Assembly (NCBI RefSeq): GCF_003573695.1
Contig: NC_039358.1
Location: 17,732,637 to 17,796,636 of the forward strand
Direction of reading: 5' to 3'
From: Papaver somniferum
Taxonomy: Eukaryota; Streptophyta; Magnoliopsida; Ranunculales; Papaveraceae
Length of the DNA: 64,000 bases
This document shows positions 1 to 64,000 of this stretch, one piece after another. The translations under genes were made by a program, and so were the position numbers. The notes under the pieces are model-generated. The model was not told where the DNA came from, searched no databases, and worked only from the letters and a program-made list of their open reading frames with translations. Numbering within the stretch: position 1 is the first letter of the stretch; each line of letters starts with the position of its first letter.

Positions 1-1390
1 ATCGGTCTGGATTCACAATCCCAATGAAGTCTTTAAGTTTTTAACCTCGTTTAGAAGAAGAAACCAAAGGTTAAAGGAGAATCGACTCTAGATTAGCACA
101 ACTAGTATCACACAGAATGTGTAGGGATTAGGTTTCCCAGTTGCTAGAGTTCTCCCTTATATAGTCTTTCAAATCAGGGTTTGCAATAAATGTTAGCTTG
201 GTAGCAAAGCATTCAATATTCACTGTTAGATGAAACCCTGATTAGATTCAAGATAATATTTCTCAACTGTTGGATCGAAAACTTAGCTTGTTACACACAA
301 ACGAAATGTCCAATTTTGGGTTTATGAACCATACCCAAACATTAACATTTGTTGGTTCAACAATAGTTAATCAATGGTTAGCCATATGATCAATTTCATA
401 TCAACCATATTCTTCTTCACCATAACTAGTTCAAATAACTTAAATGAACTAGTTAGAGAGTTGTTCAATTGCAAGGAAATCTTATGTAACTACACAAGAC
501 ACAATCGAAGCAAAAACGGTTTGATTCACTCGAATCGGTTCATGAACTTTATGGCTACGGTTTGCAAAAGCATTCCTTAGTTTATTTAAACATGAGTTCA
601 AGAACAACCGGTTTTAGATATAACCACTCAAGTTCGCGGACTGGGTTCGCGGACTTAAGCTCATGGAAGGAGTACACAAACTCCAGCAGAAATTCTCGGG
701 TTTGAGAACTTCGCCAGTTTGCGGACTGAGTTCGCGGACTTGGCTCACGCCACTTTCATTTCTCTTGATCAACAAAGTTCGCAAACTTTGGTTCAATGAA
801 TAAGGACTTATACATATATGTGTTTCCACAACAATGCTTATATCCTACCAATGGTTATGTAATCTAAACTCTCATTTCAATCATAAGAAACATTCTCAGA
901 GAACGTTATATAGCCGTTATTCACGGACCATTTTTCGCCAGAGCAATTTCCAAAGTGATTGAAACATTACATGACCTTCGTCACTAGGAAAAGATGAATT
1001 TGGCTAAAGCGAAAGCTTACCAACACATATTTCGAGAAATAGATATACGAGATAAACTCGGCTCGAAATAGCAAATGTGTATAATGGAAGTCTATACCAA
1101 AAGGACTGTTGTCTCAAGAGTAGGAGATAGAGTAAATAGACTTTTGAGTGATAGATAATTTCAAGTCTCCACATACCTTTTAGTCGATGAAGATCCACCG
1201 GTTCCTTGAGTATTCCTTCATCTTGTATGATGATTATCATGGAATCTTGAGCTCAACTGCACTTTCTATCCTAGTCCGAGACCTTTAGATATATAGGCTA
1301 GATATCATGACTTATAGTTTTGATCACTAACATTGACAAACATTCCTAAGATAACAACGCATGCGAGTTTGACCGAGCAATGCTCTAACA
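1..1390 (-). repeat. LTR A, partial (window edge)
   Basis: This is the part of a 2.37-kb LTR that falls inside the window. On the minus strand it starts with TGTTAGAGCATTGCTCGG at 1390. It matches LTRs B-D nearly base for base. It keeps TTCGCGGACTGG at about 635-650, where B and C have TTCGTGGACTGG. It also keeps GGCTAAAGCG at about 998, a variant shared with LTR E and not with B-D. A TATA-like box (TATATAAG, minus strand) lies at 156-163. The small ORFs inside it are repeated in every LTR and show no protein-like features. Confidence 0.85.
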
Positions 1391-3056
1391 ATCTCCATCT
1401 TTGTCAATTTTAGTGACAAAACTATTAATACATATGGAATACAAAAAATAAATAAATGAACTTTCGTAGGTCCTATTCCACATGCCTAATCTTCAACACT
1501 ACTCGAAATCTTCGTCACTTCCAAGTACTCCAATGATCCCAAAGTTTGTAAGTTTAGCATCATCGTTGTTGAAAATCCGTAGCTATAATAACAAGAAAAC
1601 AATAGTTCTCAATCATTGTTATACAGTGTCATAGTATCATTACACATCGTCAAAGTTCAATTGTATCACAACTTCAACAACAATACTATGGTGATATGTA
1701 TCACTCCCCCTTATTAAATACTCCATCTCACATGGAAACCACTTCCCCTTACATAATGATCTGAAAACCATATGTATTTGTAGTGTGAACTACATATTAA
1801 TTCCCCCCCTTTTTGTCAATAAAATTGGCAAAGGTACAAGAACAGGATCCTAAAGAAATTTCCGAAAGAGACATTTCATGACCAAAAGAAATAAACACAA
1901 ATCATCTTATTTAGATGTAATCATAAAGCCGAAGCTAAATGCATTCATCAAGGAGTTTAAAGATACAAGATAACCCTTATAATATTCCACAGCCATACTC
2001 CCCACAAAGTTATAGAAATTAAGCGCAAGTTCAAAAAGAACTCTCCCCCATAATATGTCATTCCCGAAAGAACAACAAGAGCGACCTTAATTTCGAAAGA
2101 AAAGAAGGATTTCTTGGACATAACAAATCAGATACAAGTATGAATTTAAACCCAAAATATTCAATCAAACTAACCACAAGAGAACCCATGATTAATTTAA
2201 TCGAAATACACAACCAAACTAATTTACAAAAAGTAATCTATTTAATTGGCCATACTCACATAAGAGAATCTATGGAGCAATGACTAAGTTAACCATGAAA
2301 TAATCAACCCAGTCAAGAACGCTCAAACATAAGAAAACTTATGGATTCATAACTAAAAAACCAAACAAGATGATTAATTTAGTTCAAAAATACTCGACAT
2401 AAAGTACCTTTGAAGAATTCTTCATTGTCCCCGAACTCCTTGTCGTCAACAGCCATTGGGACATAAGGTTCATTAAGGTAGGAGTTTATATCAATAAACC
2501 TTCTTGGATGATGATGTCGAAACAGGGTTCTGAGTCTCATGAGTCTTATATACAAAAGCCTTTATTTGTTGAATCTCCTTTCGCATCTCTTTTAATACTT
2601 CAAAAACATCAGAAAACTTCTGAGAGTTTTAAGGAACGACTCTTGGCTTCCTCACATTCCTTCTTTTTCTTTTCAATCTTTTTCCTTCATGATTGATAGC
2701 TTAACAATCATACTAACATCCTTTCCATCATAAGACAGGGCACTTGGAGCTTCCATAGGTGTATGGGTTTGTGAGAGGAAATCACAATCTCAACAAGTAG
2801 TCTTGAGATAAAAAGTAGTTTCAAGTCTGGAAAAGGAATGTAGGGTTTCGAATCCTTTAACAGGTTCGTACACGTCCAACTCTCAACCCTATAAAGATTA
2901 GAATTGACGATCATAACCCTCTATTTTTATTTGATAGACACAAAAAATAAAATCTAAGAAAAATAAGAGAGAAAAAAACTTTTCCTAAAGCCTGTGAGGT
3001 ACAAAATCATTGTCCCTTTTGATCAGGCAGATGAGACAAGATTTTAATCAACATAA
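1391..3056 (-). other. Internal 3' non-coding region with multiple polypurine tracts (unit 1)
   Basis: No intact gene is visible in this stretch between the end of gag and the 3' LTR. Pyrimidine-rich runs on the plus strand, which are polypurine tracts in element orientation, occur near 1708-1717, 1744-1753, 1803-1815 and 2041-2049. A weak one abuts the LTR at 1391-1405. Repeated polypurine tracts upstream of the 3' LTR are a known feature of Sireviruses. Short minus-strand stretches around 2500-2650 look like decayed coiled-coil coding sequence broken by stops. Equivalent regions are 7045-8706, 12695-14359 and 18297-19945. The copy at about 8510-8640 carries private substitutions and small indels not seen in the other three. 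Confidence 0.6.
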
Positions 3057-4610
3057 TTAAATTGTGATGTGGTGAACAACAATTTGTCCACCATTTTCCT
3101 CTTGAGAGGAATCCTCAGACTTTTGTCTATCAAACCGACTTGACCATACTTTCTTCTCTAATGGTCTTGGTTTATCCTTGGAAACTAACTTCTTAGACGA
3201 AGATAAGACCCTACATACCTCAGCGGTCTTCTGAGAAAGTTTAAGCTTCCTTGCTAAATGATTTGCTCTTCGTTGAAGTTTGTTGACGTGCCTCAATTGG
3301 TGTTTGTACTTGTAACACCTTGAAAGTTCATGACCCCTTTGAGAATAGTACGAACACGTCAATCTAGGATAGAAGTCAGGCTTTTGAGATGTGCACGCTG
3401 CTAGGCACATAGTGGAACCTGAAACATTAACAGAGTTTCCGAAGAATGGATAAACTTTATCTTCCAGATTAGTTGGATTATCTTCTGAAAGAATATTAAG
3501 ATTGATGTATGTATTGCTACAATTATCAAACTAAATATTTTCACAAAGAAGTGCAACACTTGATTTCTCGTCTTCATTAGAATCATAGTTGTCAGACATT
3601 TCATCAAGAGTTTCCGCAAGACCTTTGTTCCCAGTGTATTTACTACGATTTGGACACTCGTTTGCAAAATGACCAAATCCTTTACACTTAAAGCACTGAG
3701 ACATATCCTCATCATCAGTCTCACATGTTTCCCTGTTTTTAGGAGGAATACGATTATGAGGTTTAACTGATGTTTTAGGCTTATCTCTGGAGAACCGTTT
3801 ACTTCTCTTCAACAGAAGATCCCTAAACTGTCTTGTTATCATCGAGACTGACTTGTCAAGATATTCATCTGATGAATCTGTCTCAGATTGATCATCTTCA
3901 GAGATATACACTTTTTTACTCTTATCAAGTAATTTAGTGCCTCTTTGTGTTTTGAACGCAACATCCTTGGTTTTGGATGAATGTTCGTGATCAAAGATCT
4001 TAAGCTTTCCAACTAGCGTATTTATGGAGAGCTTATCAAGGTTATTTCCCTCAACGATGGCATGCTTCTTAGAATCATATCTAGATGGCAGCGATCTGAG
4101 AATTTTCATCACAATGTCCTTTTCAGGCATAGTCTTACCCAATGCAAAATATGCATTAACAATTTCAGACACTTTGTGATTAAACTCATCAAATGTTTCT
4201 TCATCTTCCATATAAAGGTTTTCCCAATCGGAATTAAGGTTTTGAATCCTAGCTTCCTTTTCACTAGAGTTACCTTCGAATACGGTTTCCAAGATATCCC
4301 AAGCTTCTTGTGACTTAGTGCAATTAGTAACATGGTGCTGAGGATTTGGGGTAATGGCATGTATAATGGCATTCAAACCGTCGGAGTTTTTCTTTGCAGC
4401 ATTTATCTCGGCAGGGGTGTATTCACCAATAGGTTTGGGAACATTTACATCTCCAACTGCCACAACGGGAGGATTATATCCATTAACAACATATACCCAT
4501 GATTGAAAATCACTTGCTTGAAGAAAAGCTCGCACAACAATTTTCCACCATTAGTAATTAGAGCCATCGAAGACTGGTGGTACATTAATAGAGATAGCAC
4601 CTTTGTCCAT
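3057..4610 (-). pseudogene. Sirevirus-type gag, unit 1 (two in-frame stops)
   Basis: This encodes a capsid/nucleocapsid polyprotein of Copia type (UBN2-like gag domain). The start is taken as the ATG at 4610-4608, about 50 bp inside the primer-binding site, because the following residues contain the usual FDGSNY motif. An in-frame TAA at 4553-4551 follows that motif, where the family has an amino acid before WW. The longest open stretch (4535-3534) holds the gag core and a zinc knuckle CFKCKGFGHFANEC (CX2CX4HX4C). A second in-frame stop, TAG at 3533-3531, separates a C-terminal part that stays in the same frame. That part has a second knuckle in which one Cys is Tyr (CSYYSQRGHELSRC) and a basic Lys/Arg-rich region. 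No protease or pol follows. The protein is probably not made full length. Confidence 0.85.
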
Positions 4611-4662
4611 AGAGTCAGATCGCTATAAACACAGACTTGTAAGGTCTTAAACGTGTTTGCCT

Positions 4663-4674
4663 GCTCTGGTACCA
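4663..4674 (-). other. Primer-binding site, initiator Met-tRNA type
   Basis: The minus strand reads TGGTACCAGAGC two bases inside the LTR end (TTTTTCA), one base away from the common plant PBS TGGTATCAGAGC. This fixes the 5' end of the internal region and the minus orientation. The same site occurs at 10313-10324, 15928-15939 and 21567-21578. Confidence 0.85.
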
Positions 4675-4676
4675 AT

Positions 4677-7044
4677 TGAAAAACCGGGGGTACAACATTC
4701 ACAACCAATAATTCTATTAGCAATATGTATGGAAAAACTCCAATATACTTTCTAGAGAATCAACTAGACAGTCAGACTCAATCTAGAGAAAAGTATATCA
4801 AAGAGTTTATATCTCAATCTCTCGATTTGATCTTTACTCAAACAAATAGAAATCTGCGAGTCTTTATCAAAGAGAGATAACTTGGATGGTACCAAAGACC
4901 AATATCCAAGTGTCAATAAATTTAAATCAACAACCAAAAGGTCGGATATTCTAATTGATTGAACAACGCACAAACTGTGATATTTTAATTATATAAACAA
5001 ATATAATGTGGAATAGAAATAACACAGACACCAGAATTTTGTTAACGAGGAAACCGTGAATGCAAAAAAACCCCGGGATCTAGTCCATATTGAACACACA
5101 CTGTATAAGCTGCTACAGATACTAGCCTACTCCAAACTAACTTTGGTCTGGACTGTAGTTGAATCCAAACCAATCTCACACTGATCCAAGGTACAGTTGT
5201 GCTCCTATGCGTCTGATCCCAGCAGGATGCTACGTACTTGATTCCCTTAGCTGATCTCACCCACAACTAAGAGTTGCTACGACCCAAAGTCGAAGACTTT
5301 AATAAACAAATCCGTATCACACAGAAAAGTCTACTGTAATAGATGAATCCGTCTCCAACAAATTTACCTACGAGTTTTGTTCCGTCTTTTGATAAATCAA
5401 GGTGAACATGAACCAATCAATGACCCGAACTTATATTCCCGAAGAACAGCCTAGTATTATTGATCACCTCACAATAGTCTTAATCGATGCAGCGAAAAAA
5501 GATATTGTGGAATCACAAACGATGAGACGAAGATGTTTGTGACTTCTTTTCTATCTTGCCTATCGAAGATATAAAATCTCGAGCCAATTATTTCAATTGT
5601 ACTCGTAACGATAGAAACAACAAGATCAGATCACACAACTACGATAAAAGTAGTATCGGTCTGGATTCACAATCCCAATGAAGTCTTTAAGTTTTTAACC
5701 TCGTTTAGAAGAAGAAACCAAAGGTTAAAGGAGAATCGACTCTAGATTAGCACAACTAGTATCACACAGAATGTGTAGGGATTAGGTTTCCCAGTTGCTA
5801 GAGTTCTCCCTTATATAGTCTTTCAAATCAGGGTTTGCAATAAATGTTAGCTTGGTAGCAAAGCATTCAATATTCACTGTTAGATGAAACCCTGATTAGA
5901 TTCAAGATAATATTTCTCAACTGTTGGATCGAAAACTTAGCTTGTTACACACAAACGAAATGTCCAATTTTGGGTTTATGAACCATACCCAAACATTAAC
6001 ATTTGTTGGTTCAACAATAGTTAATCAATGGTTAGCCATATGATCAATTTCATATCAACCATATTCTTCTTCACCATAACTAGTTCAAATAACTTAAATG
6101 AACTAGTTAGAGAGTTGTTCAATTGCAAGGAAATCTTATGTAACTACACAAGACACAATCGAAGCAAAAACGGTTTGATTCACTCGAATCGGTTCATGAA
6201 CTTTATGGCTACGGTTTGCAAAAGCATTCCTTAGTTTATTTAAACATGAGTTCAAGAACAACCGGTTTTAGATATAACCACTCAAGTTCGTGGACTGGGT
6301 TCGCGGACTTAAGCTCATGGAAGGAGTACACAAACTCCAGCAGAAATTCTCGGGTTTGAGAACTTCGCCAGTTTGCGGACTGAGTTCGCGGACTTGGCTC
6401 ACGCCACTTTCATTTCTCTTGATCAACAAAGTTCGCAAACTTTGGTTCAATGAATAAGGACTTATACATATATGTGTTTCCACAACAATGCTTATATCCT
6501 ACCAATGGTTATGTAATCTAAACTCTCATTTCAATCATAAGAAACATTCTCAGAGAACGTTATATAGCCGTTATTCACGGACCATTTTTCGCCAGAGCAA
6601 TTTCCAAAGTGATTGAAACATTACATGACCTTCGTCACTAGGAAAAGATGAATTTGGATAAAGCGAAAGCTTACCAACACATATTTCGAGAAATAGATAT
6701 ACGAGATAAACTCGGCTCGAAATAGCAAATGTGTATAATGGAAGTCTATACCAAAAGGACTGTTGTCTCAAGAGTAGGAGATAGAGTAAATAGACTTTTG
6801 AGTGATAGATAATTTCAAGTCTCCACATACCTTTTAGTCGATGAAGATCCACCGGTTCCTTGAGTATTCCTTCATCTTGTATGATGATTATCATGGAATC
6901 TTGAGCTCAACTGCACTTTCTATCCTAGTCCGAGACCTTTAGATATATAGGCTAGATATCATGACTTATAGTTTTGATCACTAACATTGACAAACATTCC
7001 TAAGATAACAACGCATGCGAGTTTGACCGAGCAATGCTCTAACA
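4677..7044 (-). repeat. LTR B (2368 bp)
   Basis: It begins TGTTAGAGC at 7044 and ends TTTTTCA at 4677 on the minus strand, with canonical TG...CA ends. It is flanked by a primer-binding site on one side and a weak polypurine tract (AAAGATGGAGAT) on the other. Copies of a TTCGCGGAC-type motif are clustered at about 6290-6440. Between two internal regions it serves at once as the 3' LTR of one unit and the 5' LTR of the next. Confidence 0.9.
5810..5817 (-). promoter_or_regulatory. TATA-like box of the Sirevirus LTR
   Basis: TATATAAG on the minus strand, inside LTR B, is the best candidate for the LTR's core promoter. It is present in the other array LTRs in the same context (for example 156-163). 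Transcription would run toward the internal gag. This is motif-based only. Confidence 0.45.
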
Positions 7045-8706
7045 ATCTCCATCTTTGTCAATTTTAGTGACAAAACTATTAATACATATGGAATACAAAA
7101 AATAAATAAATGAACTTTCGTAGGTCCTATTCCACATGCCTAATCTTCAACACTACTCGAAATCTTCGTCACTTCCAAGTACTCCAATGATCCCAAAGTT
7201 TGTAAGTTTAGCATCATCGTTGTTGAAAATCCGTAGCTATAATAACAAGAAAACAATAGTTCTCAATCATTGTTATACAGTGTCATAGTATCATTACACA
7301 TCGTCAAAGTTCAATTGTATCACAACTTCAACAACAATACTATGGTGATATGTATCACTCCCCCTTATTAAATACTCCATCTCACATGGAAACCACTTCC
7401 CCTTACATAATGATCTGAAAACCATATGTATTTGTAGTGTGAACTACATATTAATTCCCCCCCTTTTTGTCAATAAAATTGGCAAAGGTACAAGAACAGG
7501 ATCCTAAAGAAATTTCCGAAAGAGACATTTCATGACCAAAAGAAATAAACACAAATCATCTTATTTAGATGTAATCATAAAGCCGAAGCTAAATGCATTC
7601 ATCAAGGAGTTTAAAGATACAAGATAACCCTTATAATATTCCACAGCCATACTCCCCACAAAGTTATAGAAATTAAGCGCAAGTTCAAAAAGAACTCTCC
7701 CCCATAATATGTCATTCCCGAAAGAACAACAAGAGCGACCTTAATTTCGAAAGAAAAGAAGGATTTCTTGGACATAACAAATCAGATACAAGTATGAATT
7801 TAAACCCAAAATATTCAATCAAACTAACCACAAGAGAACCCATGATTAATTTAATCGAAATACACAACCAAACTAATTTACAAAAAGTAATCTATTTAAT
7901 TGGCCATACTCACATAAGAGAATCTATGGAGCAATGACTAAGTTAACCATGAAATAATCAACCCAGTCAAGAACGCTCAAACATAAGAAAACTTATGGAT
8001 TCATAACTAAAAAACCAAACAAGATGATTAATTTAGTTCAAAAATACTCGACATAAAGTACCTTTGAAGAATTCTTCATTGTCCCCGAACTCCTTGTCGT
8101 CAACAGCCATTGGGACATAAGGTTCATTAAGGTAGGAGTTTATATCAATAAACCTTCTTGGATGATGATGTCGAAACAGGGTTCTGAGTCTCATGAGTCT
8201 TATATACAAAAGCCTTTATTTGTTGAATCTCCTTTCGCATCTCTTTTAATACTTCAAAAACATCAGAAAACTTCTGAGAGTTTTAAGGAACGACTCTTGG
8301 CTTCCTCACATTCCTTCTTTTTCTTTTCAATCTTTTTCCTTCATGATTGATAGCTTAACAATCATACTAACATCCTTTCCATCATAAGACAGGGCACTTG
8401 GAGCTTCCATAGGTGTATGGGTTTGTGAGAGGAAATCACAATCTCAACAAGTAGTCTTGAGATAAAAAGTAGTTTCAAGTCTGGAAAAGGAATGTAGGGT
8501 TTCGAATCCTTTAAAAGGTTCGTACATGTCCAACTCTCAACCCTATAAAGAGTATAATTGACGATCATAACCCTCTATTTTTATTTGATAGACACAAAAA
8601 AGAAAATCTAAGAAAAAGAAGAGAGAAACTTTTCAAAAAGCCTGTGAGGTACAAAATCATTGTCCCTTTTGATCAGGCAGATGAGACAAGATTTTAATCA
8701 ACATAA

Positions 8707-10260
8707 TTAAATTGTGATGTGGTGAACAACAATTTGTCCACCATTTTCCTCTTGAGAGGAATCCTCAGACTTTTGTCTATCAAACCGACTTGACCATACT
8801 TTCTTCTCTAATGGTCTTGGTTTATCCTTGGAAACTAACTTCTTAGACGAAGATAAGACCCTACATACCTCAGCGGTCTTCTGAGAAAGTTTAAGCTTCC
8901 TTGCTAAATGATTTGCTCTTCGTTGAAGTTTGTTGACGTGCCTCAATTGGTGTTTGTACTTGTAACACCTTGAAAGTTCATGACCCCTTTGAGAATAGTA
9001 CGAACACGTCAATCTAGGATAGAAGTCAGGCTTTTGAGATGTGCACGCTGCTAGGCACATAGTGGAACCTGAAACATTAACAGAGTTTCCGAAGAATGGA
9101 TAAACTTTATCTTCCAGATTAGTTGGATTATCTTCTGAAAGAATATTAAGATTGATGTATGTATTGCTACAATTATCAAACTAAATATTTTCACAAAGAA
9201 GTGCAACACTTGATTTCTCGTCTTCATTAGAATCATAGTTGTCAGACATTTCATCAAGAGTTTCCGCAAGACCTTTGTTCCCAGTGTATTTACTACGATT
9301 TGGACACTCGTTTGCAAAATGACCAAATCCTTTACACTTAAAGCACTGAGACATATCCTCATCATCAGTCTCACATGTTTCCCTGTTTTTAGGAGGAATA
9401 CGATTATGAGGTTTAACTGATGTTTTAGGCTTATCTCTGGAGAACCGTTTACTTCTCTTCAACAGAAGATCCCTAAACTGTCTTGTTATCATCGAGACTG
9501 ACTTGTCAAGATATTCATCTGATGAATCTGTCTCAGATTGATCATCTTCAGAGATATACACTTTTTTACTCTTATCAAGTAATTTAGTGCCTCTTTGTGT
9601 TTTGAACGCAACATCCTTGGTTTTGGATGAATGTTCGTGATCAAAGATCTTAAGCTTTCCAACTAGCGTATTTATGGAGAGCTTATCAAGGTTATTTCCC
9701 TCAACGATGGCATGCTTCTTAGAATCATATCTAGATGGCAGCGATCTGAGAATTTTCATCACAATGTCCTTTTCAGGCATAGTCTTACCCAATGCAAAAT
9801 ATGCATTAACAATTTCAGACACTTTGTGATTAAACTCATCAAATGTTTCTTCATCTTCCATATAAAGGTTTTCCCAATCGGAATTAAGGTTTTGAATCCT
9901 AGCTTCCTTTTCACTAGAGTTACCTTCGAATACGGTTTCCAAGATATCCCAAGCTTCTTGTGACTTAGTGCAATTAGTAACATGGTGCTGAGGATTTGGG
10001 GTAATGGCATGTATAATGGCATTCAAACCGTCGGAGTTTTTCTTTGCAGCATTTATCTCGGCAGGGGTGTATTCACCAATAGGTTTGGGAACATTTACAT
10101 CTCCAACTGCCACAACGGGAGGATTATATCCATTAACAACATATACCCATGATTGAAAATCACTTGCTTGAAGAAAAGCTCGCACAACAATTTTCCACCA
10201 TTAGTAATTAGAGCCATCGAAGACTGGTGGTACATTAATAGAGATAGCACCTTTGTCCAT
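8707..10260 (-). pseudogene. Sirevirus-type gag, unit 2
   Basis: It appears identical to unit 1 in reading frame: ATG at 10260-10258, in-frame TAA at 10203-10201, TAG at 9183-9181, and zinc knuckle CFKCKGFGHFANEC in the 334-codon open part. The second knuckle has the same Cys-to-Tyr change. Sharing both nonsense codons with unit 1 means they were present before the units multiplied. Confidence 0.85.
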
Positions 10261-10326
10261 AGAGTCAGATCGCTATAAACACAGACTTGTAAGGTCTTAA
10301 ACGTGTTTGCCTGCTCTGGTACCAAT

Positions 10327-12694
10327 TGAAAAACCGGGGGTACAACATTCACAACCAATAATTCTATTAGCAATATGTATGGAAAAACTCCAATATACTT
10401 TCTAGAGAATCAACTAGACAGTCAGACTCAATCTAGAGAAAAGTATATCAAAGAGTTTATATCTCAATCTCTCGATTTGATCTTTACTCAAACAAATAGA
10501 AATCTGCGAGTCTTTATCAAAGAGAGATAACTTGGATGGTACCAAAGACCAATATCCAAGTGTCAATAAATTTAAATCAACAACCAAAAGGTCGGATATT
10601 CTAATTGATTGAACAACGCACAAACTGTGATATTTTAATTATATAAACAAATATAATGTGGAATAGAAATAACACAGACACCAGAATTTTGTTAACGAGG
10701 AAACCGTGAATGCAAAAAAACCCCGGGATCTAGTCCATATTGAACACACACTGTATAAGCTGCTACAGATACTAGCCTACTCCAAACTAACTTTGGTCTG
10801 GACTGTAGTTGAATCCAAACCAATCTCACACTGATCCAAGGTACAGTTGTGCTCCTATGCGTCTGATCCCAGCAGGATGCTACGTACTTGATTCCCTTAG
10901 CTGATCTCACCCACAACTAAGAGTTGCTACGACCCAAAGTCGAAGACTTTAATAAACAAATCCGTATCACACAGAAAAGTCTACTGTAATAGATGAATCC
11001 GTCTCCAACAAATTTACCTACGAGTTTTGTTCCGTCTTTTGATAAATCAAGGTGAACATGAACCAATCAATGACCCGAACTTATATTCCCGAAGAACAGC
11101 CTAGTATTATTGATCACCTCACAATAGTCTTAATCGATGCAGCGAAAAAAGATATTGTGGAATCACAAACGATGAGACGAAGATGTTTGTGACTTCTTTT
11201 CTATCTTGCCTATCGAAGATATAAAATCTCGAGCCAATTATTTCAATTGTACTCGTAACGATAGAAACAACAAGATCAGATCACACAACTACGATAAAAG
11301 TAGTATCGGTCTGGATTCACAATCCCAATGAAGTCTTTAAGTTTTTAACCTCGTTTAGAAGAAGAAACCAAAGGTTAAAGGAGAATCGACTCTAGATTAG
11401 CACAACTAGTATCACACAGAATGTGTAGGGATTAGGTTTCCCAGTTGCTAGAGTTCTCCCTTATATAGTCTTTCAAATCAGGGTTTGCAATAAATGTTAG
11501 CTTGGTAGCAAAGCATTCAATATTCACTGTTAGATGAAACCCTGATTAGATTCAAGATAATATTTCTCAACTGTTGGATCGAAAACTTAGCTTGTTACAC
11601 ACAAACGAAATGTCCAATTTTGGGTTTATGAACCATACCCAAACATTAACATTTGTTGGTTCAACAATAGTTAATCAATGGTTAGCCATATGATCAATTT
11701 CATATCAACCATATTCTTCTTCACCATAACTAGTTCAAATAACTTAAATGAACTAGTTAGAGAGTTGTTCAATTGCAAGGAAATCTTATGTAACTACACA
11801 AGACACAATCGAAGCAAAAACGGTTTGATTCACTCGAATCGGTTCATGAACTTTATGGCTACGGTTTGCAAAAGCATTCCTTAGTTTATTTAAACATGAG
11901 TTCAAGAACAACCGGTTTTAGATATAACCACTCAAGTTCGTGGACTGGGTTCGCGGACTTAAGCTCATGGAAGGAGTACACAAACTCCAGCAGAAATTCT
12001 CGGGTTTGAGAACTTCGCCAGTTTGCGGACTGAGTTCGCGGACTTGGCTCACGCCACTTTCATTTCTCTTGATCAACAAAGTTCGCAAACTTTGGTTCAA
12101 TGAATAAGGACTTATACATATATGTGTTTCCACAACAATGCTTATATCCTACCAATGGTTATGTAATCTAAACTCTCATTTCAATCATAAGAAACATTCT
12201 CAGAGAACGTTATATAGCCGTTATTCACGGACCATTTTTCGCCAGAGCAATTTCCAAAGTGATTGAAACATTACATGACCTTCGTCACTAGGAAAAGATG
12301 AATTTGGATAAAGCGAAAGCTTACCAACACATATTTCGAGAAATAGATATACGAGATAAACTCGGCTCGAAATAGCAAATGTGTATAATGGAAGTCTATA
12401 CCAAAAGGACTGTTGTCTCAAGAGTAGGAGATAGAGTAAATAGACTTTTGAGTGATAGATAATTTCAAGTCTCCACATACCTTTTAGTCGATGAAGATCC
12501 ACCGGTTCCTTGAGTATTCCTTCATCTTGTATGATGATTATCATGGAATCTTGAGCTCAACTGCACTTTCTATCCTAGTCCGAGACCTTTAGATATATAG
12601 GCTAGATATCATGACTTATAGTTTTGATCACTAACATTGACAAACATTCCTAAGATAACAACGCATGCGAGTTTGACCGAGCAATGCTCTAACA
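10327..12694 (-). repeat. LTR C (2368 bp)
   Basis: It has the same ends and the same length as LTR B, and I see essentially no differences. It shares the B-specific TTCGTGGACTGG and GGATAAAGCG variants, so B and C are the most recently separated pair. Confidence 0.9.
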
Positions 12695-14359
12695 ATCTCC
12701 ATCTTTGTCAATTTTAGTGACAAAACTATTAATACATATGGAATACAAAAAATAAATAAATGAACTTTCGTAGGTCCTATTCCACATGCCTAATCTTCAA
12801 CACTACTCGAAATCTTCGTCACTTCCAAGTACTCCAATGATCCCAAAGTTTGTAAGTTTAGCATCATCGTTGTTGAAAATCCGTAGCTATAATAACAAGA
12901 AAACAATAGTTCTCAATCATTGTTATACAGTGTCATAGTATCATTACACATCGTCAAAGTTCAATTGTATCACAACTTCAACAACAATACTATGGTGATA
13001 TGTATCACTCCCCCTTATTAAATACTCCATCTCACATGGAAACCACTTCCCCTTACATAATGATCTGAAAACCATATGTATTTGTAGTGTGAACTACATA
13101 TTAATTCCCCCCCTTTTTGTCAATAAAATTGGCAAAGGTACAAGAACAGGATCCTAAAGAAATTTCCGAAAGAGACATTTCATGACCAAAAGAATAAACA
13201 CAAATCATCTTATTTAGATGTAATCATAAAGCCGAAGCTAAATGCATTCATCAAGGAGTTTAAAGATACAAGATAACCCTTATAATATTCCACAGCCATA
13301 CTCCCCACAAAGTTATAGAAATTAAGCGCAAGTTCAAAAAGAACTCTCCCCCATAATATGTCATTCCCGAAAGAACAACAAGAGCGACCTTAATTTCGAA
13401 AGAAAAGAAGGATTTCTTGGACATAACAAATCAGATACAAGTATGAATTTAAACCCAAAATATTCAATCAAACTAACCACAAGAGAACCCATGATTAATT
13501 TAATCGAAATACACAACCAAACTAATTTACAAAAAGTAATCTATTTAATTGGCCATACTCACATAAGAGAATCTATGGAGCAATGACTAAGTTAACCATG
13601 AAATAATCAACCCAGTCAAGAACGCTCAAACATAAGAAAACTTATGGATTCATAACTAAAAAACCAAACAAGATGATTAATTTAGTTCAAAAATACTCGA
13701 CATAAAGTACCTTTGAAGAATTCTTCATTGTCCCCGAACTCCTTGTCGTCAACAGCCATTGGGACATAAGGTTCATTAAGGTAGGAGTTTATATCAATAA
13801 ACCTTCTTGGATGATGATGTCGAAACAGGGTTCTGAGTCTCATGAGTCTTATATACAAAAGCCTTTATTTGTTGAATCTCCTTTCGCATCTCTTTTAATA
13901 CTTCAAAAACATCAGAAAACTTCTGAGAGTTTTAAGGAACGACTCTTGGCTTCCTCACATTCCTTCTTTTTCTTTTCAATCTTTTTCCTTCATGATTGAT
14001 AGCTTAACAATCATACTAACATCCTTTCCATCATAAGACAGGGCACTTGGAGCTTCCATAGGTGTATGGGTTTGTGAGAGGAAATCACAATCTCAACAAG
14101 TAGTCTTGAGATAAAAAGTAGTTTCAAGTCTGGAAAAGGAATGTAGGGTTTCGAATCCTTTAACAGGTTCGTACACGTCCAACTCTCAACCCTATAAAGA
14201 TTAGAATTGACGATCATAACCCTCTATTTTTATTTGATAGACACAAAAAATAAAATCTAAGAAAAATAAGAGAGAAAAAAACTTTTCCTAAAGCCTGTGA
14301 GGTACAAAATCATTGTCCCTTTTGATCAGGCAGATGAGACAAGATTTTAATCAACATAA

Positions 14360-15875
14360 TTAAATTGTGATGTGGTGAACAACAATTTGTCCACCATTTT
14401 CCTCTTGAGAGGAATCCTCAGACTTTTGTCTATCAAACCGACTTGACCATACTTTCTTCTCTAATGGTCTTGGTTATCCTTGGAAACTAACTTCTTAGAC
14501 GAAGATAAGACCCTACATACCTCAGCGGTCTTCTGAAAGTTTAAGCTTCCTTGCTAAATGATTTGCTCTTCGTTGAAGTTTGTTGACGTGCCTCAATTGG
14601 TGTTTGTACTTGTAACACCTTGAAAGTTCATGACCCCTTGAGAATAGTACGAACACGTCAATCTAGGATAGAAGTCAGGCTTTTGAGATGTGCACGCTGC
14701 TAGGCACATAGTGGAACCTGAAACATTAACAGAGTTTCCGAAGAATGGATAAACTTTATCTTCCAGATTAGTTGGATTATCTTCTGAAAGAATATTAAGA
14801 TTGATGAGTATTGCTACAATTATCAAACTAAATATTTTCACAAAGAAGTGCAACACTTGATTTCTCGTCTTCATTAGAATCATAGTTGTCAGACATTTCA
14901 TCAAGATTTCCGCAAGACCTTTGTTCCCAGTGTTACTACGATTTGGACACTCGTTTGCAAAATGACCAATCCTTTACACTTAAAGCACTGAGACATATCC
15001 TCATCATCAGTCTCAATGTTTCCCTGTTTTAGGAGAATACGATTATGAGGTTTAACTGATGTTTTAGGCTTATCTCTGGAGAACCGTTACTTCTCTTCAA
15101 CAGAAGATCCCTAAACTGTCTTGTATCATCGAGACTGACTTGTCAAGATATTCATCTGATGAATCGTCTCAGATTGATCATCTTCAGAGATATACACTTT
15201 TTTTACTCTTATCAAGTAATTTAGTGCCTCTTGTTGTTTTGAACGCAACATCCTTGGTTTGGATGTTGCGTGATCAAAGATCTTAAGCTTCCAACTAGCG
15301 TATTTATGGAGAGCTTATCAAGGTTATTTCCCTCAACGATGGCATGCTTCTTAGAATATATCTAGATGGCAGCGATCTGAGAATTTTCATCACAATGTCC
15401 TTTTCAGGCATAGTCTACCCAATGCAAAATATGCAAACAATTTCAGACACTTTGTGATTAAACTCATCAAATGTTCTCTTCTCCATAAAAGGTTTTCCCA
15501 CGGAATTAAGGTTTGAATCCTAGTTTTTCACTAGAGTTACCTTCGAATACGGTTTCCAAGATATCCCAAGCTTCTTGTGACTTAGTGCAATTAGTAACAT
15601 GGTGCTGGGATTTGGGGTAATGGCATGTATAATGGCATTCAAACCGTCGGAGTTTTTCTTTGCAGCATTTATCTCGGCAGGGGTGTATTCACCAATAGGT
15701 TTGGGAACATTTACATCTCCAACTGCCACAACGGGAGGATTATATCCATTAACAACATATACCCATGATTGAAAATCACTTGCTTGAAGAAAAGCTCGCA
15801 CAACAATTTCCACCATTAGTAATTAGAGCCATCGAAGACTGGTGGTACATTAATAGAGATAGCACCTTTGTCCAT
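14360..15875 (-). pseudogene. Sirevirus-type gag, unit 3 (many single-base deletions)
   Basis: It is collinear with unit 1 gag but broken by many one- or two-base losses, for example near 14473, 14534, 14638, 14806, 14907 and 15425, with a few gained bases such as near 15200. Only fragments remain open: an N-terminal piece up to about 15520, and a mid piece at 14593-14904 that joins the end of the gag core to the second-knuckle region in a shifted frame. Substitutions are rare compared with the indels. That pattern suggests consensus errors more than decay; see the separate finding. Confidence 0.8.
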
Positions 15876-15941
15876 AGAGTCAGATCGCTATAAACACAGA
15901 CTTGTAAGGTCTTAAACGTGTTTGCCTGCTCTGGTACCAAT

Positions 15942-18296
15942 TGAAAAACCGGGGGTACAACATTCACAACCAATAATTCTATTAGCAATATGTATGGAAA
16001 AACTCCAATATACTTTCTAGAGAATCAACTAGACAGTCAGACTCAATCTAGAGAAAAGTATATCAAAGAGTTTATATCTCAATCTCTCGATTTGATCTTT
16101 ACTCAAACAAATAGAAATCTGCGAGTCTTTATCAAAGAGAGATAACTTGGATGGTACCAAAGACCAATATCCAAGTGTCAAAATTTAAATCAACAACCAA
16201 AAGGTCGGATATTCTAATTGATTGAACAACGCACAAACTGTGATATTTTAATTATATAAACAAATATAATGTGGAATAGAAATAACACAGACACCAGAAT
16301 TTTGTTAACGAGGAAACCGTGAATGCAAAAAAACCCCGGGATCTAGTCCATATTGAACACACACTGTATAAGCTGCTACAGATACTAGCCTACTCCAAAC
16401 TAACTTTGGTCTGGACTGTAGTTGAATCCAAACCAATCTCACACTGATCCAAGGTACAGTTGTGCTCCTATGCGTCTGATCCCAGCAGGATGTACGTACT
16501 TGATTCCCTTAGCTGATCTCACCCACAACTAAGAGTTGCTACGACCCAAAGTCGAAGACTTTAATAAACAAATCCGTATCACACAGAAAAGTCTACTGTA
16601 ATAGATGAATCCGTCTCCAAACAAATTTACCTACGAGTTTTGTTCCGTCTTTTGATAAATCAAGGTGAACATGAACCAATCAATGACCCGAACTTATATT
16701 CCCGAAGAACAGCCTAGTATTATTGATCACTCACAATAGTCTAATCGATGCAGCGAAAAAAGATATTGTGGAATCACAAACGATGAGACGAAGATGTTTG
16801 TGACTTCTTTTCTATCTTGCCTATCGAAGATATAAAATCTCGAGCCAATTATTTCAATTGTACTCGTAACGATAGAAACAACAAGATCAGATCACACAAC
16901 TACGATAAAAGTAGTATCGGTCTGGATTCACAATCCCAATGAAGTCTTTAAGTTTTTAACCTCGTTTAGAAGAAGAAACCAAAGGTTAAAGGAGAATCGA
17001 CTCTAGATTAGCACAACTAGTATCACACAGAATGTGTAGGGATTAGGTTTCCCAGTTGCTAGAGTTCTCCCTTATATAGTCTTTCAAATCAGGGTTTGCA
17101 ATAAATGTTAGCTTGGTAGCAAAGCATTCAATATTCACTGTTAGATGAAACCCTGATTAGATTCAAGATAATATTTCTCAAACTGTGGATCGAAAACTGA
17201 GCTTGTTACCCACAAACGAAATGTCCAATTTTGGGTTTATGAACCGTACCCAAACATTAACATTTGTTGGTTCAACAATAGTTAACCAATGGTTAGCCAT
17301 ATGATCATTTCATATCAACCATATTCTTCTTCACCATAACTAGTTCAAATAACAAATGAACTAGTTAGAGAGTTGTTCAATTGCAAGGAAATCTTATGTA
17401 ACTACACAAGACACAATCGAAGCAAAAACGGTTTGATTCACTCGAATCGGTTCATGAACTTTATGGCTACGGTTTGCAAAAGCATTCCTTAGTTTATTTA
17501 AACATGAGTTCAAGAACAACGGTTTTAGATATAACCATTCAAGTTCGCGGACTGGGTTCGCGGACTTAAGCTCATGGAAGGAGTACACAAACTCCAGCAG
17601 AAATTCTCGGGTTTGAGAACTTCGCCAGTTGCGGACTGAGTTCGCGGACTTGGCTCACGCCACTTCCATTTCTCTTGATCAACAAAGTTCGCAAACTTTG
17701 GTTCAAGGAATAAGGACTTATACATATATGTGTTTCCACAACAATGCTTATATCCTACCAATGGTTATGTAATCTAAACTCTCATTCAATCATAAGAAAC
17801 ATTCTCAGAGAACGTTATATAGCCGTTATTCACGGACCATTTTTCGCCAGAGCAATTTCAAAGTGATTGAAACATTACATGACCTTCGTCACTAGGAAAA
17901 GATGAATTTGGATAAAGCGAAAGCTTACCAACACATATTTCGAGAAATAGATATACGAGATAAACTCGGCTCGAAATAGCAAATGTGTATAATGGAAGTC
18001 TATACCAAAAGGACTGTTGTCTCAAGAGTAGGAGATAGAGTAAATAGACTTTTGAGTGATAGATAATTTCAAGTCTCCACATACCTTTTAGTCGATGAAG
18101 ATCCACCGGTTCCTTGAGTATTCCTTCATTTGTATGATGATTATCATGGAATCTTGAGCTCAACTGCACTTTCTATCCTAGTCCGAGACCTTTAGATATA
18201 TAGGCTAGATATCATGACTTATAGTTTTGATCACTAACATTGACAAACATTCCTAAATAACAACGCATGCGAGTTTGACCGAGCAATGCTCTAACA
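15942..18296 (-). repeat. LTR D (2355 bp), mosaic
   Basis: It has the same TG...CA ends as B and C, shortened by scattered small deletions. From about 17185 to 17710 it carries variants typical of LTR E: GAACCGTACCC, GTTAACCAATGG, ACCATTCAAGTTCGCGG, CACTTCCATTTC and CAAGGAATAAGG. Outside that block it follows the A-C type (for example GACCTTCGTCACTAGG near 17880). Confidence 0.85.
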
Positions 18297-19945
18297 ATCT
18301 CCATCTTTGTCAATTTTAGTGACAAAACTATTAATACATATGGAATACAAAAAATAAATAAATGAACTTTCGTAGGTCCTATTCCACATGCCTAATCTTC
18401 AACACTACTCGAAATCTTCGTCACTTCCAGTACTCCAATGATCCCAAAGTTGTAAGTTTAGCATCATCGTTGTTGAAAATCCGTAGCTATAATACAAGAA
18501 AACAATAGTTCTCAATCATTGTATACAGTGTCATAGTATCATTACACATCGTCAAAGTTCAATTGTATCACAACTTCAACAACAATACTATGGTGAGATG
18601 TATCACTCCCCCTTATTAAATACTCCATCTCACATGGAAACCACTTCCCCTTACATAATGATCTGAAAACCATATGTATTTGTAGTGTGAACTACATATT
18701 AATTCCCCCCCTTTTTGTCAATAAAATTGGCAAAGGTACAAGAACAGGATCCTAAAGAAATTTCCGAAAGAGACATTTCATGACCAAAAGAAATAAACAC
18801 AAATCATCTTATTTAGATGTAATCATAAAGCCGAAGCTAAATGCATTCATCAAGGAGTTTAAAGTTACAAGATAACCCTTATAATATTCCACAGCCATAC
18901 TCCCCACAAAGTTATAGAAATTAAGCGCAAGTTCAAAAAGAACTCTCCCCCATAATATGTCATTCCCGAAAGAACAACAAGAGCGACCTTAATTTCGAAA
19001 GAAAAGAAGGATTTCTTGGACATAACAAATCAGATACAAGTATGAATTTAAACCCAAAATATTCAATCAAACTAACCACAAGAGAACCCATGATTAATTT
19101 AATCGAAATACACAACCAAACTAATTTACAAAAAGTAATCTATTTAATTGGCCATACTCACATAAGAGAATCTATGGAGCAATGACTAAGTTAACCATGA
19201 AATAATCAACCCAGTCAAGAACGCTCAAACATAAGAAAACTTATGGATTCATAACTAAAAAACCAAACAAGATGATTAATTTAGTTCAAAAATACTCGAC
19301 ATAAAGTACCTTTGAAGAATTCTTCATTGTCCCCGAACTCCTTGTCGTCAACAGCCATTGGGACATAAGGTTCATTAAGGTAGGAGTTTATATCAATAAA
19401 CCTTCTTGGATGATGATGTCGAAACAGGGTTCTGAGTCTCATGAGTCTTATATACAAAAGCCTTTATTTGTTGAATCTCCTTTCGCATCTCTTTTAATAC
19501 TTCAAAAACATCAGAAAACTTCTGAGAGTTTTAAGGAACGACTCTTGGCTTCCTCACATTCCTTCTTTTTCTTTTCAATCTTTTTCCTTCATGATTGATA
19601 GCTTAACAATCATACTAACATCCTTTCCATCATAAGACAGGGCACTTGGAGCTTCCATAGGTGTATGGGTTTGTGAGAGGAAATCACAATCTCAACAAGT
19701 AGTCTTGAGATAAAAAGTAGTTTCAAGTCTGGAAAAGGAATGTAGGGTTTCGAATCCTTTAACAGGTTCGTACACGTCCAACTCTCAACCCTATAAAGAT
19801 TAGAATTGACGATCATAACCCTCTATTTTTATTTGATAGACACAAAAAATAAAATCTAAGAAAAATAAGAGAGAAAAAAACTTTTCCTAAAGCCTGTGAG
19901 GTACAAAATCATTGTCTCTTTTGATCAGGCACATGAGACAAGATT

Positions 19946-21514
19946 TTAATCAACACAATTAAATTGTGTTGTGTGGTGAACAACAATTTTTCCACCATTT
20001 TCCTCTTGAGAGGAATCCTCAGACTTTTGTTTATCAAACCGACTTGACCATACTTTCTTCTCTAATGGTCTTGGTTTATCCTTGGAAACTAACTTCTTAG
20101 ACAAAGATAAAACCCTACATACCTCAGCGATCTTCTGAGCAAGTTTAAGCTTCCTTGCTAAATGATTTTCTCTTCGTTGAAGTTTGTTGACGTGCCTCAG
20201 TTGGTGTTTGTACTTGTAACACCTTGAAAGTTCATGACCCCTATGAGAACAGTACGAACACGTCAATCTAGGATAGAAGTCAGGCTTTTGAGATGTGCAC
20301 GCCGCTAGGCACATAGTGGAACCTGAAACATTAACAGAGTTTCCAAAGAATGGATAAAATTTATCTTCCAGATTAGTTGGATTATCTTCTGAAAGAATAT
20401 TAAGATTGATGTATGTATTGCTACAATTATCAAACTAAATATTTTCACAAAGAAGTGCAACACTTGATTTCTCGTCTTCATTAGAATCATAGTTGTCAGA
20501 CATTTCATCAAGAGTTGCCGCAAGACCTTTGTTCCCAGTGTATTTTCTACGATTTGGACACTCGTTTGCAAAATGACCAAATCCTTTACACTTAAAGCAC
20601 TGAGACATATCCTCATCATCAGTCTCACCTGTTTCCCTATTTTTAGGAAGAATACGATTATGAGGTTTAACTGATGTTTTAGGCTTATCTCTGGAGAACT
20701 GTTTACTTCTCTTCAACAGAAGATCCCTAAACTGTCTTGTGATCATCGAGACTGACTTGTCAAGATATTCATCTGATGAATCTGTCTCAGATTGATCATC
20801 TTCAGAGATATACACTTTTTTACTCTTATCAAGTAATTTAGTGTCCCTTTGTATTTTGAACGCAACATCCTTGGTTTTGGATGAATGTTCGTGATAAAAG
20901 ATATTAAGCTTTCCAACTAGCGTATTTCCGGAGAGCTTATCAAGGTTATTTCCCTCAACGATGGCATGCTTCTTAGAATCATATCTAGATGGCAGCGATC
21001 TGAGAATTTTCATCACAATGTTCTTTTCAGGCATAGTCTTACCCAATGCAAAATATGCATTAACAATTTCAGACACTTTGTGATTAAACTCATCAAATGT
21101 TTCTTCATCTGCCATATGAAGGTTTTCCCAATCGGAATTAAGGTTTTGAATCCTAGCTTCCTTTTAACTAGAGTTACCTTCGAATACAGTTTCCAAGATA
21201 TCCCAAGCTTCTTGTGACTTAGTGCAATTAGTAACATGGTGCTGAGGATTTTGGGTAATGGCATGTATAATGGCATTCAAACCGTCGGAGTTTTTCTTTG
21301 CAGCATTTATCTCGGCAGGGGTGTATTCACCAATAGGTTTGGGAACATTTACATCTCCAACTGCCACAACGGGAGGATTATATCCATTAACAACATATAC
21401 CCATGATTGAAAACCACTTGCTTGAAGAAAAGCTCGCACAACAATTTCCCACCATTAGTAATTAGAGCCATCGAAGACTGGTGGTACATTAATAGAGATA
21501 TCACCTTTGTCCAT
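19946..21514 (-). pseudogene. Sirevirus-type gag, unit 4 (diverged copy)
   Basis: It is in the same frame as unit 1, with ATG at 21514-21512 and the two shared stops (TAA 21457-21455, TAG 20437-20435). It has an additional private stop where GAA became TAA (21166-21164). It differs from units 1-3 by many scattered substitutions. It keeps the second zinc knuckle in canonical form, CSYCSHRGHELSRC (CX2CX4HX4C), where the other units have Tyr for the second Cys. It therefore represents an older or less altered lineage of the same element. Confidence 0.85.
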
Positions 21515-21580
21515 AGAGTCAGATCGCTATAAACACAGACTTGTAAGGTCTTAAACGTGTTTGCCAGCTCTGGTACCAAT

Positions 21581-23925
21581 TGAAAAACCGGGGGTACAAC
21601 ATTCACAACCAATAATTCTATTAGCAATCTGTATGGAAAAACTCCAATATACTTTCTAGAGAATCAACTAGACAGTCAGACTCAATCTAGAGAAAAGTAT
21701 ATCAAAGAGTTTATATCTCAATCTCTCGATTTGATCTTTACTCAAACAAATAGAAATCTGCGAGTCTTTATCAAAGAGAGATAACTTGGATGGTACCAAA
21801 GACCAATATCCAAGTGTCAATCAATTTAAATCAACAACCAAAAGGTCGGATATTCTAATTGATTGAACAATGCACAACCTGTGATATTTTAATTATATAA
21901 ACAAATATAATGCGGAATAAAAATAACACAGACACCAGAATTTTGTTAACGAGGAAACCGCAAATGCAGAAAAACCCCGGGACCTAGTCCAGATTGAACA
22001 CACACTGTATTAAGCCGCTACAGACACTAGCCTACTCCAAACTAACTTCGGTCTGGACTGCAGTTGAACCCCAATCAATCTCACACTGATCCAAGGTATA
22101 GTTATGCTCCTACGACTCTGATCCCAACAGTATGCTACGTACTTTATTACCTTAGTTGATCTCACCCACAACTAAGAGTTGCTACGACCCAAAGTCGAAG
22201 ACTTTAATAAACAAATCTGTATCACACAGAAAAGTCTATGGTAATAGATAAATCCGTCTCCCATGAATATACCTACGAGTTTTGTTTCGTCTTTTGATAA
22301 ATCAAGGTGAACAGGAACCAATCAATAACCCGGACTTATATTCCTGAAGAACATCCAAGTATTATTGATCACCTCACAATAATCTTAATCGACGCAGTGG
22401 AAATAGATATTGTGGAATCACAAACGATGAGACGAAGATGTTTGTAACTTCTTTTTTATCTTGCCTATCGGAGATATAAAATCTCGAGCCAATTATTTCA
22501 ATTGTACTCGTAACGATAAAAACAACAAGATCATATCACACAACTACGATAAAAGTAGTATCGGTCTGGCTTCACAATCCCAATGAAGTTTTTAAGTCGT
22601 TAACCTGGTTTAGAAGAAGAAACCAAAGGTTAAAGGAGAATCGACTCTAGCTTAGCACAACTAGTATCACACAGAACGTGTGGGGATTAGGTTTCCTAGT
22701 TGCTAGAGTTCTCCCTTATATAGTCTTTCAAATCATGGTTTGCAATCAATGTTAGCTTGGTAACAAAACATTCAATATTCACCGTTAGATGAAAACCTAA
22801 TTAAATTCAAGCTAATATTTCTCAACTGTTGGATCGAAAACTTAGCTTGTTACACACAAATGAAATGTCCAATTTTGGGTTTATGAACCGTACCCAAACA
22901 TTAACATTTGTTGGTTCAACAATAGTTAACCAATGGTTAGCCATATGATCACTTTCATATCAACCATATTCTTCTTCAAATGAACTAGTTAGAGAGTTGT
23001 TCAATTGCAAGGAAATCTTATGTAACTACACAAGACACAATCGAAGCAAAAACGGTTTGATTCACTCGAATCGGTTCATGAAATTTATAGCCACGGTTTG
23101 CAAAAACATTCCTTAGTTTATTTAAACATGAGTTCAAGAACAAACGGTTTTAGATATAACCATTCAAGTTCGCGGACTGGATTCGCGGACTTAAGCTCAT
23201 GGAAGGAGTACACAAACTCCAGCAAAAATTCTCGGGTTTGAGAACTTCGCCAGTTCGCGGACTGAGTTCGCGGACTTGGCTCACGCCACTTCCATTTCTC
23301 TTGATCAACAAAGTTCACAAACTTTGGTTCAAGGAATAAGGACTTATACATATATGTGTTTCCACAATAATGCTTATATCCTACCAATGGTTATGTAATC
23401 TAAACTCTCATTTCAATAATTTGAAACATTCTCAGAGAACGTTATATTGCCGTTATTCACAGACCATTTTTCGACTAGGAAATTTTCAAAGTGATTGAAA
23501 CATTACATGACTTTCTTCACTAGGAAAAGATGAATTTGGCTAAAGCGAAAGCTTACCAACACATATTTCGAGAAATAGATACACGAGATAAACTCGTCTC
23601 GAAATAGCAAATGTGTATATGAAAGTCTATACCAAAACGACTTTTGTCTCAAGAGTAGGATATAGAGTAAATAGACTGTTGAGTGATAGATAAGTTCAAG
23701 TCTCCACATACCTTTTAGTCGATGAAGATCCACCAGTTCCTTGAGTAGTCCTTTGTCTTGTATGATGATTGCCTTGGATTCTTGAGCTCAAGTACACTTT
23801 CTATCCTAGTACGAGACCTTTAGATATATAGGCTAGAAACCAAGACTCATAGTTTTGATCACTAACCTTGACAATCATGCTTGAGATAGCAACGCATGCG
23901 AGTTCAACCGAGCAATGCTCTAACA
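21581..23925 (-). repeat. LTR E (2345 bp), terminal and diverged
   Basis: This is the outermost LTR of the array, 5' in element orientation. It starts TGTTAGAGC at 23925 next to non-repetitive DNA (GTTTGCACGAC). It differs from LTRs A-C by many substitutions and a small deletion near 22975, where part of the ACCATAACTAG stretch is missing. TTCGCGGAC motifs lie at about 23165-23275. Confidence 0.88.
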
Positions 23926-24038
23926 GTTTGCACGACAGTCCTTGAAGGAATTTAGAACTGAATATATTTTTGAATTTGTATGGGTAAACTAATATTAAAA
24001 GTAGTTTTATAAACACTATCATGCATATCTATTTCATA
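23926..24038. other. Single-copy-looking flank between array and MITE
   Basis: Short AT-rich sequence directly next to the array's outer LTR. I see no gene or repeat in it. Its first bases (GTTTG) would be one copy of the target-site duplication if the other end of the array were visible. Confidence 0.4.
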
Positions 24039-24405
24039 CTCCCTCCATCCCAAATTAATTGAGCTAATTGGTTTTAAATTTTTTCCCACAAATAATTGAG
24101 CTATTTCACTAATCAATGGGTATTTATAAAACTACCCTTTTAATTGATTATTGTTATTGTAAGAAATATATTTAATTTGGTAGTCATGTTTATATTCGTT
24201 ATGTAGGTGTTTTAAAATACTTTTTCAATGGTATAAAGGTTACAAAAAACCGTGGTATAGTTTAAGAGATAAATCATTTCTAAGTTTTACTAGTTATTAT
24301 CCATAAGGGTGTAATTGTAAAAAATAATTAAATATACTCCCATTTTCTTCTTGCCTTGATAATTGTGCAACTACAAATAGCTCAATTGATTTGGGACGAA
24401 GGGAG
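24039..24405. mobile_element. Stowaway-like MITE (Tc1/mariner type), 367 bp
   Basis: Terminal inverted repeats of about 28 bp (24039-24066 and 24378-24405) start CTCCCTCCATCCCAAATT and its near-complement, with about three mismatches. TA dinucleotides flank both ends (24037-24038 and 24406-24407). The interior is AT-rich without coding capacity. Ends, TSD and size fit Stowaway elements, which are moved by mariner-type transposases supplied elsewhere. Confidence 0.85.
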
Positions 24406-24407
24406 TA

Positions 24408-24950
24408 TAACTTAAGTTGTAGTTGCTATTATTTTCAAAGTCAGTCTACCTGAATTATTTCTAGCACATTCATTTTAGTGCACTATTAATGAATCACTAT
24501 TATACACATTTTGAATATTATGGGATGGTGGAAGTAAAGCTCCACAAGAACCGGACCGACCCGAAAAACCGGATTGTGGCTAATTTTAAACCGAGCCAAG
24601 TCGTTTATCCAATGGTCGGTAGCAGTTTGAGATCTCACAACCATGGGATCCTCGCCTTTATGAACAATTTGAGAAAAAAAATCGAACAAACCGGGCCGAA
24701 TAAACCGATGAGTATGAACCACATATCTTCTATGAGTAATAGATTATATACGCATTTCGTAACCCTAAAATTTCATTCCTTCTTCTTCTTTTTTCATCAT
24801 CTCATCAACAGCATCTGACCTCTTCTCATAGCACTTCCGACGGAATCAACAAACTTCTATGGACTCAACAAACATGAAAAATGGATGTACAAACCAACAA
24901 ATTTGTTGGTTTTTTGAGTGAGATGGAACATGTAGTGCGCGCTTAAAGGA
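24408..24950. other. Intergenic region upstream of the SANT/GST-T3-like ORF
   Basis: It contains GGACCGACCCGAAAAACCGG and ACCGGGCCGAATAAACCG at about 24550 and 24690. An open frame of 109 codons (24489-24818) has a low-complexity Phe/His tail and no recognisable domain. I see no supported gene here. Confidence 0.35.
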
Positions 24951-24977
24951 AAGACGGGCGAGCTAGATACCGACGCT

Positions 24978-25059
24978 GGCGCTTGAGCCAAAAACGCTGG
25001 CACTTGCCTTTCCAGCGCCCGTTGCTACTTCCGACGCCAGCGTTTTTGCTAAAAGCGCC
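24978..25059. repeat. GC-rich foldback upstream of the ORF
   Basis: Arms at 24978-25001 and 25036-25059 are inverted copies of about 24 bp with about 20 matches, centred on AAAAACGCTGGC and its complement. Further GCGCC/GGCGC words continue to about 25080. It lies about 80 bp upstream of the TATA box, in an otherwise AT-rich region. It could be a small foldback element or part of the promoter. Confidence 0.6.
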
Positions 25060-25139
25060 GCGTTTTTCATAAAAGCGCCATTGGTTGAATCTGGACGGCT
25101 GAAAACTCTTGTGATCTAACGGCTATAAGTTTTGAGTTC

Positions 25140-25147
25140 TATAAATA
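25140..25147 (+). promoter_or_regulatory. TATA box
   Basis: TATAAATA, about 55 bp before the ATG of the 144-codon ORF and followed by a pyrimidine/CA-rich leader (CACACATTCTTCACTCTC). This is the usual arrangement of a short-leader plant promoter. Confidence 0.6.
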
Positions 25148-25202
25148 CTCCTCATTTCAACTCTAAATTCACACATTCTTCACTCTCAAATCATCTACGA
25201 AA

Positions 25203-25637
25203 ATGCCTCCCAGAGTTCGTGTTGTTAGATTCACTCAACAAGAGGATTTAGCTATTTGTAGAGCCTTTGTTTTTCACACAAAAGATGCTGTCTTAAGTAA
25301 TGTACCTGAATCGACGTTGACTTTCTGGGAGAAAGTTTATAGAATGTTCACCGTTGAAACAGGGAACATTAATGGGCGTGATTCTCACTTATTGTCGCAT
25401 CGTTTTAGTTCAATTAGTAGTCGTGTATCGGAGTTCATCGCTTTACTAATGGAGAATCACAAAAACAAACACAACGGTGAAGCCGAACATGAAGTGGTAC
25501 CTAGAACTCTAGTGATGTGTTCAGTATCTCACGACGGTCGTCCTTTCGACTTCTATGCTTGTTTCAACATTCTTAGGGTGCTCAACAAATACGGTCCCTA
25601 CATCTCCCTAGGAATTCCACCACCCGCCAAGAATTGA
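25203..25637 (+). CDS. Small SANT/Myb-like, GST-T3-like plant protein (144 aa)
   Basis: An intact ORF starts at an ATG in good context (AAAATGCC) behind a TATA box. The sequence follows the pattern of a plant family often annotated as glutathione S-transferase T3-like or NAM-associated: FTQQEDLAICRAF near residue 10, then FWEKVYRMF near 43, RDSHLLSHRFSSISSRVSEF near 60-80, and RPFDFYACFNILR near 118. This resembles a trihelix/SANT DNA-binding fold, and relatives are often linked to PIF/Harbinger-type transposons. It is short for the family (commonly over 200 residues) and has no transferase signature, so enzymatic function is not implied. The Sirevirus-like element begins 192 bp past its stop, so its 3' UTR may be disrupted. 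No introns are seen. It is the only ORF here that could be a working host-type gene. Confidence 0.6.
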   Translation: MPPRVRVVRFTQQEDLAICRAFVFHTKDAVLSNVPESTLTFWEKVYRMFTVETGNINGRDSHLLSHRFSSISSRVSEFIALLMENHKNKHNGEAEHEVVPRTLVMCSVSHDGRPFDFYACFNILRVLNKYGPYISLGIPPPAKN

Positions 25638-25829
25638 CGCCTATATAGTAGTTGTTTTAATCTAATGTATTTCTTTTATTCTCATGTCTGATGTGGTTGT
25701 TCAATGCAGTATATTTTTATTTATGAGATTGATGGTGCAATGTTTAATCCAGGAAAAAATTAAATTACTTATGATACTGATGGTGCAAATGTGAAGACAT
25801 CCACATGTTTGGTTTTAGATAATCGTAAT
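25638..25829 (+). other. 3' flank of the 144-codon ORF
   Basis: AT-rich sequence with two GATGGTGCAA repeats (about 25730 and 25780). It ends at the LTR start TGAAAAAG. Probably 3' UTR; no poly(A) signal is certain. Confidence 0.4.
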
Positions 25830-28307
25830 TGAAAAAGTGGGGGTCTAACAACCTCAGCCAATAATTCGCTTAGCAATCTGTATGGACTAACTCCAATATA
25901 CTTTCAAGAGAATCAACTAGACAGTCAGACTCAATCTTAAGAAAAGTATATCAAGGAGTTATATCTCAGTTTTTCGATTCAATACATACTCAAGCAAATA
26001 AAATTCTGTGAGTCTAATTGAACACAAAAGAAATTAACTTGAACGGTACCAAAGACCAATGTTCAAGTATCAATCAATTTCAATCAACAACCAAAGGTTG
26101 GATTTACAAATTGATCGATTCAACGCACAACCTGCGATATTTCAATTATATAACAAAATATAATGCGAGGAAAAGAGATAACACCGACACCAGAAGTTTT
26201 GTTAATGGGGAAACCGCAAATGCAGAAAAACCCCGGGACCTAGTCCAGATTGACGCACACTGTATTAAGCCGCTACAGACACCACTCTACTACAAACTAA
26301 CTTCGGCCTGGACTGTAGTTGAACCGCAATCAATCTCACACTGATCCAAGGTATAATTGAGCTTCTTACGTCTCTGATCCCAGCATGATACTACGCACTT
26401 GATTCCCTTATCTGATCTCACCCACAACTAAGAGTTGCTACGACCCAAAGTCGAAGACTTTAATAAATAAATTTGTATCACACATAAAAGTCTACAAGAA
26501 TAGATAAATTTGTCTCCCACAGAAACACCTACAAGTTTTGTTTCGTCTTTTGATAAATCAAGGTGAACATGAACCAATCGATAACCCGGACTTATATTCC
26601 TGAAGAGCGGCCTAGAATAATCAATCACCTCACAATAATCTTAATCGACTAGCGAAACAAGATATTGGGGAATCACAAAAGATGAGACGAAGATGTTTGT
26701 AACTATTTTTCTATATTGCCTATCGGAGAAATTAATCTCGAGCCAATTTTACAATTGTACTCAGTACGATAGAAAGAGAAAGATCAGATCACGCAACTAC
26801 ATAGAAACTAGTTGGGACTGGCTTCACAATCCCAATGAATTCTTCAAGTTGTTAACCTACAGGGTCTCGATAGAAACCTAAGGTTAAAGGAGAATCGACT
26901 CTAGCGTATACAACTAGTATCACACAGGAGGTGTGATACTAGGTTTCCCAATTGCTAGAGTTTTCCTTTATATAGTGTTCAAATCAGGGTTTGCAATCAA
27001 TGATACCTTGGTAACAAAGCATTCAATATTCACCGTTAGATGAAAACCTGATTAGATTCAAGCTAATATATTTCAACCGTTAGATCGAATCTTAGTTTTT
27101 TATACAAAAATGAAATGCACGTTCATTTAGGTTTGTGTAATTGTACCTAAACGTGTACACATAATTGGTTCAGTAGTAGATAACCAAATGGTTAGCCATA
27201 TGAGCACTTTCATATCAACCATATTCATATTCATCGTAACTAGTTCAAATGACTCAAAATAACTAGTTAGAGAGTTGTTCAATTGCTTAGATCTTATAGA
27301 AGTATACAAGACACAATCGAAGCAAAATCATTTTTGATTCACTCGAATCGATTCATGAACATTATAGCCACGGTTTGCAAATTGCATTCTTTAATATATA
27401 AATGTTTTAGTTCATGAACAAACCAATTTTAGAAAGTAACACACTTAAGTATGCGTGCGGGTATGCGTACTTAAGTAACCGGATTTGAGTTTGTTTTGGT
27501 TTTCAAACTCAGCAGAAATTCACGGACGTGAACTTTCGCTAGTATGCGTACGGGTACGCATACTTAGGTAACCGGATTGAGTTGGTTTTGATTTCCAAAC
27601 TCAGCAGGAATTCATGGTCGTGAACTTCCGCCAGTATACTTACGAGTGCGCATACTTACCCAGTCTCCATCAACCATTTAGTACACACACAAGTATGCAT
27701 ACATTTGGTTCCCGGTTTTGGACTTCTACACTAATTTGCGAACACATTATATGCTTATATCCAAAGATGGTTACATATTCTAAACTCTCATTTCAATCAT
27801 TGAAACATTCTTAGAGGATGTTATATAGCGGTTATTCACACACTATTTTTTCATCAAAGAGATTTTCAAAAGATTAAAAGAATCAACATGACTTTCTTCA
27901 CTTGTAAAGATGAACTTGGCCAAAGCGAAAGCTTACCAACACATATTTCGAGAAATAGATAAGCGAGATAAACTCAGATCGAAATAGTAAATGTGTATAA
28001 TCGAAATCTATATAGAAATACGAATTTTTTCTCAAGATAGGAATAGAGTAGATAGACTTTTGAGTGATAGATAAGTTCAAGTCTCCATATACCTTTTAGT
28101 CGATGATGTTACACCAGTTCCTTGAGTAGTTTTTCGTCCTTGTATGATGAACGTCGTGGAGTCTAGATCTCAACTACACTTTTTATCCTAGTCCGAGACT
28201 TATCTATAGGTAGACTAGAAATCAAGACTTATAGTTTTGGCAACTAAACTTGACAAACAAGCTTGAGATAGCAACGCTTGCGAGTTCGACCGAGCAGTGC
28301 TCTAACA
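25830..28307 (-). repeat. 3' LTR of the split Sirevirus-like element (2478 bp)
   Basis: On the minus strand it runs TGTTAGAGC (28307) to CTTTTTCA (25830). It is collinear with the array LTRs but clearly diverged. It is preceded in element orientation by a textbook polypurine tract, AAAGGGGGAGAT, at 28308-28319. The flank at 25825-25829 is GTAAT. Confidence 0.88.
27440..27690 (-). repeat. LTR repeat module with palindromic ATGCGTAC-type motifs
   Basis: About three units of roughly 100 bp each contain AGTATGCGTACGGGTACGC-like palindromes, with CAAACTCAGCAG(A/G)AATTC between them. At the same LTR position the array elements carry TTCGCGGAC-type motifs. Palindromic repeat clusters in LTRs are known from Sireviruses and may act in transcription; the role is inferred. 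Confidence 0.65.
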
Positions 28308-29679
28308 ATCTCCCCCTTTGCCAATTTTAGTGACAAAACTATCAGTACATATGGAATACAAAATAAATAAACTTTTCAGCTTCTCTTCCACATGCAAGAT
28401 CTCCTTGGTTCTTCAACTTTACTCGAAATCTTCGTCACTTCCAAGTACTCCAATGATTCCAAAGATATTCAATGCATCATCACCGTTGTTGAAGATCTGT
28501 AGCCATAACAATGAGAAAACAAAAGCTCTCAATCATTGTTACACAATGCCATAATATCACTACACATCATCAAAGTTCAATTGTATCACAACTTCGACAA
28601 CAATAATATGGTGATATGTATCACTCCCCCTTAGTCAATACTCTATCTCACATGGAAACCACTCCCCCTTACATAATGATCCGAAAACCATATGTATTTT
28701 TAGTGTGAACTACACATTAATTCTCCCCCTTTTTGTCAATAAAATTGGCAAAGGTACAAAAACTAGTGGGATCCTAATGAAATTTCCATAGAGACATTTC
28801 ATGACCAAAATAAAGTACATATCAACTTTTTAGATGCAATCATATAGCCGAAGCTAAATGCATTATCAAGGATTTTATAAAGATACAAGATAACCCCTAC
28901 AATATTCCACAGCCGCACTTCCCACAAAGATTTGGCAATTAAGCACAAGTTCAATTAAGAACTCTCCCCCATAAAATGTCATTCCCGAAATAACAACAAG
29001 AGTGACCTTACTTTCCCAAGAAAAGAAGGATTTCTTTGGACAACGATAAATCACATAAGAATATGAATATGTATCCAAAAACTCAATTAAATTAACCACA
29101 AGAGAACCCGCGATTAATTTAATCGGAAATGCTCAACATAAGAGAATTTACGGAGCCGCACAGTATATGCATAACATATGGATCAAGGAAGGTCAATATT
29201 ATGGAATAAACAAGGATTCACTCTATCACTATTTGCTCAAAGACATACAATAGACATAATCGTTGTAAACAAAAGTTTTATCCTTTCTTCCATCAAATAA
29301 TGACATAAAAGGCTTTTACTTTTGTTTGTCAAAAGTTCATTCAATATTTTACCAATACTTGCATATCGACAGACGACAGACTTAACTTTTGACCACGTAT
29401 TGGACATTTATAGTTCACGGACGCAAACACACATATCCCATAACAATTTGCAATATATAAAACCATAAAGATTAATACTGCAAAAATCATCTTCCAAACA
29501 AACTTTAGAATTTAAACAAATAAATCTAAAAACATTGAATTTGAAAAACGTTGGACATAGCTATGTGTAATCACACTAATGGCTATTCCAAACTCTAGTT
29601 ATTCTTCCTAAAAAGACAAGAATAAAATTCTCATAAGAAGATTTCCTAGACAAAATAAAAACGACTCATAGAGAACATT
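28308..29679 (-). other. Internal 3' non-coding region with multiple polypurine tracts (split element)
   Basis: Plus-strand pyrimidine runs at 28308-28319, 28625-28633, 28665-28673, 28722-28735 and 28963-28971 are polypurine tracts in element orientation. The rest is AT-rich with no ORF that looks like protein. It corresponds to 1391-2400 of the array but is diverged and contains extra AT-rich sequence at about 29150-29680. Confidence 0.6.
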
Positions 29680-30004
29680 TCACTTACTTTGAATACTCTT
29701 TTCGTATTCCCTATATTCATCAAGCTCATCCTCGATTAGATCAATCCTGGATTCAAGATTATCCATCTTTTCTTCAAGTCTTTTGGAAGAGGATTCAAGT
29801 TCAACCTTCACAAACTTGTTCCAAGACAAGATTCATGATTAAAGAGAGCTTATCAAAATGAGAGATCGAGGGATCCTCATCAGAAGAGGAGTCACGCTTG
29901 TTGGAGCATATCTCACTATCAGAAGAATCAAAACGAACCTTCTTAGAGGGAAAGAGAACAGTCCAAACATCACTTTCTTTGCTAGAAAGACTTGATGAAG
30001 ACAT
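29680..30004 (-). pseudogene. Small coiled-coil ORF downstream of gag, frameshifted
   Basis: Starting at the ATG at 30004-30002, about 65 residues of Ser/Asp-rich sequence (MSSSSLSSKESDVW..., with DSSSDEDP) lead into a Leu/Glu-rich stretch. A frameshift near 29815 moves the continuation into another frame, where it reads as a heptad-like coiled coil (RLEEKMDNLESRIDLIED) ending at TGA 29682-29680. I do not recognise it as a named protein. Its place between gag and the 3' LTR, and the decayed coiled-coil sequence at the same place in the array, suggest an element-encoded accessory protein or a displaced end of gag. Confidence 0.45.
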
Positions 30005-30463
30005 GATAAAATAAAAAAGAAATGCTCTCATCAAGGACAAATCTTCATTTTTAAGAAGGATTGAAGATATGGGATAAAATTTCCAAAAAGACCTTTGACC
30101 AAAACCCTAACAAAATTTGGTCATCCCCAAGAAAAAGTCTTTACAGGCGAAACCGTTTACGTACACAAACGGTTCTTGACTAAAAAGAGTTAAAAGCAAC
30201 AAAAGAAACAGAACTAGAAAAATAACAAAGGTATTTCATCACAACTCTCTTTAAGATTATGATTCTTGCCCAAGAGAGACAAACAAGAATCATGTTAAGC
30301 AGAATTACAGAATGTAATTTCTCCAATCCACAACAGGACTGGAAGATTTCTTACGACGGGATGAAGTATTCGTCATTCCTTATTTATGTTTTTCCTTTAG
30401 AAAAGAAGAGTTATGCACATCATTCTTCCCCCTTTTTAGGAAAATTTCTAATACCTTGTTTGT
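30005..30463 (-). other. AT-rich spacer between gag and the small coiled-coil ORF
   Basis: No supported gene. It contains one more pyrimidine-rich run (CTTCCCCCTTTTTAGG near 30425) that would be a polypurine tract on the element strand. Confidence 0.4.
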
Positions 30464-31533
30464 TTATTTTTTCAAGCTATGACAGGCTTTGGAAATCCTT
30501 TTTGAAAGAGGTAAGGATTTTATAGGGGATTTCCTTTTCATCTTCTGAAAACAAGGTTTAACAGAAGAGAAATATTCTTGATCTTTAGTGCATATAATTT
30601 CACGATGATCTTGATTTTCACACAAGGATACCAAACTATTTGGTAAGACCTTGTAGTTCTCCACATCATTCTTTTCATAGTGATTTGAGAATGACATATA
30701 ATCAGGAGTAATTTGATGATAGTGCTTAACAGAATTAATCGAAGAAGTTCGATGTTTCTTATTAGTGATAGCAACTTCATGTCTTAAATTAAACAGTTGA
30801 CATTCCAGATCTTCAATCTTTTTAACCAAAATTTCCTTTTTCTAGTTGAAACATTTCTGGATAAGTAATATTGTGCATCATGGAATAATCTGGACTGTTA
30901 GGAGGACAGGTGTGATTATCAACAAAGAGGTTAAGAGAACTTTCACAGATATCGTTCTCAGGACAGTAGTCAAGAGTAGCCATCCATGCTTTTGTTAATT
31001 CACTTAACTTCTCATCAAAACTTTTGGAAGTATTATGGATAATTCTATAGCACTTAGAAAAAGATACAAAATCGTAGTTTTTCTGAACTTTTCTATCCTT
31101 TTTTCTGACTGACTGGGCTTTCTTTTGAGACTTTGTTTTATTCTGTCTAAGAGTTTTCTTAAGTTGTTGTATAAACAGTGACAGAGTTGAATTAAAAGAA
31201 TTCTCATCCCTTGTATCAATCAATTTAGGACGTCGAGATTTTTTATCATATGAAGCAATATGATTGCTTAACAAGTGACGTTTTTCTCTTTGACAAAGTT
31301 CAAGATCGAAAATTTTAAGCTTTCTGACAAGAGTATTTCTGGAAAGCGTGTCAAGGTTATTTCCTTCAACGATGGCATGCTTCTTAGAATCGTATTTATA
31401 TGGCAGGGATCTGAGAATCTTCATCACAATGTCCTTTTCAGGAATAGTCTTACCCAATGCAAAAGATGCATTAACAATCTCAGACACTTTGTGATTAAAC
31501 TCATCAAATGAATCTTCATCTGCCATACGAAGG
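30464..31533 (-). pseudogene. Sirevirus-type gag, C-terminal piece (split element)
   Basis: In minus orientation it begins at the insertion site with MADEDSFDEFNHKVSEIVN, the same gag core region as in the array (compare 4195-4140), and runs in one frame to 30822. A frameshift near 30835 is followed by a coiled-coil-like continuation (KKIEDLECQLFNLRHEV) to 30464. The CCHC zinc knuckles of the array gag are not recognisable here, only a weak KCYRIIH remnant. A coiled-coil C-terminus is typical of Sirevirus Gag. The N-terminal part lies at 46786-47129 and 60909-60961. Confidence 0.75.
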
Positions 31534-31727
31534 TGTAAATGGTGGATTTTCAACAAAGGGCAAAACCGTAAAATCATGATACTGCATGTTTTCTGATACA
31601 GCTTTCAGGCATGCGATGACTCATATTTTACGAAGCCACGATGAATATGTCTTTCGAAAAGCCTCCACTAGCTGAGCGTTCGATCCCTGGCATTTCGTCG
31701 TGCCCTCTATGTAGAATAACATAATTG

Positions 31728-32010
31728 GGCGGTTCTCGGTAGATTGAGAGCAATAACGCCTTCAGGACGTCGGTGATACTCACTGTTCCCTGACTACATG
31801 AGAGAGACCCCCATCTACATAGAAGAACGATTGGGCGGTTCTCCGTAAGATTGAGAGCAATAACGCCTTCAAGACGTCGGTGACACTCATTGTTCCCTGA
31901 CTATGTAGAGAGATCGTGTATAGACCCAGGCGGTTCTCCGTAAGATTGAGAGCAATAACGTCTTCAAGACTTCGGTAAGACTCGTTGTTTCACTGACTAT
32001 ACGCAAGAGA
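31728..32010 (+). repeat. Three about 80-100-bp repeats in the Tat-like LTR
   Basis: Three copies contain GGCGGTTCTCCGTAAGATTG, then AGAGCAATAACG, CTTCAGGACGTCGGTGA and CACTGTTCCCTGACTA. They begin near 31728, 31834 and 31930. The set recurs in the 3' LTR at about 43550-43830. Confidence 0.75.
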
Positions 32011-32069
32011 TCAAATTCTACTGTGACATTCACACTGAATTCCTAGAAGATAATCTATCTTATCTCATT

Positions 32070-32405
32070 ACTCTTATTTCATGATCGAAATGGTAATAGA
32101 TAAATGTATTACTCCGATTTCATGACCGAATCACGGCTGATCTCATGAAATGGTAATAGATATTACTCCGATTTCATGGTCGAACCCACGGCTGGTCTCA
32201 TGAAATGGTAATATCACCACTTATTTTATTACTCTGATTTCATGGTCGAATCCACGATCCCATGGAATGGTAATACCTATTTTATTATTCTGAATTCATG
32301 GTCGAATCCACGGCTGATCCTATGAATTGATAATAAAAAACTACTCACTTTTATTACTCAGATTCATGAATCATTCTCCGCTGAATTTCATAAATTAGTA
32401 ATAAA
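32070..32405 (+). repeat. Five about 55-bp hairpin-forming repeats in the Tat-like LTR
   Basis: Units contain GATTTCATGGTCGAA, then CACGGCTG and TCATGAAATGGTAATA. ATTTCATG and CATGAAAT form inverted arms, so each unit can fold back. The same series lies in the 3' LTR at about 43893-44225. Confidence 0.75.
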
Positions 32406-33779
32406 TACTCAAAAATCGAGCATTTGGACTATCAATGAGTAATCCCCATAAAATGGTGTAAGTGTACTCGAAAATGATGCACGAACAAACACCCAAATGC
32501 GCGAACGCACATTTAAAATATGAATGAATGAGGAATCTCACATAAAACAGGAGAGAGAGAATAATAATATTAAAATAATCGGAAAGCGCTCATGGTTCGG
32601 GCCCTAGCCGTGGCCGGTCCCATGCTTCCTCCATTATTTTCCTTATTTTTATTTTTTTCATAAACTCATGAAGACTCCTCCATTCCATCAACTTTCCTTG
32701 TTTGAGCAAAACTCGTGGTTTCTCCATATTTGTGCAGTTTCACAAAAATAATAATACTAGGGAAAGGTGTTGCGGGACCGGGCAACAACCGGCCGTCCAT
32801 GCCCTAGCCGTGGACGGTCCCACACCTTGCAATCCCTAATCTTTCATAAATTGTTATTTCTTTCATCTTGTGAAACTCTCCTGTTTTAGCAAAAATCATG
32901 GTTTCTCATATTTTCTCAAATATTGCGCGAACCATGAAAAGGGCCAAAAGTCAACATGGTCACACGACCGACTAGGCTACTCACGAAAAATATATTAAAA
33001 TATTATTATTTTAATATTCACAAAATATTGATCAAATGAGCATACTTGCTCATTCGAGCAAAATCGAGGATTTCAGTCAAAGATCGAACTCTTCTGAAAA
33101 TCCGAAATATTGCTCAAACGCACATCAGAAAATGTTGAAACTCTCATAACTGAGACACGGGCGTTATGGAAACACGGGAATGGTCCCTTGACCGACCAAG
33201 GGTGGCTTTAAGGCTTGCAACAAGACGTTCTCACACATTTTCACACTTTTTGACCTAATTTGTGCAATCGCTCATATTGGGTCCAAACTCTTCACAACTA
33301 CCTCAGAATTTGTGAAAACGCCCACCAGCGGCCCCACGGACACCAAGGGACGGTCTCATGCCACCTTGGTCAGTCCCTTACTTTTCTATAATTAGGTTTT
33401 CTCACCTAATGCTCAATGGAGCGCTATTTCAATAAATGATGAAACCGGCACTTAATCGTCATTCCTTCACCAATCGGTCAACTCAGGACCCTGGTGAACG
33501 CTCACTCGAGCAATTGTGCACAACATGGACGTCCACAATCCAATAAGGTCGGTCCCTCCTTCGCTCATGACCTATTATCAACAATTCGTCAATCGATGAG
33601 CAATTTCTCAAAAATTAGGATTTCGAACAAACGCTCAACAAATCACCATTCTGAGTAAATTCAAACACTAAATAAATCTATGTTAATCCAGTAAAAAACA
33701 CGCGGATTAATTATATAATATTCGGTAATCTACCAATATTTTAATTAATATTTTATTGGGTCACATCACCAATAAATAA

Positions 33780-34270
33780 ATAATTTGTCGAATCGAGCAA
33801 TACTTGCTCAATTACTCGAATATTGATCCAACTATCAATATTCAGTAATTCTTCGAATTGAGAAATACTTGCTCAATTGTTCGAATATTGATCCAACTCT
33901 CAGTATTCAGTAATTTGTCGAATTGCGCAATACTTTCTCAATTACTCGAATATTCATCCAACTATCAATATTCAGTAATTTATCAGTAATTCGTCGAATT
34001 GAGCAATACTTGCTCAATTGCTCGAATATTGATCCAACTATCAATATTCAGTAATTTATCAGTAATTCGTCGAATTAGGCAATACTTGCTCAATCGCTCG
34101 AATATTGATCCAACTCTGAATATTCAGTAATTTGTCGAATTGAGAAATACTTGCTCAGTCGCCCAACTATCAATATTCAGTAATTCGCAATACTTGCTTA
34201 ATTGCTCGAGTATTGATCCAACCATCGATATCCAGTAATGCGTCGAGCAATTGCTCAGTTACTCGAATGT
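33780..34270 (+). repeat. About 60-bp GAGCAATACTTGCTC repeats in the Tat-like LTR
   Basis: Six or more copies of a unit with AATTGAGCAATACTTGCTCA, then ATTGCTCGAATATTGATCC and AACTATCAATATTCAGTAAT. GAGCAATACTTGCTC is itself an inverted repeat. The 3' LTR has fewer copies (about 45655-45990). Confidence 0.8.
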
Positions 34271-34642
34271 TCTAACTGAGCAATTCGCCATTCATGCTCA
34301 ATTCAACAAACCCTAGACTCATTGTCTAATCAGTCAACAACTGACTAATTAAAACATGTTTGCCTCGCAGACTCCACGATTTGTGAGACATCAATCACGT
34401 CACAAATGGGGGATATCACTTAGGGTTTTGGTCTAGCGGTCTACGGCACGTGGATTCATCCATGACGAGAAATGTGCATAAGTCGTGCAAACGGTTGAAG
34501 GAGTTATCAAAGTAGTGGGTACACGATCAGTCAAGTCTCCACATGACATGGAACTGACTTTACCACGATTTCCCACTTTCCCACTCTTTCACTCAAGAAA
34601 CCGTCACACTTACAGGGATCAATGTGTTCGCTATTCTAACAA

Positions 34643-34650
34643 TATAAATA
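34643..34650 (+). promoter_or_regulatory. TATA box of the Tat-like 5' LTR
   Basis: TATAAATA in AACAATATAAATAAGTCTC, about 420 bp before the LTR end, with an identical copy in the 3' LTR at 46361-46368. It would drive transcription into the plus-strand gag. Confidence 0.55.
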
Positions 34651-35071
34651 AGTCTCTGAATCCACGTTTGAAAAGGACAACATTCGTCTACACAAGAATT
34701 TTTAGAGCAATCACTCTCATAAATTCCATCAATCGCTCAGAATTTATTCACAAAACTCATTTTCAGCAGTTCTTCAATTTGCAGAAACCTTCAACACATC
34801 CACAATCCTTGATCATCATCGATCCCACACAATTCTCAGCTTCCCTCCTACAGATCAATCCATCTCCCTCTTTGCGACCTAATTGACTCTGGAACGTCCA
34901 TTGACTTGGTTTAAGCCGGAATCCTACAGATAGATCTCTCGAATCTAAGCACTCCCTTTGCAGTGCATCTGTGTGAGGTTCAGCAGTTTGCTCGGTCGAG
35001 GAGTCTCGAAAGCGCGCTCAACTCTTCACTTCCCCAAAAAACCAGCAAACCGTTTTTCCCCATCCACAGGT

Positions 35072-35089
35072 TGGGGACCACAGTGGGAA
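35072..35089 (+). other. Candidate primer-binding site of the Tat-like element
   Basis: TGGGGACCACAGTGGGAA starts three bases after the LTR end. Position and the TGG start fit a PBS, but I cannot assign the tRNA with certainty. Confidence 0.4.
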
Positions 35090-35125
35090 ACTAATCTCTC
35101 GGTTGCAATCTCTCATTCTCACAAA

Positions 35126-37120
35126 ATGGCTGGTCTTAGGTCTAGGTTGGTTACAAATGCAAACGACGCTAGCACTAGCAACAATGATGGAAATCCAGAA
35201 ACTGTTCCTGCTTCCAACAGTGGTGGTGACACTACTCCTCCTCACACCAATGTCGAAAATCATCCTCTCTTCGGGCGGCATCCTGAAGAAATCAGAGAAA
35301 ATCCACCCACCATCGCTGATCTTATGAAAGTCCAGGAAGTTCTCGCCAAGAATCAAACTGATATGGATACTACTCAGAAGGAGTTATGTAACTATCTCAA
35401 AACTCTCAATGATAAGATGTCAGACAAAACCCAAGGGAAAGGAAAAGACAAGGAAACATCTCCAACTGTTGATCCCGAAGTTATTCCAGTCCTTGACGAT
35501 GATGAAACCCGCAAAGCTGTAGAACCTGAACCTACCGGTTTCATCACCCGTGAAGACCTGGAACGCTTTATGGAGAATCGTGGAAAAGGCCATGCACCGT
35601 CCGTGCATCGTCATCAACCTCCATATCCCGCTGCTACACAAAGAATCCCTCTCCCAAAAGGTTACACTTCTCCAACGTTCGCACTCTACAATGGAACGGG
35701 AAATGCTCGAGAGCATGTTTCTCGATTCTTGGAGGCATTATGAGAACATGAACACAACCATATTGTCCGTTTGAAGGAGTTTTCAAAATCCCTGACGGGT
35801 CGAGCATATACTTGGTATCACAACATTGCATCAGGGAGCATAGCTAATTGAGGAGAGATGATTAATACTTTATACAGGATATACTTCTTTGTTTCTGAGC
35901 AAGTTACTCTTTCCGACTTAGGAAGGATGACTCAGAAGAATAATAAAAATCCGAACGACTATGTGAAGAAGTTCAGGATTCAAGCTTTGGATTTTCATGA
36001 TCCTAATGTGACTGAGCAACAACTGGTGGACTTGTACATCAACGGAATGATTCCAGTCTATAGAGCCTTGTTGGAAAATCTCCGATTTCAAACCTTTTCG
36101 GAACTTCATGAAGCGGCCAAGAGATCAGCAACCACCGCTCCAGCTTTATTAGAAAAAACCAAAACTGTCAAAGTCGAGGAACCAAACGCTCGGAGAAGCA
36201 CCAACAGGCGTTTAATCAACAAGAAGTACAATGTTGAAACTTCCATGAATGTTGCTGAAGGGGGAAAAAGATAAGCTGAGACACAGCAACACAAGAATAC
36301 TCCTCCGACATCTCACCCTCCAAAAGCACCAAGGAAGGACAACCAGGCTAGAAATACACAACCTCCAGTTCAGCATCAACAGAACGATGAGGAAGCACCC
36401 GACTTTCCTTTTCCCATTGAAGAAGTGATCGAACTGTTGGAAGTTTGGATTCAAGATGGTGCGATCAAATTGCCTCCCGTCAAAAAGGAACCAACTGAGG
36501 AACAAATGGAAAATCCACGCTACTGCCATTTACATAGGTATGTCAGTCATCCAACAAGTGATTGCAGAACTTTGAAGCGCATATTCAAAGAAAAGGCCGA
36601 CTCAGGGGAACTGGGGACTGAAGGAGTGCACAAAAATCCTTTCCCGTTCTGAACATTCGCACTCTCTGAGCAGCCGGTCAAAGAAGCAGTCCAATCCCTA
36701 ATCGAGCATGTCTGCGAATTGTTGTACTTGTCAAAGGCCCAAAGAGATGACATGTTTGATGCATTAAACCATATTGTGTCAGGAAAACGTCTAACAATTC
36801 AAGAGACACTCTCTGAACATCCAGTAACAAACAATGAGATGTACGACTGGGGACTTCTCACCAAGGTCTATCTCAAAGGAAATGAATTCAAGCAAGCACT
36901 TGTCGATTTTGGCACTGCTGTTAACATCATCCATTTGAAAACCCTCAGAGATGCTGGCATCACTCCACAAGAAGCAACTCATGCTCCTATCTCAGTCAGA
37001 GACCATGAGGGAATCTCCAGCGATGCTTACGGTTACATCATTATCAACATAAGAAATGATTCAACCTGGACAGAAAATAAATTCTTCATAATCAAGGAGA
37101 GGATCCAGGATATGACATGA
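35126..37120 (+). pseudogene. Tat-like gag-protease frame with four internal stops
   Basis: The start is the ATG at 35126 (MAGLRSRL), 57 bp past the LTR; the frame is also open upstream but within the LTR. One frame runs to 37120, interrupted by TGA 35741-35743, TGA 35849-35851, TAA 36272-36274 and TGA 36650-36652. The N-terminal gag has FALYNGTGNAREHVSRFLEAL-like sequence near residue 195. A capsid-like region follows at about 245-345, then a zinc-knuckle-like motif YCHLHRYVSHPTSDC near residue 466, typical of Tat/Ogre gag. An aspartic-protease-like ALVDFGTAVNII lies near residue 592, with Phe after the catalytic Asp instead of Ser/Thr/Leu. The protein cannot be made in one piece. Confidence 0.8.
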
Positions 37121-37841
37121 TTCTTCGGCGAGCATGGATTCATGATGGAAAGTTGCTGCGATATCTTCATCTTCAGTTGCACAATTCTCCATCGAAGAAA
37201 TCTCCGACTCGGAAGATGATCAACCTTTCGAGCACTTGGGAAAAGTCGAAGCCTTGATGGAACTCACACAAAAACCTGGGGAGGGCGCCCACGAATTCTT
37301 CAGGAGGTTTCGCACTCAGGCAAGTATTATTCCCCATGATCTGTATGTATTGCCAACTTTCAAATATGCTACCCTAGTCCGGGGACTCAGTTCTGCTCAA
37401 AACCTAGCTATCACCAAACGCTATGAGTGGTTAGTCTCACCTCAGCAATACTTCATCAAATGGTTAGATGCAGAACCTCTCCAAATCCATCATCTCACTA
37501 ACACGGTCATTGCTAGGATAATGACTGAGTTTCACAATCAATATCCTAAATATTCTCCCTTGCACGAGTGTCCACATGTGCCACAGAATGGAAAGCTCCA
37601 CCAACATGGAACCTTACGAGGAATTCCGAATCAGCAGAAGATATTCAAGGCACGGGAAACCAAACCGAACAAATTTCATGAAGGAGATTTGGTTCTTAAG
37701 GCAACCAGACGCAATTTGCACTTCACAAAGAGTTCTAACTGGGAAGGACCTTTTATGATTCCTAAGTCAGTTGCTGGAGGATATTACAAGTTGGCTGACA
37801 TCAAGGGCAAGACAAGTATACCAGTGATTCATGAAAATTGA
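37121..37841 (+). pseudogene. Gag-like segment joined to integrase C-terminal tail
   Basis: An open frame (37236-37841) in a different phase from gag-PR. Its first part reads as a gag core (MELTQKPGEGAHEFFRRFRT). Its last part reads as the end of a Gypsy integrase (HEGDLVLKATRR, NWEGPFMIPKS, GGYYKLADIKG). The roughly 3 kb of RT, RNase H and integrase core normally between protease and this tail is missing, so the element has an internal deletion plus a rearranged gag-like piece. Confidence 0.65.
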
Positions 37842-38154
37842 CTCCAGATTTTCGACGCGTGAAGCATTCAGCATTGGGTGTTTTATGTCCAAGACAAATG
37901 CTCAAAACATCTGGCGTTTGCATCTTAGGATTTTCTTTTACCTGTATTTTCAATTTCTCCAAAACGTTTGCAATACTTGCATCTAGTATTTGAAATTCAG
38001 CAATTTATCAAAAGTTCCTTTTAAGAAAATCTCTATCAAATCCAAAATCCAAAAGAAAATCCTCAGTCACTCATAAATTCAAAACCAACCAAAAAATCAA
38101 AACCAAAGTAAAATCTCATATCTCTCAGAAGTTCAGGAGATTACGGAAAGAAAA
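37842..38154. other. Spacer between integrase tail and antisense PMD gene
   Basis: AT-rich sequence with no supported ORF. On the minus strand it would be the 3' UTR of the PMD-like gene. Confidence 0.4.
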
Positions 38155-38901
38155 CTAAAGAAAGCCCTCAAAGTATGATTTCTGTTTCTCAGCATTTTCC
38201 AAGACTTGCAAAGACGCTTTCTCCGAGTCCAGCTTTTTGGTCAGCTCAACAATCTATGCCATTTTCTTCATCACGGCATCACTAGTAAAAGGGATGTTAT
38301 TCACTATTGCATTCTTGATGGTGTTGATCTTCTGAAGAAGCCATTTCAAGTTAAATCCAAGTCTCTCAGAATTATCCAAGTTGTACTCCCAATCAAAGAT
38401 TACATCTCGAGTGACGGTACTTCTGGGCCTGGTACGAATATCATATATGACACGCAATATGTTTCCTAATTGCATAGTCAAGAAGTAGATGCGTTCAGGA
38501 TCTCTTGCAACGACAATATGGCCATACATTTCCCGCAACTTCTCATACATGCTAGCATACCCAGTGGGAACGCTGAATCCACCAACAGATACGTGATATG
38601 GGAGTAGCGCACCAAATGGAGGCTCACAAAAAATCCCTGCGTTAGGATACTCATGTATCACTATGCGATTCTCAATTACTGGAACATCCTCTATCGTCAT
38701 TGTAGCATCTTCTTCTGGGACAGTCTTTTCTGTTCTTGGCTCGGTTTCAACAGCAACTGGAGTCTCGGTTTCCTCCACGGCTTCAATAATGATATTCTCA
38801 TAACCCGGAGGTGCAGATATGGTTATGTCACTGCTTTGGTTCACCACATTGGTCGAATCACCAACATTTTCTCCACTATTCTCAACGTCGGTATTTGGCA
38901 C
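38155..38901 (-). pseudogene. PMD gene, C-terminal exon
   Basis: It follows acceptor CATATTAG at 38902 and opens with VPNTDVENSGENVGDS, a Glu/Thr-rich acidic stretch. Then comes a compact region (GIFCEPPFGALLPYHVSVGG, YASMYEKLREMYGHIVVARD, FLTMQLGNILRVIYDIRTR) and a helical end. After the TAG at 38256-38254 the same frame continues as a heptad-like helix (IVELTKKLDSEKASLQVLEN) to 38155. I do not recognise the compact region; it is not part of the PMD itself. Confidence 0.6.
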
Positions 38902-39535
38902 CTAATATGAAGATTACATGAGGTTAGAGCACGGAAACCAAAAGCAACCATAAAATTCAGAAATTAATTGAACTAACATCATCTAAGTTTATTATTATGC
39001 ACCTAAGACATGCAAAAATAGTGTAGAAGTCATGAAACACGTTTTCAAACAAACTCAGCTGAGGAATTTTTACATGGCCGTGCATTCAACGGTGAACTGG
39101 GAGCAATTGTTAAGAAATCTAAGATTGAGTCATATACCATTTTTTTCGTATGTATGGTTTCTACAACATATCAAAATATCATGGCAATCGGATAAACGAG
39201 TAAGGAGTTCTAGCCAAAACATTGGATTACATGCCAGCTGAAAATTCCTGAAAGTCTCCTGGAAGTTTACTGTTTCGCCTTTTTCAGGCCCTAAACATGC
39301 TCAAAACTCAAAAATCTTCTTCGACAAAGCTTGGGAATTTTCTGGAATTGAAGATACATATGCAGATCGCGAAAATCCGACGTCGGATGAAGATTCTACA
39401 ACATTTTAACTAAAAAACTGAGGTCTGAATTTTCAGGTGACGTATTTCGGCAAAATTTCTCATATATTCATTGGAATTCTCATTCATTCATCAACGAATC
39501 AGCAACATTATACTTCTATGAAGATATATACTTAC

Positions 39536-40076
39536 TCGAGGAGTCTCCAAGATATTCGAAGGGTTAGCAAGGCTGGCATTAACATTGGGAGCGCCATTAT
39601 TTCCATTCGGTTCCAATTCTCGAAGGCTCTCGTTCTCAGCATTATTTGAAGACGAATGAGCAATCTGACCATGTCGTATTTCCACAAAAATCTCCTCCTG
39701 GATTTATCAACAATAATCATCATTATTTCATTCAAGGAAATGTCGAAATCACTTACATGAAAGGATACTCACTTGAACCTCTTTATCGCTGCTGGATTCC
39801 TGGGTTGTTCGTATAGAGGAAAGACGAAGACCATCAATAATTGATGGAGCAAAATTCTGAAACAAATTAACAACATTATTTTGTGATCCTAATTACGTGG
39901 ACGAGAAAATCGCAACGATGGAGGAAGTGCTAACAACTCGCCAAAGAAGCAGCTGGAGACTGCGTATTGTTCGCTATCATTCTGTAAATCATCCTGCTCC
40001 TGCCTTCTCCACCCTGGGAACTATCTTGCCATTCAGAGAAGTCTACAGGAATCCGAGGTCTCACAGCACGACCAAC
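39536..40076 (-). pseudogene. PMD gene, small middle exons
   Basis: Inferred exons on the minus strand. One starts at 40076 after TTCATTGTAG (VGRAVRPRIPVDFSEWQDSS). Its 3' end is unclear, because using GTAATT at 39896 leaves only a 40-bp intron and an in-frame TAG at 39932-39930. Next is 39856-39773 (84 bp; acceptor TTTGTTTCAG, donor GTGAGT), then 39697-39536 (162 bp; acceptor AAATCCAG, donor GTAAGT). The last two are whole numbers of codons and stay open. No known domain is seen; they are Ser/Asn-rich. Confidence 0.55.
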
Positions 40077-40154
40077 CTACAATGAATTAATCGAAACAAT
40101 TAAAGGTGCGATTACCATGCTTTTACCAAAAATCATAAGGAGATATATATTTAC

Positions 40155-41959
40155 CTGTGAAGATTCTGGAGATGTTTTTCTTTTATCACCACTAGAAAGA
40201 GGCTTCAACCGTGGGCGATCCGAGAGTATCTCAGCAGAAGGAAACACTCGTGTCGGAGATTTGACATCCATCACAAACTTATACAGGTGTTCGAGTTGTT
40301 GATTCCAGAATTCTGCATAACCTGGAGTTACGTAAATATCCCGGTTGGTAAAAGAAGACACATAATCGCTCCCTTCCACATGTGTGTTATCTAAATGAGC
40401 CTTCAAATACTCAATCGATGACTTATTCATTCGATGACCTAGAGCACACTGATCGAGACCCATTTGCCGAGCTGCTCTGTCAATATTATACTCTTCCACC
40501 TGAAATTCTCTCTGCATCACCGACACTATGTATCCAGGAGTGCATCTCAGCATAAAATATTTCTCTCCTTCACTCAACTCAGTGCCAGACTTTAAAGTGA
40601 TGATCTCTTTAGTATCATTGAAAGTGACTAATTGCGATAAGAAGGGAGGTATCTTCGTCCAAGGACGAAAATTGAATTCAGACTCAGTGTCTAAAATACT
40701 GGTGAGGTGCGTCTTCTTCCGTGGTATTTTTGTGGACCAACGCATAATCCTAGCACTGTTTTTCTCAAAGATGTCATGACGAGCATCAACATTAGGTCCT
40801 TGCAAAACTTACGAGGAGTTGGAGCATATTTCTCAAGGTGCTTCCATATTAAAGCTTGGAGAAACATGGTGTTAACATATGTTTCAATCTTCATGAAGTC
40901 GTCGGAGACGCTGGAGTCTACAACTAGGGAGTCTAGGTTGGAAAATAACGAACCCAAAAATAGACTACCAATGGGAAGTTTCTCACCTTTAGCCATCTTT
41001 ATAGCGAAATGAATCACAAATGGCTTCAATAAATGTCCACTATCTTCAAGAATGTCTCTGGACAAACACAAGCATAAGAAAGCAGCAATGGTCAGAGTAC
41101 TATCGGCAGGTTCTTCAGGAACTCCATCTCTCGGCCACCAGTGTCTCAACTATTCATCATAGCAAGTTTTGGGTGGATCGTTGATTTTGTGCATCGTGGC
41201 TTCCAACACGCTAGACATCCCCTTTTCCTCTGCTGAGAGTTCCCAAGGGAAATTACCAGTAACTGGGAGATGCAATAAAGCAACTACATCTTCCAAAGTG
41301 ACAGTGAATTCTCCCCATCTGCATATGAATGTGTGAGTAGGAATGCACCAACGAGCAAGCAGAGCCACCATACCTGGTATGTCATGATTGATCACTAAAT
41401 CTCCAGTCGCTTGAATAGCTCGTGTCACTTGTGCACGATCCAGGATAGTTCTTACATGACCATATCCCAACATGTGGCGTGCCCATCCGGAGAAATGCGC
41501 AAGGGGTTTTCGAAAAAGTTTGAGTTCCATGTGAGAACCCAAATAGTGCTTCCCACTCAAACAGAATCTAATTATCACCTGAGGAATTACCAACTTGTTT
41601 TGAGTAGTGCTTCTGGGACTTATGAGCAACCGAAATGCAGAACCTGAAGGACGCTTTTCGGGTTTGTACTGAAACACAAAAAATTCGTCATCAGCATTTG
41701 GGATGTTCTTGGTCTTGTACTCTTTCCTCCTAGAAGTCCTAGAATCATAATTTCTTGAAGATACATCAGCAGAAACCTCCTCTCCGGAAGAATCCTCTCC
41801 AGAATCATCATCTCCAGAAGAATCATCATTTCTGGAAGACGCGTCTGTAGAAACATCCTCTCTGGGATTTCCCTCTCTAGAAACATCATCTTCAGAAGCT
41901 CTACTACGGGAACCAGTCATCTTTGGAAATTTGTTGCGACATTCATACAAAAATTTCAT
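40155..41959 (-). pseudogene. PMD gene, large coding exon
   Basis: The first open stretch, 41965-41153, ends at TAG and continues in the same frame (LRHWWPRDGVPEEPADST...) to about 40800. The rest, ARHDIFEKNSARIMRWS onward, is one base out of phase. A GTAAGT at the frame change (near 40808) could be a remnant splice donor. The exon ends TCTTCACAG followed by GTAAATATAT at 40154, a consensus 5' splice site. The PMD motifs lie on both sides of the breaks, so exon order is collinear with the family. Confidence 0.7.
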
Positions 41960-42876
41960 CAACACAATGGAACTAAAGCAACAGAATAATTATGATGCTC
42001 ACATCAACGTCTGCAAAATGGTAATCCTCAACTCTTACCTATTTACGATTTCACGAACTTAGTGATAACAACGTAAAACTCTGAAAAATCGCTCGTTTCT
42101 TCAAACCTGTAAGGACGAACAAAATTTAAAGTCAAACACCTGACTTTTCATGAAACCATGAATGATTCATATAACCTTCCATATGAACATTCGCTGATTT
42201 TTTACGTGTACATACACTTTAAAATCACCAAATTCATGCATACACTACGAGTTAACGAACTCACCAAATATTGTTTGCTTTCAACAATTTTTCGTGAATC
42301 AAAGTTTGATTTTCTCTTTAACAAAAACGTGAACAGTCACGCGTTTTAAAAAAAAATCGTGAGTTAATAACTCACGTAAATTATAAATAAAAAAAAAAAA
42401 AAAACTTTTTTGCTCATACGAGCATTCGCCTATGAAACGAGGGTTTTTACTATTTTTGTAAAAGTCTACATGTTCCAAATAAAGCTTTGAAAGTTCACAC
42501 ATAAATTTTATCATGAACTACAGGTCTTTTCAAAATTCCTTTAACTCTAAGGATCATTATTTATTACTTTTACTACGAACCTACGTTCTTAAAAATATTT
42601 GTGAAAGTTCATGCTTTGAAAACAAATTTAGGTTTTCATGAAACCTCGTAAACAAAATTTTCTTTACTGCAACTGGACTATATTTATCCAATTATATGTG
42701 TATCTCTTCCATATAAGGGATTTTTGCTCGTTTCTTAAACTATTGAACGAACGTGCATACATGTTTTCAAAAGTAACAAATTTCATGAAATCTACGCATA
42801 CATGTGCACATAGAATTTTGTTTTGAACAACTCATGAAAAATACAAAAATACAACAGCAAAAAAAAAATCGTGTAC

Positions 42877-43000
42877 CTTTGTCGGCGCCGGATTTCGCCG
42901 GAAATCGGCCGGCGGCGGTCGGTGATGGAAGCACCGGCATACACCAAAAAAACAAAATCTCTGCTCGGACGGGAAGGAGAGGAGATGCTCGGTTAATAAA
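42877..43000 (-). other. Inferred GC-rich 5' UTR exon of the PMD gene
   Basis: A GC-rich island on the minus strand (CCGCCGCCGGCCGATTTCCGG) within AT-rich DNA ends at CGACAAAG followed by GTACACG at 42876, a plausible splice donor. It sits about 30 bp and more downstream of a TATA box. The start point near 43000 is estimated from the TATA position. Confidence 0.45.
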
Positions 43001-43028
43001 AACATAAAATAATTTTAGGGCTTTTTCC

Positions 43029-43036
43029 CTTTTATA
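43029..43036 (-). promoter_or_regulatory. Antisense TATA box upstream of the PMD gene
   Basis: TATAAAAG on the minus strand in TTGATATAAAAGGG, about 1.1 kb before the first coding exon and inside the element's internal region, not in an LTR. It suggests the cargo gene carried its own promoter. Confidence 0.5.
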
Positions 43037-43355
43037 TCAATTTTATTTTTAAAACCTAATAAAACACGGGTTTCCTTTTTTGGACTCGGGCCCGTAAATC
43101 CTAAATCGACCAAAACTGGACTTTTGACCGACCAAATCAGCGATGCTTCATCTCTCCATGCTCACGGAATCACACTTTATCATCCCATCAGGGTCGTCAT
43201 CTGAACATTTGCTCGTACATGACACCATTGGAGCAAATCGAGGATTCTGATAATACCTTTGTAGACCGAGTTCAACCACTGATCTCGTCGACCGAAAATC
43301 ACCATTTCATGCTTACTGCAGAACATGACTGTCCCTCACCAAGCATGGGACTTAA

Positions 43356-46300
43356 TGTAGATGGTGGATTTTCAACAAAGAGCAAAACCGTAAAATCATG
43401 ATACTGCATGTTTTCTTACACGTCTTTCAGGCGTGCGACGACTCATATTTTACGAAGCCACGATGAATATGTCTTTCGAAAAGGCTCCACTAGCTGAGCA
43501 TTCGATCCCTGGCATTTCGTCGTGCCCTCTATGTAGAATAACATAATTGGTCGGTTCTCCGTAGATTGAGAGCAATAACGCCTTCAGGTTGTCGGTGATA
43601 CTCACTGTTCCCTGACTACATGAGAGAGACCCTCCTCTACATAGAAGAACGATTGGGCGGTTCTTCGTAATATTGAGAGCAATAACGCCTTCAGGACGTC
43701 GGTGACACTCACTGTTCCCTGATTATGTAGAGATATCGTGTATAGACCCAGGCGGTTCTCCGTAAGATTGAGAGCAATAACGTCTTCAAGACTTCGGTAA
43801 CACTTGCTGTTTCACTGACTATACGCAAGAGATCAAATTCTACTGTGACATTCACCACTGAATTCCTAGAAGATAATCTATCTTATCTCATTACTCTTAT
43901 TTCATGATCAAAATGGTAATAGATAAATGTATTACTCCGATTTCATGACCGAATCACGACTGATCTCATGAAATGGTAATAGATATTACTCCGATTTCAT
44001 GGTCGAACCCACGGCTGGTCTCATGAAATGGTAATATCACCACTTATTTTATTACTCTGATTTCATGGTCGAATCCACGATCCCATGGAATGGTAATACC
44101 TATTTTATTATTCTGAATTCATGGTCGAATCCACGGCTGATCCTATGAATTGACAATAAAAAACTACTCACTTTTATTACTCAGATTCATGAATCATTCT
44201 CCGCTGAATTTCATAAATTAGTAATAAATACTCAACAATCGGGCATCTGGACTAACACTGAGTAAGCCCCATAAAATGGTGTAAGTGTACTCGAAAATGA
44301 TGCATGAACGAACACCCAAATGCGCGAACGCACATTCAAAATATGGACGAATGAGGAATCCCACATAATAAAGGAGAGAGAGAATAATAATATTAAAATA
44401 ATGGGGAAGCGCTCATGGGACGGGCCCACCGGCCGGCCGGCCGTGTCCTATACGTGGCCGGTCCTATGCTTCCTCTATTATTTTCCTTATTTTTATTGTT
44501 TTCATAAACTCATGAAGACTCCTTCATTCCAGCAACTTTCCTTGTTTGAGCAAAACTCGTGGTTTCTCCATATTTTCGTGGTTTCTCCATATTTGTGCAG
44601 TTTCACAAAAATAATAATACCAGGGAAAGGTGTTGCGGGACCGGGAAACATAGCTGTCCGGCCATGCCCTAGCCGTGGTCGGTCCCACACCTTGCAATCC
44701 CTAATATTTCATAAATTTTTATTTCTTTCATCTTGTGAAACTCTTCGGTTTTAGCAAAAATTATGGTTTCTCCATATTTTCTCAAATATTGCGCGAACCA
44801 TGAAAAAGGCCAAAAGTCATGGTCACACGACTGACTAGGCTACTCACGAAAAATATATTAAAATATTATTATTTTAATATTCACAAAATATTGATCAAAT
44901 GAGCATACTTGCTCATTCGAGCAAAATCGAGGATTTCAATCAAAGATCGAACTCTTCTGAAAATCCGAAATATTGCTCAAACGCACATCAGAAAATGCTA
45001 AAACTCTCAGAACTGAGACACGGGCATTATGGAAACACGGAAATGATCCCTTGACCGACCAAGGGCGGCTTTAAGGCTTGCAACAAGCCGGTCCCACACG
45101 TTTTCACACTTTTTTGACCTAATTTGTGCAATCGCTCATATTGTGTCCAAACTCTTCACAACTAACTCAGAATTTGTGCAAACGCCCACCAGCGGCCCCA
45201 CGTCCACCAAGGGCCGGTCTCATGCCACCTTGGTCGGTCCCTTATTTTTCTATAATTAGGTTTTCTCACCTAATGCTCAATGGAGCGGTATTTCAATAAA
45301 TGATGATGAAACCGGCATTTAATCGTCATTCCTTCACCAATCGGTCAACTCAGAACCCTGGTGAACGCTCACTCGAGCAATTGTGCACCACATGGACGTC
45401 CACAGTCCCATGAGGTCGGTCCCTCCTTCGCTCATGACCTATTATCAGCAATTCGTCAATCGATGAGCTATTTCTCAAAAATTAGGGTTTCGAGCAAACG
45501 CTCAACAAATCACCATTCTGAGTAAGTTCAAACACTAAATAAATCTACGTTAATCCAGTAAACAACACGCGGATTAATTATATAATATTCGGTAATCTAC
45601 CAATATTTTAATTAATATTTTATTGGGTCACATCACCAATAAATAAATAATTTGTCGAATCGAGCAATACTTGCTCAATTACTCGAATATTGATCCAACT
45701 ATCAATATTCAGTAATTTATCAGTAATTCGTCGAATTGAGAAATACTTGCTCAATTGCTCGAATATTGATCCAACTATCAGTATTTAGTAATTCGTCAAA
45801 CTGAGCAATACTTGCTCAATTGCTCGAATATTGATCCAACTCTCAATATTCAGTAATTTGTCGAATTGAGCAATACTTGCTCAATCGCCCAACTATCAAT
45901 ATTCAGTAATTCACAATACTTGCTTAATTGCTCGAGTATTGATCCAATCATCGATATCCAGTAATGCTTCGAGCAATTGCTCAGTTACTCGAATGTTCTA
46001 ACTCAGCAATTCGTCATTCATGATCAATTCAACAAACCCTAGACTCATTGTCTAATCAGTCAACAACTGACTAATTAAAACACGTCTGCCTCGTAGACTC
46101 CACGATTTGTGAGACATCAATCACATCACAAATGGGGGATATCACTTATGGTTTTGGTATGGCGGTCTACGACACGTGGATTCATCAATGACGAGAAATG
46201 TGTGTAAGTCTTGCAAACGGTTGAAGGAGTTAGCAAAGTAGTGGGTACACGATCAGTAAAGTCTCCACGTGACATGGAACTGACTTTACCACGATTTCCC

Positions 46301-46785
46301 ACTATTTCACTCAAGAAACCGTCACACTTACAGGGATCAATGTGTTCGCTATTCTAACAATATAAATAAGTCTCTGAATCCACGATTGAAAAGGAAAACA
46401 TTCGTCTACACAAGAATTTTTCGAGAAATCACTCTCAGAAATTCCATCAGTCGCTCAGAATTTATTCACAGAACTCATTTTCAGCAGTTCTTCAATTTGC
46501 AGAAACCTTCAACACATCCACAGTCCTTGATCATCATCGATCCCACATAATTCTCAGCTTCCCTCCTACATATCAACCCATCTCCCTCTTTGCGACCGAA
46601 TTGACTCTGGAACGGACATTGACTTGGTTTAGGACGGAGTCCTACAGATTGATCTCTCGATTCTAAGCACTCCCTTTGCAGTGCATCTGTGTGAGGTTTA
46701 GCAGTTTGCTCGGTCGAGGAGTCTCGACAGCGCGATCGACTCTTTTCTTCCCTAAAAAACCATTAAACCGTTTTCCCCATCCATA
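43356..46785 (+). repeat. 3' LTR of the Tat-like element (3430 bp)
   Basis: It starts TGTAGATGGTGGATTTTC and ends CCCCATCCATA, so its last base pair has changed from CA to TA. It is collinear with the 5' LTR, with scattered substitutions, a duplicated TCGTGGTTTCTCCATATTT near 44560-44590, and fewer 60-bp repeats. The divergence by eye is a few percent, so the insertion is not very recent. It is followed directly by GAAGG. Confidence 0.9.
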
Positions 46786-47129
46786 GAAGGTTTTCCCAAT
46801 CATAATTTAGGTTTTGAAGCCTAGCTTATTTTTCACAAGTATTCCCGTCAAATACGGTTTCTAAGATATCTCAGGCTTCTTTAGACTTTGTGCACGTAAT
46901 CACATGATGCTGAAGATCTGGGGTAATGGCAGATATGATAGCATTTAAGTCGTCGGAATTTTGCTTTGCAGTAAGGATTTCTTATGGACTATATCTACCA
47001 GTATCCTTAGGTATAGATACATCGCCTTCTGTATTAACCCGAGGATCATAGCCATTAACAACACATACCCATGTTTGAAAATCACGAGCTTGAAGAAAAG
47101 CACGCATGACGATTTCCCACCATAAGTAG
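46786..47129 (-). pseudogene. Sirevirus gag, middle piece (split element)
   Basis: Between the Tat-like and Athila-like insertions. The minus strand reads LWWEIVMRAFLQARDFQTWV and onward, matching codons 20-130 of the array gag. In-frame stops occur after YSP, KEA and CEK. The Tyr-Leu-Trp-Trp context here shows what the array's TAA replaced. It joins 60904-60961 on one side and 31533 on the other. Confidence 0.8.
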
Positions 47130-48975
47130 TGATAGGTGTTGTAAAACACCTAATTTTATATCAATGGTTATGCTTTCTTTGCTATTCTTCTTGTGAAATA
47201 CGTATCTTATTGTTACTTTTGAGTTCATTAGGTGCAATGGAGTCATTGGAAGCAAAAGAAGGAAGAAAGCACTCTTTTGGAGCATAAGGGAAGAACAGTC
47301 AATTCACATGCGAGTGGAAGCTATACCAAGCTAAGGTTATGAGCGAAAGAATGACAAAATTGTCATTTCATGGGCGAACACTATCTGGAGCCCAGTCAGG
47401 GTTAAGGGGCAACCTTGTTCATGTTTCAGAAATAAGGGATGCCATTTTGGTGGCCTGTATTAATCTGCAGGGTGTCGATAACAGTTTTGGTTCTTACCCA
47501 TCCCTGGGGCGTAATTATCCAACCCAGCTTTTCCAACCCTAGAATCGAAAGTCTCTCATTCATTTCGTTTTGAATCTGAAATTGAGAGGAACTACTGCTG
47601 TTGTTTTGTCCGAGAGATAGAGAAGAATATCTGAAATTGAGAGACGAAGATAAGCAGAAAGGTGATAATGTTGCTAAGATGGGGTTGGAGTTAAATTGAG
47701 TTTTAAAGTGTTGATGATGGTTAGATCTCGTGGTGATTCTGTAGAATTTCTGAAGTAGAATGGATCGAGAGCTGTGTTGGTGACGCTGTCGAAGAATTAA
47801 TGGGTTTGATGTTGAATCCAAAGAACAGAGAAGAGATAAGGGTTTGAGTTGGTTTGAATTTGGTAGCTGGTTTGATGAGTTCTCGAGTTCAACAGAGACA
47901 TGGAGAGGAGCTGCTGCTGGTGATTCTTGAGTGGGGGTTAGTTGTTGGCGAAGAATTAAAGCATTGGTGTTGAAATTGAAGATGGGTTATGTTCATTTAA
48001 AGGTTCAGAAAGAGTTGCTGGTATAGATTTAGAGCTTTGAGAAGATTACAAGGGTTTTTGAGTCTGATGCCATAAGTTGTGGTTGTGCTTCATTGGCAGG
48101 GTTGAGTTAGATTGCAGAGAATGGCTCGACAATTTGGAAGTACAGTGCGAGATGGTTGAGCAGTAATGTGAAAGAACAAGGTGTTAGTAGAGTTTGCAGC
48201 TAGATAAACTGCAGAACTGAAGCTGTAGGTGTTGGTAATGTGTGTATGAGAATTGCAGGCATGTTGCAACTGTGATTGGCTAAGCTGCAGTTTGTTACAG
48301 GGAATAGAGATTGAAGTTGTATAGAAGTGGTTCCAGTAAAGGATTTTGAGACTGGCGAGTTAGATGGATGTTGGTTGAGTTACAAGGCAGCGAAGATTGG
48401 CTGTTCTTGCAAGTGAAGATTAGATGTTATCGCAAATGGAGTTGTTGTTGCAGCTGAACTAAAGACTTGTTGCAATTGAATGAATGCAGGTATTGGTGCT
48501 ATGTGTTGCAATGACCTGAGAAGGGTATGAGTCTATGATGCAGCTACAGTTAGTGCAGAGAAATGGGTTTGTGCTGATGATGTTCAAGTTGAGTTGTTAA
48601 CGGAGATCAGAATGAAGCAGGGAAAGAGCTACTAGTAGAGATCAGATGAGCATGAGCTAGTGGTGTCGTGTTATGTTGCAAAGGTTATGGAGCTGTGAAT
48701 GGAATAGCAGTCATGGGTGTACAAGGAAAGATTGGAGCTGCATTTCAAGTTGCTGGTGGTATTGAATATGAATGATACTGCATGTGGAATTGTTAGTGTT
48801 AATGTTGCAGTTATGAACTATATTACAGGTGTATGTGTTGAGAGCTTCATGAAAATGGAGATGCATAATTGCGAGAATTGGCTGGACCTGACTTGCAGGT
48901 GGTGGCATCGAATCGCAGTTAGTTTACAAGGAGCAGTGTAGATGAATGTGTAGGAATGAATGCAGTTGGATTTGG

Positions 48976-49100
48976 CAGTGATGCACAATGATTGTGCAAC
49001 GCAAGTTGGTTTGCCAAGAAGCAGTGATGCACAATGATTGTGCATCACAAGTTGGTTTTCCAAGAAGCAGTGATGCACAATCATTGTGCATCAGCAAAGC
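48976..49100 (+). repeat. 45-bp direct repeats with TGCACAAT/ATTGTGCA palindrome
   Basis: Three copies of GCAGTGATGCACAATGATTG, then TGCA(T/A)C and AAGTTGGTTTGCCAAGAA, the last one truncated. The 3' LTR has two (59578-59650). Each copy can form a small hairpin. Confidence 0.8.
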
Positions 49101-49129
49101 TTTGGCCTGCAAAATGGTTGTGGCTTAAC

Positions 49130-49310
49130 AAGTCAGCTGAGTTAGACTTAACTCAGACCTGACTTAACTCAGACCTGACTCATCTGACTAGAACTGACTC
49201 ACCTTGACTCGGTTGACCCGACCGATTTGAACCGTTGACCGGTGACCGGGCGGACTTTGCCGGTCACCTGAGCTGTTTTCCGGTGACTTTGCCGGCCAAT
49301 TTCCGGCGAC
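49130..49310 (+). repeat. CTGACT/ACCGG-rich repeat stretch in the Athila-like LTR
   Basis: It is made of repeated GACTTAACTCAGACCTGACT and CCGGTGACTTTGCCGG-like words. The 3' LTR (about 59700-59830) has one fewer copy of each, so the stretch changes by unit gain or loss. Confidence 0.6.
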
Positions 49311-50193
49311 GATTTTGGACATATTTTCTACATGGGTTTTTCTCACATATGGGCTTGGTGGACATCTTGCTATTGGGTTTTGGGCTTTTGAATACTTGAC
49401 CTAATTTTGGAAGGGAGAAAAGCTACAAAAAGAAAAGTTTTCTACAACTTTTGTGATCACGTATTATTCTTGGAGCTTTGGAGATAGCTACAACTAGGGT
49501 TTGCTTTCGTTTATCTTTCATCTTCTTCAATTGTTTTATGATTATGATTATGATGAACTCCATTATTATGAGTAACTAAACTCAATTATTGGTTATGGGA
49601 TAAAAGTTGATTTCCAACATGTTATTTGATTCAATGAATTAGTTTTGTCTCAATACTTTATTGTTTATGTTTCATTATTAATAATGTCATATGATTTGAA
49701 TGCTAGTTTGTTTGAGTCCGGAATCAATTAGAACTTATTGCTCTTAGGGAGTTAAACTTAATTGTGCTTTTACACTTTAGGTTGCTTTCTAGGTAGATTT
49801 CACAATAGCATCTTTTAATGTTGTTTGTGATAAAATTGGGAAATAAACGGGATACTCTTGCGATCAAGATATCCTAGGACTTTTAGTAAATGAGAGATTA
49901 AAATTCCAATTCTAGTCATTGATGAAAATACATGTTTGTGAATGATACTATCGCATGACCAATATCTTCTCCTTATTGATTATTCAAATTATTTTATTTC
50001 TTTTGATTACTTTTATTGCTTTGTTTATTTAGATAAAAAAAATCCCCCCCTTTGGTTACTTAAGAATCTGAAAATTTGATAACAACAAAAGCCTCTCTGT
50101 GGGAACAAACTCTTTCTTATCACGTACTATATTTATATCTAGTTGAGTGAGAAAGTGAATTATTTTTGACGCATACGATAGCGATCAAATTTT

Positions 50194-50210
50194 TGGCGCC
50201 GCTGCCGGGG
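50194..50210 (+). other. Primer-binding site, tRNA-Asp type
   Basis: TGGCGCCGCTGCCGGGG, six bases past the LTR end. It is one base from the common Athila PBS TGGCGCCGTTGCCGGGG. Confidence 0.88.
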
Positions 50211-50332
50211 AAGCATACGGCTTATTATTAAGTTTTTAGTTTCTTATCATCATTTCTGCTTTCATATTTTCTTTTTGTTTTCTTGTCTTTTTTCTCACTT
50301 GTTTGCGAGAATTGTTTTCAGGTACCTAATCC

Positions 50333-53300
50333 ATGGCTTCTAAAGATTGGAACTATCCAAGGTGCGGGATAGCTACTCGAAAAGGCACAATACTCCAACC
50401 AAGTCAAGACACGACGGAAGAACAAGAGTTAGAAGTGGAAGAAGAATTACAACTAGAAGAAGAACAAGAGGTTCCATTTATAGAAGAACCACTAGTTGAA
50501 GAAGAAGAAGAAGAAGAAGAAGAAGAAACGGGTGATGCAAATCGTACACTCAAGGACTTGGCTTCTCATAGGCTTGATGCACAACGGTGGTGTATTGAGA
50601 CAAACTCAACCTTCGAGATCAATCCGGGGTTGATTAGAGAGTTACCGAAGTTTCATGGCATGGCAAATGAAGATCCATACAAGCATCTCATGGATTTCCA
50701 CAACGTTATCATGGCTATGCTTCCACCGGAGACTAATGCGGATGGAGCAATGTTGAAAGCTTTTCCATTATCTTTGGCGGACAATGCTAAGGAATGGTTG
50801 TATTATTTATCATCCGGAAGTGTCACTATATGGAACGGGTTAAAGAAACTTTTTCTAGAGAGGTATTTTACTGCGTCAAAGGCTACTCAAATTTGCAAAG
50901 ACATTTGTGGGATAAAGCAACACGTAGGAGAATCTTTGTATGAATGTTGGTTGCGATACAAGAGATTGGTGGCAAGCTGTCCACACCACCAATTTAGTGA
51001 CGTGATGATAATACAATAATTCTACGAAGGTCTCCAAACAAGTGATAGATATCTTCTTGATGCAGCGGGTGATGGTGCACTAGTGAACAAGACGGTGGCC
51101 CAAGCTACCGAGTTGATTGAAAGCATGGCTGCGAACTCGCAACAATTCTACACAAGAGGTGAACCAATGGTTAGGCGAGTGCATGAAGTTACGGATTCAT
51201 CATCACACCGTGATCAAAGGATGGATAACATGGAGCAAATGATGCAAAAGATGGTTGCGGTTATTTTACCTTCATATGGTGAAGAGTTGGAGCAAGCTAG
51301 TGCGGTCTTTCCAAATCAACAAAGACGGTACGATCCCTACTCCAAAACTTACAATCCAGGATGGAGAGATCACCCCAACTTTAGCTATGCAAACAAGCAA
51401 GGCGCGGTTCAACAACCTACATTCAACCTTTCGGGTGGATTTCAACCACAACAACAATAATTCCAGCCACAACATCAACAATTTCAGCAACCACAACAAT
51501 CGATGCAAAATCAAGGTTCCGATATCGATGCAAAGCTTCAAACTTTTATGCAAGGCATTTCTACCATGTTTAAGGAAAGTCAACAAGAAACTAAGAGTGC
51601 TATAAAGGAGTTGCAGACACAAATGGGCTCCATGGCGGTTGATATAAACAAATTGAAGGCACAAAATAGTGGGAAACTCCCTTCTCAACCTATTAACCCA
51701 AAAGAGGGTGTTAATGCTATTACGTTGAGAAGTGGTACACAACTTGTGCAACCCGAAGTTATTGATTCGGGCAAGGTGGAAACACCAAAGGAACCTGTTT
51801 TGGAGGAGAAGAGTGATGATTCTCCCCAAACTTCTGAGGTACCTATTCCTAACTCTAAAACTCCGGTTTCTACTTATGTTCCTCCTTTACCTTTTCCTCG
51901 CAGATTTGCAAGCTCCAAGAAGGCGGAACTAGAAAAGGAGATTTTAGACGTTTTAAAGAAGATTCATGTGAACATACCACTCATTGATGCGATCAAGCAA
52001 GTTCCCAAGTATGCAAAAGTGTTGAAGGACTTGTGTACCAATAAGCGAAGGCTCAAAGATAATGAAGTGCTAAGTATGGGGGAAAATGCTTCGGCAATCT
52101 TACAACACAAACTCCCACTGAAATGTAAGGATCCCGGTAGCTTTGACATTCCAGTCACAATTGGTAACACCACATTTAACAAAGCTATGTTGGATTTAGG
52201 TGCATCCGTTAATGTTATGCCTGCATCTATGTACAATTCACTTGAGTTAGGTCCTCTTAAAAAGGCTGGAATTGTATTGCAATTAGCCAATCGCTCTAAT
52301 GTTTACCCAATGGGTATTGTTGAGGATGTTCTTGTGCAGGTTAATCAACTTGTATTTCCAGCTGACTTTTGCGTGTTAGAGATGAATGAAGGGTCACCAG
52401 ACTCGTCTCTTCCATTGCTACTTGGGCGTCCCTTCATGAAAACGGCGAAAACCATTATTGATGTGGATAAAGGAACGCTAACTATGGAGTTTGATGGAGA
52501 AACAATACGTTTCAACATTTTCGAGACGATGAGATATCCTAGTGATGTCCACTCTTGTTTCTCCATTGATGTTATGGATACATTGGCACAACAAGTATTT
52601 GAATTGAATGGTGATGATGCTTTGGAAACCGTTTTGACTACATCCATGGATAATGGTGTAGAGTGTGGTAATGAAGTCAAGGAAACCCTTGGTGATCTTA
52701 ATTCACTACAAGGATGCCCAGAAACTCATAATATCTCTTTTATTTCTTTACCATGCAGTGATGAAAAGCTTGTACCTTCCATTGTTAAATCTCCAAAGTT
52801 AGAATTGAAACCTCTTCCCGATCACCTAAAGTACTTATACTTGGGTGACAAGGAAGATTTACCTGTGATTGTTTCTAACAAGCTTAGTGAATTACATGAG
52901 CAAAAACTTCTAAGGGTGCTAAGGAAGTACAAGACGGCCATAGGATGGATAATTGCCGATATCAAGGGTATAAGCCCTGCCGTGTGTATGCACAAAATCC
53001 GTTTGGAGGACGATGCAAAGCCTACAAGGGAAGCGCAACTTAGTTTGAACCCTCCCATGATTGAAGTTGTGAAAAAGGAGATACTAAATCTTTTGGACGT
53101 GGGTGTTATCTACCCCATATCCGATAGAAAGTGGGTGAGCCCGGTACAAGTAGTACCAAAGAAATCAGGTGTGACGGTGGAGAATGATAAGAACGAACTT
53201 GTGCCAACTCTTGTGCAAAACGGTTGGAGGGTTTGTATTGATTACAGGAAATTGAATGCCACCACTTGGAAGGATCATTTTCCATTGCCTTTTATTGATC

Positions 53301-55702
53301 AAATGCTTGAACGTTTAGCTGGACATTCTTATTATTGCTTCCTTGATGGTTATTCAGGTTACAATCAGATTATGATAGCGCCGGAGGATCAAGAGAAAAC
53401 CATTTTCACTTGTCCTTTCGGTACTTTTGCTTATAGAAGGATGCCTTTTGGCTTGTGCAATGCTCCAGCTACCTTTCAAAGGTGTATGGTAAGTATCTTC
53501 TCAGAATATGTTGAAAACATAATCGAAGTGTTTATGGATGACTTTAGTGTCTTTGGTGATTCATTTGACCTTTACTTGCACAACTTGTCATTAATCCTTG
53601 AACGATGTGTTGAAACAAATCTTGTATTAAATTGGGAGAAGTGTCATTTCATGGTAACTCATGGCATAGTTTTAGGCCATATAATATCTTCTAAAGGCTT
53701 GGAAGTCGATAAATCTAAAATAGACCTTATTCGTGCTTTAACCCCTCCCACTACGGTGAGGGAGATACGCTCTTTTCTTGGTCATGCAGGTTTTTATCGT
53801 AGATTTATCAAGGATTTTTCCAAGATAGCATCACCACTTTGCAACTTATTGCAAAAAGATATGGTTTTTAACTTTGATGAAAAGTGTATGGTGGCATTCA
53901 ATCGTTTGAAAGAACTTTTGATTTCAGCCCCTATCATTAAACCACCGGATTGGAGCAAGCCTTTTGAGCTCATGTGTGATGCAAGTGACTATGCGGTTGG
54001 TGCTGTGCTTGGGCAACGTGTGGGGAAGATACCTCATGTTATTTATTATGCTTCTAGAACGTTAAATGAGGACCAACAAAACTACACAACCACTGAAAAA
54101 GAGTTGTTAGCCATTGTTTTTGCTTTGGAAAAGTTTCGTTCTTATCTAATTGGTACAAAAGTTGTTGTCTTTTCTGATCATGTAGCGCTTAGGTACTTGA
54201 TAATGAAGAAAGAGGCGAAACCGAGGCTCATACGATGGATCTTGCTCTTGCAAGAGTTTGATATTGAAATCAAAGACAAGAAAGAAATTGAGAACACCGT
54301 TGCGGATCATTTGAGCCGTCTTGTTGTGGAAAAGGAAGCTATCCCATTGCGTGAAAGTTTCCCAGATGAGCAACTATTCTCAATTGCCTTTGAAGAACCA
54401 CGGTATGCTGACATTGTGAATTACTTGGTGTCTAAACAAATCCCAAAGAACTTGTCTCGTGCTGAGAGGGACAAACTTAAGAGGTTAGGGAACCAATACA
54501 TATGGTATGATCCATACTTATGGAAACAAGGTAGTGACCAAGTATTACAAAGGTGCGTTCCTGAATCCGAGTTTAATTCTATCTTGTCTTTTTATCACTC
54601 ATATGCTTGTGGAGGACATTTTGGGAGTAAGAGAACCGCTCACAAGGTACTTGAAAGCGGTTTCTATTGGCCAACCTTGTTTAAAGATGCATATATATTT
54701 TTTACAACTTGTGATAGGTGCCAAAGAACAGGCAATCTAGGTGCCCGAAATCAAATGCCACAAACTTTTATTCAATTTATTGAAGTTTTCGGTGTATGGG
54801 GTATTTATTTTATGGGTCCTTTTGTCAACTCTCATGTGAATTTTTATATCTTACTTGTTGTGGATTATGTTTCCAAATGGGTGGAAGCTAAGGCCACCCC
54901 GACTAATGATTCTAAAGTGGTTTCAGATTTTGTGTAAGCTACTATCTTTGCAAGGTTTGGAATTCCAAGAGCCATAATTAGCGATGGGGGTTCTCACTTC
55001 AAAAACAGGATCTTGCAAAGCTTGTTGAAGAAGTACAATGTGTCTCACAAGATTACCACACTTTATCATCCCCAAACAAATGGACAAGCCGAGGTTTCTA
55101 ACCGGGAGGTGAAATCCATTCTAGAGAAGACGGTGAACCCAACAAGGAAAGATTGGAGCATGCGACTTAATGATGCTTTGTGGGCTTATAAAACCGCATA
55201 CAAGACACCTATCAGGATGCCTCCCTTTAGGCTTGTGTATGGTAAACCTTGTCATTTACCCGTTGAAATTGAGCATAAGGCGTTTTGGGCTATTAAGCAA
55301 TGCAATATGGAGATGGATGGGGCTGGAAAGCAAAGGAATTTACAACTCCAAGAGCTAGAGGAGCTCCACAATGATGCATTTGAAAGCTCACGCATTTATA
55401 AGGAGAAAACGAAAGCATTTCATGATAACATGATTTCTAGGAAACAATTTTTCATTGGGCAGAAAGTGCTTTTGTTTAATTCTCGCTTGCATTTATTTCC
55501 GGGTAAACTAAGGTCACGTTGGATTGGACCTTTTATTATTACTAATGTGTTTTCTCATGGTGCAGTGGAAATTCGTGGCATAGCTACAGGCAAGGAACTT
55601 AAAGTTAATGGGCACCGGTTGAAACCATATTATGAGAATTTCACTTCCGAAGTGGTGGAAGGAGCTAACTTTGTGGATGCACTCCCTCTGGAGGAGGCAT
55701 AG
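50333..55702 (+). pseudogene. Athila-like gag-pol polyprotein, three in-frame TAA
   Basis: A single 1790-codon frame from ATG 50333 (MASKDWNYPR) to TAG 55702, interrupted by TAA at 51017, 51458 and 54935. Gag occupies about residues 1-400, with a Glu-run near 60 and a capsid-like core (residues 100-230). Protease [11 protein letters not shown] has its Asp near 621. RT has FMDD with Asp at about 1069-1070 and [13 protein letters not shown]. RNase H begins with [13 protein letters not shown], Asp near 1216. Integrase has an HHCC finger (CGGHFG...CDRCQRT, near 1420-1465) and ISDGGSHF for the second Asp. The first catalytic Asp is Tyr ([11 protein letters not shown], about 1492), so integration activity is lost. 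The basic integrase tail ([16 protein letters not shown]) is present. The two gag stops probably derive from CAA (Gln) codons. Confidence 0.92.
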
Positions 55703-56771
55703 AAAGCAAGGAGATAGTCGGGCTGACGACTTTAAACCAAGCGCTAAATGGGAGGCAACCCATAGGATGAGTATTTCTTGTCTTGTATTTATTTCTTGTT
55801 TTTTTAGTTTTCTTTTTTTTTTTTTTTTATTTTTTCTGATTTCTTGTCATTATCATTAGATTTCCCACCTTGACTTTCTTTGGACGATTCAATTTACATT
55901 GAGGACAATGTAAAGTTTAAGTGTGGGGGAGTGGTTAAGCATTTGCATTGTAAAATTTTTTTTTTTTTCAACTTTTGTGAAATAGTGAATAAGAAAACTC
56001 CAACTTGTGGTTAGTTTAGAGTCACATAGTATACATGTCGCTAAGATTACATCGAGATTCTCATAAGAGTGACTGAACTTAGAGATGACAGAGAACATGA
56101 TCGGGTTTCTTACTGTATGAGAGTTAAAGTTGGATTTAACCATCCCAGTGGCAAATGAGGTGCAGACTGAATTCGGTATTAGATTTGTGATCCCCTATAG
56201 TGGAGACTACCCATGTTATCATCATGAGAGGCACCGACCTTCATTTATAATGTGCTTTTAGAGTGTGTGTCACCGTACGTAAACTCCGGGTAGAATGGTG
56301 AGCTACCCAACCTCCCACCAATAGAAGCACTATTTTGATCTCTTGAGTGCTATTTTATCAATCATGAATGGTGACATCGAATTGCTAACTTACATACCAC
56401 TTGTAATCTTGTTCGCAGTTAGCACCATCCACTTTATCTCTCTCTACCAACAGGTCCATAGAAACACCATCATCATCAACAAGAGGAGCATCACAAATTC
56501 GAAGGAAAGTTGAAGACGTTTAAGGTTTACAAGCAACAGTACAGAAATGAGCAGATTTCAGATTAAGTATAGCAACAAGACAAGGAGCAGAATTTTTACA
56601 AGTTGAAGACTATTGTACAAGAGTGAATATTATCAAGATGAGATTCAAGAAGTTTATGATATCGAGACATACAAGTTGTGAGAATCGAGCGGTAAAGTAC
56701 TTACACCATGGCCTTTGTACTTGCATTTTTATTTTTATCTTTATTTTGTATTTGTATTATTTTCTCTTGTT

Positions 56772-56774
<3 letters not shown>

Positions 56775-56804
<30 letters not shown>
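56775..56804 (+). repeat. A-run of about 30 bases
   Basis: Uninterrupted A tract preceded by CTTGTTC and followed by GACAAGAG. It is a simple repeat; the exact length is prone to sequencing error. Confidence 0.9.
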
Positions 56805-56806
<2 letters not shown>

Positions 56807-57717
56807 CAAGAGAAAACTTTTATTAGGTTCATCATTAGTTTTCATAGTTTGTTTATTTTTATTTTTTATTTTATTTATATCAAAAACAAACAAAAAAAAA
56901 GGTGAAAAGTGAAAAAAAAAAATAAAATCATTATATCATATTTTGGTTTGTTTAGTTCGTATTTGGTTTTGTATTTATTCAATAAAGCCAATGGAATAAG
57001 AAATATCCGTAATGAAGTTTCAAGCAACAAGGAATTAGAGGAAAGAATCATCATTGTCAAGATTCTACGAAGTTCAAGAGTTGTCATCAAGAGTTGAGGA
57101 CCGAAGACGAAGATGAAGACACCGATTGAAGACCGAAGACGTTTCTATGGATGCTGTGAGAGTGGTGCTAGATGCACATCGAACGGATAACGAGGTAAGT
57201 AAGCATATTTCCACCTTCATTAAGTGGTTGATTTCCTTTCTTAGAGATCATCAGAAAAAGGGTTTTCAAAATGAATAAAAGATGTGGGTTTTCAAAACAA
57301 TTCGGAGGGTTTTTGCCTTCCTACTATTCAACGTGTTGCAGGATTATCTCTTCATTCCTACCTCGACACATGTGTGGCCCATAAAGAGCTGTTTATTATT
57401 GAGAGTAACTTCATAAAACCCTTTCTTGTGAGGCAAAGTCGAGGCTTTTGATCACTCCGAATCCGAATTTCTTTCGAGAAGGGATGGTTATTTCTCTCTC
57501 AACTTTTAAGGATGAGATTGTGTTCATTTATGTGTCTAACTTCTTATGAATAGTGTGCAAAATCTCTGTGTCTTCTTAGGGCATTGGATGCTATCATTAA
57601 AAAGAATTAGTAAGTTGGAAAAGCAGGTTTTGTGGGTATCTCTATTAAACCCTCATGAGAGTTGTATGCATACTCTAGAATAAATTTTGTTTGATTTGCT
57701 CGAGGACTAGCAAAGTC

Positions 57718-57733
57718 TAAGTGTGGGGGAATT
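57718..57733 (+). other. Polypurine tract of the Athila-like element
   Basis: TAAGTGTGGGGGAATT directly before TGATATGTGTTG, the start of the 3' LTR. It is the plus-strand primer for reverse transcription. It is nearly repeated about 1.8 kb upstream at 55918-55932. Confidence 0.8.
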
Positions 57734-60700
57734 TGATATGTGTTGTAAAACACCTAATTTTATATCAATGTTTATGCTTTCTTTGCTATTCTTCTTGTGA
57801 AATACGTATCTTATTGTTACTTTTGAGTTCATTAGGTGCAATGGAGTCATTCAAAGCAAAAGAAGGAAGAAAGCACTCTTTTGGAGCATAAGGGAAGAAC
57901 AGTCAATTCACATGCGAGTGGAAGCTATACCAAGCTAAGGTTATGAGCGAAAGAATGACAAAATTGTCATTTCATGGGCGAACACTATCTGGAGCCCAGT
58001 CAGGGTTAAGGGGCAACCTTGTTCATGTTTCAGAAATAAGGGATGCCATTTTGGTGGCCTGTATTAATCTGCAGGGTGTCGATAACAGTTTTGGTTCTTA
58101 CCCAACCCTGGGGCGTAATTATCCAACCCAGTTTTTCCAACCCTAGAATCGAAAGTCTCTCATTCATTTCGTTTTGAATCTGAAATTGAGAGGAACTGTT
58201 GTTGTTGTTTTGTCCGAGAGATAGAGAAGAATATCGGAAATTAAGAGACGAAGATAAGCATAAAGGTGATAATGTTGCTAAGATGGGGTTGGAGTTAAAT
58301 TGAGTTTTAAAGTGTTGATGATGGTTAGATCTCGTGGTGATTATGTAGAATTTCTGAAGTATAATGGATCGAGATCTGTGTTGGTGACGCTGTCGAAAAA
58401 TTAATGGGTTTGATTTAGAATACAAAGAACAGAGAAGAGATAAGGGTTTGAGTTGGTTTGAATTTGGTAGTTGGTTTGATGAGTTCTCGAGTTCAACAGA
58501 GACATAGAGAGGAGTTGCTGCTGGTGATTCTTGAGTGGGGGTTAGTTGTTGGTGCAGAATTAAAGCATTGGTGTTGAAATTGAAGATGGGTTATGTTCAT
58601 TTAAAGGTTCAGAAAGAGTTGCTGGTAAAGATTTAGAGCATTGGGAAGATTACAAGGGTTTTTGAGTCTGATTCCATAAGTTGTGGTTGTGCTTCATTGG
58701 CAGGGTTGAGTTAGATTGCATAGAATGGCTCGACAATTTGGAAGTGCAGTGCGAGATGGTTGAGCAGTAATGTGAAAGAACAAGGTGTTAGTGGAGTTTG
58801 CAGCTAGATAAACTGCAGAACTGAAGCTGTAGGTGTTGGTAATGTGTGTATGAGAATTGCAGGCATGTTGCAACTGTAATTGGCTAAGCTGCAGTTTGTT
58901 ACAGGGAATAGAGATTGAAGTTGTATAGAAGTGGTTCCAGTAAAGGCTTTTGAGACTTGCGAGTTAGATGGATGTTGGTTGAGTTACAAGGAAGCGAAGA
59001 TTGGATGTTCTTGCAAGTGAAGATTGGATGTTCTCGCAAATGGAGTTGTTGTTGCAGCTGAACTGAAGACTTGTTGCAATTGAATGAATGCAGGTATTGG
59101 TGCTATGTGTTGCAATGACCTGAGAAGGATATGAGTCTATGATGCAGCTACAATTAGTGCAGAGAAATGGGTTTGTGCTGATGATGTTCAAGTTGAGATG
59201 TTAATGGAGATCAGAATGAAGCAGGGAAAGAGCTACAAGTAGAGATCAGATGAGCATGAGCTAGTGGTGCCGTGTTATGTTGCAAAGGTTATGGAGTTGT
59301 GAATGGAATATCAGTCATGGGTGTACAAGGAAAGATTGGAGTTGCAGTTCAAGTTGCTGGTGGTATTGAATATGAATGATACTGCAGGTGGAGTTGTTGG
59401 TGTTAATGTTGCAGTTATGAACTATATTACAGGTGTATGTGTTGAGAGCTTCATGAAAATGGAGATGCATAATTGCAAGAATTGGCTGGACCTGACTTGC
59501 AGGTGGTGGCATCGAATCGCAGGTAGTTTACAGGGAGCAGTGTAGATAAATATGTAGGAATGAATGCAGCTGGATTTGGCAGTGATGCACAATGATTGTG
59601 CATCACAAGTTGGTTTGCCAAGAAGCAGTGATACACAATCATTGTGCATCAGCAAAGCTTTGGCCTGCAAAATGGTTGTGGCTTAACAAGTCAGCTGAGT
59701 TAGACTTAACTCAGACCTGACTCATCTGACTAGAACTGACTCACCTTGACTCGGTTGACCCGACCGATTTGACCCGTTGACCGGTGACCGGGCGGACTTT
59801 GCCGGTCACCTGAGCTGTTTTCCGGCGACGATTTTGGACATATTTTCTACATGGATTTTTCTCACATATGGGCTTGGTGGACATCTTGCTATTGGACTTT
59901 GGGCTTTTGAAGACTTGACCTAATTTTGGAAGGGAGAAAAGCTACAAAAAGAAAAGTTTTCTACAACTTTTGTGATCACGTATTATTCTTGGAGCTTTGG
60001 AGATAGCTACAACTAGGGTTTGCTTTCGTTTATCTTTCATCTTCTTCAATTATTTTATGATTATGGTTATGATGAACTCCATTATTATGAGTAACTAAAC
60101 TCAATTATTGGTTATGGGATAAAAGTTGATTTCTAACATGTTATTTGATTAAATGAATTAGTTTTGTCTCAATACTTTATTGTTTATGTTTCATTATTAA
60201 TAATGTCATATGATTTGAATGCTAGTTTGTTTGAGTCCGGAATCAATTAGATTAGTCTTCATCTCTATTGCTAGATTAGGGTTTTCAATACGAAATAGTT
60301 CTTTATCCCTGATTCTAAGTAGCATAGTGTGAGTAGTGCTTGTAGTGATATATCCCACTAATCACATATGAATCATAACCTTTGTTAAAACGAATTAGTG
60401 CTTTTACACGTTTGTTTGCATTGATTAGTCTTATTTCATAGAACTTATTGCTCTTAGGGAGTTAAACTTAATTGTGCTTTTACACTTTAGGTTGCTTTCT
60501 GGGTAGATTTCACAATAACTTCTTTTAATGTTGTTTGTGATAAAATCGGGAAATTAACGGGATACTCTTGCGATCAAGATATCCTAGGACTTTTAGTAAA
60601 TGAGAGATTAAAATTCCAATTCTAGTCATTGATGAAAATACATGTTTGTGAATGATACTATCCCATGACCAATATCTTCTCCTTATTGATTATTCAAATT

Positions 60701-60903
60701 AATTTATTGCTTTTGATTACTTTTATTGCTTTGTTTATTTAGATAAAAAAAAAACCCCCTCCCCCCTTTGGTTACTTAAGAATCTGAAAATTTGATAACA
60801 ACAAAAGCCTCTCTGTGGGAACGAACTCTTTCTTATCACGTACTATATTTATATCTAGTTGAGTGAGAAAGTGAATTATATTTGCACGGCTGACAACCGG
60901 TCA
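57734..60903 (+). repeat. 3' LTR of the Athila-like element (3170 bp)
   Basis: It is collinear with 47130-50187 with scattered substitutions. It contains about 190 bp (about 60247-60440) absent from the 5' LTR. Its last 19 bases (CACGGCTGACAACCGGTCA) do not resemble the last 19 of the 5' LTR (ACGCATACGATAGCGATCA), although both end TCA and AGTAG follows here. Confidence 0.85.
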
Positions 60904-60961
60904 AGTAGTTTGAGCCATCGAAGACTGGTGGTACCTTTATGAAGATAGAGTTTTTGTCCAT
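60904..60961 (-). pseudogene. Sirevirus gag, N-terminal piece (split element)
   Basis: The ATG at 60961-60959 opens MDKNSIFIKVPPVFDGSNY, the same start as in the array. It is cut by the Athila-like insertion after the Tyr codon region and resumes at 47129. The TSD AGTAG (60904-60908) is part of this coding sequence. Confidence 0.8.
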
Positions 60962-61014
60962 AGAGTCATATCGCTACAAACACAAACTTATAAGGTCTTA
61001 AAACGTGTTTGCCT

Positions 61015-61026
61015 GCTCTGATACCA
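61015..61026 (-). other. Primer-binding site of the split Sirevirus-like element
   Basis: The minus strand reads TGGTATCAGAGC, an exact match to the plant initiator-Met-tRNA PBS, two bases from the LTR end at 61029. Confidence 0.9.
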
Positions 61027-61028
61027 AT

Positions 61029-61563
61029 TGAAAAAGTGGGGGTCTAACAACCTCACCCAATAATTCGCTTAGCAATCTGTATGGATTAACTCCAATATAC
61101 TTTCAAGAGAATAAACTAGACAGTCAGACTCAATCTTAAGAAAAGTATATCAAGGAGTTATATCTCAATTTCTCGATTCAATACTTACTCAAGAAAATAG
61201 AAATTTGCGAGTCTAATTGAACACAAGAAGTTTTGGTAACGAGGAAACCGAAAAGGCAGAAAAACCCCGGGACCTAGTCCAGATTGAACACACACTGTAT
61301 TAAGCCGCTACAGACACTAGCCTACTACAATCTAACTTAGGTCTGGACTGTAATTGAACCCCAATCAATCTCATACTGATCCAAGGTACAGTTGCGCTCC
61401 TTAGGTCTCTGATCCCATCAGGATACTACACACTTGATTCCCTTAGCTGATCTCACCCACAACTAAGAGTTGCTACGACACAAAGTCGAAGACGTTAATA
61501 AACAAATATGTATCACACAGAAAAGTCTACAAGAATAGATAAATCTACCTCCCACAGAAATAT
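61029..61563 (-). repeat. 5' LTR of the split Sirevirus-like element, first part
   Basis: Homologous to 25830-26522 but with about 170 bp missing at about 61225, where GAACACAAG joins AAGTTTTGG. The intact LTR has ACAAAAGAA and CCAGAAGTTTTG at the two breakpoints. It is interrupted at 61563 by a solo LTR and resumes at 63965. Confidence 0.82.
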
Positions 61564-62149
61564 TGTTAGAGCATAGCTCGGTCGACCTCTCATGCGTTGC
61601 TATCTCAAGCATGTTTGTCAATGTTAGTGATCAAAACTATGAGTCTTGATTTCTAGGCTACATAGCTAAGTCTCGGACTAGGATAGAAAAGTGTAGTTGA
61701 GCTCAAGGACTTCATGGTGATTCATCATACAACGACGAAGATCTACTCAAGGAACCGTGGAACTTCATCAACAAAAAGGTATGTGGAGACTTGAACTTAT
61801 CTATCACTCAAAAGTCTATCTCCTACTTCTTATGAGACAAAAGTCGTATGCTATATAGACTGGATCATACACAATTGATATTTCGAGCTGAGTATATCTC
61901 GCCTATCTATATCTCGAAATCATGTGTTGGTAAAGCGTTTCGCTTTGATGGGGTTTATCTTCACCTAATAACGAAAGTCATATTGTTTTAATCACTTTGA
62001 AAATTGCTTTGACGAGAAATAGTTTAACAACTATATAACGTCCTCTTAGAATGTTTTAATGGTTGGAATGAGAGTTTAGGTCAACATAACCAATGATGGA
62101 TATAAGCATTGTGTGGTAACACATATGTGCATAAGTCATATTCCTTAAT

Positions 62150-62380
62150 CCGAAGTTTGCGAACTTTGTTGATTGAGAGAAACGGGAGGAATTGGCTTTG
62201 CCAAGTCCGCGAACTGACGGAAGTTCTCTTGCCGAGAATTTCTGCTGGGATTTTCTAAAAACTCGTTTGCGTGTTTAGTCCGCGAACCTAGTCCGCGAAC
62301 TGGCGGAAGTCTCCTTGCCGAGATTTTCTACTGAGTTTGGAAAACTCTGTTGGTTGCCTTAAGTCCGCGAACTTGTTTGT
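62150..62380 (+). repeat. AGTCCGCGAAC repeat cluster in the solo LTR
   Basis: At least four copies of (T/A)AGTCCGCGAAC, with GGCGGAAG and TTGCCGAGA-type words between. It occupies the same LTR position as the ATGCGTAC-type repeats of 27440-27690 and the TTCGCGGAC motifs of the array. Confidence 0.65.
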
Positions 62381-62845
62381 GTACTTGAGTGGGTTATGAT
62401 CTAAAGATGTGCTCTGAACATGAAACTTAAATTACTAAGAAATGCAGTATGCAAATCGTGGCTATAAAGTTCATGAGCCATTTCAATCGAATCGAATCAT
62501 CTTTGTTTCAATTGTGTCTTGTGTAGTTACATAAGATATCATAGCAATTGAACAACTCTCTAACTAGTTCATTTGAGTCAATTGAACTAGCTATGGTGAA
62601 GAAGAACAAGGTTAATATGAAATGCTCATATGGATAACCTTTTGGGTTACTATGTTGAACCAACATACACGTACACGTTTGGGCACGGTTTTCACAAACC
62701 CAGTAAACGTATATCTCAAGTGTGTGTGACAAGCTAAGTTTTCGATCTAACAGTTGAGAAATATTAGCTTGAATCTAAATCAGGTTTTCATCTAACGGTG
62801 AATAGTGATTGCTTTGTACCTAAGGGAAAACCCTGATTTGAATGC

Positions 62846-62853
62846 TATATATA
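62846..62853 (+). promoter_or_regulatory. TATA-like box of the solo LTR
   Basis: TATATATA in GAATGCTATATATAGGAG, at the position equivalent to the array's TATATAAG. It would direct transcription toward 64000. Motif evidence only. Confidence 0.4.
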
Positions 62854-63964
62854 GGAGATATCTAGCATTGGGAAAAACTAATCCCCACACGTCTGTGTGA
62901 TACTATTGCGCTCTCTAGAGTCTATTCCTCTCTAAAACCAGGTTAACGACTTAAAGACTTCATTGGGATTGTGAAGCCAGACCGATACTACTTTTATCGT
63001 AGTTGTGTGATCTGATCTTGCATCTTCTATCGTACGAGTACAATCTTTGATTGACTTGAGAACCTGAGAGTTCTCCGATAGGAAAGATAAAGAAGTCACA
63101 AACATCTTCGTCTCACTGTTTGTGATTCCTCGACGTCCTCTTGTTTATACAAGTAAGACTGTTGAGAGGTGATTGATTAATCTAGGTTGTTCTTCGGGAA
63201 TATAAGACCAGATTATCAATTGGTTCCTGTTCACCTTGATTTAATATCATAAGACGGAACAAAAACCTAGGGTTTTTCTGTGGGAGAAAGATTTATCCTT
63301 TGATAGACTTTTCTGTGTGAGACAAATTTGTTTATTATCAAGTCTGTGATTTTGGGTTGCAGCAAATCTTGGTTGTGGGTGAGATCATCTAAGGGAATCA
63401 AGTGCGTAGTATCCTGCTGGGATCAGAGGCGTAGGAGTATAACTGTACCTTGAATTAGTGGGAGACTGATTGGGGTTCAACTATAGTCCAGTTCGAAGTT
63501 AGCTTGGAGTAGGCTAGTGTTTGTAGCGGCTTAATACAGTGTGTATTCAATCTGGACTAGGTCCCGGGGTTTTTCTGCATTTTCAGTTTCCTCGTTAACA
63601 AAATTCTGGTGTCTGTATTATTTCTATTTCCGCATTATATTTGTTATATAATTTAAATAATACAGGTTGTGCGTTTGTGATCATCAATTGGAAATCCGAC
63701 GTTTGGTTGTTGATTGATATTGATTGATCCTTGGACATTGGTCTTTGGTACCGTCCAAGTATTCCTTGTGTTTGATTAGGACTCTTTGATTTCTATTAGC
63801 TTGATTAATATCAAAAACAAGAGAGAGATATTAACTCCTAAGATACTTTTATCTAGATTGAGTCTGACTATCTAGTTGATTCTGTAGCAAAGTATTTCGG
63901 AGTTAGTCCATACAGATTGCTGAGCGAAATATTGGGTGGTGTTGTTAGACCCCCCGCTTTTTCA

Positions 63965-64000
63965 AATACCTACAATTTTTATTCCGTCTTTTGATAAATC
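63965..64000 (-). repeat. 5' LTR of the split Sirevirus-like element, continuation
   Basis: AATACCTACAATTTTTATTC, followed by the CGTCTTTTGATAAATC also seen at 26540-26560, shows that the host LTR resumes after the solo LTR and leaves the window. Confidence 0.75.

Follow-up and report, generated by a model that had tools for sequence, protein, structure and literature searches.

A probable antisense, intron-containing accessory gene with a PMD in opium poppy elements of a non-autonomous Tat-type Ty3/Gypsy family

Analysis of a 64,000-nucleotide stretch of the opium poppy (Papaver somniferum) genome, hereafter the window, indicates on sequence grounds that a plant mobile domain (PMD) gene carried on the minus strand of an LTR element, opposite to gag-pol (window positions 38155-41959), is a genuine accessory gene of a generally known kind and unusual form, and that the copy in the window is broken. 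The poppy family carrying it appears, from the same comparisons, to have lost its copying enzymes. We put at roughly 60% the probability of our explanation, mechanism included, in which a non-autonomous Tat-type Ty3/Gypsy family carries the feature as an antisense accessory gene. Coordinates are collected in Table 1.

Table 1. Features of the window element and its antisense PMD gene, in window positions
Feature	Position	Strand	Remarks
5' LTR (TG...CA)	31534..35068	+	TSD GAAGG at 31529-31533
gag-like ORF	35852..36274	+	weak PF03732 match, E 0.0023, below cut-off
Protease-like segment (presumed)	36653..37120	+	motif assignment; Pfam protease match absent
Element-sense ORF with integrase-like tail	37146..37841	+	tail assigned by eye and in the preliminary description; no Pfam match
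Coding exon 5: linker, C-terminal module, short charged tail	38155..38901	-	intron 4 = 39535-38902
Coding exon 4	39536..39697	-	intron 3 = 39772-39698
Coding exon 3	39773..39856	-	intron 2 = 39941-39857, GC donor in window copy
Coding exon 2	39942..40076	-	intron 1 = 40154-40077
Coding exon 1: Ser/Glu/Asp-rich N-terminus and PMD	40155..41920	-	ATG at 41920
Probable 5'UTR intron, 770 nt	42107..42876	-	acceptor AG in 10/10 aligned copies
TATA box GATATAAAAGGG of the antisense gene	43027..43038	-	conserved in aligned copies
3' LTR (TG start, TA end)	43356..46785	+	TSD GAAGG at 46786-46790

The LTR pair of the window element (K2P 0.050) is flanked by a perfect 5-bp TSD, GAAGG/GAAGG, as the preliminary description had stated; the 3' LTR ends in TA instead of CA. 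On the sense strand only a weak gag was recognized, followed by a segment that we take to be protease-like from a motif. The RT, RNase H and integrase by which Ty3/Gypsy elements are recognized gave no match in the window element, the stretch before the integrase-like tail included, RNase H and integrase having been sought by tblastn and RT among the ORFs with Pfam. The element is instead assigned to Ty3/Gypsy by sequence kinship with two integrase-bearing copies, L047 and L049; over 1 kb, their LTRs share 93-94% identity with those of the window. The mark of the Tat clade, a second RNase H between RNase H and integrase (PMC6317226), was found in L049 and not in the window element; the order in L049 (RNase H, second RNase H, integrase) agrees with the earlier designation as Tat-like. 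Rfam returned 0 matches at the gathering threshold.

The alignments support the antisense gene as one conserved transcription unit, in which a TATA box (near 43.03 kb) and a probable 5'UTR intron precede five coding exons for the PMD and a C-terminal module; its transcription, splicing and protein are predicted. Of 10 aligned copies, 6 have the 12-mer GATATAAAAGGG and 9 its core TATAAAA, while L058 has TTTAAAA. The donor of the 5'UTR intron is weakly conserved across the aligned copies (n=10), being GT-type in 9/10, by patterns written after the alignment had been seen, and near consensus (AGGTAAGT or AGGTATGT) in 4/10, the window copy not among them. Exon 1 has a second in-frame ATG at 41959. 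The coding exons join in phase 0, provided that the GC donor of intron 2 (39941) is used. Junctions predicted earlier at 40154, 39772 and 39535/38902 proved correct by sequence, and a fourth coding intron, 39941-39857, was added to them. NCBI poppy gene models P0002, P0008 and P0012 (isoform X2) partially back these junctions: P0002 runs collinear with the gene at the exon 2 acceptor, the exon 2 end and the exon 4/5 join and omits the end of exon 1; by eye, the passage from exon 1 to exon 2 falls on the same residues in P0012 and P0008 as in the window gene, and in P0008 exon 2 runs straight to exon 5. The C-terminal module of exon 5 is predicted, with low confidence, to be helical. AlphaFold models of the C-terminal exon (window exon and P0012, pLDDT 44.8) and of the PMD (P0001 and 13 relatives, pLDDT 37.6) were too poor for use.

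In the window this gene is interrupted by two stops and one frameshift, besides the one GC donor. In-frame TAG codons lie at 41150-41152 in exon 1 and at 38254-38256 in exon 5, where the same frame stops again at 38155-38157, and the frameshift lies near 40.80 kb in exon 1.

All 29 other copies examined are collinear with the window over most of 40.4-37.3 kb, which makes the PMD gene a standing part of the element family, and the eight coding splice sites are retained in 27-29 of them, showing the introns to be real. The placement of the gene between the integrase tail and the 3' LTR, seen in the window, recurs in other copies. Absence from all other copies, named in the preliminary description as grounds for abandoning its view, was looked for, and the gene is present elsewhere. 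A one-off secondary insertion is ruled out by the collinear copies at other loci. Since 26 of the 29 align through the same RT-less junction, the loss of RT looks old and common to the copies. Each of the 8 copies extended into exon 1 has at least one break there, or only a partial exon 1. Five of 5 LTR-pair interiors of the window family were without a PMD, so some copies do not have it. In copies at different loci, the conservation of splice sites and the selection on one frame together point to a spliced protein-coding gene.

Purifying selection on the antisense reading frame across copies is supported by codon comparisons. For exon 1 (8 sequences) omega was 0.22, the other two frames giving 1.09 and 1.19; six copies sharing the RT-less structure yielded 0.19, with 14 of 15 pairs between 0.13 and 0.29. 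The closest pair had an exon 1 omega of 0.95, as expected from neutral decay after insertion. When the end of exon 1 and exons 2-5 were pooled, omega was 0.44; the other sense frames stood at 0.82 and 0.93, and intron 4 at 0.76-0.90. Treating the three short introns as codons gave values from 0.35 to 0.99, a spread that makes this control noisy, and the antisense frame mirroring codon position 3 gave 0.48. Mean exon 1 dS in the same six copies was 0.73 versus intron 4 distances of 0.13-0.30. Copies of the family are mosaic across regions, so part of the selection may have acted in unseen lineages, RT-bearing ones included.

Identity of the domain, which the preliminary description had recognized from motifs, was upheld by an HMM search: joined with an X at each break, the exon 1 pieces form one PF10536 match of 109.2 bits (E 3.3e-31; curated cut-off 34.9 bits). 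Searched separately, the pieces gave E values of 2.3e-14, 9.8e-6 and 0.002, the first only passing the cut-off (53.8 bits). A chance ORF is excluded by this match and the frame-specific selection. Sequence searches of the PDB found nothing convincing, the best hit, with the L005 PMD as query, being a designed protein (E 0.0011). In our PMD tree, made up of the window PMD clade and the other PMD type sampled in the poppy genome, the window PMD groups with 12 other rows, 10 of these named P. somniferum, and its clade is split from the other type with support of 100/100. That other type is presumably PMD-C-like, judging from a motif. The tree lends no support to the earlier label 'MAIN/MAIL-type'; in a published tree, Gypsy PMDs form PMD-A clades of their own and MAIN/MAIL fall in PMD-C (PMC5418596). 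The window PMD is contained in one exon. Six poppy PMDs picked since their PMD match was split or partial (L060-L065) are all interrupted inside the PMD, and others, L001, L004, L006 and L008 among them, are open across the matched stretch; as some other poppy PMDs are also unsplit, the intron evidence is neutral on host capture.

The integrase-bearing copies L047 and L049 have the window's upstream stretch and a related C-terminus, with a charged N-terminal part replacing the PMD; similarity to the window stops at about 42015, ~95 bp upstream of the ATG. Within the upstream stretch, some parts show good conservation. Among loci picked by similarity to one query for each type, with 1.5-kb flanks (L047 and L049 excepted, which were read as far as the 3' LTR), the PMD profile matched 30/30 of the window type, window included, and 0/10 of the integrase-bearing partner type, while RNase H or integrase matched 0/30 of the former and rve 9/10 of the latter. 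The C-terminal exon, earlier suspected of being a second captured module, is instead the element's own: in these integrase-bearing relatives, which gave no PMD match, the antisense gene closes with a related version, and the captured-module idea is rejected. A protein search aimed at the C-terminal part yielded 141 candidates, none with E <= 1, and was insensitive, since P0012, which visibly holds a related part, went unmatched.

In our preferred explanation, the introns would have been retained since the packaged RNA is the opposite strand, where splicing cannot remove them. The PMD protein would target the elements' own chromatin or transcription, in cis or with a preference for cis, which we propose because selection on single copies is otherwise hard to explain. 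Interference with PMD/PP7-type silencing would be the most likely route; that the protein has a silencing role we infer by analogy with MAIN/MAIL1. The RT-less element would move in trans via its integrase-bearing partner, whose protein the PMD protein may join or compete with through the common C-terminus. The window copy probably inserted ~2-4 My ago and has decayed since. A more specific version is possible, if tentative: two element classes of one Tat family may carry alternative antisense genes behind a shared promoter and 5'UTR, the PMD version being a parasite's regulator kept after RT loss that docks via its C-terminus on the partner system and shields or favours RT-less copies. The integrase-bearing class would then have the charged protein and the RT-less class the PMD protein, with related C-termini.

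The PMD gene could alternatively be an ancestral relic that served RT-bearing elements, the RT-less derivatives being passive carriers whose low omega predates RT loss or was imported by recombination. The mosaic pattern of distances from region to region in the same copies would fit, as would the broken or partial exon 1 of all 8 extended copies and the omega of the closest pair. We nevertheless consider it rather unlikely: the loss of RT, with 26/29 copies aligning through the junction, is apparently old and common, and a domain-loss event common to Group I Papaver elements was inferred in a 2025 study (PMC12582370); moreover, the six RT-less copies are still at omega 0.19, and none of the 30 window-type loci matched RNase H or integrase.

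The view taken in the preliminary description, that a host PMD gene was captured, transduced with its introns and now alters the dosage of a host silencing factor or acts as a decoy for it, draws on the real introns and on the existence of host PMD genes, a family with a role in silencing (PMC5418596, PMC7156037). It seems very improbable to us, since the window PMD is distant from the other poppy type sampled, and Gypsy-only PMD clades, with a Gypsy PMD in the angiosperm ancestor, appear in the published tree (PMC5418596); the upstream stretch and C-terminus are common to PMD-less antisense genes, which leaves a recent capture unsupported. Slightly less probable still is that the RNA matters and the protein is incidental, antisense transcription giving double-stranded RNA or regulating the sense transcript. 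Antisense transcription of extra ORFs elsewhere has been discussed in these terms (PMC7264820), and the conserved parts of the upstream stretch would suit it; selection specific to one frame, splice sites that keep the frame and exons joined in phase 0 argue that the product is a protein.

PMD proteins are found in both camps of the conflict between plants and transposons, and the antisense accessory gene bears on why Gypsy elements carry PMD: RT was discarded and yet the PMD gene is under selection, which suggests that the gene itself advantages a copy. The two classes form a natural pairing, with a common upstream stretch and related C-termini, in which PMD is present or absent opposite to integrase being absent or present, and which makes the question testable with two protein versions in one genome. 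If the two-class reading is true, the PMD gene would be an RT-less parasite's own regulator within its partner's system.

Gypsy elements with PMDs and extra ORFs in antisense orientation have each been published before; in the literature we found no report of a spliced PMD gene segregating with integrase absence. Gypsy-encoded PMDs form clades PMD-A1/A2 and a PMD occurs in 57% of Ogre elements (PMC5418596, PMC6317226, PMC9289625). The window gene resembles these in being a PMD within a Ty3/Gypsy element of the Tat group and probably differs from the Ogre eORFs in its antisense orientation and 3' end location; it also differs in its five coding exons, own TATA box and probable 5'UTR intron, and in belonging to elements without detectable RT. 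Retand, Grande and RIRE2 carry antisense additional ORFs (aORF-3R), in Retand mostly Transposase_28 (PF04195), and an own upstream promoter is reported for maize Grande gene23 (PMC7264820, PMC11963269). These lie, like the window gene, between pol and the 3' LTR in the same orientation; the window gene has a PMD rather than Transposase_28, and the main text of the Retand survey does not contain the terms PMD, mobile domain or intron. Retand ranks first in abundance among the lineages of three Papaver genomes, where Group I consists of non-autonomous Retand elements with mainly GAG and PROT, for which a common domain-loss event was proposed; the main text on Papaver contains none of the terms PMD, mobile domain, antisense or intron (PMC12582370). 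From the same genus and similar sense-strand content, we infer that the window family may be identical with these Group I elements. The MAIN/MAIL1-PP7L silencing proteins are products of host genes of the PMD-C clade (PMC5418596, PMC7156037). The window PMD is likened to MAIN/MAIL1 by domain alone, PF10536. TR-GAG elements are LTR elements that retain gag and are without RT; the window element differs from them in also retaining a protease-like part and the antisense PMD gene.

The minus-strand pieces of the antisense gene each matched the PMD profile PF10536 and, X-joined at their breaks, gave a single match over residues 175-515, which bears out the PMD identity proposed in the preliminary description. 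The five coding exons are all in phase 0, provided that the GC donor of intron 2 (39941) is used. The window copy is incapable of making the protein because of this donor, two stops (41150-41152 and 38254-38256) and a frameshift near 40.80 kb.

Coordinates of the LTR element and its antisense gene (window at G000:C1:17732637-17796636, assembly of 2.715 Gb)
Feature	Position	Strand	Remark
LTR pair	31534-35068 and 43356-46785		TSD GAAGG at both ends
LTR short tandem repeats	31727-31989, 33690-34170		corresponding stretches in 3' LTR
Five coding exons of antisense gene	41920-40155, 40076-39942, 39856-39773, 39697-39536, 38901-38155	minus	

The LTRs diverge by a K2P of 0.050, placing the insertion at 1.9 My (rate 1.3e-8), 3.6 My (7e-9) or ∼3.1 My at 8.1e-9, the rate used for Papaver in the accessible text of PMC12582370. 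Two kinds of repeat occur within both LTRs, a 61-nt family and a second family spaced at 65/76 nt. Positions 1-23925 hold a tandem array of about four 5.65-kb units (97-98% identity between units), with a Copia-type gag-like ORF by eye (3534-4550, minus); diverged pieces reappear inverted at ∼62-64 kb. A second LTR element lies at 47130-60888 (LTRs ∼47130-50171 and 57734-60888), with a long open gag-pol (51461-54934 and 54938-55699), Athila-like by eye.

The gene recurs across the genome. Exon 5 matched at all 150 places scored (74-100% identity, window included) out of 13,710 first-look candidates, and the best 30, namely the window (L009) and 29 others, were compared. All 29 are collinear with window 40.4-37.3 kb or with most of that stretch, and they carry GT and AG, respectively, in 29 and 29 copies (intron 1), 27 and 28 (intron 2), 29 and 28 (intron 3) and 29 and 29 (intron 4). 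Eight were extended toward the 3' LTR; each contains PMD sequence, and seven reach the same LTR family, L059 being the exception. With 29/29 collinear and 8/8 bearing PMD, the antisense gene is not a one-off secondary insertion. An unbroken complete exon 1 was found in none of the eight. A search with the initial kb of the 3' LTR gave matches at 40/40 scored places (of 6,653 candidates), and the interiors of five LTR pairs drawn from these 40, the two LTRs of a pair lying 9-13 kb apart, gave no PMD profile match (0/5; positive control, 8/8 PMD-side loci).

Exon 1 is, however, open in the related protein P0001; therefore, intact exons exist. The protein search returned four matches, including two from P. 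somniferum and one from Camelina sativa, and the profile search 13, of which 11 are named P. somniferum. P0002 is collinear with the window gene at the exon 2 acceptor, the exon 2 end and the exon 4/5 join; it is missing ∼33 residues at the end of exon 1, as well as some of exons 3 and 4. By eye, P0012 (isoform X2) and P0008 join exons 1 and 2 at identical residues; P0012 continues into the C-terminal module, while P0008 passes from exon 2 to exon 5. The P0003 model (Papaver somniferum LOC113338938) combines the N-terminal part of the antisense gene with a PF02992/PF13963 transposase-type protein and represents either a nested insertion or a fusion.

The reading frame bears signs of purifying selection. 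In exon 1 (eight sequences, the window and L052-L058, L059 excluded) omega was 0.22 versus 1.09 and 1.19 in the other frames, and 0.20 for the PMD part alone. For the exon 1 end pooled with exons 2-5 (406 pairs, 29 copies) it was 0.44 in frame, while the two remaining sense frames gave 0.93 and 0.82 and intron 4 gave 0.76-0.90, with exon 5 distances biased low because the copies were selected by exon 5 similarity. Against this, the antisense frame mirroring codon position 3 gave 0.48 (471 stops) and the three short introns 0.35-0.99. Among six copies without detectable RT, in which a protease-like part runs straight to an integrase-like tail, omega was 0.19 (0.13-0.29 in 14 of 15 pairs; 0.95 in the closest). 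The element-sense ORF 37330-37841 of this RT-less family is likewise under purifying selection (0.41 versus 0.90 and 0.92 in other frames); in L033, one 339-aa frame spans the protease-like part and the integrase-like tail. L012, L017, L027, L028, L033 and the window are mosaic, and the conflicting distances of the same pairs across exon 1, intron 4 and 37.3-37.6 kb point to recombination between subfamilies. Any function of the antisense gene is putative.

Between the 3' LTR and the ATG, ten copies were aligned (the window, the seven PMD copies L052-L058 and the integrase-bearing relatives L047 and L049). GATATAAAAGGG (43038-43027, minus) occurs in six and TATAAAA in nine, L058 having TTTAAAA. 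A probable 5'UTR splice acceptor at 42107 reads AG in 10/10. Patterns devised after alignment picked out a GT-type donor in 9/10 (not L054); the donor is near consensus in four, the window not among them. We regard the point where transcription starts and the splicing of this 5'UTR intron as putative.

In a 25-row tree (P0003, P0012, L061, L062 and L064 excluded), the window PMD groups with 12 other rows, ten named P. somniferum, separately (100/100) from L001-L008, L060, L063 and L065. The latter share a PFGEM-like motif that may be PMD-C-like. This second PMD type (L001-L008, L060-L065) has many copies, some interrupted within PMD.

The RT-less junction (∼36.75-38.25 kb) aligns in 26/29 other copies, failing in L011, L020 and L021. 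With L049 queries, RNase H, the integrase zinc part and rve were found in none of the 30 window-type loci up to 1.5 kb beyond exon 5, nor in the window's own element; the window matches at 54.1-55.3 kb fall in the LTR element next to it. L049 itself contains RNase H, a second RNase H and rve, and L047 has a second-RNase-H match, 81% identical to L049 through that region. Identity to the window LTR is 93-94% for the four LTR matches flanking L047 and L049. The window shares 42015-43402 with L047 (83%) and L049 (91%), and similarity drops off past that stretch, where L047 has, by eye, a charged N-terminal ORF with a 40% identical counterpart in L049. The L049 C-terminal ORF resembles exon 5 (30% identity, E 6e-13). 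L050 and L051 retain gag/protease similarity, L051 also remnants of exons 2 and 4. From 150 scored loci with the L049-type C-terminus, ten were analysed, L049 itself among them (as L066); the charged part is present in 10/10 and rve in 9/10 (not L068). The PMD profile matched 0/10 of these versus 30/30 of L009-L038, rows that are not independent because each set was selected by similarity to one query; the loci carry 1.5-kb flanks, and a PMD located farther upstream can be ruled out in L047 and L049 alone, whose sequences were read as far as the 3' LTR.

Gypsy elements that carry a PMD are a known kind, and so are extra ORFs in antisense orientation. In the accessible parts of the sources, PMD-A1/A2 are Gypsy-only and PMD-C contains MAIN/MAIL (PMC5418596; MAIN, MAIL1 and PP7L are treated in PMC7156037), PMD is the most frequent atypical Gypsy domain surveyed (PMC9289625), and 57% of Ogre carry PMD and 23% of Retand Transposase_28 (PMC6317226). 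Antisense ORFs are likewise described, Grande with its own promoter (PMC7264820), and all Retand clusters studied have antisense coding regions, 97% with TRP28 (PMC11963269, whose main text mentions neither PMD nor intron). Papaver Retand Group I has mainly GAG and PROT and Group III all six domains (PMC12582370, with no PMD, antisense or intron in its main text). Outside supplements and most subscription papers, we found no published report of a spliced antisense PMD arrangement, in Papaver or in non-autonomous elements. What is unusual is the combination of a promoter, a probable 5'UTR intron, five coding exons and selection in RT-less copies, together with the occurrence, in the loci sampled, of PMD where integrase is absent and of the charged part where it is present.
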